From NCBI RefSeq assembly GCF_036373705.1, contig NC_089858.1, forward strand, positions 14,062,249-14,126,248: a stretch of 64,000 bases of DNA, in the 5' to 3' direction. Positions 1 through 64,000 of this stretch are shown in pieces. Source of the DNA: Amia ocellicauda. Taxonomy: Eukaryota; Chordata; Actinopteri; Amiiformes; Amiidae. A program made the position numbers and the translations under genes. Within the stretch, counting starts at the first letter, position 1. Each line of letters starts with the position of its first letter. The notes under the pieces were generated by a model. The model ran no database searches. It had not been told where the DNA came from and saw only the letters and a list, made by a program, of their open reading frames with translations.

Positions 1-515
1 GAGAACAGTGCTACAGGAGAACGGTGTGTGTGTTGTCAATCATATACAGTGAGAATACTGGATCATTATGCGACACAGGCAGCGAGTCAGTACATATCCG
101 TCACTGAGTGAGTCAGTCAGTCACAGAAGTGTCCTAGAGGACTGGGGCGTGTGCTATGGGGACACCAGTGTGCCAGTCTCCTCTTTGGCCCATATAGCAT
201 ACCACTCCACCTGCTGTGTGTGTAGTCGTCGGTGTCTGTGTTCGTCAGTCAGTATGTGTGTGTGCGCCTGCTTTGTGAATAGACACTATCACAGGACCAC
301 CTCACTGCAACACAGTGCCCGTAGTGGGTGAGCACATGGCTGAGGACCCGTTACTGTCGCAGTGTGATCCGCTGGCTACAAAACGCCAGCGCTACAGCGG
401 GAAACGGGGTGCAGTATAAATACATTATTTTAAATGTCGGGTAAATCGATCTGTAGTGTATAAGTATAGTAGGGGCTGTTCCACAGGTGTGGCGCAGACA
501 GTGAGAACACCGGTG

Positions 516-523
516 TGACGTCA
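516..523. promoter_or_regulatory. Consensus cAMP response element (CRE)
   Basis: The palindrome TGACGTCA is present, followed at once by a GC-box-like GGGCGGG in a CpG-rich patch (about 505-620). This is the full CREB/ATF consensus. No gene start was identified beside it, so its target is unknown. It could serve a gene to the left or be a chance match. Confidence 0.35.
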
Positions 524-2221
524 CAGGGCGGGAGCCACGCGGAGCGTCGTCACAGCGCAGATAATGGCTTTGTGATGCGCCGCTGCGATGAGCGCTATGA
601 GCCGTGCGGACACCCTTCACAGCAGGGCGCCGGGTGGAAGATGAATATAAAATATGAATGCATAGATAGGCGGGAGCCGTTACCAGCTGCACGTGCACTC
701 GGGTTACTGGGTTTAGATCCAGTTTTCTATTTTTTCCAGAAGCCTCACCGCCTGAGAAACGATTGAGAATTTTACTCACTGTTACACCCTCTCACACGTG
801 TGATAATAGTTCATAGTCCCTGCCCTTCCCCCTGGAAAAACGCCACGCTGCACCGCTGCACAGGTGTTGCAGTCGCTAATTGAAAGGTGTCCAAAATAGC
901 TGCAGACAGGAGCCGCCAAACCCCGCACTCCAGATCACGTGTAGAACATGAGTGTGACTTAGGACATAAACAGACACTGATACAGAGGAAGGATTAATTC
1001 ATTCATTTTTTTATTATATGTATAATACATTTATATAATTATAATAATAATCATTATTACTATTCGGTCTAACAGACTGGTTGTACTGTAGTACAGATAC
1101 CATGATGCCACACTATTGAACTCTAGCTACACTGAGAGACCCTGTATGGTCAGGATTTTATAGGACTGATGAAAGTTTAGGGGTAACCCCTCTGAGACAC
1201 AACAGCTCTCATCTAATTTTATTAATGATTATATTTATTTACCCACTTATTTTCTTACTTATTTACTTATTTTTAAGCCACACCCAGGCTGGACCAAGAA
1301 TCTGACCCCTGATCCCTCACCTCTTCCCTGCAAGGTGAGACAGTGGTTGACATGAGAGCTCAGCTCTCTTCGTTACAACATCGATCCTAAAATTAGCGTG
1401 AGGAGAGAGCGCGAGCAGCAGGTAGGAGCTTCTAAATCCATAGCCTGTCTATTTTTATCAGCTGGTGTTGCTGACAGAGCGAGAGAGGGAGTGGGGCAGA
1501 GAGGGGGGTTTAGGGCTGTGTTATTGTGCGTCACTGACTTCACTGCTGCTTCTATAAACAGCTCTGAGACACGACTGCACATCCCACTGAGTGGAGGGAG
1601 CTGCACATGTGGAGACACATTACCGGGAGAAACACACCGACACACACACTCACACACTACAAACTGAGGAATCTCTGACCATTTCTCCATTACTGTCACT
1701 ACTTATCCCATCTCTCCCTCTCATCTTTATCTCTGTCTCTCTCTCCCTCTCCCTCTCTCTCTTATCGGACGGTTGGCACTGTGGCCATGCTTGCAGACTC
1801 TGAGGGCCCAGCGTTGGTAGGTTAGAGCATGCTGCCTCTTTTTTGGCCTGGGCAGGAGGAAGAGAGAGAGAGAGAGAACACTGTTTATCATCACTAACCC
1901 CCCCCCCCACCCCCGCTTATCCTCTACCACTTTTCCCTCTCAGTCTCTGCAGAATGATTGTAGGCCCCAGGCTTCTGGGAAAGCAGGATCAGACAGTCAA
2001 TGTAATTGCCAAATATGTGTCTGCCTACCACAATCTGAGGGATAGTGTGTGAACAATGTGTGGACAGCCTGGGGACAGTTTGTCCAAGCCACACAGACCC
2101 TGCAAAGACAAATTAAAGTATATACAATACATTTTAATGGTATTGTTATTTATTTGTATTGATTTTAATATATTGTTATTTATGTATTGGGTGTTTATGT
2201 ATTTCATTAATATTTACTTTA

Positions 2222-2490
2222 TCTTTAAGCTGGAGCCAATCCCCACAGGCATAGGGCACAAGGCAGGAATACACCCATGGGACACCAGGCCATCACATAG
2301 GGTAATTTAGAGTGACCAATTAACCTGACCCACATATCTGTGGACAGTGGCAGGAAACCAGAGTGCCTGGAGAAAACCCACACAGACATGGGGAGAACAT
2401 GCAAATTCCACACAGACAGGCCCCTGGAGCCAGGACTTGAACCTGCAAACCCAGAGCTGCCAGGCAGTAGCACTAACCACCACACTAGCA
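2222..2490. repeat. Interspersed repeat (fish-type SINE/LINE tail)
   Basis: The block contains phrases typical of a repeat widespread in fish genomes, such as GGGAGAACATGCAAATTCCA, followed by a run around CACACAGACAGG and CACTAACCACCACACTAGCA. It encodes nothing. The family (L2-like tail or related SINE) is recalled rather than tested. Confidence 0.6.
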
Positions 2491-2837
2491 ATGTATTTTT
2501 TTTATTTTAAATGTTTTATTATCACATGTATGATCTATGTATTATATGTATTATAGCAGCTTTGAATTGAACTGATCGGAGACTGGCAGCTAGCGTGTCG
2601 TTTCAGTGCAAAGAGAGATGGAGGCCACATGTGTAGTGAGGGAGGGCAGGGGGCCGGTACCGTGTTAATCAGTAAACACTGATTGCTCTCATTGATTAGT
2701 GTTGTTTAACTGCTCTGGCCACACTGCCATGCCAACAGTGCCAGTGAGAATTATAGAGTGAGGGAGAGAGAGGGAGACAGGTAATGTCTATCTCTCATTG
2801 TCTGTGTGGTTTCCTCTTGTTTGTTTGTATCTTGTTT

Positions 2838-2839
<2 letters not shown>

Positions 2840-2886
<47 letters not shown>
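2840..2886. repeat. (CT)n microsatellite
   Basis: An almost pure CT dinucleotide run of about 46 bases. Open frames reading Ser-Leu repeats through it are artefacts of the repeat. Confidence 0.95.
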
Positions 2887-2887
<1 letters not shown>

Positions 2888-4779
2888 AGGGCAGACTGGT
2901 TCTGTTGTTTCTGTAGAGGGGGTGCAGGACAGTGGGGGTTCTCTGGCTCTGTCAGGTGGGGGGAGGACTGATTACAGGGTGTCCTGCTGTCTCATGGACA
3001 GCGGCTACAGAGTCTGTAATCTGCACGTCTGTGTTGCAATTCTGCAGACAGGGGAAGAAAAGGAGGGAAGCAGAGAGGGAGGGTGAGTCATACAGAGACG
3101 CGCAGAGGGAGAGCATAGGGGAGAGGGTGCAGTGCCTTTGGCATGTGCTGGCTGGTGCATTTTGGTGGCACAAAAGCAAAATAAACAGTCTTAACAGATA
3201 GAGAGGACAGGCCTGGACAGCAGCACTGTGACACAGCGTAGTCAGCGTAGAGAGAGTTCACTTCAATTCAGTTTCAGGTCAGGCAACCCCAAGGTATATT
3301 TATTTGAATTTATTTTGGCCTGGACCCACTTGACTCCAGTAACAATGGCCTGGCCAATGGCCACGAGGTCAGAGGAACCCCCCCACTAGGTGGAATGAGA
3401 TGAGGAGCTGCTGCAGGGATGGGGTTTGGGGTGGAGGAGGGAACCAATTATTTTATTACACAATTTTAAAAATCCAGTCTAAGCAGATTATTACTTTGAT
3501 TAAAGTTCATTTATGTAATTGAGAGCTTGGTTGGTTACAAAAAACAGCAGGGTAGGGTTGGGAGCCCCTGTAGTACATGATGTTAATTTTGTATTGAATG
3601 TTAGATGCAACTTGTCCAATGGTTGTCTCAGGCTCTGTCTCCGAAGACCAAACACGATGTCCATGTTCATGTTCATGATGTCCATGTTCTGGTAGAATTA
3701 TGTGCGTGTTAAGTGCGTTTCATTAATTTAGGTTTAATTCACCTTCTCTTGTTTGTTATCAAACTGAGGAAGATGGCTTCTATGGCTTCGGTTACTGGTG
3801 TGTAGTTTGGGCCGGGGTTTGTTGACCTGGGTTATGTACTTTGAATGCCTGTGTTCTGCAAACACGGCTGCTTTGGAGAGCACAGGCCTGCACTGTGAAA
3901 CAGAGCTTCAGTGCTGTCTCGTCAGACACTTGGTTTACCGCAAGCTTCCATTTCTCATATAGGAATGTCCATAAATATATTTTACACATTGGCCAAAATA
4001 AGGTTGTATGACTTATAATGAACATTAATTGATGTTTCTTTATGATGTTACTGCCCCGGTCCTGGAGAGCTACAGTACAGTACACACACACACACACACA
4101 CACACACAAATTCATTTCTTTTTCTTTCCACCCTTTTCTTCCTGTTCTTCTTTCTTGTTTCCGTTAATTAAACAGGTTGGTGCTGCAGCTGTGCATAATG
4201 TCACACCTCCACCCTCCCTTGCTCCCTTTCACTCTGTCAGTAATTCTTCCTTTCTGTCATCTTTTCCCCTGCTCCTGTGTGGCTGTGCTCTGGTTTCTGT
4301 ATTAAATTATCCCACTCCATTCTCCACTATATAATGAGGCTCATCTGTTGTTTCCCTCTCTCTCTCTCTGCCCACCTCGTGTGTGTGTATGAATGCATGT
4401 GTGAGAATGAGTGAGTGTCAGTGTATATGAGGTAGTGTGTGAGTGTATATGAGTGCATGTGTATATATGTATGAGTGCATGTGTGTGACTGAGTGTATAT
4501 GAGTGTAGGCATGTGTAAGTAGCATGTTACTATGCAGTGTGCATGTAGGTCTGTACACACACACACCAAATAGGTATGTATATTGGTTTGCATGCATTAT
4601 ATATATATATATAGATAGATAGATAGATAGATATATCTATCTATGTGAGTTTGTGTGTTTGTGCTGGTGTATATGCATGTTTGTATATGAGTCTGTGTGT
4701 GTGCTGTATGCACACACATGTGCACACACTATTGACCTCTCGCTACCTCCCTCTCCCCGCCGCCCCCTGCGTCTCCCAT

Positions 4780-4787
4780 TGACGTCA
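4780..4787. promoter_or_regulatory. Consensus CRE upstream of nsmf
   Basis: A perfect palindromic TGACGTCA lies about 0.82 kb upstream of the nsmf start codon, at the edge of the GC-rich block that contains the presumed 5' untranslated region. It sits 26 bases before a perfect CArG box. CREB/ATF binding is the established role of this motif. Function here is inferred from position. Confidence 0.5.
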
Positions 4788-4812
4788 CATCTGAGCACAC
4801 CGCCCCTGCACG

Positions 4813-4822
4813 CCTTATATGG
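4813..4822. promoter_or_regulatory. CArG box (SRF site) upstream of nsmf
   Basis: CCTTATATGG matches the CC(A/T)6GG consensus for serum response factor exactly. With the CRE 26 bases upstream, it resembles the arrangement in activity-induced immediate-early promoters. Whether it is used is not shown by the sequence. Confidence 0.5.
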
Positions 4823-4867
4823 CGCACGCTTCCTTCCTGCAAGGCTTCCCTGGGCCGGCAGACCCCC

Positions 4868-5025
4868 CCACTGTGCGTCCCCCATCACCAACCCCCTCAC
4901 TGTGGCCCCCAATCACCAACCCCCTCACTGTGGCCCCCCATCACCAGCCCCCCCGCTGTGTGCCCCCCATCACCAGCACCCCCGCTGTGCGCCCCCCATC
5001 ACCAGCCCCCCGCTGCGCCGCGCCG
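4868..5025. repeat. C-rich minisatellite in nsmf 5' flank
   Basis: About five imperfect copies of a 27-28 base unit built on CCCCCATCACCAACCCC-CTCACTGTGG. It lies in the presumed promoter/5' UTR of nsmf. Open frames reading Pro-rich peptides across it are not supported as genes. Confidence 0.85.
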
Positions 5026-5606
5026 CGCTCCCCATCCCTGCCCTCGCCAGCGATCAGTGCGCCGAGGGGGCGGAGAGACAGCGCCGGGGAGGAGGCGAGC
5101 GGAGGGCGGTCGTGTGCAGCTCTGAGGGAGTGCGTGTGTCCTGAGGGGGGGAGTCAGTCCGCGTCCGCTTGTGTACTATCACAGCATCACGAGTGGAAAG
5201 CACTGAGCTGGTAGAGAGAGAGGGGGGGTTAAACACATTGGACGCAACTCTCTGCCATAATATTTTTCCATTACAATACGCACACACACATATATGTATA
5301 TAAATACATATAGTCTATATATAGAGATATATATACACACAACACACATGTGTACCTAAGTGTGCACTGGATTGCCCGGTGCTCAGGCAGCCAGAAGGCG
5401 AGGAGAAGCCGCCTGTCTCCTGCCGGAGGACCAGCATCAACGCGAGCAGAGGAGTGGACAGAGCCTGGGCGATTTTCATCTTTTGTTCTTCCTGTACTTC
5501 GGACCTCGGGGTGATTTGGTTCGTGTCTTGAGTTCCCCGGGCTGCTGCTGTGCTCGGGCACCTGGGATGCGCCGCGCTGTGTCCCCGGCGCCGCTGCCTC
5601 TCCAGC

Positions 5607-5916
5607 ATGGGGACCGCCGTGTCCAAGCGCAAACACCTGCGCAACGACGCGATCTCTTCGGTGGCGGCGAAAGTTAGGTGAGTTGGTCCTCGGTTCGCTG
5701 CTCTGGGTTCGGTTCCTGTGGGTTTTGGTTGTGTGCACTTTCTATTACAAATCTGTGTGTGCGCCTGCACCCGTGCCTACAGTACAGCACAGTACAGTAA
5801 CGCAGCCGGAGCCCCAGTCTTACAGGAATCGCAGCCCACCCCCCGGTCTCTGTGCACAGGACACAGACACCACTGGGACCCTGAGTTCCTCGGGCTGATG
5901 CATAGTATTATTATTA

Positions 5917-5963
<47 letters not shown>

Positions 5964-6062
5964 CGATTCCCCAGCTTTCTATGTGTATGCTCTGATATGA
6001 ATACATCGATTGAGATCCAATTTGTGCAACTCGCATATTATTAATATTGTGGCAGTATTATT

Positions 6063-6095
<33 letters not shown>

Positions 6096-7017
6096 TATAA
6101 TATTTTATTGTCATGATAATGTTTGCGGTGTGTGTCCCGTCACTTGTCTTGTCTTGACTTGTCCCTTGTTTGGAGCAGTCGGTGTTCATGCAGATGGATA
6201 TGTGTGCCTTTACCAGGGCAGTGTTGAACAATGTCACCCGGCGCGGCGCAGCGCAGGGTCTGACAATTTAATGCACCTCGATTCAGGCTGCTCTTTCTCA
6301 GTGTACAGATATATGTGTTTTGCAGCCATACAGGGTATTCACTTAGTAAATACCAAAGCACCCCAACTGCTACTTCTGCTATTGTTATTACTACTATCAG
6401 CAGCGCCAGTAATACTACCATCCTTACAACTACTATTACTTTACCTATTATGACCACTACTTCTACTACTAATATTACTACTGTTACTATACCTATTACC
6501 ACCACCACTACTGCTTCTATTACTATTTCTGCTAGACAGCTATGAGATTTGTATCTTCTTATTATTCATATTTTTTGCACTGTACACACCAAACACTTAG
6601 GGAGCAATAATAATAATAACAATCAAAATTGTTATTATTGTAGTAGTAGTCTGTGTCTGTGCAGGTGCTCCCAGGTGTGTTCTGTGGGTATTCAATGACA
6701 GACAGACAGGGGTGTGATGATGTCACTGCACTGAGAGGCAGTGTGACCCCTGGCATACGCTCACACAGGGGGCTAGGACGTACATCTGACCCTCCTCTAG
6801 CAACAAACGTGCTGTGGTGGTCATTTTTTTTGGGGGGGTTAGGCACACCTGGACAGATGTTCCAGGTGTCTTCCCCAGTGCAGACAGCTCCGGAACCCGG
6901 GTGCATATTCCGAATGGCCCCCGAAGTTCCGTCTCCCAGCATTCCCTGTTCTGGATTGTCATTGTCATCCTGTGGGCCACAGACTGCGGAGTGTAAAGTG
7001 ATTTATTAAACGGTGCT

Positions 7018-7067
<50 letters not shown>

Positions 7068-10000
7068 TGTAGTAGTTGTAGTAGCAGTAATGGTATTGGT
7101 AGTAGTACTAATGGAAGATTAAAAGGATCTCTCCACTCCACTCTCTCTCTCGCATTGCTTCCCCTTCACTGTCTCTGTGTGGTGCTGTGAATATTAAATA
7201 GCACTACTGTGTGAGTGTGTGTGCATGTTTGTATGTGTGTGTGTAGTGCATTTGTGTCGTGTACGTTTGTGTTGTGTGTGTGAGCGCATGTATGAGTGTT
7301 GTGTGCAAGTGAGTGTGTCAGAATGATACACAGCTTTAATTAACAGGATGATGTAGCAGATTCACAGTTTGGGGATCAGCAGGACGCAAAACTGAAATAA
7401 TCTGACCCCTAGTAATAAAAAATAATGAAAGTATAAAAAAGGTGGAATTCACTTTTGTTTTTAGTGCTGGTTTTTTGTGTGTATGACTCTGGGAGGGTAA
7501 TGTTGGTTGTAATGCTCTGTGTGTTGTGTGTGGTAACAAATTGGGCCGGCGGCAGTACATGTGTGTTGTGTGTGTGTGTGAGTGTCACAAAGAGTGATTG
7601 AAAGACCGATACACTGACTGACTGATCGACTGCAGATGAAGTGATACACTCATCGACTGACACACTGAGTCACTCACAGACTGACTGACACACTGACTGA
7701 CACACTGACAGACGGAAACACTGACTGACACATTGACTCACTGACTGACACACGGACACACTAACTGCCAGACACACTTAGTGACACACTGATGTGCTGA
7801 AGAGAGCAGAGGCTGTGTTGCCCCCTCTCTCTCTGTCAGAATTGCCCCCCTTTTTGCCAAAGCCCCCCCTTGCAGTCTCCTAATCAGTCAGTCCTCCTTC
7901 CTTCCCTCCCTCCCTCTCTCTCTGTCTGTCGGGTACGTGCACGCCGTCATTCACAAATATCCCGAGTGTGTTGGCCACAGCTCCAGAAGTGCAGCTGCAT
8001 GTACAAGATTGCGAACAGAGAGAACAAGGGAACGAGAGATACAGAGAAAGAAATACAAAGATATAGAGAAGGAGAACTCGGAAATACAGTGAAAGAGAGA
8101 GAGAGATACAGAGAGAGAGACGCTGTCCCCTGTGTCATTGGTGCGGTGTCCGAGATGACCCGGGCCGGAGTCTCAGCGCTGGTGTCCTGGGCTGGGATAG
8201 GGAGGTGAGCCGGGCTGGAAGGAGGGAGGGAGGAATGGAGAAAGGTAGAGAGTAGGAGAGAAGGAGTGAGTGAGATATGGAGATATGGGCAGAGATTGAG
8301 GAAGAAGAAAATCAAAATGAGGGAGAGAAGGAAAAGGGACAGATGGAGAGAGGGGAAAGAGATTGAGAGAAGGAGAGAGAGAGATTAGGAGAGAAGGAGA
8401 CCAAACATAAGAGAGAAATATGGAAGGAGTCATGGGGGAAGGAGAAGCTGAGAGAAGGAGAGAGAAATTTCTGGAAGTGTGCAGGGCTGGATGTCTGTGA
8501 TGTAACTCAGAGCACCGAGAACCTGCTGCTGCAAGGAACAAACAAAATGGCAAAGAACTGCAACAGTGACCCGAGCCAGCCTGCTGTGTGTGTGAGTTGA
8601 AGTGTGTGTGTGAGTTGTAGTGTGTGTGAGTTGCTGTATGTGTGTGTGTGAGATGCAATGTGTGTGTAGGTTGCTGTGTGTGAGTGTGTGTGTGAGCTGT
8701 TGTATATGTGAGCTGCTCAGTGCTGACCTTCTGAGCCAAGCTGTGTCCTTGATTGTGTAATAAGTCACAGTGTCTCATTCTTATGGGAGACTGGAGTGTG
8801 ACCAGCGCTATCTGCATAGTACAGCTACACAGCATTTTCACAGTACAGCTATACAGGGTTGACACAGTACAGCTACACAGAGTGAGGAAGAGATGCACTT
8901 GATATACACAGATCAGATGAAACAGTGGGCAGTTTCGGTCTAGTTCTCTGCCCCTCCTGCCTGCTCTCCGCGCTGCTGCAGCTCCTCCACTGCTGCTGCT
9001 GGTTTGTGCAACTTGAAGACTTTGTTTTGTCTTGTATTCTATATTTTTATGTTTTTTTTAATAGTTTAAATGTTTGTCTGTATGTATGTGTGTATATAAA
9101 TTGAATATTGAATTTGAGTCACAAGATGTAATAGTGGTAATAATAATAATATTTATAATATTGTCTGCCCATTGATGGGGGTGGCATAGACAGAGACAGT
9201 GTGTAGCTGTGCTCTACACCAGCTTGTATCTCTCTGTCTGCCTGTGTGCGTCCCCATGTGTCTCCCTGTGTCCCTGTGTGTCTCTGGTGTGTCCTGTCCT
9301 GCTCTGTACTGTCTCCTTTGTCTCACACTCTGCCAGCAAAGTGGTTCTGTTTGTGTTTGATCTGGACCCTGCAGGAGCAGCTAAGCAGGCCAGGGACACA
9401 GGTCAAGGATTCTGAGCCCAGCCCCAGCTCTCAGAATAAACCTGCTCTCCTTTTCAGAGCCAGGAGGCCCAGTGCTGCGTCAGAGCGGCCCTGTGCCAGG
9501 ACTGGGAACGAGTTCTGGAACGCTGTTTCCTCTGGGTTGCGGGGGGTGGGGGGGTGGACATGCAGGGATTCACGAACTGCTCACACACTCTCTCACATGC
9601 ACAGATACTCACACACACACTCACTCACACACAGTCTCTCAGAGAAACACGCTCACAGACTGGACTAGACTGGACTGGACTGTTGTAGAGTCACTGGCTG
9701 GGCTGTACCTGGACTGTACCAGCAGTGCTGTAGTGCAGTGTGTGTGTGCTCTGGGCTGTGTGTCCCTGACTTGGGAGTTGCCAGCTGTGTGATGTCACTG
9801 TTTATATTTTATTATTCTGGAGCAGCTGTCAGAATTGCAGGCTTTCCCCCTCTGCCTCCCACCCTGCCTTCCTCCCTCCCTCCATCCCTCTCTCTCTCTC
9901 ACATGGCCAGGAGCATTCATGATCTTTCAGGAATCTTTATTGTAACTCTTGTGGTCTAGATTGCTGGAGGGAGGGAGGGAAGGAGAAAGGAATGAGAGAG

Positions 10001-10730
10001 AGAGAGAAAGGGAGGAGATGGAGAGAGATGCTGAGGGAGTAGAGAGAGGGGGAGACAGGTGAGAGAGAGAAGTTATTTGATTAGGTGATTACAGGAGTAT
10101 TGGATTACCTCGTGAGTTCCAGGAAGATGGAAGTATGTGTGCGTCTATGTGAGGTTGTGTGTGTGTGTGTGTGTATGTGAAAGAGAGATGAGGAGAAGCA
10201 GTGGTGATAGGTAGTAAGAGAGACAGCAATATGAGATAATCTTACAGCTCACAGTCTGCACTCCTCTCTCTCTCACTGAGTGAAGGGCAGCACTTTGCCC
10301 ACAGTGACAGAGGAATGTGTAATTAGTGTGAGGTGATCACAGCGTCACGGGGAGACCACCACTTTGCTGGGGAGGGGGAAGGGTTCAGGGTGATACGCAC
10401 TTCACAGCTTTACTGTCTCCATGTGTCCAGTCAGGCTGTGTGTCCAGTCAGTGTCCAACCATACATTTCACACCTGTACGGTAACAGCTGTACCATCATA
10501 TCAGATGTGCAGCAGAGAGAGAGAGAGAGAAAGAGAGAGAGATAAATACACACGCACTCACACAAGCACACACAATCCTTCTCATGCACACACATACACA
10601 CACAGAGATACACATGCGCAAACACACCCTGCTGACACATGCACACACACACACACACACGCACCCGCAGTGACCTGGCAGTGAGATTACTGAGTAAATT
10701 TACCATGGCAAAATCGTTCTGCCACTCTCC

Positions 10731-10800
<70 letters not shown>

Positions 10801-10880
10801 TCTCTCTCTCTCTCTCTTTTCCTATAAGGCCCTGGCACTCAGCCAGGCTAATGGAAGGCAGGAATGAGAGAGTGAGCGAG

Positions 10881-10922
<42 letters not shown>

Positions 10923-11688
10923 AGAAGGCAGAAAAGATGACTGAAAAACATAGAAATACCAGAGACATTCCCTTCTCTCTGCTCGGTCAGGGTGGACTGG
11001 GCCAGGCTGACTTTTTGGTGTGTCAGTGTCTCCAGTCAGTGTCCAGTCCAGCCAGGCTGAGTGTCTGTGTGTCTTTCCGCAGAGCAGCCCGTGCGTTTGG
11101 GGAGTACCTGTCACACACTCACCCTGAGAACAGGAACGGATCAGGTGAGCTAGGCTCTGTCCCACTACCTCCCTGTCCCTCTGCCCCTTGGCCACTGTGC
11201 CCCTTTGCCCCTCTGCCCCTCTCCCTCCCTGCCCGTGTGACCCTCTGTCCCTTGGCCGCTCTGCCGCTTTGCCCTGCTGCCGTTCTGCCCCTCTGCCTAC
11301 TACTCTGTCTGTCTCTATTTCTCCCTGTCTGTCTCTCTCTTTCTCTCTCTGTCTGGATCTTTTACCGTCAATCTTTCTCACACTTACAGGCTCCCTCTGT
11401 CCCTGTCTCTGTCCCTGTCTCTGCCTCTGCCCCCGTCTCTACCTCCTTCCTTTCCTTCTCGTCTCTCGTCTTTCCCCTTCTCCCTTTTTATTTTTCCTCT
11501 ACCTCTTTCTGTTCCTACTTCTCTCTGCTTGTCTGTGTCTTAAAAAAACACACATTTCCAGCGACACTCAGCCAGGCTTCAGGGGGTAAGTCTGCATTGT
11601 TCCCCACTAGACACAGCAGAAATTATCAACCCCACAGCAACGCAGACCTCTCCTTGCCCTTCCCATCCCTTGCTCCTCACCCACCCAC

Positions 11689-11728
<40 letters not shown>

Positions 11729-14700
11729 CGTCTTTCTTTCTCTTCTTCCTAGCTCTCTTCACCCCCCCCTCTGTTTCTCTGCCTGTCTGCCTCTGTGACT
11801 CATCTGTTTATTCTCTCACCTAATCTCCAGAAGGGGAGATTGTATTAAGAGAGGAATGATTGTATTTGGACAACAACAACACCAGTAATAATAATAATAA
11901 AATGTTGTCTGCAGTAATAAAACATTCCTGTGTGTGAGAGTGTGTGAGAGTGAGAGTCTGAGAGTGAGAGAGTGAAAGTGTGAGAGAGTATGAGAGTGAG
12001 TGAGAGTGAGTGGCCTGGCTGTTCCCTCTGTGTTCACTCTGACAGGTGTTATTGTCTGGAGGTGTGCAGCCCTGTCTAACATTCCCCGCTCCCCCCCCGA
12101 CAGATCACCTGCTGTCTGAGACTTTCATTGGGCAGGACTCTGACTCCCCGGACAACAGCCATCTACGTGGCAACCCCCAGCAGCAACAGGCTCAGCCGCA
12201 CCCCTGCAGCTCCCCCCCACAGCAGCAGCATCCGCAGCCCCCCCACCCTAGCCACGAGCCCCCGCCAGCATCAGCAGCCCACCATCAGCCCCACCCGCCC
12301 CCACCCCCAACCTCCTGCTCGTCCTCCTGCGCGGGGCAGGGCAGGCGCGGCCTCTCGCTGGCCGCCGAGCAGCACGGTCTCCAAGGCCAGTCTGTGGGGG
12401 GGGGCGCCCTGCTGCTGGACTGCGAGGCTCAGCACCCCCGCGTGTACACGATCACGGGGGAGGGGGGCATGCTGGGGGGGGCGCAGGGAAGCGCGGAGAG
12501 CCTGGAGCTGGAGGTGCTGAAGGGGAGCCAGGAGCTGCCCCGCCCCCCGCCCCCTCATCACCACAGCACCGAGGGCCACAACCACCACCACAGCAACCAC
12601 CACCACAGCAACCACCACCACCACCACCACTACCACCACCACCACCCACAGCAGCATGGAAACCATGCTAACGGAGCTGCCGCCAACACCCCCACCGCCC
12701 CCTCCTCCAACCCCCATGCCCCCACTGTCACCCCCCATCCTATGCACAGCTCGAGCAGCGCACACAACATCCGCGGCTGGCTAGGGGGGGGCAACCGCTC
12801 GGCCTCCCGGGACTGTCCTCAGGACTGCGTTGCCTGCGCACCCCCCCAGGGCCCCCCCAGCTCCGCACAGCACTGCCTGGACACAGACAGCCGGCAGCGC
12901 AAGAAGCTGGAGAGGATGTACAGCATGGACCGGGTGTCTGGTGAGCCCAGCCTGTCCTCACCTGTCCTTATCTGTCCTCACCTGTCCTCACCTGTCCTCA
13001 CCTGTGCTCACCTGTGTGTCTGCCAACCACTGTCTCTCTCTTTAAAAGTCATGTTATCACACTCACTCTCACACACACATACACTGACACTCCCATCTGC
13101 ATCATGCATCTGTATCTGCGACTGTTTATCTCTCTCTGTCTATCTTGTTAGATCATTCTGTATCTTTCACAATTGTCTTGTAATAGACACACACCCTGAC
13201 TCCCCCTCTCCCCATCTCTCTTTCCCCTCTCTCTCTCCCTCCCTACCTCTCTCTCTCTCTCTGTAGAAGATGTGCCCAGCCACAGCTGGTTTCCCAAGGA
13301 GAACATGTTCAGCTTCCATACGGCCACCACCACCATGCAGGCGTGAGTACTGTCCCCTGATCCCTGACACACTAGTACCATGACAACACTGGCACATAGA
13401 GGGCACACAGAGAGTCTTGTCTGTCTGTCTCTCTTTCTTTCGGTGTAGTTTCTAATTAAGACCTGGGAGAGTAATTATCTTGTTCAGTGACATCAGCCAC
13501 CTCACTGCTGGCTCCAGTGGGGGGTGAGGGGGTGGGTTAGTGGCAGTAAGCAGGAAGCCTCAGCCAATAGGAAATAAAGGGAAATTAAACGGTGGGTCTA
13601 AGCAGCTTTCTATCTGACTGGATTTCTTTTTCTTTTCTCTTTGATGCTTCTCTCTGGTGCTGTCCAACTCCTTATTTCTCCCTCCTTCCCTCCCTCTCTC
13701 TGGGGACCTGTAGGATATCGTAAGTACCACCCTGTTATTGTCTTTCGTTTTGGTTTTGGTTTTGTGATTATCCCCCTGTCCCCGTCCCCCGTTACCCCCC
13801 GAAGTCAGAGTGTTTGGAGTTACAGAGGACAGCTGAACAGCAGCTCCAGTCGGTGGATGCAGACGCTTCACAGATTATACTGTACAAAAGTCAAAGTAGG
13901 TAAAAGTATGAAAGACATCTACACCAGCTGTGTGCTGTACAGTGTGCAGTGCTGTGTGCGGTACAGTATGTAGTGCTGTGTGCGGTACAGTGTGTAGTGC
14001 AGTGTGCAGTTGTATACAGTTCAGGGCAATGCAGTGAGGGGGAGCCTCCCCCGACTGTACACAGGCACTCACACACACATGCACACACACACTCTCTCTC
14101 TCTCTCTATATCTCTCACACACACACAGTCACTCACAAACACAAACACCTTTTATTGTAAAATGCACCCAGACCCCCCATCCTCGTTAGTGATGGACCCC
14201 CAGAGAGAGCAGCTGCCCGTGAGGACCTGCTCTGATGCTGAGGCCCCACACTGACTACCTGGCTCAAATGCGGGCACAACCCTAGCCTTTTGTTGACCCT
14301 ACTCCTGGTTCGACACTTACCCCATCTCTGGCTGTAGTGTTTGCCCCTTGCAATCTCCAACCTGCAATCCCTGACCTCATTAAGAAAGCCCGCCGAGTGC
14401 ACAGACCCAGTGTTGGCCCCACACTGGCATTGTGGCAAGGGCGGAGTGTAACGCTGTGGCGTCCCAGCAGGGCATTCCGGGGCTGTGCTGAGAGAAAGAG
14501 GAGGCGGAGGGAGCAGGAGCCGGCCGAGCACACACACAGGTACCTGCCTGCCCTGCCTCGTGTGTGTCCGCACTGTCCCCTTCATTTACTCACACACTCG
14601 CACTTACACACTCACACACACACATACATGCACACACACACTATTATACTTACTATTATTATCAGTCTGCCCTTCCTTCTCTTCCCCTCCTGCACTGAGG

Positions 14701-15298
14701 TAACCCGGGGATACAATCTCCCTGCATTCCAGATGTTTGATCTTGGATGCAAGGTTGCCATGGTTACGGGATGCAGGAAGTCCAGCTGTGCTGATCTCAA
14801 ACAGAGAGAAAGGGAGGTAGCGAGAGAGAGAGGTGGATAAATGAATGAGGAGGGATGGAGAGAGAGAGGAAGGAAAAACAAGGAGGCAGAAATACACAGA
14901 AAAATATAGATGATAGAGAGAGGGAGGTGGGGGAAATACAGACAAGAGAGGAATAGAAAATGTGATGGAGAGAGGAATGTTTGTCTGCTCTTGACAGAGA
15001 GAGAGAAAGAGTGAAGGAGAGAGAAGAAATGCAAAAAAACTGAATGAATCCCCTAGAAAAACAGCATAAGGACACAACAGCAATGACAATACGGGGGCCT
15101 GAAAGACACAGAAAACACCTACAGAGAGGAGGAGCTGTCCCTGGTGCTGATCTGAGCACACAGTGACAGTGTCTGTCTGGGCCTCCCCCCACACACACTC
15201 ACACACACACACACTCACACACACACTCACACACACACACACTCACACACACAGACACTCACACACACACTCACGCACACACACACTCACACACACAG

Positions 15299-15330
<32 letters not shown>

Positions 15331-15381
15331 AGACACTCACACACACACTCACGCACACACACACGCATGCACACACGTACG

Positions 15382-15418
<37 letters not shown>

Positions 15419-15463
15419 TCACACACACACTCACGCACACACACACGCATGCACACACGTACG

Positions 15464-15504
<41 letters not shown>

Positions 15505-15741
15505 ATCTACACACACTCACACACACACACACACACTCACACACACAGACACTCACACACACACTCACGCACACACACACGCACGCGCACACGTATGCTC
15601 ACACACACACACACACACACACACTCATCTAAACACACTCACAGGCACACACACTCACACACACACACACACACACACTCATCTAAACACACTCACAGGC
15701 ACACACACACACTCACACACACACACACTCATCTAAACACA

Positions 15742-15780
<39 letters not shown>

Positions 15781-15965
15781 ATCTAAACACACTCACAGGC
15801 ACACACACACACTCACACACACACACACACTCACAAACACACACACACTCATCTAAACACACTCACACACACACACACTCACACACACACACACACTCAT
15901 CTAAACACACTCACACACACACACACACACACACACGTACGCTCACACACTCACACACACACACA

Positions 15966-16000
<35 letters not shown>

Positions 16001-19000
16001 ATCTAAACACACTCACAAGCACACACACACTGACACACACTCACACGTGATTATCACACACAAGCGCACACAGACACACAGCTGCAGTGACACACAGCCA
16101 CTCTGCTGATGTTACAGCTTTGAGAAGTAACCCAGCTCAGTATTGTCAATAGATTTGGTATCTGTTTGCATGAGTTTGGCACCAAAAATAAAAATACTGT
16201 GGGACAAATATGAGGCTGTGACACTTAAATCTCCTTCAAGACTGTAGAAATGTACTGTAAAATACAGTGTAGTCTACAGTGTAGTATGGAGTGATGTACC
16301 ATGGTAAACGTGGTATAGTTTTCCACACTCCTGATTGGCCATCAAACATATTAGTCCATAAGACGACACCATGTGCTGCTTGAAGAAAGGTATTCTGAAT
16401 TTTCCATCATTGGTTTCAATGGAGCTTTTGATTGATGTTTGATTTAAATTAAAAATAATAATTATAATAATAAAGATCTCACATGCAGACTAATAATAAT
16501 CTCTTTCCCCTGTTCTGCAGTGAGATTGAGGTAACTGTCCCGATACCTAGAGATCCCATCTGACTGACTGTAACTTCAAACACGCTGTGCTCCCATTGTC
16601 ACCACTAGGGGGCACTGTCACCAATCTGCCATGGAGGGTTATGAGGGGAGATCCACGAACTAACAAACTTTGTCTGTTTCTCTCTGTCTCCCTTCCTCTC
16701 CTCTCTCACCTATCTTTTACCCTCTCCCACACACCCTTCTCCCTTTCTATCTCTATGTCTCGCTCTCTCTCTCTCTCGCTTTATCTCTCCCTCTACAGAA
16801 ACTTCCGCAAGCATCTTCGGATGGTGGGAAGCCGGCGGATGAGGGTGCAAAGTGAGTCAGAGTGTCAGTGTGCAGCAGTGTCACAGTGTCAGAAAAGTGT
16901 GTTTTATTGCATGTCAGTGTGTGTGTTTTGTGCACGACATGGTGTTGGTGCAAGGTTTTTGGGTTTCACTTGCACGGTGTGTGCTAATTGTGTTGGTACA
17001 CAATATGTGTGTAATACTGTTTCGGATTACAATGTGTATGTGTAGTACACAATTGTAGTGGCAGTCAGTGCACATTGAGTCTGGTTGCAGTGTGTGTGTA
17101 GAAGTAGCCATGTCTGTGTGATGCATATGTGGGTTTTACAGTCATAGAGTGTATCTATCAATGTGTGTGTCAGTGTGGTGCCAGTGTGTGTGTGTGTGTC
17201 AGTGTGGTGCAGTGTATGTGTGTGTGCCAGTGCATTGCAATGCGTGCAATTTTGTGTGTGCCCGTGCAGTGCAGTTGGTGCGATTGTGTGTGTGTCAGTG
17301 TGGTGCAGTGTGTGTGACCATCTCTACCCCCCTGCCCCCATCACCCCCCCCAGCGTTTGCTGACCGTCGGGCGAAGAGTTTCAGCCGGTCCTGGAGTGAC
17401 CCCACCCCCATCAAGAATGACTCTCTCCACGACTCCCGCGACAGTGAGTCCCCCACACTCACGCAATGGCCAGTCTCTGTCCCTGTCACTGTCCGTCTGT
17501 CTGTTTGTCCATCTGTGTGCTTGTGGGATTGTGTACCTGTAACTAGGACTGACTGTGTTGGTCTGTAATGTTTGTGTACCTGTATGTGTGTGTTTATTCC
17601 CTGTAACTATGAGTGTATTTCTCTGACTGTGTGTATAACTGCTTGCCAGTGTGTCTGTTTCTCTATCTGTGCATGTGTCTGCCTGTCTGCCTGTCTGTCT
17701 GTGCATGTGTCTGTGTTTGTATCTGTCTGCCTGCCTGAACTGAATTCCTTCCAGGCTCTAAATGTGTCTATTTGATTTTATATTAGTGTGTGTTGTGTGT
17801 ATTATATGTATTGTGTACTGTGTGTTGTGTGTTTTCTGAAACCCACTGTCCCTTTCTCACTTTGTGTATTATGTGAGTATTGTGTGTGTGCGTGTGTGTG
17901 TTTCATGATGTGGTTGACAGTATGCGTGTGTGTGCGTGTGAGTATGTATGTCTGCAGCAACTGTGATTGTGTGAATGTTGATGTATGGGCCGACCAGTGT
18001 ATCTGTGTGTGTTCAGTGTGTGACTGTGTGTGTGTGTCTGTGTCTGTGTCTGTTATTGTTCAGTATATGTGTGTGTGTCTCTCTGAGTTCTCAGCTCTCC
18101 TCAGGTCTGTTTGTGGTTCGGGTCTCCATGCTCTGTATAACAGCTCCGCTCCATCTCTCCCTCCCTCTCCTCTCCTCCCCTCTCCCTCTTCTTCTTACCT
18201 CCCTCTTCCATCCTCCTTCCCTCCACCTCCCCACATCCCATCCTCCCTTTCTCAGGTGGAGATGTGGCGGTGTCCTGCGGTGGGGTGGAGGAGGGCATCG
18301 AGGATGTGGCCTGGGAGGAGGAGCGAGAGGAGGAAAGGCTAGCCTGCCAGGGGGACGACTTCCAGCCCCCCAAAGTCATGGTGAGGGGGTCCGCAGGGTG
18401 GCCTGTGCTTGACATGGGTCCACACTTTGTGCCAAAAGAAGGCAACACAACCCACCACAAAACAACACAACAGCAAAACACCACAGATACAGAACACAAC
18501 AGCAATCAAAATGCCACCATAAAGAACACACAACACAATACAGAACACAAAACCAAACAATACAGTAAAATAACACCATACAGAACAAACAACACCACAC
18601 AATACAGCAAAACAACTGAGCACATCACATGGAACATAGCAGACACAACGCACAATGCACAACACAGCACACACAGCACAGGTTGCACAACACACACCCT
18701 CTGTGCAGCATTGTTATTTGTCATAATGGTCTGTGGAGCCGAACCATGTGGAATTGCTGTAACAGTATATTCATGTTTAAATGATTATTTTATGTCTCTC
18801 TCCACCCTCCTCTGCCTCTCTCAGCTCATCTCCTCCAAGGTGCCGAAGGCAGAGTACGTGCCGACCATCATCAGGGCAGACGATCCCTCCATCATCCCCA
18901 TCCTCTACGTAAGGGAGATGCACTTTTGTTTTCTTTTTCATTATTTGCAATTTTTGCAGTTTTTTTTTCTGTTGGAAGGTATTGTTAACATTCTCTCTCT

Positions 19001-19647
19001 CTTGTCTGCTCCTTCCCCCCCTCTTTCCTGCTCCCTCTCTCTCTCCCTCTTTCTCTTCCCCTCCCTCTCTCTTTCTTCCCCTCCCTTTCTGCTTCCCTCT
19101 CAATCTCTATGTCTCTCTCACTCCCCCTCCCTCTCTCTCTATCCGTCGCGCTCTCTCTGCAGGACCACGAACATGCTACCTTCGATGACATTCTCGGTAC
19201 GTGGTGTCCTGCCTTCTGGCATGTTTTGCAAGTGTCTTAGCTAGCTATGTGTGTTGCATCATGTGCAGTCTGTGTGACGTGTGTGCCATGTGCTTCCCGT
19301 GTTGTTAGCGTGTAGTGTGTCTGAGGTCCATCTCTCTTTTTGCAGAGGAGATAGAGAAGAAGCTCAACGCCTATCGCAAAGGCTGCAAGATCTGGAAGAT
19401 GCTGATCTTCTGTCAGGTGGGAGAGAGAGAGTAAAGGAGGGAGGGAGGGGAAGAGAGAGCGGTACACATATAAGGCAGCAGTGGAGTTTGGGGGGACACT
19501 GTTGCTGTATCCTTGAGCAAGGTACTGTAACTAGACTGCTCAAGTAAAAACCAAGGTGTATGAATGGGTAATTATATGTAAGAATAATGTGATATTTTGT
19601 AACAATTGTAAATTGCCCAGGATAATAGAGTCTGCTAAGAATATAAT

Positions 19648-19680
<33 letters not shown>

Positions 19681-20941
19681 TGTACAGTGAGATTATGAGC
19701 TGAGCTATAGAATGTGTCTCTCTCTGTCAGGGGGGCCCCGGGCACCTGTACCTGCTCAAGAACAAGGTGGCCACCTTCGCCAAGGTGGAGAAGGAGGAGG
19801 ACATGATACTGTGAGTCAATCAGTCAATCAATGTCTGTGTGTCTTGTGTCTGTGTGTGTGTCTGCATGTGTTCATCTGTGTGTCTGTGTGTGTGTGTTAA
19901 TCTGCAGGCAATGAGCTGAATCATGACAGTTTATGACTCTGGCTGAGACAGAACCCATAAACCCCACATATCTGCCATTTATTTCACCTCCTGTGGTGTC
20001 ACAGTCAGCAGGAAACAACTGTTCTCTCTCTTTCTCTCCCTCTCTCTCCCTCTCTTTCTCCACCCCCCTCTTTCTCCCTGTTCTGTAGGTTCTGGAGACG
20101 TCTGAGCAGACTGATGACCAGGCTCGACCCAGAGCCCACTGTGGTCCATGTAATGGGCTGCTATGTACTTGGCAACCCCAACGGAGAGAAGGTACCAAAC
20201 AGCACTGACAGACTGACACAGCACCCAGACAGCAGACACAGAGCCACACTGACAGCTGGCAGAGGGGTGAGGGATTAGCAAAGACACTAACAGTCTGTCT
20301 GTCTGTCTGTCTGTCTTTCTGTACAGCTTTTCAAGAACCTGAAGAACCTGATGAAGCCTCAGTCCATCACCTTCGAGTCGCCGCTGGAGCTGTCAGCACA
20401 GGGTAAGCCTGACCTCCTGACCCCACAGCACACACTGTATACCAACCTCACTGTACACACTATACTATACACACTGCACCCATACACAGACACACACTTA
20501 CACAGACACACACACACACAATGACAGCGTGAATGCTGACTTCCCAGGAGTGTAATCGACACAGTACTAATTATCCCCCAATTAAAACTTCGTTATCTTT
20601 GCCTGCGCTCCCAGAGAGCAGCACCCTCCCTCCTTGCTCTCTTTCTCTCAGTTCAATTCAGCTCATTTCAGTTCAGTGTGCTTTATTGGCCTGCCGTATA
20701 TAATGTATTGCCAAAGCATCTCTCTCTCCCTCTCTCTCCCTCTCTCTACCTCTCTCTCTCTTTCACCCTCTCTCTCTTTCTCTCTCTTTTCAAATTCAGC
20801 ATTATTGTCATGCCATCTTTCTTTGGTATTGCCAAAGCATGTACAATACAGGCCTTACATAAAAACAACAATAAAATATATATTTATAGATAATTAAGTA
20901 AATAATAAAATATATAATTTAAACCATTCAAATAATTAAAC

Positions 20942-20979
<38 letters not shown>

Positions 20980-21690
20980 GATAATATAGATGAACAATAG
21001 ATCAGTAATAGATCAAGCAATGAATATGATGAAGTAAAGAAGATTCAATAATATTTATATATGAAATAAACAAATTATTATTAAAAAAGGGAAATCCAGA
21101 AGAAGCAGAAAGGTTAATGTCTTATTGATGTCTACCTTTCTCATCTCTCTATCTACGAAAACATCGACTCTGACCACTGCCCCCCCCTCTCTGCAGCCCT
21201 GCTATTTTACCCAGAAGTACTAATTTTATATTGAATTATACGCTCCCTTCCCTTTTGCAGCGGCAGGGCCCATGTGGCTGCAGGCTGTCCACACAGTCCA
21301 CACTGTCCACACACTGTCCCAACACTGTCCACAATGTCCACAATGTCCACACATTGCCCAAGCACTGTCCACTATGTCCACACACTGTCCCCACTGTCCA
21401 CACACTGTCCAACCTGTCCACACTGTCCACACTCTCTCTCTTTCCTCTCTCTGTCACTCTCTCTCTCTCTCTGAGTACACTGCTCATTTACACTGCCTTT
21501 ACTGACTGCTGAATTTTCCCCCTAATCCTCCATCCCTCCCTCCCTCCCTCCCTCTCTCCCTCTCCCTCTCTCTCTCTCACTCTCACACACAGGTAAGGAG
21601 ATGATTGAGACCTATTTTGACTTCCGCCTGTACCGGCTGTGGAAGGCACGTCAGCACTCCAAACTTCTGGACTACGACGACATCCTATGA
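5607..21690 (+). CDS. nsmf: NSMF/Jacob, NMDA receptor synaptonuclear signalling and neuronal migration factor (spliced)
   Basis: Coding exons: 5607-5677, 11083-11144, 12104-12940, 13267-13342, microexon 13714-13719, 14471-14539, 16799-16851, 17354-17443, 18256-18380, 18825-18908, 19163-19196, 19346-19416, 19731-19810, 20089-20191, 20327-20402, 21593-21690. All have GT/AG borders and the phases join to 644 codons plus stop. The start is MGTAVSKRK: Gly2 and Ser6 fit N-myristoylation, known for Jacob. Recognisable blocks are [35 protein letters not shown], the basic ERKRRRRE stretch at the known nuclear-import site, [11 protein letters not shown], the conserved C-terminal domain from [13 protein letters not shown] through [20 protein letters not shown], and the end [19 protein letters not shown]. 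In mammals the protein carries NMDA-receptor signals to the nucleus and affects GnRH-neuron migration. It is longer than human (530 aa), mostly because exon 3 carries Pro-, Gln- and His-rich expansions. The tail-to-tail neighbour is mamdc4. Confidence 0.97.
5906..5963. repeat. (ATT)n microsatellite, nsmf intron 1
   Basis: A near-pure ATT trinucleotide run. A complementary AAT run follows at about 6064-6096, so the two could fold against each other. Confidence 0.95.
6064..6096. repeat. (AAT)n microsatellite, nsmf intron 1
   Basis: A pure AAT run about 100 bases after the ATT run at 5906-5963. Confidence 0.95.
7019..7067. repeat. (ATT)n microsatellite, nsmf intron 1
   Basis: About sixteen ATT units in the 5.4-kb first intron. 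The rest of this intron (5678-11082) holds further GT, CT and GACT-type short repeats (for example 7580-7790) but no recognised gene. Confidence 0.95.
10735..10920. repeat. (CT)n and (GA)n microsatellite pair, nsmf intron 1
   Basis: A CT run (about 10735-10820) is followed about 60 bases later by a GA run (about 10882-10920). The two are complementary and could form a hairpin just upstream of exon 2. Confidence 0.9.
13714..13719 (+). CDS. nsmf: 6-nt in-frame microexon of nsmf
   Basis: The hexamer GATATC is bracketed by a pyrimidine-rich tract ending in TAG and by a strong donor, GTAAGT. The flanking exons join as ...CAG GC | G GCA TTC, so including the hexamer adds codons for Ile-Ser (Gln-Ala-Ile-Ser-Ala-Phe-Arg-Gly) without changing frame. 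Human NSMF has Ile-Ser at the same place in its longer isoform (recalled). Microexons this short are usually regulated and neuronal. Confidence 0.85.
15186..16044. repeat. Long compound CA satellite, nsmf intron 5
   Basis: About 860 bases made of CA dinucleotides broken into higher-order units carrying ACTCATCTAAACACACTCAC, CACTCACGCACAC and CACGTACGCTCACACAC. The long His-Thr open frame across it is a product of the repeat, not a gene. Confidence 0.97.
19578..19682. repeat. SINE/LINE tail with (AAT)n, nsmf intron 11
   Basis: The segment TTGTAAATTGCCCAGGATAA followed by TAGAGTCTGCTAAG and an AAT run matches the conserved 3' tail found on many fish SINEs and their partner LINEs. Related tails occur at about 36943-37005 and 42050-42095 in this window. 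Confidence 0.7.
20640..20980. repeat. LINE-tail-like repeat plus (AAT)n, nsmf intron 14
   Basis: Two copies of a TTGCCAAAGCAT-type phrase (about 20709 and 20828) flank CT-rich DNA, with an AT-rich end and an AAT run at about 20943-20978. This resembles the 3' end of L2-type elements seen widely in fish. The rest of intron 14 has no recognised feature except the TGTCCACAC minisatellite. Confidence 0.55.
21280..21440. repeat. TGTCCACAC-type minisatellite, nsmf intron 14
   Basis: About fifteen imperfect copies of a 9-12 base unit (CACTGTCCACA and variants) shortly before the last nsmf exon. Cys/His/Pro-rich open frames here are artefacts. Confidence 0.9.
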
Positions 21691-22333
21691 GCAGGCCCAA
21701 CCTGGGCCGGGACGCTCAGTAAGGCTGACCAGAACTCGTTAAGGCTGACCGGAGCTCATTAAAGGACTGCCGGGGCTCATTAAGAGTGGTCGGAGCTCGT
21801 TAAGAGTCTGAGAAGCATGATGGGGTTGAGGGGAGGTGGCACTGTTTGAAATGGCAGCCATCCCCTCTCCCTGTGTGTCTGGACTGCAGGGCGGGGCCGG
21901 GGGGCCAGGGGAGGAGGAGCCACACCTGGACTCTGGAATCCACGGTTTTCTTTTCTTGCACAGAAAGACCAGGAGGGATTTTCTTTTTATTGTTGTTGGA
22001 GGGGGGGGCTCGCCCCTCCCTCCCTCCCTCCCTCTTGTCTGTGTATACTAACCCCCTGCCCCCCCACTGTGAGAGAGGGACTCTGCACTGGCTCTCCCTG
22101 TGGGTGCTGCAGCCTGTGGAAAAGAGAGAGATAGAAATGGAGAGATGGACAGAGAGAGACAGAGGGATGGACAGAAGAGGAGGAAGGGGGCAGCAGGACT
22201 GAGACTGCCCCCCCCCCCCACCCTCACCTGAACCCAGGATCTTTGTCATGAGGAGATGATTGAAGGAATATCCAATCAGGTCACTTCTCAGACCTCTTTC
22301 TGGTCTGTATTTATTTACTTGTATTTTCCATAA

Positions 22334-22339
22334 AATAAA
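22334..22339 (+). other. nsmf: Candidate poly(A) signal of nsmf
   Basis: AATAAA lies about 640 bases after the stop codon, in an A-rich cluster holding several overlapping copies. A second candidate is at 22624-22629. The 3' UTR between (from 21691) is GC-rich and then CT/GA-rich, with no open frame worth noting. Confidence 0.5.
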
Positions 22340-23349
22340 ATAAAAATAAAAATAATTATATATATATATCTCCAAATATATAGATATAAATCATACAGTA
22401 TACTGTAGTAATACCAATATTCTATATATGATACCTATATATACATAGCTTATTTTGAATTTTGTCGTAATGGTGTTTCCTAAAGACAATAATTTTTTTA
22501 TCTCAGGTTTTATAGCAATTAAATGACTAAGCTCCCCACCGCCCCAATTTATTGCTAATAGACTCCTCAATCACCTCCTGCCCCCCAGTTATTTTTTAAA
22601 TAAATAATTTGAGCTGTTAGTTGAATAAACTTGGAAAACATGGCTAAAATTAAATTTCTTGCCTGTATAAGCCATGTTTGTGAAGGGGCTAGTGTTGGAG
22701 GGGGCTGGTGTGGAGTTACCTGTGTGCGTGTGCGTTCATGTTTTTATCACAGTGGGGGGACTGTGTGGGAGTCCGTTCCCAGTTTCTTGCTCTTAGGGCA
22801 GAAATGTAAACTTTGTGCTATTGTTTTTTTTTGTATGTGTGCATAGTCAACTGTAGACAGACAGACAGTCAGTCTGACTGACAGTCAGTGGGGTTGGGGG
22901 GATGCGTGTTTTTTTTTTTTTGCTCTGACTGTTTTGATTGCAGTGTAGTGGACCTGCTCACAGGCCACCGTAGCTGTTCCAGTATTCCTCTGAGTAGCAA
23001 TACCTGTGAGATAGACACCTGTACTGTTTTAAGTGCACACTTTGCCTTGTTTTTTCTGTGTGTCTGTTGTCAGGCCTGTCCCTACACCTGGCACAACACC
23101 TGGACAGACACGGCACTGCACTAGACTGAGAGAAGAGAGAGAGTGAGAGTGAGAGCGAGAGAGAGATTGGGTACAGTCCAGTCCAGTCCAGTCCTGGAGA
23201 GACACAGTACTGTAGGGTCTCAAGCCCTGGTCCTTCACTGACTGTGATTTTTTATATTTATGCAAACCAAGAAATATACCACCCTGACCACACTGCGCTG
23301 TGACTGACCACACTGCAGGGCCCTGCTTCTGCACCACCCCCACCTCTCA

Positions 23350-23380
<31 letters not shown>

Positions 23381-23849
23381 CTTCTCTCTTACTACATGTG
23401 CGTGTGCGTGTGCACCCACAGGTTTAAAACGCTAGTCTCGTCGCAGCTCTTTGGTGCAAAATGTCTGCTCTCCTCAGTAGCAGAAATTATTATTATTATT
23501 TTCTTTTTTAATATATATATATATATATTTTTAGGAAGAATTTATGTAGAGAGTAGACTACCTTAATGTGAACTCACCCAGGAAAGGGAACATTTTTTTT
23601 TGTCAGAGAGAGAAACCATAATTTCCACAAGGTTTTGTGAGTCTTGCTTCTTTAGTTTGGAGTGGGAGTGACCCACTCCAAACACATGAGGGAGAGTTTT
23701 AATTAAGGTACTAGTAATAATTATTATGATGGTGATAACTGCTATACTGGTGATATTCATAATGCTATATTATATGAAGTTGCTAACAAGAACTACACAG
23801 CGTGCGTCTGTTAGTACATTAGTGCTCTGTGCGGAGGGCAGTGTCAGGG

Positions 23850-24005
23850 TTAACAGCTGAGGTCAGGGAGGAGGAGGATGGCCCCAATCTCGTGCCTGAC
23901 TTCCACCTTCCCCAGCATCAGTATCCGGTCACAGATGCACTTTCCCAGAATTCCCTGCTTTGCATCCTTCCTCCACCCCTGCAGCAGCTCCTTAGCTGAT
24001 TCCAC
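23850..24005 (-). other. Unassigned open block resembling a terminal exon
   Basis: Read on the minus strand, 51 codons precede a TAA stop. The composition is protein-like (runs such as SAKELLQGWRKDAKQG, CICDRILMLGKVEVRHEIG and AILLLPDLS) and not repeat-derived. I do not recognise a family. Candidate acceptor AG dinucleotides precede it near 24006 and 23995. A possible short upstream exon ends at a GTAAGT donor near 24150. It could be the last exon of an unrecognised gene, a decayed retrocopy, or chance. Confidence 0.3.
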
Positions 24006-26402
24006 CTCATGTGGGGGGATGTGTGTTAAGGGTGTGTTGGGGGGTGGGGGGGGTGGGGGGGGTCCAATGGCCTGGTCCTCATGGCCAGGTCATCGTTCCC
24101 TCAGCCAAGCCAGTACATTTGGTTTAGTTTATTTAACCCTACTTACCTTCTGGTACATACATCTATCGGGGATTGTCCGAACTCTGGAAGGCTGATCCTA
24201 GCCCTGCTTACAGGACATCTACAGTATGTTCTACAGTACGTTATTCACTGTATCTTACCGGCACTGACCTGTCCTGTGTTTTTAAAAGCAGTTTTTCAGT
24301 AAAGATGTACCTGGTTTTAATCAGAGCACTGGTCTGAGTCTTATTTATCCCTGCTCACACTGACACTCACTCCCTCCCAGTACACTGACTGACTGACTGA
24401 CTGACTGACTGACTGACTGACTGATACACCGAATGGCTGACTGACTGGCCATCCCTTTGAGAGTCAGTCTATTGGACCAGACCGGACAAACCGACATCCT
24501 GTAAGTTTTTAATTATTGTTATTGTTAGTAGCAGCAGTGTTTTTAACCTCAGAGTGAGAGAGTCGGAGAGCTAGTGAGACGGGACCTTAGGGCATGAAAA
24601 GTATTTGTTTTATGACTCAATGGCGTAATTTCTGTAAAAAGCACAAAGATTTTATGAACAGCAGCTTTGGAAGTGGGGGCGGAGGAATGAAAGGGACTTT
24701 TTGACTTTTAACTACATTTATTGACCAATAACAGAATAAAGAATAATAATATGCAGATATTCTGACATAAATAAACAGGGTGGCCTCCAGAGGAGGAGGC
24801 AATCAGAGGAAGAGCGGGAGAGAGATGGGGAGAGAGGGGTGTCTGAAAGGCCCGTGCCCTCTCCCTCACCTGCCTTTGCTCCCCTCCCCTCCACACTCAG
24901 TTCGCTGTGCCGTGTGTCTGCCAGACCCACAGACTGCATTGACCTGTATCAATCTGCACTGCGCTGTTAATGAGAAACAGTAACTGCGTGACCATGGAGA
25001 GAGGAGGATAGATACAGAGAGATGGGGGGGGGTGGAAGGAGAAAGAGGGAGGGAGAGAGAAGGATGGCAGGCAGTGCTTACTGGTCTTTGGTCCAGCTGA
25101 GTTTTCAGTTTCTTCATGGCTCCCCTAATTGGAGTAATTATAATTAAATGGCTTAATTAGGCAGGAGTCAGCAATTCAGATTTTAAACTTTTTTGGGGGG
25201 GACTCTCCAGTCTCCTGCTGACCTTTAACCCCACACCTATGAGTAAGAGTGAGATACACTCAGTCAAACACATGCGATTCTCCTTATCTCTCTTTTTCCC
25301 TATCTTACTATTCCTCTCTCCCTCTTGCATCTGTTCCCTTCTCCCTTTCTCTTTCTCTCTCTGCAGTGTGAAGGTTAATTGGGTTGACCCCTGACGGCCC
25401 CAGAGCCGCCCGATCGATCAACTGACTGGGAAAAGTCAGCGCAGATCAAAGAACGACAGAAAGAGGGAGGAAGAGAGAAACGGGGTGTGTGGGTTACAAG
25501 AATAGAAGGAAGAGAGGAAAGGACAGGAATGTGGGGAGAATTGAAGAGAGAAGGTGCATACTGTACTTCATTATGTTATGTACTGTCTGATTCCTGTGTT
25601 CCTGTATGTTTTGTGTGATTGATATATCTTGTCATTATTCGTGAATGTGACAGGCGTGGGCATGCGGGGGGGAGGCTGTCACTCCTGCCTCCAGCAAGGA
25701 AAGCTGTCACTGCACCACAACACCACCACCAACAATACTGACACGACAGGCCTGATTCTTTGTGTCACTTATCATCAATACTTTTCTTTGTTTCCATGTC
25801 TCTGTGTTTGCCTGTTTGTGGCAATAGCTCTCAGAGTTTCTGTCTCTCTGTCTGTCTCTCTGTCTGCTGCTTGTCTGTCTAGCATCTGGACAAGAACAGT
25901 GCATAACTAAATAAGTAAACGCATAAATCAATAAATGAAAGACTTCATATTTGTGGGTCAGCGAACAGAAGACAAAGCTCCCTTCCTATAGCTCTCTCTT
26001 CATCTCCAATATATTCTATATATACACGTATAGAGGCGAGGGGGGGGAGAGCTGTTGTTTGAAGAGACAGAGAGTGCCCTAGTTAAAAGCAGGCCCCTGG
26101 GACACTGAGCTCCAGCAGAGCACTCATTACCAGCCACTGTCTCCATCTCCCTGCCTCATTCTCACGTGCCCCCCCACCACTGTCTCCATCTCTCCACCTG
26201 TCTCTCTCTCTCTGTCCCCATCTCTACCTGCCTCTCTCTTTCTCTCTCTCCCCCCTTCCCACATCTCTCTCCCTTCCCCATCTATCCCTACCTCTCCCCA
26301 ATTCTCTCTCTCCCTTCTGCATCTTTGTCCCTGTTTATTTGTACCTCTACTTCTCTGTCTCTCCCCTTCTCCAGAGTATCACATACTCAGAAACATACTC
26401 GT

Positions 26403-26404
<2 letters not shown>

Positions 26405-26442
<38 letters not shown>
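26405..26442. repeat. (CA)n microsatellite
   Basis: A near-pure CA run of about 38 bases in intergenic DNA. Confidence 0.95.
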
Positions 26443-26445
<3 letters not shown>

Positions 26446-28839
26446 TATACTTCTTTGTGCGGCTCTCAACAACATTCCTCTCCCTCCCTCTCTCCTGCTC
26501 CATTTTTCTGTGTAAAAGTTGCCAGTTCTGCACATTACAGTGACAGGCCGACAGACATACAGGCACACAGAGGACAAGGAAAAGAGAAAGAAAGAGAAAC
26601 AGCTGCTGAATCAAACCTTTAAAAAAAATGATGGATGTACTTATTTATTTATTTGTATATTTATTTATTTCATTATATATTTATAGTGTTATTTTGCTGA
26701 CACGTTCCTCAGCTCCCCAGGGACGCTGGCTCAGATCAGGTGGGCCGGTGGGGGACTGGGGAACTGGGTTAGGGGGGGTGGTTATTAAAATAGCAGAAGG
26801 CAGGTGAGTGCTCTGTGAAAACAAACACAAATAGTACAGCCCCACTCCTGTGCTGTGCTGTGCTGTGCTGTGATTTGAAGTGATGGGGCAGGGGGGCTGC
26901 CCCTGTGACAATGTGACAATCCATGTGCTGGACACCATTGCCCCTCCCACCTCACCAAGCTGAGACACACTGGGAAAGGTCAGGACTGAGTGAGGGAAGG
27001 AGGAAGAGGAAATTGCCTTTCTCTCTTTGTTTTGTTTGTTTTTGTCAAACACCGTGTTTGTGTGTGTGTGCTGGTTAACACTCTCTGACACCTATTGTGC
27101 ATGTGTGTGTCTATACATACACTGTGGATGTGTATATAATGTGTGTATGTGTATGTACACTTTACTTTATGTATGTAGATGGAAGGCGAGGGAGCGTGGG
27201 ATCAGCAGTTATCTGTAGGCAGCAGCAGGTCTGATTAAACACAGCGATTAACAAACTGGAGAGAGAGAGAGAGAGAATGGACAGCCTGAGGGACAGTGTA
27301 TTCAGTCATTGCAGCTGATGATGAAGGGGGGAAGCTGGGTAAATAAGGTTATGGGAGGGGGTGGAATGAAGGGAAAGATAAATATATTATTCCTGTCTGT
27401 CTGTCTTTCTTTGAAATCTATTTTACATATTTATTTAATCTTATTTATTGCTTTAAGAGAGCACAAAATATAGATAGAGAGAGATGGAGAAGGAGAGAGG
27501 GATGGAAAGAGAGAGAGGGATGAACATGCCACAGACAAGCACGAGAACCATCAGTCAATCAAGAGATGAGCAGAGAGAGGGATCAGATTGACGCTGATGG
27601 ATGGGTCTCCGGGCTGTCAGTGGCTGCACTCAGAAACCAGGGTAAGGGGGTTCTCTGGCCTGGGGAGCAGGATGACAGTGAGGGAGGGTCTGTGATGTCG
27701 GATGCAGACTGAAAGCCCTCACACAGCTCCAGTGTTGCTCTGACTGACCCCGTCCCTCTGTCTCTGTGCCATTCATGCTCTCCCACTCATCCCTCCACCC
27801 CCTCCCTCCTCAGCACCTGAGATAATGGAAAGTAGAGTAAACACAGCTCTCTTTCTATACTCTCATTTATCATGTTTTCTCTCTCCCTCCCTCTCTCTCC
27901 CTCTCTCTCCCTCTCTCCCTCTCTGTCACCCATGCACCCTCCCTTCTTCTTTGAGTGACTGAGAGAGAGGGAGAGGGAGAGAGACATCTGGTGGTGCAGA
28001 GGCACAAGACACAACATCCCACTGCAGAACACACCCCCACAAACAGCTATCTGCTAAACAACACCCCCCCACACAGACACACACCCACTCTCACAGACAT
28101 TCACGCACTCACACACACAGCTATCTGCTAAACAACACACACCCACACAGATACACACTCACAGACACACAGCTATGTGCTAAACAGCACACACACACCA
28201 ATGCACACAGACATGCGCACACTCTCACAGTCACGGACACTCACTCATTCACAGCAGGTATATTAAAGATGCTATCGGGCTCAGTGTGGCTGGGCTGTGT
28301 GATGTGTTTTTAACCGCCCTGAAGAGAAAGAAACCCATTGGGCTCATAGGACAGGACGCTGGGGGACAGACAGATAGGACAATGATAGGCAGAGAGAGAG
28401 GAAGACTGAATTAAAAAAAGAGTTAAAGTCCAGAAAGAATAACAATTACAGAAGTTTACCCCAGCCCTTGTATTTTCATAGTTGTGTGACAGAGAAAGAG
28501 TTAGAGTCAGAGGGAGAGAGGCCAGGGACAGACAGGCCAGCAGACTGGGCACCCTGCCCAGCTGCAGAGCTGAGCCACAGTGACCTTCTCTGCGGGAGGA
28601 GCCCAGGACTGTCTGACACACTGCTCTGCTACCCTCTGTGCTTCTCCCACTCCTTCCCTTCCTTCCTTTCTCCCCCTCATCATCTGTTCCTGCTCACAAA
28701 GGCAAACCAGAGGAGAGAGTGTGGTGGTTAGGTATGATGTCACCTGGCACACCTGTGTCCCTTGTACCTGGGAATTATTGCCCTGGAAGAAACCTGACCT
28801 ACTTCACACAGCAAGAGCATCTCCACTTCCTGCCAGAAA

Positions 28840-28844
<5 letters not shown>

Positions 28845-28883
<39 letters not shown>
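28845..28883. repeat. (GT)n microsatellite
   Basis: A near-pure GT run of about 38 bases in intergenic DNA. Confidence 0.95.
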
Positions 28884-28886
<3 letters not shown>

Positions 28887-29103
28887 ACGTGTGTCTGTAT
28901 GTATGTGAGACTGCATTAATGTTAATGATGACGATAAGAAGAAATAAATAGATGAACTAAACGTAATAAAATTAACTGAGTTAATGAATGAATACTAAAT
29001 GAACAAATACAGCCATACACATTTCCATGAATACATGTATACATGAATACAGACAGACGTGTGTCTCACAGTCCTGGTTAGTGCTGCAGGGGCCATCAGT
29101 GCA

Positions 29104-30110
29104 CACACACACACTGTATTTTCTCACTGAGTAAGTAAGTCAGTACTGGCCACTGTGATGTCATCGGTAGCCAGCCAACCAGGTGAGAGAAAGGAAGGGA
29201 CAGAGCATGTGTACTCTGTGATGTCATTGGTGAATAGCCAGCCAGGTGGGAGAGAGAGGGGTGGAAGGAGGGACAGAGCATGTGTGTGCTCTGTGATGCC
29301 AAGGCTGACTTACATAGAATGGGTGAATGAGAAAGTGGAGAGAATGGAGGAAATATAGCATTGTTTTACAATCTTCATTGTGTGTGTGTGTATGTATTCC
29401 CATCATTAACAGGGTACATTTCTATTCAATGTATATTGTTACTCATCTATCTATCTGTTTATCTTATCTTATTTATTTATTTAATTAGTTTGTAATGTTA
29501 TGCCAGTGGCCTTTAGTATATTTCTCTCTTCCCCCCCTCCCGACCCACTCCTCCACACCCCCAACCCCACACACACACTGTATTTTCTCACTGACTGAGT
29601 AAGTCAGTACTGACCACTGTGATGTCATTGGTAGCCAGCCAACCTGGGGAGAGAAAGGAAGGGACAGAGCATGTGTACTCTGTGATGTCATTGGTGAATA
29701 GCCAGCCAGGTGGGAGAGAGAGGGGTGGAAGGAGGGACAGAGCATGTGTGTGCTCTGTGATGCCAAGGCTGACTTACATAGAATGGGTGAATGAGAAAGT
29801 GGAGAGAATGGAGGAAATATAGCATTGTTTTACAATCTTCATTGTGTGTGTGTGTATGTATTCCCATCATTAACAGGGTACATTTCTATTCAATGTATAT
29901 TGTTACTCATCTATCTATCTGTTTATCTTATCTTATTTATTTATTTAATTAGTTTGTAATGTTATGCCAGTGGCCTTTAGTATATTTCTCTCTTCCCCCC
30001 CTCCCGACCCACTCCTCCACACCCCCAACCCCACACACACACTGTATTTTCTCACTGACTGAGTAAGTCAGTACTGACCACTGTGATGTCATTGGTAGCC
30101 AGCCAACCTG

Positions 30111-30153
<43 letters not shown>

Positions 30154-30270
30154 AGGGAGGGAGGAAGGAAGGGACATAGCATATGTGTGCTCTGTGATGC
30201 CAAGGCTGACTCGTCTACAATGGGTGAATGAGAAGGTGGAGATAGGAATGGAGGAAATCTAGCATTTTAT
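29104..30270. repeat. 464-bp tandem repeat, about 2.4 copies
   Basis: Copies start near 29108, 29572 and 30036. The offset of exactly 464 bases holds across long, nearly identical stretches. The third copy diverges after a GA microsatellite (about 30115-30142) and stops near 30270. Inside each full unit, a shorter block holding CTGTGATGTCATTGGT and GGGACAGAGCATGTGT is itself doubled, so the array has two levels of repetition. Matching minus-strand open frames recur with the unit and show no family feature. Confidence 0.95.
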
Positions 30271-32206
30271 TAAAATTTTCATACCCATACCCATACCCAC
30301 ACCCACATACTCACACAGTCACACATTCTGGACAGGCAGTGGAGCCCAGGGTTGAAAATATATACAAAATAACTAACCAAGTAACATAAATAAATCAATT
30401 AATCCAGTAACTGGATGCATTGGTGAATTAAAAAGTAAAATAAACAATTAAATGTTCCCAGATTTTTAGCTGTAACACTGCACTTTCTCCTGGCACGCGC
30501 TCTTTGGAGTGGATTCAAGTAATATCGATCATACAAAACCTTGGCCTGATGCTCTTGCTTTATTGGCCAGATGGCTTATTCTGTTGAGCAGGATGCAACC
30601 TGACCCTCTGTCATTTACTAATTGGACATATGCAAAATCTTAAACTTGACAAAATACACTAGAAGAGGCTCTACTGATGGCTTTTACTTTTACTCCATTC
30701 CCAAACTGCTCTGATGAACTGCAGCTTCCTACCTGTGAAACTGGCCCTAATTAGCCTTTATTTGGAACACTATGTACAACTGTACCTTGTTTGTTTTGAG
30801 GCAGAGAACTGTCTTTTTTATTTCTTTCTCTTTCACTTTCTTTCTATAAATACATGTGTAAGATCATGCTGTATAATACATTATGTTCTGTTCTGAAAAT
30901 TGTTGTAAAAAAAGTCAGTCAACAGAATTGTATATGTACAAAAATGAAGAAATGAAGAAATACATTCATATTTTAATAAACGAATTGACTGCATGGCTGA
31001 ATGAATGAATGCATGATTGATTGATTGAATGAACAACTAAATTAAATAAAAGGAGCGAGCACGCATTAGGTCCGTGCTGGGGGGAGGGGGGGGGGTGTAG
31101 TGGAGCGCTGCAGACGGGTAAGGGAGTTTAGGAGGACAAATGGGAATTGATTTTTCCAGCAGAGGAAGAAGGGAGGGGGGTGCGATATGGAGTGTTATTT
31201 CATCGGGGAGGGGATGAGTAATGGGGTGTACGGAGCTGTGAGGGAGGGGCGGTGCTGTAATAAAGCAGGTTATCTGGTGTCGGCTCTTCACTAACAGTCT
31301 GCAGTAGTGCGAGCAGCAGCACTACCATTACCACAGCAGGAGCCCTGTCATTAATACACTAGCAGTAGCACTATCATTAACACAGTAGCAGCCCCATCAT
31401 TAATGCTGCAGCAGTAGTAGTTATGGGTTTGTCACCTATGTGTCAAGGTGTCCTTCACAGTTCATGAGCAACAGGGACGCACTGTAGTGTGTGGAGGGAG
31501 TCAGACTGCTGCCCAGACTGGAGGCTCAGTCTGGCCCAGCGCAGCGCACAGCTCAGAGCTGCACGGAACCAAAGAGAACTGTCCTTCATTATTATTTGTT
31601 ATTATCATTACCTGTATTATTGTTGTTGTTGTTATCTTCACCATCTGTGTCAATGTTAGTATCATCTTTAAAAATAATAATAATAAAATAAATTCCTCAT
31701 ATTTGCCTATTATTGTGATTTATATTATTTTTTTATGCAGTGTGTCAGTGTAAAAACCTCTCTCTCATTCCCTCCTGGAAATCTCTGGTCTGAATGCAGC
31801 CCTGTGCTGTGTCTCCCCCTACAGGGCACTGCCAGAAGAGCAATGCACCCCCCACCCCTCAGTGCTGCAGGGCTATAAAACTCTGAGAGGCTCCACTTTA
31901 ATCCTGACAGCCGAGATTAACACACCAGCTCAGCCAGTGCACGCTGCAGTGCTCACACACACACACACCCTCGCTCACTCATTCAGAGAAAACAAATACT
32001 CAACCATTAACACCACCACTACTGTAACTCAATAAACAAATACACTAATAAATAATATTATGAAAATACAAACGAATAAACCAAAACTAATAAGAAATAA
32101 ATTACTGTAATAAAGGGTCAGTGCCCACGCGGCTGCTCCCAGTCACAGCACTGCCAATAACCAGACCCACAGCCAGCAGCCAGTGCACTCAGCTCTCAGT
32201 ACATGC

Positions 32207-32212
32207 TTTATT
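32207..32212 (-). other. mamdc4: Candidate poly(A) signal of mamdc4
   Basis: AATAAA on the minus strand lies about 765 bases beyond the mamdc4 stop codon. The interval between is non-coding and pyrimidine-rich on the gene strand, as expected for a 3' UTR. Other weaker signals could be used instead. Confidence 0.4.
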
Positions 32213-32974
32213 ATTCTCATTCACATTCCAGAAGTCATTCATCATCGTCGTCTGTGCGGCAGACCAGTACAGTACAATACAGAGCAGTACAGAACAGCAC
32301 AGTGCAGTCAGATACAACACGGAGCAGTACAGTACAGTCAAACAGTCGACTGGAGCAGTAGAGTGCAGTCAGGAGCAGCTGCACTGGGAGCAGAGAGTCA
32401 GTCAGAACAGCTGAAAGACAAAGAAATTATCTCTGACCCTAAATCAAAATCACAAATCACACTGTCCGCCTGGATCTGGACAATCATCGTCGGGGCTGAG
32501 TTGCAGCAAAAGGATTGGGAAGTTTGAGCAGTGTAGCACACCCTCACCACCAGGGGCACTTCTCACTGCACTGCGCACAAGCTCGCTCTTCTCTCTCCTC
32601 CTCCTTCCCTCACAAACATTCCCTCTCTTTCTCAGCCTCTGTCTCTTTCTCTTCCACTCTCCCTCTCCCCCTCTCCCTCCCTGGGTCTGTCAGTGTCATA
32701 TCCAAAGGCTCAGCCCAAGGTGTGGGTGAGTGCATGCGGCTGCAGTAATTTCATCCCTCCTCTCTCTCTGCTTTCCTCTCTCTGTCTGAGTGGCTTCATG
32801 CTGTGGATGTGTGCCTCTGCATGTGTGTGCGCGTGTGTGTGTGTGTCTGTGTATGTGTGTGTGTCTTGGCCCTGAGGGCAGGCACAGGTGACACAAGCAG
32901 TTCTCCTGCTGTGCTGTCACCCAGTGGACAGGGGGCGCCACCGGGGCGCTACAGAACGAGAGTGGAGTCCGGCC

Positions 32975-33138
32975 TCACGACTCCACCATCCACACTGCCT
33001 GCCGGTCCTGGAGAGAGAGAGAGAAGGGGGGAGGAGGAGGATTAGGGAGGAAGAGAGATGGACAGTGTCAATCAATACGTTTTTTCTTTCCATTATTTCA
33101 TACAGAATTCATACTGTCTGCCTGTCTCTGTGTACAAG

Positions 33139-33176
<38 letters not shown>

Positions 33177-33591
33177 CACAACTCTCTCTCTGTCTCACCT
33201 GGTCGCTGGTAGAGTAGGTGGTGTTCTCAATGCTGTCCTGAGGGTCGTCCTGGGCCATCTGCAACCGGGGGATCACTACCCTTTCCTGGGGGGAGAGGGG
33301 AGAGAGAGAATAGTATAATTAAAGTCTATCATCCTGTTTTTTGTGTTTGTTTGTATTTCAGTCTCACTGTCACTGTCACTCACTCAATCACTCACACCCT
33401 CCTCAGTCTCACCGTGTCGCTGGTGTTGTAGGTGGTGTTGTCGAACCCGCCGAAGCTCTCGGTGCTGCTCAGCGGCCCTCGCCCGCGCAGACGGAAGTAA
33501 AACACCAGCAGGGCAGCCAGCGTTGCCAGGAGCACCAGCAACACCAGGACTGACACCACTATCTCTGCAGTATTGTCACTGCGGGTACTGT
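32975..33591 (-). other. mamdc4: mamdc4 exons 27-29: membrane span and cytosolic tail
   Basis: Exons 33591-33413, 33285-33199 and 33007-32975. A hydrophobic segment of about 23 residues ([20 protein letters not shown]) is followed by a basic stop-transfer RLRGRG and a short tail. The tail carries NTTYNTSDT and, in the next exon, NTTYSTSDQ. The last exon encodes only ten residues and the stop. Confidence 0.92.
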
Positions 33592-36500
33592 CTGCAGGGC
33601 AGGGGAGAGAACAGAAAACTGGTGTCATGATCCAGCAAGAGACATGGACCTGAGCAGAAGACCCGTCTCTCAGCCCAGTGTGGCACAGAGAGCAGCTCAG
33701 ACTGCTCACCCCAGTTAAAAGAGGAGACCCTCACCTGTGGCTTCAGAGGAACAGATCTGTCTGTAAATGTTAAATGCATGATTTCTGTATTTATTGTTCC
33801 CATTGCCCTGTTTCTGAGCACTGGGCCTGTCTGCCGATTAGTGATGCCAATAAAGATTTTTTGAATTTGAATTGAATTTAAACCGAGAGAGGTAGACAGG
33901 GAGACAGGCAGGCAGGAGAAGGTGGATGGCCGAGTGTCTGACCTGAGGGCAGCGGGTCCATCTGTTGTCCGGCACAGTTGACCCCGGGGATGAAGAGGAC
34001 GTCATCAAGAGCCAGCGCCCCATTGAACCCCTTGCGCCCCTCCAGCACCATCTGACACAATTAACACACAATTAACTAATGAACTAGCCAAAGGCAAGTA
34101 ACTCAGTTTTTGGCTCAGGGGTGAAGTGGTGGGGTGGGGGGTTATGAGGACGGGCATATAGGTATTTGTCCCCTGCATGAGCTTACTCTGCCCCCCCCAA
34201 ACATACACCTATGCCCTTTACTGTGCCCATTCCCTGTACCCATGTCTGACTGTGTTGAAATTGGATTGTAAACTGCTTTGAGATTATTACATAATTTATT
34301 ATTATTACTACTACTATTACTGTTATTGTTATTACTATTTTATTATTGCAATTATTGTTATTATAACTTTGTATTATATTTCTGGAATTTCTCTGACCTG
34401 GTACTCCACTGTGCTGACGATGTCCAGCTCGTAGCGTGTCCACAGTGGACTGCCCCCACCCCTCTGCTCCCACAGCTGGCGAGTCCCCTGTTCAGACAGC
34501 AGCAGAACCCGCAGCACCGCGCCATCTACAACCGCACACACCATCAAAGACACGCCATCACAGACATGTACACGCAAAATTGTCCAAACAAATGGATAGT
34601 TATTCATTTTAAAAATTGATCACAGGAGAGAGAAGAGGGAGCAGGGGGAGAGGAGAGAGGAGAGAGGGGAGGGAGCAGGGGGTAGTCTCACCGTGGACAG
34701 CTCTGTGTACCCAGAAGCTCAGGCAGGTTCCGGTCGTCGGGGGAAAGTGGGGGCTGAGCAGCCAAGCAGTTTGACCAGCCGTCGCCCGCTGAGAACTCGG
34801 CAGGAACAGGAAGTGACCTGAGGGACAGACACACAGAAAGATATAGAGTCTCAATAAGACAGGGAGGGGCGAAAACAGGACGGGGATATTCAGACACAGA
34901 GGGACCAAGTGAGTTTGTAAAGAGATAGAGAATGACAGTCAGAGAGACAGACAGATGGGGACAGTTTGACACAGGGACAGACAGAATGGGAGACAGCCAA
35001 AAGAACAAGCAATGGGCCGGGTGGTCAGGTCAGGTCAAGTTCAGCTTTACCTCGGGCATTCAGCAGGCTGTGGTCATGGGGGGGGGCGGGGTAGTAGCTC
35101 TGACTGTCCGCACTTGTCAATGTCCAGTCCAGCTGGTCCAGCACAGGGTCCTGAGTGTTACTCCAGCTGCATTGACCGCTTTCAAAATCACATACAGAGG
35201 CTGGAGACAGAGAGAGAGAGAGAGCAAGAGAGAAAGAGTGAGTTAGTAACTGCTCACTATCAGCAGGGATGAATAAAGCAAGATAATAACTATCTCGCTG
35301 ACACTCTCCCTCTCTGTCCTCCCCAGTCCTTGTCCCTTGCTTCCCCAGTGCTCACCTGGTCCAGGGCAGGTATGGGGGATGTAGGTGATGTCATCAAGGG
35401 CGATGTATGCTTGGACTCCCCCCGCCCCCTCCGCTTCAAACACCAGCTGGAGCACACAGACCCAAGTAACTATTATTATTATCATCATCATCATCATGAT
35501 CATCATCATCATCACTAATGCTACTTCTGTACAGAAGCGTCTCTAATATAATGAACCATTAGCAGCCATATCAAAAACAGTATTATTGGTACAATGCTTC
35601 TACTATTATTCCTGCTGCTGCAAATACACAGCTAAAAGAAACATTTTATTTTCCTGCAGCTCTTTGCTTCCCCCTGGTGGACAAGAGGCTGTATTTTTGC
35701 ATTTTGCATTGCGTTTATACACTCACCTAAAGGATTATTAGGAACACCATACTAATACTGTGTTTGACCCCCTTTCGCCTTCAGAACTGCCTTAATTCTA
35801 CGTGGCATTGATTCAACAAGGTGCTGAAAGCATTCTTTAGAAATGTTGGCCCGTATTGATAGGATAGCATCTTGCAGTTGATGGAGATTTGTGGGATGCA
35901 CATCCAGGGCACGAAGCTCCCGTTCCACCACATCCCAAAGATGCTCTATTGGGTTGAGATCTGGTGACTGTGGGGGCCAGTTTAGTACAGTGAACTCATT
36001 GTCATGTTCAAGAAACCAATTTGAAATGATTCGACCTTTGTGACATGGTGCATTATCCTGCTGGAAGTAGCCATCAGAGGATGGGTACATGGTGGTCATA
36101 AAGGGATGGACATGGTCAGAAACAATGCTCAGGTAGGCCGTGGCATTTAAACGATGCCCAATTGGCACTAAGGGGCCTAAAGTGTGCCAAGAAAACATCC
36201 CCCACACCATTACACCACCACCACCAGCCTGCACAGTGGTAACAAGGCATGATGGATCCATGTTCTCATTCTGTTTACGCCAAATTCTGACTCTACCATC
36301 TGAATGTCTCAACAGAAATCGAGACTCATCAGACCAGGCAACATTTTTCCAGTCTTCAACTGTCCAATTTTGGTGAGCTTGTGCAAATTGTAGCCTCTTT
36401 TTCCTATTTGTAGTGGAGATGAGTGGTACCCGGTGGGGTCTTCTGCTGTTGTAGCCCATCCGCCTCAAGGTTGTACGTGTTGTGGCTTCACAAATGCTTT

Positions 36501-39345
36501 GCTGCATACCTCGGTTGTAACGAGTGGTTATTTCAGTCAAAGTTGCTCTTCTATCAGCTTGAATCAGTCGGCCCATTCTCCTCTGACCTCTAGCATCAAC
36601 AAGGCATTTTCGCCCACAGGACTGCCGCATACTGGATGTTTTTCCCTTTTCACACCATTCTTTGTAAACCCTAGAAATGGTTGTGCGTGAAAATCCCAGT
36701 AACTGAGCAGATTGTGAAATACTCAGACCGGCCCGTCTGGCACCAACAACCATGCCACGCTCAAAATTGCTTAAATCACCTTTCTTTCCCATTCAGACAT
36801 TCAGTTTGGAGTTCAGGAGATTGTCTTGACCAGTACCACACCCCTAAATGCATTGAAGCAACTGCCATGTGATTGGTTGGTTAGATAATTGCATTAATGA
36901 GAAATTGAACAGGTGTTCCTAATAATCCTTTAGGTGAGTGTATTTTGTCGCTCTGGATAAGGACGTCTGCCAATAAATAAGTAATAATAATAATAATAAT
37001 TACAGCTAGTGCACAGTAAAGCACAGTGTTCTGCTTCACAGACTGTGCATCTGAACCACAATCCCAGTTCCATCACACAGCAGGGTCATCCAGTCCAAGT
37101 GTTACTGGGAACCGTGGGCTGGGCAGACTGGGCAGACGGGGCCTACCTGCCAATCTCTGGTGGTGCTGATGTTGACATTGCCGTGACGCCAGGCATTACC
37201 CTGGGAGACGTTGTCTGCAAACACCTGGACACGCCCCCCCCCCACCTCCTGCAGGAACACCCGCAGAGAGCCTGCATCACAACAACAACACAACAAAACA
37301 ATATTACTGTCTCTGTGTAACAGTGCATCATAGTGTGTCAGTGTGCATGTATAACGATGTATATCGTCAGTGTGTATCAGTATCTCAGTGTCTAACAGTG
37401 TGAAACTGTCAGTGTGCCTCACCTGGCTTGTCTCCTCCCTTGTGGTACCAAAACTGCACACACTCCGGCCAGAGGGGGGCGCTCCTCTCCTCAGACCGCA
37501 GGACACTTACACTGCCGCTGGGCAGACTGGTGTCAGCTATCATATAGTACCCTGAGAGAGAGAGAGGGAGAAACTGTCAGACAAGAGGAAAGACAAGGGG
37601 AGAAACCCAAGGAGAGAGAGAGAGAGACAGAGAAATTGCCAGTACAGTATTGGGAAGGAAGGAGACCACAAGAGAAATGGAGAGAGAGGCTGAAAGAGAG
37701 AGAGAGAAAGAGAGAGAGACACACAGACACAGACAAGCAGCGAGAGAGACACACAGAGACACACAGACAGGCTCAGAGCGAGAGTCAGGCCCTGTCAGTA
37801 CCGCGGTCAGTGCCCAGGCTGTGGTCACTTGGGGGGCCGGGCGTCACTTCCCCGGTGGCCCAGTTCTGTCTGACCCAACGCTCGTAGCCAGAGGAGGAGA
37901 AGCCGCAGTCCCAACCCTCGAAGGAGCAGCTGGTCTGGGTCGGGCAGGACTCTGTCACCATCACGTCATCCACAGCAACATGGCCATCAAAACCATCACG
38001 CACTGCCTCAAACACCAGCTGTGGGAGAGGGGGGGAGGTGAGGAGAGAGAGGGTGAGAGTAAGACAGAGGACAAAGTGAGGGTAACAGAAGGATACAGAG
38101 AGACACAGGGACACAGAGGGAAACACAGAGACACTGAGGGGCAGAGGGACATAGAGCTTTGGCAGGGGGGTACCTGGAAGTTTGGGGGGATGGGGGTGAG
38201 GAGGCAGTTGCCATGGTGCCAGGTGTTTCCGTGGGAGCCGCTGCGGGTCCAAAGGAGCAGCTCTTGGCCATCATTCACAGAACGTAACTTCACATTGAGA
38301 GATCCTGAGAGGGGAGAGAGGGAGAACAGGAGGAGGAGAGAATGAGGGAGATAGCATGTGTGACAGAAGCAGAGGTTAAAAATAAATAAATAAATAAATA
38401 AAAATACCTGGGATGTGGAACACTGGGGAAGGAGGAGTGTGACAGGGAGGGGGTTAATTGTCATTCCCTGTCTGCTTATGGACTGCAGGTGGTTGGGGTG
38501 ATTGAGCAATTAAGGTCAATCAACCCCACCAACCTGACACATATAAATAGGGGTGGGGCAGAGGACAAAGAAAGAGTGTTGGGCCGGTAGCAAGGAAGCT
38601 GTTTTGAGCTGACGGTTTGGTTTGTTTTAACTGAGTAGTCAGTGGACCAGCCGGTGTTTTGTGTTGTAGTTATTTAGTATAAAACTTTGGTTAGCCCACG
38701 TGCCACATTTTTTTGGTTATTAGATCTGTAAATTGTGAAGTGTAAGATATTAGGAGCTGGGATTGTTGGGACCCGCCCTGAAGAGTGGGCGCAGTAAAGG
38801 TTGGGATCTGTCAGGTCACAGTAGGAGACCTGAGAAGAAAATAGTACTGTGAAGAAGAAAACAAGTAAATAAACTTTTCCCAACTAATCCCTGAACCCGT
38901 GGAGTACAGCCTGTTTTTTTCTGCCTCCCTTCGCACAAACGTAGAGGTAACAGTACCGGGAGAGTCCGGGCTTCGCACATGATATAGACAGCAGAGAAAG
39001 AGAGAGGGGAAAGCAGGGGGACGTGCAGCAGCTTCTCACTGAGACACTGATGCTGACACTGTAACACACTCTCTCCCTCACCCCGCCTCCCGCCTCACAT
39101 CTCTATTCATCCCTCCATCCCTGCCCCCTTCCTCCCTTCATGATCTCCACGCTCCCTCCCTTCTCCCTATCTCTACCCTCTGCATCCCTCACTCACTCAC
39201 CAGTCTGTGGCCCGTACAGTTGGTACCAGAAGGAGAGGCACAGGGAGGTGCTGGGGGTAGGCTGGGGGTAGGAGAGCAGCCTGCCAGTCAGCCCCCGCAG
39301 GGAGGGGGACCACAGGGGCACGGACACACTCACTCCTAGAGAGAG

Positions 39346-39385
<40 letters not shown>

Positions 39386-40112
39386 AGAAAACTTTATTGA
39401 ACCAAGGACATGAAATTAAAAACCACAAAGACAACTCCACAATTCCACAGAGAAAAGAAAAAAGAAAAAAATGTCCAGTGACCAACACAGAGTGTGGAGG
39501 GACTTCACGTTCCTAGTAAGTGTATGAGATAGAGAGAGAGAGGGAGGGAGGAGTGTACCTGGACCGATGGTATGGTCAGACCCGTTTTCAAGGAACCAGT
39601 CGAAGCTGTCAGTCTGGTCCTGGTACCACCCACACAGACCAGCCTCGAAATTACAGGTCAGCTCTGTACACAGAACAACACTGACACACGGCTACACAAC
39701 ACAGACACCAACACTACAGAACACATAACACTGCTACACAAACACAAATGACCATTACACAATACAGAGCACTGACATCCTGCTACATTAGACCACTATA
39801 CAAAACAGCTACACAAAGAGTTTAAAAGAGTGGCAAAAATAATTGGAATTGGAATTCGGAGTGGGTCTGAATTAGGGAAATGGAACTGAAAAAGTGGAAT
39901 TGACCCCAACCCTGCTCACATCACTGACTCACAACACGCAACACTGCAACACTGCTCACTTTACTGACACAACGCTGCTAAACAACACTGTCACACACAG
40001 TACCTCTGGAATTGTCTGGCTCAGATATGTTACAGGTCAGGAACTCAAACTTATTAATTGCTATCAAGTGAGTTTCAGCCAGGAAGTCAGGCACATGACC
40101 TCTGACCTCCAC

Positions 40113-40148
<36 letters not shown>

Positions 40149-43100
40149 CAAAGGGAGAGAGGCAAAGGGAGAGAGTGTAAACTGTCACTCTGCTCTGACA
40201 ATCATTTCTAAATTCTGATCTCATGGTGATTTTGCTGTGACGCACCTGGAAGCCCCGCTCTCTGGCTCCGATGGTTACCATGGCGCTAAGCCACTGCCCC
40301 CCCGTGTTTCCCTGGTAGCGCCACACCTCCGAGCGCGTGCCGCGGTCCTGTTCTACCACATTCAGCGACAACATGCCTGAAACACACCAACACAGTCAGT
40401 CAGTCAGTCAGTCAGTCAGTGTGTCAGTGTGTCAGTGTGTCAGTCAGTCAGTCAATCAGTCAGTCAGTCATGTGTGTTGTGCGCAGGTCTACCTGGCCGT
40501 GTGGTGTTTCCCAAAGTGCCGTAGGAGAGGCGCAGGGAGCAGAAGGGGCCAGAGGGGCCAAGCACGGGGGTGAGAGCCCGGGCGGCAGTGGACACCTGGC
40601 CTGGGGCCGGTAACACCATCAGGTAACCTGTGGGGGAGAAACACTCCTGAACACTCCTGTATAGACGTTCACACAACTGAGTACATCTGGATACCTGTTT
40701 ACACACACCTGTACACACCTGGGTACACTGTGCTGTTATGTGTGTCACTCAGTCAGTCAGGGCTGTTGTGTGCAGGAGCCCAATAATCATGCTAGAGCTC
40801 AGTTCAAACATCAGGACATACAGACTGACAGACAAACAGACTCAGTGTGAGGTGCAGCATCGGGTGCCCCCTGTGGCGGGTATGGGCAGTGCAATACCGT
40901 AGGTGGAGTTGCTTTCCCAGGAGAGATGGATCCATTGCCGGGTGCCCACGCTGCGGTCCGTCCAGCCCCCACTGCTGTCCTTAAAGTCTGTCCCTCCTGC
41001 AGGGACAAAGACTGTTACACACGAACACACACACTCTCATTCACACAAAGCACTGTTGCAAACTGAGCCCACACACAGACACACTCGCACACATACACAA
41101 AGACACTTTTACACACTGAACACTCACACAGGTGCACAGTGTTAAAGACAACACTGCACAGAAGGCCACACACACACAACACAATACATAGTGCCTTTCA
41201 TTCTGGGCTCCCAGTCAGTTCCCCACCCCACCCTGCCCCTCCCCCTCACCGCACTGCGCCTCGTCCGAGCCGTCTCGACAGTGCTCCTTAAAATCACACA
41301 CCAGTGTGTGTGCCACACACTCGCTGCTGGCGCACTGGAACTGGCCCTCTCCGCAGCTGTGATGGGGGGGCTTGACGGGCGGTAATGGTGGGGGGGGCTC
41401 TGGGGGTAGAGAGAGAAGGAGGGGGGAGGAGCAGTTATGTCACAGGTTCCTCCTGGTGGAGACGCAGGTGTGGTGCTGTTGAGGCAGTACAGGGTTGTGT
41501 TACCGAAATGAGCAGCTGTGACCTGCAGCCCGAGGCAGGAGCGCCCGATTGAAGGTCAGAAAGCATGCTTAAGGCAATGCATCTCAATTCCCTCCATCTG
41601 GGCCTAAGGCTTGGATGCAGGTCTGGACAGGCTGCTCGGTGCCTGGGCTTGTGCCAGGAGCCCTGCTTGAGTTGCACCAGTTTTGTGCACAATAAGGTCA
41701 CAGTGGGCGGGGTCAGTGGTGCCTCCTGGCAGGACCGCTCAGTCCTTGACCACATTCTGGCGATACTCAAGACACACCTGGGCAAGACCTGTAATACAGC
41801 AGCCTGAACTCCTGGGCTGCTGAGCACTCTAGTTATTTTGCACTTTATTAAACTCTGCTTCCTTATGCTCCTGTGTGCTTATGTATTGTTGGCACTTCTG
41901 TTGTCACTTCACTTCTTCTCTCTCTCTTTAGCACACACCTGGGAACTAATTACTTACCTTGTTGAACTAGGATGTGTGCTTATAGTATTTTGAACTGATT
42001 GTACCACTACACTTTTGTAATGCTTTAAAATGTTTCTTGTGTAAACTGTAAGTTGCCCTGGATAAGGGTGTCTGGTAGTAAATAAATAATAATCTACCCA
42101 CTAAGCACAATTTTATATAAAAGTGAAAAAAATTAATTTTGCTAAAAACAAATTGTTCTGATGTATTGTATACTTGTGTAACTCAGCAGGGACTGGAGCT
42201 TTTCAGCCAAAGGTTGGTGCATGGAAACCACAACTGTTGAGTTGCTGTGTGAGTATTTACACGCAGACTGACACTCTGCAGGGTTATGGTTTGCTCACCC
42301 TGAGAGTTGCGGCAGCCCGGAGACAGAATTAGGTCATCCACTGCCACCCCCCCGTACTGCCCCTCCCTCAGTGAGGCCATCACTATGATCTGAGAGTGAG
42401 AGTGAGAGAGAGAGAGAGAGAGAGAAAGAAAGAGAAAGAGAAAGAGGGAGGGGGAAGTTGCAATATTAGAAGGGGGGAGTTGTAATAGTATATAAATAAT
42501 CTCACACACATACATACAAACTCAGTTTCAGTACCTGGAAGGTGGTGTTGACGACAAGGTCCACCTGACCTTTGACCCAGAGGTCGCCATACTCGCCCCC
42601 CTTCTCCAGCACAGGATACAGCTTCTCTGCAGTCATCACTATGACAGACAGCCCCCCCACCCGTGGACCAAACAGGTGATAGTACAGCACCAACTGGAGA
42701 GAAAGGGAAAGGGGAGGGAGAGAAGGAGGGGGCAAAGGAAGGGCAGGACAGAAAGAGGACAAGAACAGGAGGGGATGTTAGTATCTGACAGAGGACAGTG
42801 TTTCAATCCCCGCAACTTCTTGTCCTCCTTCCCTTAGTCAATCTCAGGCCGGCATACCCCGCAAGGGTTCGTGTCATTGGTGGGCTCCAGGACTGGGCTC
42901 TCCAGAGACGTCCAATCGGATTCATTGCTGGCTGCAGTGCTGATGTACAGGAAGTTCCCTGGTGGAGAGAGAGGTAGGGAGAGGTCAGTGAACCCTGAAC
43001 CCTATTCCCTCCTTCCTATACTTTTCAAAAGCCCTCTCTTTCTCATGCTCTCTTTCTTTCTGTTTCTCCTATATTCCCTCCTTCCCCCTCTGCTCTATCT

Positions 43101-45756
43101 CCCTGTCCATCTGTCTGTTCATCTGTGTGTTACCCCCCCTTCTCTCCTCCTGATGTCACTTCGTACCCTGGTCAGTGTTGGTGGTGTGATCTCTGCCTGG
43201 CCCGGTCATGGGGTCAAAGGTTGCATGCAGGGACATCTGATTGGTGAGCTTCCATTTCAGGCTGGCCATCTTCATCTGTTGCCACTCACAGGTGCCATGC
43301 TCAAAGTCACACTTTCTGTACTCTCCTGCAGGGAGGGTGGCAGCAAGAGGTGTCAATCAAACCACAGCTTCCTGTAGGAACACACACCCATACAGATACA
43401 AACACTCTCCCTCCTTCCCTCCCACTCTCCCTCTCTCACCACAGAGCTCCCCTCTCTCATCGCTGTTGTCCCCGCAGTCGTCTGTGCCATCGCACAGCTT
43501 CTCGCTACTCACACAGCCCCCCCTGGCACACCGAACCTCCCCCTCAGTGCATGGACCCTGATCTGGCACTGAGAGAGAGAGAGAGGGAAAAATGGAGATT
43601 TGGTATTTTTAATTAGACAAACAGACTGGACAGAAGACACAGTGACATGCCTCACTAACACACTAACAAACAAAAACAAACAAAGACACGCTCACACTCT
43701 CAATCACTCACCTGGTAGGGCACAGTTCCTGAACTCCAGCTGATCAATGGCGACGGCACCAGGCTCGTGGGGGCCATGCTGGGAGTGCAGGCGCAGGATG
43801 AACCCCCTGGGGAGACGGCCGGGGAAGAAAGACGCATCCCTCCAGCCACGCACGCTGGACACGCCTGGGCGCCACACCAGTCCCCCCGCCCCCTCTGCCA
43901 ACCGCCACACACTCGCCCATAGTGCTGTCCCCAACATACCCTCAGACACACCTGTGGACAGACACACAGATACTACTGACTGACTGACACACTGACAGAA
44001 TTGCACTGCCTGGTTGACACACTGACAGAATTGAACAGAATGGATGACACACTGACAGAAATGCACTGACTTTCAGAGAACTGTAGTGATGGACTGACTG
44101 AGAGAGAGCAGCAGGGGGTGGGGTCAGATGAGAGTGGACTGTCACATGGCTGGGCAGGTGGGGCAGCAGGGGGGTGTTGTTCATACCTGAGTCCCACATG
44201 AAGTAACGCAGTCGAACCTCACAGCTGGCAGCAGCCTCTGACATTACTGGGGACTCCAGGAGGGCGACACTGCTGTGCTCAGAACTAGAAGACTGGACTG
44301 CCACAAACCAGCCTGGGGGAGGGAGGGAGGGAGAGAGAGAGAGAGGAGGGGAGAGAGTGCACAGTGTGTAGTGTGGTTACCTGCGTCAGTGCACAGTGTG
44401 TAGTGTGGTTAACTGCATCAGTGCACAGTGTGTAGTGTGTTTACCTGCATCAGTGCCCAGTGTGTAGTGTGTTTACCTGCATCAGTGCCCAGTGTGTAGT
44501 CAGAGAAGGGGGCGTTGTCCGGCAGGGTCTCGTGCCTCTGTCTCCTCTCCCAGGCCGTGGACGGGCCGGACCGGTCACTCCAGCCACACAATGACCTCTC
44601 AAAGTCGCACAGGAAATTCTGACCATAGCCTTGCACAGCGAGAGTGAGAGTGAGCACCACAGCACTGCACTGCCTTGTGGAGAATAGCAATGTACTGTCC
44701 TGTGAGCATGCCAGCATGTGTGCGCTTTTCTGTCAGTGTGTTTGTAGGTCAGTGTGTGTCAGTATGCATGCATATGTGTCTGTTCCTCTGAATGCATGTG
44801 AGAGTCTGTGTGCGTGAGTCTGTGAATGCATGTATGCATACAGTGTGTCTGTGTACATGCACACTCACCACACTTCCTCTCGTCGCTGCAGCCCTCGCAG
44901 TTGCACACAAAGTCACACAATGGCAGCCCACATGAGGTCACAGGGTCACCAAGCAGCGCCGAGCCAATCACTGCTCAACAGCGAGAACAAGTCACCAAAC
45001 ACAACCCGGCCTGACATCAAACACCAGACACCTACCGACTTAAGCAGCATTGTCTCACACTATCACTGAACTGCACCATCTCTACTGTGGGGGGAAGGTA
45101 GTCTGATTATTGAACTCTGATATTCTGTTAGTGTAAAATTACAGCTGTAAAAATTAAAATGTCCTCATCAGTCAAATTTAATCAGTTCTGATAACAGGCT
45201 AATTCTGTGCGCTGGGAGACTGTGCTCAGACACACACACACCTGTCCTACAGTGATAGCTGTGTTATCAGTCAGTGAAAGTGCAGAGGCATTAATGAGCC
45301 AAAGACTGCAGTTTATGAGCCCAAAGTTCAGGCAGCACATTCCACCTCATGGGCCTGCACCATTCTGACCAGTCCATTCCTCTGAAATGACTACTGCTTG
45401 TTCACTCAGCCATACTTTCCCCTCTGTTATTTTCCCATCTTCCTCCCTCTCCCCTTTCTCTCTCTGCACATTTCAGAGTCAAAGTGAGACACAGACTAAA
45501 TGGGATAAACAAATACTGGGACAAGGAGAGAAAGACAGTGAGACACACATGGTGAGACAGCGAGAGAGATGGGGAGACAGACATGGCGTGCAGATTGAGA
45601 GACAGGGAGGTTCAAATGGGGAATCGGACATGGTGAGTAGACAGAAAGACAGACACGGTGAGAAGATTGAGAGAGACATGCCGAGACAAATAGCTTACCC
45701 CAGCTCTGGACACACAGTAGCAGCAGCAGGAGGAAGCTGCACAGACCAGACTTCAT
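32975..45756 (-). CDS. mamdc4: MAMDC4 (endotubin / apical endosomal glycoprotein), 29 exons
   Basis: I could join 29 exons on the minus strand, all with GT/AG borders and matching phases, from ATG at 45756 to TGA at 32975, giving 1228 codons (human is of similar size, about 1.2 kaa). Order: signal peptide, LDLa, MAM, LDLa, MAM, LDLa, four more MAM modules, one membrane span, cytosolic tail. Most module borders fall on phase-1 introns, as is usual for shuffled extracellular modules. In mammals the protein is a type I glycoprotein of apical early endosomes in absorptive epithelia and takes part in apical sorting and protein uptake. Exon coordinates are given under the module entries. phpt1 lies about 1.2 kb upstream on the same strand, as near-neighbours do in human 9q34.3. 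The introns host a DD36E transposon, an LTR-like block and SINE tails. Confidence 0.95.
33140..33172. repeat. (CA)n microsatellite, mamdc4 intron 28
   Basis: A near-pure CA run on the plus strand between the last two mamdc4 exons. Confidence 0.9.
33750..33885. repeat. LINE-tail-like fragment, mamdc4 intron 26
   Basis: The run GATGCCAATAAAGATTTTTT followed by GAATTTGAATTGAATTT resembles the 3' end of L2/Rex-like LINEs of fish. Confidence 0.55.
33943..35200 (-). other. mamdc4: mamdc4 exons 23-26: MAM module 6
   Basis: Exons 35200-35051, 34817-34692, 34525-34398 and 34051-33943. Hallmarks: [37 protein letters not shown], and [14 protein letters not shown]. Confidence 0.9.
35720..36940 (-). mobile_element. 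DD36E Tc1/mariner transposon, copy 1
   Basis: A complete 1221-bp element with perfect 29-base terminal inverted repeats beginning CACTCACCTAAAGGATTATT. It is flanked by the TA target duplication at 35718-35719 and 36941-36942. It sits in mamdc4 intron 21, in the same orientation as the gene, and appears to have landed in a SINE-tail repeat that resumes at 36943. An almost identical copy lies at 60749-61969. Confidence 0.97.
35752..36792 (-). CDS. Tc1/mariner transposase, intact (DD36E)
   Basis: An uninterrupted 346-residue frame filling the element. The N-terminal helix-turn-helix DNA-binding region (about residues 1-115, with [13 protein letters not shown]) is followed by the DDE catalytic domain. 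Catalytic residues are Asp155 (WSDESRF), Asp246 (QQDNAPCH) and Glu283 ([10 protein letters not shown]). There are 36 residues between the second Asp and the Glu, against 34 in classical Tc1 and Sleeping Beauty. This spacing fits the DD36E (Incomer) group. It would cut and paste the element at TA sites. No stop or frameshift was seen. Confidence 0.95.
   Translation of the reverse strand: MGKKGDLSNFERGMVVGARRAGLSISQSAQLLGFSRTTISRVYKEWCEKGKTSSMRQSCGRKCLVDARGQRRMGRLIQADRRATLTEITTRYNRGMQQSICEATTRTTLRRMGYNSRRPHRVPLISTTNRKKRLQFAQAHQNWTVEDWKNVAWSDESRFLLRHSDGRVRIWRKQNENMDPSCLVTTVQAGGGGVMVWGMFSWHTLGPLVPIGHRLNATAYLSIVSDHVHPFMTTMYPSSDGYFQQDNAPCHKGRIISNWFLEHDNEFTVLNWPPQSPDLNPIEHLWDVVERELRALDVHPTNLHQLQDAILSIRANISKECFQHLVESMPRRIKAVLKAKGGQTQY
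36943..37005. repeat. SINE tail interrupted by the DD36E transposon
   Basis: TGTCGCTCTGGATAAGGACG followed by TCTGCC and AAT units is the conserved tail of fish SINEs. It abuts the transposon's TA duplication, so the transposon probably inserted into this older repeat. Confidence 0.65.
38438..38952 (+). mobile_element. Solo-LTR-like block in mamdc4 intron 17
   Basis: The block begins TGTGACAGGG and ends GAGGTAACA, giving TG...CA termini with short inverted ends. It holds a TATA-like TATAAATAG (about 38541) and AATAAA (about 38869) in the order expected of an LTR. No convincing target duplication was found, so the borders are uncertain. Confidence 0.45.
39338..39381. repeat. (GA)n run abutting mamdc4 exon 17
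   Basis: A pure GA run on the plus strand, which is CT on the gene strand. It lies directly at the splice acceptor of exon 17, where it serves as the polypyrimidine tract. Similar runs abut exons 10 (42391-42445), 15 (40114-40147), 20 and 23. Confidence 0.9.
40004..40996 (-). other. mamdc4: mamdc4 exons 12-15: MAM module 3 (divergent start)
   Basis: Exons 40996-40898, 40627-40493, 40376-40246 and 40112-40004. The usual CDFE opening of a MAM module reads [16 protein letters not shown] here, so the first cysteine appears to be missing. Later landmarks ([34 protein letters not shown]) are present. Confidence 0.8.
41250..41399 (-). other. mamdc4: mamdc4 exon 11: proline-rich linker and LDLa 3
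   Basis: One phase-1/phase-1 exon. A Pro-rich linker ([12 protein letters not shown]) leads into an LDLa with six cysteines and [10 protein letters not shown]. Confidence 0.95.
41536..42095 (+). repeat. Interspersed repeat with SINE-type tail, mamdc4 intron 10
   Basis: A block of about 550 bases ends in AAGTTGCCCTGGATAAGGGT, then GTCTGGTAGTAAATAAATAA, the conserved tail seen at 19578 and 36943. The upstream part has short open frames but I recognise no protein in it. Confidence 0.6.
42299..43325 (-). other. mamdc4: mamdc4 exons 7-10: MAM module 2
   Basis: Exons 43325-43167, 42958-42858, 42693-42535 and 42389-42299. Hallmarks: [39 protein letters not shown], and [12 protein letters not shown] at the end. 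Confidence 0.9.
43440..43568 (-). other. mamdc4: mamdc4 exon 6: LDLa 2
   Basis: A single phase-1/phase-1 exon encoding a complete LDLa with six cysteines and the calcium-binding end [13 protein letters not shown]. Confidence 0.95.
43712..44629 (-). other. mamdc4: mamdc4 exons 3-5: MAM module 1
   Basis: Exons 44629-44477, 44312-44187 and 43951-43712. Hallmarks in order: [33 protein letters not shown], and [12 protein letters not shown] at the end. The donor of exon 3 lies inside a 32-bp tandem repeat. Confidence 0.9.
44358..44500. repeat. 32-bp tandem repeat carrying a mamdc4 splice donor
   Basis: Four copies of a 32-base unit, with TTACCTGCATCAGTGC-type cores at 44377, 44409, 44441 and 44473. 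Each core contains the end of mamdc4 exon 3 and its donor on the minus strand. The copies at 44473, 44441 and 44377 keep CAG|GTAA, and the 44409 copy has TT in place of GT. Confidence 0.93.
44869..45756 (-). other. mamdc4: mamdc4 exons 1-2: signal peptide and LDLa 1
   Basis: Exons 45756-45699 and 44970-44869. The protein opens [19 protein letters not shown], a short basic start followed by a long Leu-rich core, which is a clear signal peptide. Exon 2 encodes an LDLa-like module with the cysteine pattern C-x4-C-x3-C-x-C-x2-C and SDERKC at its end. It is shorter than a standard LDLa. Confidence 0.85.
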
Positions 45757-45960
45757 CCTGGAGACTGTCCCTGACACACACTGACACTCACTGATGAAGA
45801 CTAATTCACACTGGTGTACAGACTACAGTGCGCTCTCAGAGACCCTCACTTTGCTCCACCCTCTTCTCTCGCTCTCTCTGATAACACCTGGACTTTAAAG
45901 CTATAGCAGAGGTTACGCAGTACAATGTCACTGATTGATACACGGTGCACATACTGATAA

Positions 45961-46311
45961 CACCGTGTAACATTTTTTGTTTGTTTTTTTGTTAAGTGTT
46001 ATTTCCTAATTGCTTATGCCAAAGCATAGAAAATGGCTATTATCCCCACAAACTTTGCTTTTATGACTAGGACAGTGGTATTTTGAAATTTACCTATTTC
46101 CAATTAGAAAACGGGCAAATGTGTGTCTTTTCGTTCACATAAAGTCAGAAAATTAGCATGTATTTATACTAAAGTAATACATAAATGACTACAAAAGATT
46201 TAGAAGTGAGTAGTTTTTCGAGATTTACGATTATACTGTAAATACTTTTGAGGCATATGCAATTAGGAAATAACACTTACTACCCAGGAACAAACATTGT
46301 GTTACATAGTG
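45961..46311. mobile_element. Short inverted-repeat element (MITE) upstream of mamdc4
   Basis: A 351-bp AT-rich block. Its ends are inverted: CACCGTGTAACATTTTTTGT at the left pairs with CACTATGTAACACAATGTTT read inward from the right. The inner arms AAGTGTTATTTCCTAATTGC match on both sides, so the arms are about 55 bases long. It has no coding capacity. The CAC ends would suit a CACTA/EnSpm-type origin, but a clear target duplication was not seen. Confidence 0.7.
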
Positions 46312-46916
46312 TATGTTCACGTACGGCGCAGACACACACACACACCAAACCTGACAAGAGTCCAATCATACAAGCAGAAAGACAGACACATAGACGGACG
46401 GACCGATAGACGGAGAGATGAGCAGACAGAGACACACACTTTTCCACCTCTCCCATTCAACCCCTCAACCCCATCAAGGGTTAACAAGACACCAATTCCT
46501 TCAACAAAGTACTTATTTCATAAATGTGTTAATCTCTCTCTCTCTCCTGAGATAGAACACAAGGTCAGAGAGGGAGCATGTCCACCCCCCACACACACTC
46601 ACACAGTCCAGTTTTCAGACTCGGCAAGATATACATTTTTATTTTTTTATTACAGAATTGTATACCACAGAATGCCTCTTTGAATGAAAGATATATACAA
46701 AATAATCAAATTAAACCAACAACAACAAGAAAGTTTTAATTCAAGTGCAACGCTGACCCCTGCTGGGCGAGTCAGACTGTGCCTCTCAGGCTGTGCTCAG
46801 TGGGGATGAGTCTCTGTGATGCTGTACACACATCTTGTACACCACACTGTGTTCTCACACCCTGTCTGTCCTTCCTGCGTATCTGGTTCCGTCCAGTCTG
46901 CTCTGGTCTTGGTGTG

Positions 46917-48085
46917 TCAGTACCCCTCATCAGCCCATGTGACCTCATAGTCAGGGTAACGGGCCTGCAACTTCTCAGTGGCAACCGCATGGTTGGCTCG
47001 ACCAAAACCCTGCCAGGGAGAGAGCGAGAGATGCATTTTCACAATTATTTGTTATTGTATTTATTCTATACTTTGTTGTATCTGTAAATGCTTTGACAAC
47101 AATTGTGTAAAGCTCGTTTTTAATTTAAATTTGAGAGAGAGGTGGAGCTAAAACAGCTGATCTCTCTGCTCCATCAGTCAGAGCCCGATAGCTCCCAGTA
47201 AACTCAGTACAGTCCAGTCCAGTCCACTGTGCACTGGGACTGAGTTCAGGACCAGGTAATGCAGATCCAGGACCCGGACAGCACCCTGTTCCCCCTGCCC
47301 CCTCTCACCATAGAGTATCCATAGACATGTATCTTCTTGGCCTGGCTGTCATGCCTGATCCTACCCCCCCCAAGGCACTCACAGTCCAGCCCGCCACCGC
47401 GCTCGATCTCCTCTGCAACGCGGTCGTAGATGTCAGCTGGAGACAGGGGAGAGAAAGAGGGTTGTTCTTTAATGTACCTGTAAATGCTGTGGCAGAACCT
47501 GTGTAAACTTGTCCTGTCAATAAAGCTTGTTTTGAATTTGAGTCTGATCTGATAAGCACAGCAGCTGTAGAATTAGCGTGCATCCCAGTCCAGCATGCAC
47601 TCTATGACACTGTACTGTATTCATTTATACTGCATTGTACTACACTAGATTACAATTCATTTCAATACACTGTACTCTATTACATAGTACTGCACTGGAC
47701 TACTGTGCATTATTGTACTGCACAACTCTATTAACACTGCACTGTAATTCTCTATATTGTTCTGTACGGAAATGTGTTCACTGTATTATCTAATTCAGCA
47801 GGTCTCCCCGCAGCAGTAGCTGTAAATGGAGGTCGGGAGCAGCGTGAACACCATGAAAATAACGCTACGGGGTGCAGCTATAGCCTATACAGAGATTTAC
47901 ACACATTTGGCTTGCACACATCCCCACTCACCATGGTACTCGGCCCACGCGTACCCACGTACGATATCTTTACTAGGGGTCTCGTCACCTATCGCCGTAG
48001 TTTGGACCCGGATCAGTACGTATTTGAAGACCCCATTGGGGTCGATGTCCGCTTCGGCAATCGCAGCTAACCGGGCGCTCGCCAT
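46917..48085 (-). CDS. phpt1: PHPT1, 14-kDa phosphohistidine phosphatase
   Basis: Three exons (48085-47932, 47436-47309, 47009-46917) join to 124 codons; human has 125 residues. The start [16 protein letters not shown] aligns with the human N-terminus. Conserved blocks are [43 protein letters not shown] and [13 protein letters not shown]. The catalytic His of the family is His51 here (His53 in human), just before the first junction. Lys21 and the CECLGGGR loop, which bind phosphate in the human enzyme, are kept. The enzyme removes phosphate from phosphohistidine in cytosolic proteins. It lies head to tail with mamdc4. Its introns contain LINE-tail fragments only. Confidence 0.97.
47036..47130. 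repeat. LINE-tail-like fragment, phpt1 intron 2
   Basis: AATGCTTTGACAACAATTGTGTAAAGC followed by a T- and A-rich end resembles fish L2-type 3' tails. A second related piece (TCAATAAAGCTTGTTTTGAA) lies at about 47470-47545 in intron 1. Confidence 0.5.
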
Positions 48086-48120
48086 GACAGTGTGCACCGG
48101 CGTCTGCCCTCACCGCACTC

Positions 48121-48128
48121 ACTTCCGG
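48121..48128 (-). promoter_or_regulatory. phpt1: ETS-family site in phpt1 promoter
   Basis: CCGGAAGT on the minus strand, 35 bases before the start codon. This is the core GABP/ELK motif, common in TATA-less housekeeping promoters. Confidence 0.6.
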
Positions 48129-48149
48129 GTCTGACACTCACTGCCGCAT

Positions 48150-48169
48150 TGCATTCTGGAACTGGTAGT
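48150..48169 (-). promoter_or_regulatory. phpt1: ZNF143/SBS-like site in phpt1 promoter
   Basis: ACTACCAGTTCCAGAATGCA matches the vertebrate ZNF143 promoter motif (ACTACAATTCCCAGAATGCA) at 17 of 20 positions. It lies 65-84 bases upstream of the phpt1 start codon, next to an ETS site. Confidence 0.55.
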
Positions 48170-48899
48170 CTTCAGAATCTGCGACTGACGCACATGTTAC
48201 GGTTACTATTTCCACGTTGAATTATACTCTGGTTTAAGGCTGGGCATTTTATACAGAAATACCACGACACTGCCCCTAGATGCCACTGCATTCAATAACA
48301 CTTGCGCCTCACAGAAGAGACAAGGGGAAGTGATGCTACACAGGACAGTGGCGGCTCCAGGATTTGAATATTGACCGGGCAGAACAAAATCATTATGGGC
48401 AACAAAAGACGAAACAATACCTAAGGTCCCTGCACCACTGACACCCAATAACGGAAACCTATAGAATTTTTTTTAATGCATCTAGGGGCTGTAAAATCAA
48501 TCTAATATTTATCGCTATCAGAATTTTGCTTTACTGATAATTGACCTGCTTTTTTGCATGCAACAAATAAAGGGCTCAAAGTACGTACATAACTACGGAA
48601 GCGTATTGCCGTAAAAATAATGCCACAGGTTCAACACTTTTTTAATTCACTCAACTCTCTTAATAGTTACACAATATGTGGGCATTAGGTAATGGCAATT
48701 ACTTATAACATGAATAAGGCCTGTAGAAAATGAACTAATTAACTTTTACATTTTGAAAACCTCACTTAAATGGGAAGTGTTGGCCATTTTAAGCAGATCG
48801 GGAATATGTGTTTATTTTAGTAGTAGCCTACCAATTAAGAGAACATATCCCTTCCAAAAACAAATGTACTAGTCCTAATTGCTACTAAAGTAGGAGGTG

Positions 48900-49148
48900 T
48901 CAAGGTTTTGTTTTAAAAATGTATATAACCTTATCATAATTTAAGCTGTCCATAAGGTTCCTCTCAAATCTCAACAGACACAGGGAGTTCAGGCGCCCTG
49001 TGAACATGGAGCTCCTACCCGCTGTCTTTATACGGTTGATGCTGGAAAAGAGTCGCTCAACAGTGCATGTAGTCATTGGAAGGGTAATAAGAACCTTGAG
49101 CAAATTGTGTATGTTTGGAAATATCTTGTCACTGCAGCAGTCCAACAC
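48900..49148 (-). pseudogene. hAT transposase C-terminal fragment (hATC dimerisation region)
   Basis: An 82-residue open stretch holds LITLPMTTCTVERLFSSINR and RLNSLCLLRFERNLM. These are the hallmarks of the hAT C-terminal dimerisation region of ZMYM1-like and KRAB-A/TTF-type transposases. The N-terminal part of the same gene lies at 51290-51620 and 53031-53062, separated by LINE and Tc1 insertions. Confidence 0.85.
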
Positions 49149-49439
49149 GACTAGAGTCGACTAGAGTTGGAAACATCTGTCCGTGTGCAGACTTTATGTG
49201 CTGCATAAATATAGACACCTCTGCCTAGGTTAGATTGATGCCATACAACTTGGTTGCCTCATTGCAACCTGTCCGTGAGATATGTAATATTTAGCTAAAA
49301 CTAATGCAAAGAGCTTTTTTCAATATTACAACAGCAAGAGGTCAATAAAGGAGGAAGTGAAACAGCTAAAGGGCAAAAATGGAAGAATCTTGGAAAATGA
49401 ACAAGATGTGGCAAATGTTCTAAATTAGTATTTCACAGA

Positions 49440-49570
49440 GGTTTTCACAAAAGAAACAACGGATGACATGCCACAGGTTAACAATCAGTCCAGTCAAATC
49501 CTAAGAGAGATCGTAATAAATGAGGAGGAGGTACTAAAGGGACTAGCAGAATTAAAAACAGACAAATCGG
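49440..49570 (+). repeat. Inverted LINE fragment
   Basis: A plus-strand copy of the reverse-transcriptase start (FTKETTDDMPQVNNQ, then EEEVLKGLAELKT). It is the inverted duplicate of the minus-strand LINE segment at about 49640-49790, which makes a hairpin-like arrangement with arms of about 130 bases. Confidence 0.85.
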
Positions 49571-51290
49571 CCGACAAAAGCGGCCTATAAATAATTTCCA
49601 TAATTTCTTTAAGTACTGTTGGAAATATCCCATCTGGCCCAGGTGATTTGTTTGTTTTCAATTCTGCTAGTCCCTTTAGTACCTCCTCCTCATTTATCCT
49701 GATCTCTCTTAGGATTTGACTGGACTGGTTGTTAACCTGTGGCATGTTAACCATTTTTTCTTTTGTAAAAACTACATTTGCCACATCTTTGCATTAGTTT
49801 TAGCTCTAAGAGCTATGTTTCTTTCTATTTCCCTCTTTGCTTTCCTGATCAATTTTTTAAGATCTCTTTGCAGTTCAGCATATCCTTTGTATTTTGTTTA
49901 GTCTCTATCCCTTTTGTATGCGCTATACAACATTTTCTCATTCTCTTGATATGTTTTTTGCATACTTCTATTAAACCATTTTGGCCAATGTTTTTTGGTG
50001 CTCAATTTGCTAAGTTTTGGTACAAATTTCTCCTGAGTCTCAAGTAGTATATTCTTAAAATATAACCATCAATTTTCAACTAACTCTGTATCCAGTGTGC
50101 TCCAGTCTACCTCTTCTAAGTGCCGCCTCATACCTTCAAGGTTTGCTTTTCTAAAATTGTAGACCATTGTTTTAGACTTGGTCCTTGTTTTTTGAAAGAA
50201 TGCCTCAAAACCTAACCATATTGTGATCACAGTTTGCCATTGGTTCTATGACTAGTGTCCCTCTGACCAGGGGCGTCGCAAGGGGGTAGGCAAACCGAGC
50301 TGGAAGCGGGCCCCCAAAGAGAAAACACCGTCAGCACCCCCACCCCAGCTCTCACCATTGAAAACACCGTCAGCACCCCCCCCCCCCCCCCGTTATCACC
50401 GGAGAAAACACTGGAAAATATTTTGCCTAGGGCCTCTACAGACTCTAGAGTCGCCATTGCCTCTGACTCTATCTTGGTCATTTGAAAAGATCAAGTCAAT
50501 GCATGCGCTCTCTCTGGTTGGTTCCCTGACAAATTGAGTTAGAAAGCAGTCATTTACCATCTCAACCATTTCTATTTCTGCTTCTGTAGTCCCCACTGGG
50601 AAATTTAAATCCCCCATTATAACAGCCACATCCTTGCTACATACAGTCCTCTGTACAGTGCAACATCTTTCTGAATATCTGAGTTGGGTCGTCTGTAACA
50701 CACTCCTACCACTAATCCTCCGGATATTTTATTCTAAAGTTTAACCCACACAGACTCTGTTTCATTACTGGGATCTAATTTGAGTTCTTCTGCCTCTTAT
50801 GCTACCCCACCACCTCTTCGATTTTGCCTGTACTGTGTGTATCCTTTCAACTTGTATTCATCCCCATCATTTTCTGTAAGCCATGTTTCTGTCACTCCTA
50901 CAACATCATAGTCACACGCCAGCACTGTGGCTTCTAGGTCTAACATATTGATCCTTATACACCTGGCATTGAGGCACAAACATTTCAGGACTTTCCTACT
51001 AGCAGTTTCCCTTTGTTTTCCTTAGTGGAACATCTCCCATTGTCAGAGCTGGTCCCTAGTTTAAATAGTTTAAAAGATTCTCAATTACTCTGCACATACG
51101 CTCTTCCAATGCATTAACCCCCTTTCTGTTTAGGTGTAGACTGTCTGGTTTGTACATGTCCCATCTGCACCTCCCAGAAGAAAGACCAATGCTCCATAAA
51201 CCTAAAACCCTCTTCCCTACACCAAGATTTCAACCATGTGTTAAACCTTCTAATCTCAGCCTGTCTCCCTGGCCATGCACGTGGTACTGG
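49490..51290 (-). mobile_element. CR1-like LINE, 3'-truncated and interrupted
   Basis: Minus-strand pieces in order: a WLKSWCREEGFRFMEHW-like ORF1 end (about 51230), an endonuclease start (CDYDVVGVTETWLTE, about 50880), the GDLNFP endonuclease motif (about 50610), and the reverse-transcriptase start (ELKTNKSPGPDGIFP, about 49650). Stops and a small hAT insertion break the frames. The polymerase core is missing. It split the hAT transposase gene. Confidence 0.8.
50268..50459. mobile_element. Small hAT MITE with 8-bp target duplication
   Basis: 192 bases between perfect direct copies of CCTCTGAC (50260-50267 and 50460-50467). Its ends are inverted: CAGGGGCGTCGC and CAATGGCGACTC. The 8-base duplication and CA..GGCG ends indicate hAT mobilisation. 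It has no coding capacity and includes a C homopolymer. Confidence 0.85.
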
Positions 51291-51620
51291 AAGTATTTAA
51301 GAGAAAACTAATAGCCCTCTCTTTGATCTCCCCATTATAAATATAAAATAGACAGACCGCTACCAGCTCTCATTTTGAAATGTCCTTACACTCATCAGCT
51401 AGGATAGCAAAGTAGGTGTCCTTCTCATGCAGCTCCTTCTTAATTCTGCGTAGCAAGAGAGTTGCTGCAGAATCAAGTAAATCATTTTGTATTTCATGGC
51501 TGGTCATTGTGGCGTTTTTAGGGATAGCATCAAGCCTACTTTGAATCTCTGGATCATATTTGCACAACAGTTTAAATAACTCCCAGAAATTGCCCCTGTT
51601 ATGCGCATCTTCATTTTCCC
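51290..51620 (-). pseudogene. hAT transposase N-terminal/central fragment
   Basis: The reading frame shows RENEDAHNRGNFWELFKLL, HEIQNDLLDSAATLL and YFAILADECKDISK, characteristic of ZMYM1-like hAT transposases. After an in-frame stop, ELVAVCL and YIYNGEIKERAI continue the same protein. The Tc1 element at 51623 interrupts it, and the upstream codons resume at 53031 on its far side. Confidence 0.85.
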
Positions 51621-51622
51621 TA

Positions 51623-53028
51623 CAGTGGGGGAAAAAAGTATTTGATCCCCTGCTGATTTTGTACATTTGCCCACTGACAAAGAAATTATCAGTCTATAAT
51701 TTTAATGGTAGGTGTATTTTAACAGTGAGAGACAGAATAACAACAAAAAAATCCAGAAAAACGCATTTCAAAAAAGTTATAAATTGATTTGCATGTTAAT
51801 GAGGGAAGTAAGTATTTGACCCCTTCGACTTAGTACTTGGTGGCAAAACCCTTGTTGGCAATCACAGAGGTCAGACGTTTCTTGTAGTTGGCCACCAGGT
51901 TTGCACACATCTCAGGAGGGATTTTGTCCCACTCCTCTTTGCAGATCCTCTCCAAGTCATTAAGGTTTCGAGGCTGACGTTTGGCAACTCGAACCTTCAG
52001 CTCCCTCCACAGATTTTCTATGGGATTAAGGTCTGGAGACTGGCTAGGCAACTCCAGGACCTTAATGTGCTTGAGCCACTCCTTTGTTGCCTTGGCTGTG
52101 TGTTATGGGTCATTGTCATGCTGGAATACCCATCCACGACCCATTTTCAATGCCCTGGCTGAGGGAAGGAGGTTCTCACCCAAGATTTGACGGTACATGG
52201 CCCCGTCCATCGTCCCTTTGATGCGGTGCAGTTGTCCTGTCCCCTTAGCAGAAAAACACCCCCAAAGCATAATGTTTCCACCTCCATGTTTGACGGTGGG
52301 GATGGTGTTCTTGGGGTCATTCCTCCTCCTCCAAACACGGCGAGTTGAGTTGATGCCAAAGAGCTCGATTTTGGTCTCATCTGACCACAACACTTTCACC
52401 CAGTTCTCCTCTGAATCATTCAGATGTTCACTGGCAAACTTCAGACGGGCCTGTACATGTGCTTTCTTGAGCAGGGGGACCTTGCGGGCGCTGCAGGATT
52501 TCAGTCCTTCACGGCGTAGTGTGTTACCAATTGTTTTCTTGGTGACTATGGTCCCAGCTGCCTTGAGATCATTAACAAGATCCTCCCGTGTAGTTCTGGG
52601 CTGATTCCTCACCATTCTCATGATCATTGAAACTCCACGAGGTGAGATCTTGCATGGAGCCCCAGACCGAGGGAGACTGACAGTTATTTTGTGTTTCTTC
52701 CATTTGCGAATAATCGCACCAACTGTTGTCACCTTCTCACCAAGCTGCTTGGCGATGGTCTTGTAGCCCATTCCAGCCTTGTAGGTCTACAATCTTGTCC
52801 CTGACATCCTTGGACAGCTCTTTGGTCTTGGCCATGGTGGAGAGTTTGGAATCTGATTGATTGATTGCTTCTGTGGACAGGTGTCTTTTATACAGGTAAT
52901 GAGCTGAGATTAGGAGCAGTCCCTTTAAGAGAGTGCTCCTGATCTCAGCTCGTTACCTGTATAAAAGACACCTGGGAGCCAGAAATCTTGCTGATTGATA
53001 GGGGATCAAATACTTTTTTACCTCACTG
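51623..53028 (-). mobile_element. Tc1-like transposon (DD34E type), degenerate
   Basis: A 1406-bp element. Its ends CAGTGGGGGAAAAAAGTATT and, inverted, CAGTGAGGTAAAAAAGTATT are flanked by TA at 51621-51622 and 53029-53030. Near the right end is a strong internal palindrome built on AGGTGTCTTTTATACAGGTAA (about 52880-52975). It sits inside the hAT transposase fragment. Confidence 0.95.
51830..52835 (-). pseudogene. Tc1 transposase pseudogene
   Basis: The frame starts [18 protein letters not shown], then shifts after a 2-base loss near 52785. It continues as [18 protein letters not shown] through the first catalytic Asp ([11 protein letters not shown]) and the second (FQHDNDP), meets a stop at about 52103, and resumes with [14 protein letters not shown] holding the Glu. 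Two disabling changes make it inactive. It clearly differs from the DD36E copies in this window. Confidence 0.95.
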
Positions 53029-53904
53029 TATGTCCTCAAAGAGTGATCTTCTGTTTAGCACACAGCATCACAATATACAATACAACGTTAATATGCTCCT
53101 GATTCATTTCTATTCTTTTTGAATGTATTGTTTTTGAATTTAACTAGTGGAGCACAGTCCCTCGTTCAGACTCGAAGGTGTGTTTGTAGTCACTGTACTT
53201 GCTGACAGCTACGGTGTGAGCCTTGCTAGTTTCGTGCTTGTTGCAAGCCATTCGTGTGTGTTTTCTAAATTATAATCTCTCTAGATGGCTCTGGATTGAA
53301 TTGGCCGTGATAATTCTAATATTTTACATGTTTATCTTCTGTTTCATAGCAACTGCAGACGGACAACATGATTGGGTATTGTTTCCATCCAGTTCCTTAC
53401 AAATTTTTAGGCGGGCCAATGAGAAAATTGGTCGGGCCAAGGCACGCCCAGGCCCAATAGTGCAGCCACCAATGGAGCAGGAGGCACAATTTCAAACGCT
53501 TCAGCACCGCGCCATTGTCGTTGGCTTAAACGCGATCCTCTTACACATTTAGCATTGCTCTTTAATAATTCCAAACAATTGATTTTTGTTTTCCTTCAAT
53601 ACTTTCTGTCACTTTAATATTCATTTGCAGTTCAGTTCACAAAATCAAAAACAAGACAAATCTGATTTTACCAGAGGCGTCAATAAGGTCTTGCAATTCT
53701 GTTATTTCCCAGAGAAGCTCATATAGCCAATTAATGAATATGCATCAAATAGGGCTATCAAAACACAGTTTCCATTCTGTATAAGGAATTGTTAACTTTA
53801 TAAAATACATTACATTTCTCTAGATATTCGTGAAAAAAAACCATTGTTTAATAATGTGTTTGCAGATCGTCTCTGTGCAACCCCCCCCAACAACTGTATG
53901 GGCT

Positions 53905-54070
53905 GTGCGTGTCTATTGGACTCTAGTGTGTGTGTGTGCGCGTGTCTGTTGGGCTCTGTGTGTTTGTGTGCATGTCTATTGAATTGGGGTCTGTGTGTGT
54001 GTGCGTGTCTCTTGGGCTCTGTGTGTGTGTGCGTGTCTCTTGGGCTCTGTGTATTTGTGTGTCTATTGGG

Positions 54071-54107
<37 letters not shown>

Positions 54108-54685
54108 TCTTGGGCTCTGTGTGTTTGTGTGCGTCTATTGGGGTCTGTGTGTGTGTGCGTGTCTATTGGTCTCTGTGTGTGTGTGCGCGTGTCTGTTGGG
54201 CTCTGTGTTTGTGTGTGTTTATTGGGGTCTGTGTGTGTGTGCGTGTCTATTGGGGTCTGTGTGTGTGTGTGTGTCTCTTGGGCTCTGTGTGTTTGTGTGT
54301 GTCTATTGGGGTCTGTGTGTGTGTGCGTGTCTATTGAATTGAGGTCTGTGTGTGTGTGCGTGTCTCTTGGGGTCTGTGTGTGTGTTTGTGTGCGTCTATT
54401 GGGGTCTGTGTGTGTGTGCGTGTCTATTGGTCTCTGTGTGTGTGTGTGTGCGCGTGTCTGTTGGGCTCTGTGTTTGTGTGCATGTCTATTGAATTGAGGT
54501 CTGTGTGTGTGTGCGTGTCTATTGGTCTCTGTGTGTGTGTGTGTGCGTGTCTCTTGGGCTCTGTGCGTTTGTGTGTGTCTATTGGGGTCTGTGTGTGTGT
54601 GCGTGTCTCTTGGGCTCTGTGTGTGTGAATGTCTATTGGGCTCTGTGTCGGTGTGTGTGTCTACTGGGGTCTGGGATGCTACGTT
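53905..54685. repeat. GT-rich minisatellite
   Basis: About 25 copies of 28-32 base units of the form CTGTGTGTGTGTGCGTGTCT-ATTGGGGT, with variants reading CTTGGGCT and ATTGAATTGGGGT. The long Asp-Thr-His frame on the minus strand and the Cys-Val frames on the plus strand come from the repeat. Confidence 0.97.
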
Positions 54686-54689
54686 ACTC

Positions 54690-55930
54690 AACATGACCTT
54701 CTTGCATCACCATGGAGATGGAAGATTACAAACTCTGTGTTGGGCAACAAGGAAATATCTCTTTTCCTCAAACTTGAATTTAAAGAAAAACAAAAAATAG
54801 GAATCTGAAGTGAAACTGCATTTCTCAGCAGAAGCAGGACTCTGAGGTCATGAAGGTCATTGAAGGTATTTTGCCAAGTTGGCTATAATGATTGCCCCTC
54901 CGCAACCCCTTTGACCAAGGTCATTGCACAATTGCACAGACTGAGTAATAAAACACACAAAAACAAACACACAAAACCCCATGTCAGGAATCTCAAGAGT
55001 CTGGTGACTTCAGTGAATCTACTGTGACGGATCTTTACTTGCATTGACAGCTGGCACTTTCAATTTAACTTATTTACCAAAGACACTAAAAAAATCAGAC
55101 TTACAACATCGTTACTTAAAACATTATTTATTTATATATAAAAATAGAAATCCTCCCCAATCAAATGGGACTTTTCCTGGAGCCACGGGGGCCCTGGGTT
55201 GTACTGAGCTGCAATGGCCAGCCCTGGTCCTGAGACGTGGTCCCACCTGGAACCAAACTTTTTTTTTTTTAATTAACTGGGAAGCTGTTAGTACAAATAT
55301 GTAAACACAGAGCCGACTCAGGGGGGATTTAAACTGCATTGACGTGTTCCAGTCTTCTTCTTCTCTTTGTTTATGCATGCACATATTAATAATTGAAATT
55401 GAAAAATATATCACAAACAACTGTAATTATAGACAAAGTAGTAGCAGTAATAATACAAATTATAACATTAGTAATAGTGAATACACATGTTGGGAGCGCA
55501 GTGGTTATCACTGGGTGTCCGCAGTCCAGGTGAGTTTCGCACTGTGCGCACATGACACCGACCGCCAGACATACAATGATTTGTGGCTGCTGTGGTTACA
55601 ACAGGACAGCGACACATTCCCGTTCATAGTCAGATGTAAGAAGCCAGTGTCAGTAGGGTCAGTCTGACTGCAGCCCAGGCTGCTCTGGCTACGAGGAAGC
55701 TGCAGTGGTCAGGGAAGGGGTGCGGGGGCAGGGCCTGGGCATTACTATAGACAGGGTGTTGCTGGGCAGCCCAGCTGTGCCAGTCACCGTGGCATTGGGC
55801 ACTCCTGCCTGCCTCTCTAGACAGAGCAACGTGGAGGACACAGGCCTTAGACAAGCCTGCATGAGACACAGGGAACGGACAGAGACGCAGAGAGACATAG
55901 AGAGACCCAGAGAGACACACAGAGATGGTA
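54690..55930. other. Intergenic DNA and entpd2 3' flank
   Basis: No exon was found. The part nearest 55930 is probably the entpd2 3' UTR, since the gene reads leftward. The remainder is AT-rich and unremarkable. Confidence 0.5.
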
Positions 55931-55934
55931 GTGT

Positions 55935-58900
55935 CTAGATGACGGTGCCGTCGCCCTTGTTCTTGCGTGACAGGTGCTGCATTAGCAGCACGAGGGCGAG
56001 GAGGAGGAGCAGCGACAGGAGAAAGAGCAGCCCCCCCCAGGCACCCGGCCGCAGTGCCTTGCGGATGCCCAGGCTCTCCCCTGGCAGCAGGCTGCTCAGA
56101 CTCAGCATGTAGCCCAGTGCCCAGCCGACGGATGTGTCCCCCGCCTGGACAGACACAGAGAGACACAGAGAGAGGGAGAGAGATGGGGACACAGTTACAC
56201 AATACAGCTGCATTGCTACAAGAAACCTATGTACAGATGCACCGTACAGCTAAACAACAATACAACAACTACACAACTGCACAATACTGCTATACCACTC
56301 ATATCTACATATCTGTAAAAATAGCTAAACAGCTGTTGAATACAGTTAAACAACAACAGAACTCTACACTACTAGTTAACTGGTAGAGAGGCAGAGAGAC
56401 CCAGAGAGAGATGAAGAAAGATGGAGAGGGATGGAGGGCTGTACCTTCTTCTGGAAGGAGATGTGTGAGAAGGTGGAGCTGTTGAAGCCGTAGCCATTGA
56501 GTGTCAGCAGCTGGATGAACACAGACACAGCACAGTAATCCTGCAGTCGCCGCTTCTGGTCTGGAGCCTTCACTACCATCTGAAGTACAGAAGAAATGGA
56601 GGGAGGGAGGGAGACATGATTATTATAAAGAGAAAAAGAACAAAACAAACACTGTCCGATATGCAGCCAGGAAGTGGGGTCAGGGGTCACACTGACCTCC
56701 TCAGCGGTCATGTTGCAGACCCTGCGTGTGGCACGGTCCAGCTGGTCAGGGGAGTTGACCAAGATCTCTGTGGTACGCAGCAGGAAACTGTGTGTGTAGA
56801 AGAATGCAGAGAACGCCTGCGAGGGAGAGAGAGAGGCAGAAATGTAGTGAATCCCTAGAGCAGACTTTCTTTTTTCCCCTTGAACTGCCCCACTCCCACT
56901 CACCATGAAGTTGCCTGTCACGGGCGGCTGGTACACCCCGTCGAAGGAGCAGCGTGAGAAGTTGCAGTTGCCGAAGCTGAAGATGCGAGAGACGTTTGCA
57001 CGGCAACGCTCATAGCTGCCCGTGCCGATCAGGAGCACGCGTTCCTGGGGCCTGTAGGGGCGGGGCTGCTGGTCCGTGGTGCAGGGCGAGTCAAACACCT
57101 CCGCCAGGGTCAGGTTCCTGACCATCCCCGCTGGCATACACGGGTGCGACACCTCCTTACTGTAGCCCTGGTCCTAGACAGGGGAAGAGGGAGGAGACAG
57201 AATCAGGCACTCAGTGTGTCAGTCAGTCAGTCAGTCAGGGTGTCAGTCAGTGTCAGCGCTGGTCAGTGTGGTGGGTGTGTACCTTGATGACCTGGGCGTG
57301 GACTTTGCGCAGCACCTGGTCCCGGCCATAGCAGAGGAAGCTGTGTGTGTAGAGCTGGTACTGCTGCCCGTAGAGCCTCAGGGACAGGCTGTTCTTCTTG
57401 TCCTCCAGCACCTCCTTTGTGGCAAAGGTGATCTGTGTCGATGCCCCCCCTAAGTCCAGCGCCCCCACTGTGTCACGGCCTGGGTTTAGCCAGCGGCCCA
57501 CAAACCCATACTGCTCCACAGAGAAAGAGAGAGAGAGAGAGAGATGGGGGGGAGGGGAGGGGAGGGGAGGGGAGGGGAGGGCAGAGGAGAGAGAACCATG
57601 AATATTACAGTTCACTTGATCAAATGCCAGAAGGGCTGGTTGATTCCCATGTGGGCTGGTTGCCCCGTGTAGACACCCGGACCGCACATCTCCAACACCA
57701 CGTCCCCCTCCCCCCACCGCACTTCGTTGGCACCCAGATCCACACTTTGGCAACACCCCCCAGCCTGACCGCACTATTGGGACCCAGACGTCACCAGCCA
57801 TCGCCCTCCTGGGTAAAAGTCCAGGGCCGTTTTTTGGTCCCAGTCCGCCCCTGCATGGACCCTACCTATATTGGCCACTAGAGGCCTCCACAGAGGAGAA
57901 TCTACAAGGGTTGCCTGGGGAAGGAGACGGTGGCTCACATCTTTAGTGAGTGCCCCTCCGCCTACAGGGTCTGGCTCCTGTTTTCTCCGTTCCTCCACAG
58001 GTTTTCCGTTCCTGCGCGGGCGACCGCCCGGCAGATCCTGTACGGTCCTACCACGGGACTAACATCTTCTACCCTGAGGTGCTGGTGGCGTGTCGTCTGC
58101 GCAGTGAAGCAGGCCCTGTGGGAGGGACGGAACATCTGTCTATTCAATAAGCAGGAGCTGGACCCGATTGTCATCGCGCGGAGGGGCATGGTGCTCGTAA
58201 GGGACTACGTCAATCTGGAGGTCCATCAGAGGGGCAAGGAGGAAGCCTATAAGAACTGGCACATACAAGATCTGGGGGAGCTCAGGATCCCATGATGGGA
58301 CCCACCTCCGGGGACGGTCAGTTCCCCCTGCTGGAGCCCGAGTCCAAGATCTTTTAATTATTTTATGGATGATTGTTTTAAAAACGATTTTAAAATGAAT
58401 CTTAACTGTTTTTAAAGATTTAGTTGTTTTTAAATCACTAATTGTTTAGGGTTTTTTTTTTGGTTTAGTTTTGTTATATTTTTTTGTCAAATACATTGTC
58501 CGTTTTGGATTTAATTTTAAATGCATTGGACCTTTTTTGTTTGTTTTTTATTTTTACCTTTTTAATTGTTTCTTTATTTTGTCCAATGCATTTTCAGTTA
58601 TTTTCAATGTATTTGACTTTTATGTTGGTGAGCAGTTTTGCTTTAATCACATTTGTTTTGTTGTTTTGTGCACGTTTATTTGAAGTTAATTATTTTGTTT
58701 TTCGTTAAAATCACAAAGATTTTAAAAATTTTAAGTGATTTTAAGAATTGATTTTAAAAGTTTTTAATCACAAGTATTAAAAATTTGAATTGTTTTTTAT
58801 CTATGTCATGTAAAATACTACACCTAATAAAACAGTATATTGGCCACTAGAGGCCTCCACAGAGGAGAATCTATAAGGGTTGCCTGGGGAAGGAGACGGA

Positions 58901-61900
58901 GGCTCACATCTTTAGTGAGTGCCCCTCCGCCTGCAGGGTCTGGCTCCTGTTTTCTCCGTTCCTCCACAGGTTTGCCGTTCCTGCGCGGGCGACCGCCCGG
59001 CAGATCTTGTACGGTCCTACCAGGGGACTAACATCTTCTACCCTGAGGTGCTGGTGGCGTGTCGTCTGCGCAGTGAAGCAGGCCCAGTGGGAGGGACGGA
59101 ACATCTGTCTATTCAATAAGCAGGAGCTGGACCCGATTGTCATCGCGCGGAGGGGCATGGTGCTCGTGAGGGACTACGTCAATCTGGAGGTCCATCAGAG
59201 GGGCAAGGAGGAAGCCTATAAGAACTGGCACATACAAGATCTGGGGGAGCTCAGGATCCCATGATGGGACCCACCTCCGGGGACGGTCAGTTCCCCCTGC
59301 TGGAGCCCGAGTCCAAGATCTTTTAATTATTTTATGGATGATTGTTTTAAAAACGATTTTAAAATGAATCTTAACTGTTTTTAAAGATTTAGTTGTTTTT
59401 AAATCACTAATTGTTTAGGGTTTTTTTTTTTGGTTTAGTTTTGTTATATTTTTTTGTCAAATACATTGTCCGTTTTGGATTTAATTTTAAATGCATTGGA
59501 CCTTTTTTGTTTGTTTTTTATTTTTACCTTTTTAATTGTTTCTTTATTTTGTCCAATGCATTTTCAGTTATTTTCAATGTATTTGACTTTTATGTTGGTG
59601 AGCAGTTTTGCTTTAATCACGTTTGTTTTGTTGTTTTGTGCACATGTTTATTTGAAGTTAATTATTTTGTTTTTCGTTAAAATCACAAAGATTTTAAAAA
59701 TTTTAAGTGATTTTAAGAATTGATTTTAAAAGTTTTTAATCATAAGTATTAAAAATTTGAATTGTTTTTATATGTAAATGTAAAATACTATATACAATAA
59801 AACAGTACTGTGGGAGCTGGAAGACAGAGGGACAGATTCCTTCTCTGCCTGCCTGTGTTTAAGGCTGTGTCCCAAATCACACACTTGCTCCCTCGTTCCC
59901 TTCTCTTGCGGGGCTATGGAGCGCCGTTTGTGCCAAAAATGTTTGTCTTTCAATTTGGTAGTTCATTGGGTAATTCATTCGGAAATTCGTCAATTTGGCC
60001 ATTCAGGCGTCAGTTTGATCATAGAGTAGTAAATTCATCCAGGAATCTCTCAAATAATTTGTTAATTTGTCTGATAATTAATCCGTAATTACATTGATCA
60101 ACTATGTAATTAATGTGGATTACGCGGATTGAGGTGAGAGACAGAGAAACGTCCTTTCCTATTGGCTGAAGCCGTTTTACGTGAGTCTGGAGTTTTATTG
60201 GTTAAAATAGGCGTGTCTGCTACTATTGGTTAGAAAGACTGAAGTGGGTTTGGCACAGTGCATGATTGACAGTTGGTCTGTTGATCTGGAAGTTCATTGG
60301 TGTGTCTGTAAGTTTGTTTAGAAATTGTTCTGGTTTTCTGGAAATTTGTTTATTAATGAATAGCCACATTAATTACATAGTTGATCAATGTAATTACGGA
60401 TTAATTGACACACGAATCGAACAATTAACAAATTACTTGACAGATTCCTGGATGAATTTACTACTCTATGACCAAACTGCCACCTGAATGGCCAAATTGA
60501 TGAATTTCCCAATGATCTACCAAACTGACGGACGAACACTTTTGGCACAAACAGCTCTCCATATGTGGTGGAAGTACTATGGTCACCATCTTAAGGGGTG
60601 TCCCAATACCTTAGGGAACGAGTGCAGGGAGCCTAATTGAGCTTTTTGTGCGCTTCACTGCTTCACTGTAGAAATGACAATGACAAAACTCTTTGGCACC
60701 TATAAATTAATTAAATACTGAAGTAGTAAAAAACTAAGAGGTGATATACACTCACCTAAAGGATTATTAGGAACACCATACTAATACTGTGTTTGACCCC
60801 CTTTCGCCTTCAGAACTGCCCTAATTCTACGTGGCATTGATTCAACAAGGTACTGAAAGCATTCTTTAAAAATGTTGGCCCATATTGATAGGATAGCATC
60901 TTGCAGTTGATGGAGATTTGTGGGATGCACATCCAGGGCACGAAGCTCCCGTTCCACCACATCCCAAAGATGCTCTATTGGGTTGAGATCTGGTGACTGT
61001 GGGGGCCAGTTTAGTACAGTGAACTCATTGTCATGTTCAAGAAACCAATTTGAAATGATTCGACCTTTGTGACATGGTGCATTATCCTGCTGGAAGTAGC
61101 CATCAGAGGATGGGTACATGGTGGTCATAAAGGGATGGACATGGTCAGAAACAATGCTCAGGTAGGCCGTGGCATTTAAACGATGCCCAATTGGCACTAA
61201 GGGGCCTAAAGTGTGCCAAGAAAACATCCCCCACACCATTACACCACCACCACCAGCCTGCACAGTGGTAACAAGGCATGATGGATCCATGTTCTCATTC
61301 TGTTTACGCCAAATTCTGACTTTACCATCTGAATGTCTCAACAGAAATCGAGACTCATCAGACCAGGCAACATTTTTCCAGTCTTCAACTGTCCAATTTT
61401 GGTGAGCTTGTGCAAATTGTAGCCTCTTTTTCCTATTTGTAGTGGAGATGAGTGGTACCCGGTGGGGTCTTCTGCTGTTGTAGCCCATCCGCCTCAAGGT
61501 TGTACGTGTTGTGGCTTCACAAATGCTTTGCTGCATACCTCGGTTGTAACGAGTGGTTATTTCAGTCAAAGTTGCTCTTCTATCAGCTTGAATCAGTCGG
61601 TCCATTCTCCTCTGACCTCTAGCATCAACAAGGCATTTTCGCCCACAGGACTGCCGCATACTGGATGTTTTTCCCTTTTCACACCATTCTTTGTAAACCC
61701 TAGAAATGGTTGTGCGTGAAAATCCCAGTAACTGAGCAGATTGTGAAATACTCAGACCGGCCCGTCTGGCACCAACAACCATGCCACGCTCAAAATTGCT
61801 TAAATCACCTTTCTTTCCCATTCAGACATTCAGTTTGGAGTTCAGGAGATTGTCTTGACCAGGACCACACCCCTAAATGCATTGAAGCAACTGCCATGTG

Positions 61901-61991
61901 ATTGGTTGGTTAGATAATTGCATTAATGAGAAATTGAACAGGTGTTCCTAATAATCCTTTAGGTGAGTGTAAGTGAACAATGTATTTCCAC

Positions 61992-62043
<52 letters not shown>

Positions 62044-63951
62044 TAATAATAATGATAACTACTTGTCGAAATTCTTGAAAAAGTTATTTGGAAGAGTAAC
62101 AGTATAAATGCTATAGCAGTCTCCATTCTTTAAAACTACAATGACAATAAATGATTGCGTAGGTACTCTCAGTCAAAGGTAAAGGCGCTGAATGCTGATG
62201 CTGAAGTGTGTCCCATTGAATGCTTTTAGCTTCGCCTTCACCTTTGCTCACTCAAGTACACACTCTCACACGTCAGCACAACGTCACGCGAAGTGCACAC
62301 TTGTTGAAGGGTATAGGGAGAAAGTACGATTTGGGAAGCAGCCCGTGTGAGAGAGTGAGTGTGTGCGTGTCTGTGTGTGTGTCTGTGTGCGTGTGTGTGT
62401 CTGTGTGCGTGTCTGTGTGCGTATGTTTGTGTACCTGTCTGTCTGTGGTCAGGTGTGTTGTGTATCTTTACTGAAGTGCTTTAAATGATTAAGTTTAATG
62501 TTGAAAACACTACTGTGGCCCTGAAGTGCAAAACACAACAAATACTTTTCCACAACAGAAATTAGGTAATGGTTCTCCTTTTGACATGCCTGGCATTGAC
62601 AAATGTAATTAACATGTTAGAACAGGCCTTCCACCAGCTCTATGACCTAATTGTGTTAAAGTGTTCACTGGAAACGTTTTGTTGTATTTTGCAGTTCAGG
62701 GCCACCGTAAAACACACTACTGAGTGTGTCGGTCAGTTGGCACCTTGATGAAGTTCTCCAGCAGGTAGTTGACGGTGACCCAACCGTACGCCCCCTCCAG
62801 CTGGCCTGACAGGATCTCCGAGCCCCGGAAATCGAAAGGGTACGCGGCCAGCGTCTCGTTCACCTCCTGCAGGACCCGCGCGGTCTGCCTGGGACTTGTC
62901 TTCCTGGGGGCAGGGAGGGGGAGAGGTTGGAGTGGCAGAGAAGGGAATTGAGAAAGGGAGAGCGAGAGAGAGAGAGAGGGAGGGGACTGATGTCACAGAA
63001 ACACAGGATTCCGACAGGAACAAAATATAACCGGGAGCTACAGGGCCATTAACAAACATCTCCCAGACATCTGATGAAAGACAGAGAAATACACTGAAAT
63101 GCCTGGAGACATGCCACAGAGCACAGTCTGTTCTAGGGCTCAAACAATACAGGTCAAATATGATTATGGTTATTTATGGTAGTAGCATTTATTCTAACAG
63201 GGGAGACACAGGGTGGGTACAGGACTTACTTCAACAGCCTCATGCCCGCGGTAGCACCCAGATACACAGGTGTCTGGGCATGCCTCCTCTTTGGGATGTC
63301 CTGCACAACCTGGTCCAGACACTTCACCAGACTGCGCCCCGCCCCCCCCAGCTGCTCTGCGTAGCTGGAAATCCCCCCACCTGCAAGACAGAGAGGCACG
63401 AGACACTGAGACACAGCACTGCTTGGTTGTGCAGCTGACAGTCATTTGGCAGTGTGGGTGCAGTGTGTTCCAGTGCTCCGTGCTCAGGCAGGTCCAGGCT
63501 GGCTCAGGGATTATCACTGATCCCCCACAGTCAGTCTGGAGCTGCTGCACATGACTCATACAGCTCCGTGTGGGAATCACAACACACACACCTGCACACA
63601 CAATCACAATACACACACAATACAATAAACAATACAACACAATAAAACAAAATTAAGTTGTTTGTTCATTTATTTTTATATTTATTGTGGGTTTATATGC
63701 AGGAAAAAGTGCATCTCTGTGTCCTGTCTCACAGTGACCACAGTGACTGTCCTCTGTGGGCAGCCTGTGTCAGCCTGCTTCTATGGCCAGGCTGTGGTCA
63801 CCGAGTCCCTCTCTCGCTTTCTCGCTCTCTCACCTTCCACATGGCACTCCTTGTGCTGAGTCACGATGCCCGTGCCGTTCTCCTTGTCCGCCGGCCACTT
63901 GTAGATGAACACGGTGGTGTGCGAGGAGCCAGCATCCAGAACCACACCGTA
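55935..63951 (-). CDS. entpd2: ENTPD2, ecto-nucleoside triphosphate diphosphohydrolase 2 (5' end off the window)
   Basis: Exons 63951-63834, 63380-63230, 62903-62744, 57510-57283, 57173-56904, 56816-56697, 56579-56448 and 56144-55935 join in frame to 462 codons plus stop. Only the first coding exon (cytosolic start and first membrane span) lies beyond the edge. Apyrase conserved regions in order: [45 protein letters not shown] and the GYGF region. [29 protein letters not shown] and VGWALGYML match human ENTPD2 better than ENTPD8 (recalled sequences). The C-terminus has a Leu-rich membrane span ([19 protein letters not shown]) and a short tail. The enzyme hydrolyses extracellular ATP at the cell surface. 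Intron 4 (5.2 kb) is filled with transposons. Confidence 0.93.
57610..58838 (+). mobile_element. Non-LTR retrotransposon 3' end, copy 1
   Basis: Antisense to entpd2 in its intron 4. The frame carries the C-terminal part of a LINE ORF2 with a zinc-knuckle-like region ([17 protein letters not shown]), then [20 protein letters not shown] to a stop near 58295. A 540-base AT-rich 3' UTR follows, ending AATAAAACAGTA. It is 5'-truncated, and a premature stop lies after YIGH. An L1/Tx1-type origin is likely but untested. Confidence 0.75.
58839..59807 (+). mobile_element. Non-LTR retrotransposon 3' end, tandem copy 2
   Basis: A head-to-tail copy offset by 969 bases and nearly identical, starting TATTGGCCACTAGAGGCCTC where copy 1 ends and finishing with the same AATAAAACAGTA tail. 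It encodes the same C-terminal residues from [11 protein letters not shown] onward. Confidence 0.9.
59861..60632. mobile_element. Large imperfect palindrome (likely foldback/MITE)
   Basis: The arms at about 59940-60117 and 60363-60540 are reverse complements along about 175 bases, including CATTGATCAACTATGTAATT and TAGTAAATTCATCCAGGAAT. Weaker pairing extends outward to TGTCCCAAATC and GGTGTCCCAATACC. A 245-base loop separates the arms. It may belong to a larger element ending at 62346. Confidence 0.8.
60749..61969 (-). mobile_element. DD36E Tc1/mariner transposon, copy 2
   Basis: 1221 bp, the same length as copy 1, with the same 29-base terminal repeats and TA flanks at 60747-60748 and 61970-61971. 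It lies in entpd2 intron 4, in the gene's orientation. Confidence 0.97.
60781..61821 (-). CDS. Tc1/mariner transposase, intact (DD36E), copy 2
   Basis: 346 residues with no stop or frameshift. It differs from copy 1 at six residues: 74 (Gly/Asp), 167 (Arg/Lys), 314 (Arg/Trp), 318 (Ser/Phe), 324 (His/Tyr) and 334 (Lys/Arg). Catalytic Asp155, Asp246 and Glu283 are all kept. Four of the six changes cluster in the C-terminal 33 residues. Confidence 0.95.
   Translation of the reverse strand: MGKKGDLSNFERGMVVGARRAGLSISQSAQLLGFSRTTISRVYKEWCEKGKTSSMRQSCGRKCLVDARGQRRMDRLIQADRRATLTEITTRYNRGMQQSICEATTRTTLRRMGYNSRRPHRVPLISTTNRKKRLQFAQAHQNWTVEDWKNVAWSDESRFLLRHSDGKVRIWRKQNENMDPSCLVTTVQAGGGGVMVWGMFSWHTLGPLVPIGHRLNATAYLSIVSDHVHPFMTTMYPSSDGYFQQDNAPCHKGRIISNWFLEHDNEFTVLNWPPQSPDLNPIEHLWDVVERELRALDVHPTNLHQLQDAILSIWANIFKECFQYLVESMPRRIRAVLKAKGGQTQY
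61993..62053. repeat. (AAT)n microsatellite, entpd2 intron 4
   Basis: An AAT run of about 60 bases just beyond the DD36E copy. Confidence 0.95.
62160..62346. mobile_element. Possible right end of a MITE split by the DD36E copy
   Basis: Read from the right, the block begins GGGCTGCTTCCCAAATCGTA, close to GGCTGTGTCCCAAATCACAC at 59863 read forward. Such ends are common on fish MITEs. It may mark one element of about 1.26 kb into which the 1.22-kb transposon jumped. This is inference. Confidence 0.35.
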
Positions 63952-64000
63952 CTGCAGGGGAGAGGGGGAGGGGGAGGGAGCAGTGAAGGCAAAAAGAAAG

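Follow-up and report, generated by a model that had tools for sequence, protein, structure and literature searches.

The window analysed here, a stretch of 64,000 nucleotides of the Amia ocellicauda assembly GCF_036373705.1 (NC_089858.1, positions 14,062,249 to 14,126,248), carries on its plus strand the complete coding region of nsmf, read from a start ATG to a stop TGA (Table 1). Exon boundaries were assigned by visual inspection, after which a script joined the exons; they are conceptual boundaries drawn from the DNA alone. All 15 introns are of the GT-AG type (15/15) and the joined exons form a single open frame. The conceptual protein is longer than rodent Jacob, with 644 against 532 amino acids. 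Exon 3 spans 837 nt (12104-12940) and encodes long His-, Pro- and Gln-rich runs.

Table 1. Coordinates of the nsmf coding region and of its features around exon 5 (numbering of the window).
Feature	Position	Strand	Remarks
nsmf, whole coding region	5607..21690	+	16 exons, 644 aa
nsmf exon 4	13267..13342	+	ends TTTMQA (GC, split codon); donor GGC/GTGAGT has the lowest score of 15 donors
Intron upstream of exon 5, 371 nt	13343..13713	+	CU-rich tract, CTCTCT and TTCTCT repeats
nsmf exon 5, putative 6-nt microexon GATATC	13714..13719	+	phase 2/2; would add Ile350-Ser351 of the conceptual protein
Intron downstream of exon 5, 751 nt	13720..14470	+	donor GTAAGT
nsmf exon 6, 69 nt, ending in a split Arg codon	14471..14539	+	basic cluster RKRRRR; Phe matching rat F241
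nsmf exon 7	16799..16851	+	completes the bipartite import signal (second half)

Several other genes are indicated on the minus strand of the window. An ecto-nucleoside triphosphate diphosphohydrolase gene is suggested by candidate exons at 56045-63951, with both of the two peptides searched (2/2) matching Pfam GDA1_CD39 (E-values of 1.3e-10 and 2.8e-08). Exon candidates at 32921-44312 encode MAM domains with E-values of 1.2e-05 and 0.032, both under the curated cut-off, together with a class A domain of the LDL-receptor type (E 2.2e-10); one further MAM-like peptide had no Pfam match. The combination is reminiscent of MAMDC4. An exon candidate at 47309-47436 matches Pfam Ocnus (Janus/Ocnus family, E 9.5e-14) and is reminiscent of PHPT1. 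The set formed by NSMF with ENTPD, MAM/LDLa and Ocnus-type genes resembles the gene content and order of human 9q34.3. A direct duplication is found at 57867-59769, its two copies lying about 970 bp apart and aligning in three pieces with 98, 99 and 96% identity; one peptide from it, searched in Pfam, had no match.

Domain and structure databases give little help in naming the nsmf product. A Pfam search with the whole fish protein yielded nothing above cut-off (best EGF_Sp38_C, 17.8 bits against 24), and its 37 weak matches among PDB sequences (best E 0.018, none named NSMF) fall largely on the His-rich stretch. Since neither search gave an NSMF match, the identity of the gene rests on its structure, on published residues of the rat protein and on its general likeness to mammalian NSMF. 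The rodent NSMF gene has 16 exons, of which exon 5 is 6 nt long and exon 6 is 69 nt long (PMC8662305). Residues 237-247 of rat Jacob are printed as aisvfRGyaeR and its import signal is placed at 247-266 (PMC2253627). The fish protein is identical to rat 237-247 at 9 of 11 positions, without gaps and with an offset of 112, and to rat 260-269 at 8 of 10 positions, again without gaps and at the spacing found for the first segment. Rat 262-269, RNFRKHLR, is fully identical, the first Arg being split by the exon 6/7 junction, and the basic cluster RKRRRR is kept. In place of rat I260-Q261 the fish has Thr-His, encoded by the 3' end of exon 6; in rat Jacob the Ile-Gln so replaced belongs to the second, incomplete IQ motif (region 14512-14539 in the fish). 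A single scan of viral contigs for relatives gave 11 pattern matches, none of which was confirmed.

Between exons 4 and 6 lies the hexamer GATATC, preceded by CTCTCTCTGGGGACCTGTAG, which ends in TGTAG, and followed by GTAAGT. Exon 4 ends in phase 2 (ATG CAG GC), exon 6 starts in the matching phase, and both introns flanking the hexamer are phase 2. The reading frame is intact with or without the six bases, giving MQAISAFRGC upon inclusion and MQAAFRGC upon skipping; the Ala codon is unchanged by skipping because the hexamer and exon 6 both start with G. The first-pass annotation of this DNA had proposed a 6-nt in-frame microexon of nsmf at this position, adding Ile-Ser beside the basic nuclear-import stretch. 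Coordinates, flanks and phase agree with the sequence, and the translated exon 4-5-6 junction has the two residues where they were expected. Given a ray-finned source, an age of more than 400 million years for an exon shared with mammals follows from the split between ray-finned and lobe-finned vertebrates.

The hexamer resembles exon 5 of mammalian NSMF (Jacob/NELF) in its length of 6 nt, as in rodents, in its place between exons 4 and 6, in phase, in the two residues encoded just ahead of the caldendrin-anchoring Phe (MQA-IS-AFRG, rat aisvfRG), in the FRG that follows and in the basic import signal carried by the next exon, which is 69 nt long and part of a 16-exon gene. It differs in the residues around FRG, with Ala for Val and Cys for Tyr in the fish. 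A 2021 review describes exon 5 as coding for Ile-Ser in mammals and as present throughout Euteleostomi (PMC8662305), which supports the retention between fish and mammals suggested in the first-pass annotation. NSMF exon 5 has thus been reported before, for mammals as for other bony vertebrates, and is not new. The first-pass annotation had assigned the two residues to a difference between human isoforms, whereas the literature consulted describes them for mammals as a group and their alternative splicing for mouse. The six-base exon is very probably present in nsmf of Amia ocellicauda, as judged from the DNA. We favour, with a probability of roughly 0.8, the reading of GATATC as the fish counterpart of NSMF exon 5, an exon known to be alternative, which would act by tightening a caldendrin clamp on the import signal.

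The elements of this mechanism come from rodents. Rat caldendrin competes with importin-alpha for the Jacob import signal in a Ca2+-dependent manner, and F241 is essential, as substitution F241E abolishes caldendrin binding (PMC2253627). Ile-Ser enhances caldendrin binding according to the review, which cites a thesis (Dieterich 2003) for this point (PMC8662305). In the fish protein the included form has Ile at -3 and Ser at -2 relative to the anchoring Phe, positions that are occupied by Gln and Ala in the skipped form. Inclusion would place Ile-Ser before the Phe-Arg-Gly of the short helix bound by caldendrin, next to the basic import signal, and would strengthen the Ca2+-dependent binding; Ile probably improves docking to caldendrin, in line with the cited enhancement. 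Bound caldendrin would mask the import signal from importin-alpha, so that NSMF would be kept out of the nucleus for as long as local Ca2+ stays high, and skipping of exon 5 would weaken the clamp. By analogy with rat and mouse, the fish exon is likely spliced and likely acts in the same way. The caldendrin mechanism may not be universal in fish because, in the review's account of zebrafish, the caldendrin motif varies substantially and the import signal is lacking (PMC8662305). Amia nsmf is a further, independent fish sequence, and one that retains all three elements: hexamer, Phe anchor and basic import cluster.

Exon 5 could also be near-constitutive in Amia ocellicauda, a conserved constitutive exon and not a switch, which we consider rather unlikely. 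Splice sites were scored with weight matrices built from the other 14 donors and 14 acceptors of nsmf, which are noisy at 14 sites each. On this scale the exon 5 donor GTAAGT is strong, ranking fourth to fifth of 15 in a tie with exon 8, which would suit constitutive use, as would the absence of a close UGC motif and the minor, non-neuronal character of the skipped form in mouse (PMC7815907, PMC8662305). Regulated splicing is better suited by the weak, G-interrupted acceptor of exon 5 (11th of 15), by the exon 4 donor, the lowest of 15, and by the acceptor of exon 6, below which only one of the 15 scores; moreover, exon 5 is alternative in mouse (PMC7815907). In P7 mouse brain the isoform with the 69-nt exon and without the 6-nt exon is reported to be preferred in prefrontal cortex and to be absent from neuronal cells (PMC7815907). 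The review has the skipped isoform seen only in glial cells, at odds with the absence of the protein in adult rat glia (PMC8662305).

The candidate regulators of such an alternative exon are the factors of neural microexons, whose length range is 3-27 nt (PMC7935315). According to a review of neural splicing, the pyrimidine tracts of SRRM4 targets are weak, contain G and carry UGC motifs as well as PTBP sites (PMC10551640). Exon 5 falls within the 3-27 nt, frame-keeping definition of SRRM3/4-regulated microexons, and further resembles them in lying in a neuronal gene behind a weak, G-interrupted, CU-rich acceptor tract. AG is absent for 107 nt before the acceptor, and the interruption is a GGGGA at -12 to -8; of the flanks claimed earlier, the TAG and the GTAAGT stand, and the pyrimidine tract running up to the AG does not. 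Unlike SRRM3/SRRM4 microexons, the fish exon has no UGC within 50 nt of its acceptor. SRRM4-type UGC motifs just upstream, to which the first-pass annotation had pointed, are not distinctive: the nearest end 53 and 66 nt from the acceptor, and 8 of the 14 other nsmf introns also place a UGC no more than 100 nt from their exon, the distance being only 2 to 18 nt in the case of exons 8, 10, 11 and 12. An SRRM4 signature is therefore not claimed for exon 5. The Rbfox motif, as TGCATG or GCATG, is absent from the 751-nt downstream intron. No report of SRRM3/4 control of NSMF exon 5 was found in the open-licence papers searched, and a term search for nsmf gave no match in a zebrafish microexon paper (PMC12626424).

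The locus also suggests, by its sequence, a new idea of what skipping exon 5 might do. Skipping joins the terminal MQA of exon 4 to xFRGxAERK and would thereby create an IQ motif, MQxxxRGxxxR, a possible site for calmodulin or a related light chain at little or no Ca2+. Inclusion would move MQ by two residues, break the register and leave the site for caldendrin alone at high Ca2+, the microexon then mainly setting which Ca2+ sensor binds. Such a role is unlikely in our judgement. In Pfam the fish skipped form matches IQ (PF00612) at 13.0 bits (E 0.09) and the included form has no IQ match, with the proviso that HMMER filters can drop weak matches, so that missing IQ matches are not exact zeros. 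Among seven register variants of the fish segment (the skip; linkers I, AA and ISI; one or two residues deleted; MQ changed to MA in the skip), IQ is reported for the natural skip alone. The same holds for three presumed mammalian segments (with IS, skipped, with I), where the skipped one matches at 17.3 bits (E 0.0039) and the other two give no IQ. The pattern [FILVM]Q...[RK]G...[RK] occurs once in the skipped fish protein and is absent from the included one. It is created by 4 of 643 two-residue deletions, all at the exon 5 site, and, among the five frame-keeping single-exon skips, by that of exon 5 alone; shuffled proteins contain it in 132 of 20000 cases. The mammalian skipped segment also aligns with the repeats AATKVQAAFRGYQARKE of radial spoke protein 23 in the PDB, with an E-value of only 0.96. 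The skipped isoform is thus similar to the IQ motifs of calmodulin-binding proteins in its predicted MQxxxRGxxxRK, where the consensus Q, R-G and R stand at the set spacing. Neurogranin and neuromodulin are IQ-motif proteins of this kind.

Several observations weigh against this role. Both Pfam scores of MQxxxRGxxxR alone, 13.0 bits in the fish and 17.3 bits in the presumed mammalian segment, are under the gathering cut-off of 20.3 bits, and the first position is Met. The fish skipped peptide has no match among PDB sequences, nor have the fish included and the mammalian included peptides. The hypothesis is post hoc, having arisen from inspection of the sequence, and the residues preceding Ala237 in mammals are presumed ones, a text search for them having found nothing. 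With a longer mammalian segment, also presumed, the included form scores 20.9 bits for IQ through the second motif only, and the skipped form 29.7 bits in two stretches. This second motif passes the Pfam cut-off, yet calmodulin was not bound by the described rat Jacob (237-247 with Ile-Ser) at any Ca2+ tested (PMC2253627), so that an IQ match does not ensure calmodulin binding. The same assay also bears in favour of the register effect, as the protein used presumably carried Ile-Ser, to judge from the printed residues. No report on skipped NSMF and calmodulin was found in the open-licence papers searched, where an absence carries little weight.

In its full form, the idea would make the six bases an IQ breaker: cells that skip exon 5 would produce NSMF whose import signal lies under a restored IQ motif, accessible to calmodulin even at low Ca2+, and neurons, by including the exon, would produce a helix blind to calmodulin and read by caldendrin only at high Ca2+. 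This complete scenario, built from the sequence, seems to us quite doubtful. Were it true, NSMF, a messenger from synapse to nucleus, would have its Ca2+ sensor exchanged by a conserved microexon of two residues. A role in register would, if real, explain why the described Jacob ignores calmodulin despite its IQ-like sequence and why two residues were held for so long.

The preferred assignment of GATATC to exon 5 can be set against what chance would provide. The plus strand of the window has 276 AG-N6-GT strings, five with a donor as good as that of the hexamer and six with an acceptor as good. Candidates with both scores at least equal to those of the hexamer number one on the plus strand, the hexamer itself, and none on the minus strand. 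In first-order Markov resamples such candidates average 0.11 per window (100 resamples, one strand), and for the 1,128 nt of the exon 4-exon 6 stretch 4 of 2000 resamples contain one. When that stretch was tried for frame-keeping exons of nine lengths (3 to 27 nt), a candidate was found at 6 nt only. As the cut-off was set post hoc at the hexamer's own scores, the chance calculation is only moderately strong support by itself; the stronger evidence is the occurrence of the two expected residues at the expected place, in a 16-exon gene with a 69-nt exon 6 as in rodents. That the hexamer is an intronic look-alike of an exon, unspliced in Amia ocellicauda, is highly improbable: a string this good can arise by chance at the resampled rate and its acceptor is not among the best of the gene, but it matches the known exon 5 in length, place, phase and Ile-Ser, between the expected exons 4 and 6.

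The acceptor of exon 6 is a NAGNAG (gtcccagcag, 14459-14473). Use of its first AG would add one Arg, giving MQAISRAFRG or MQARAFRG, and would also break the IQ register.
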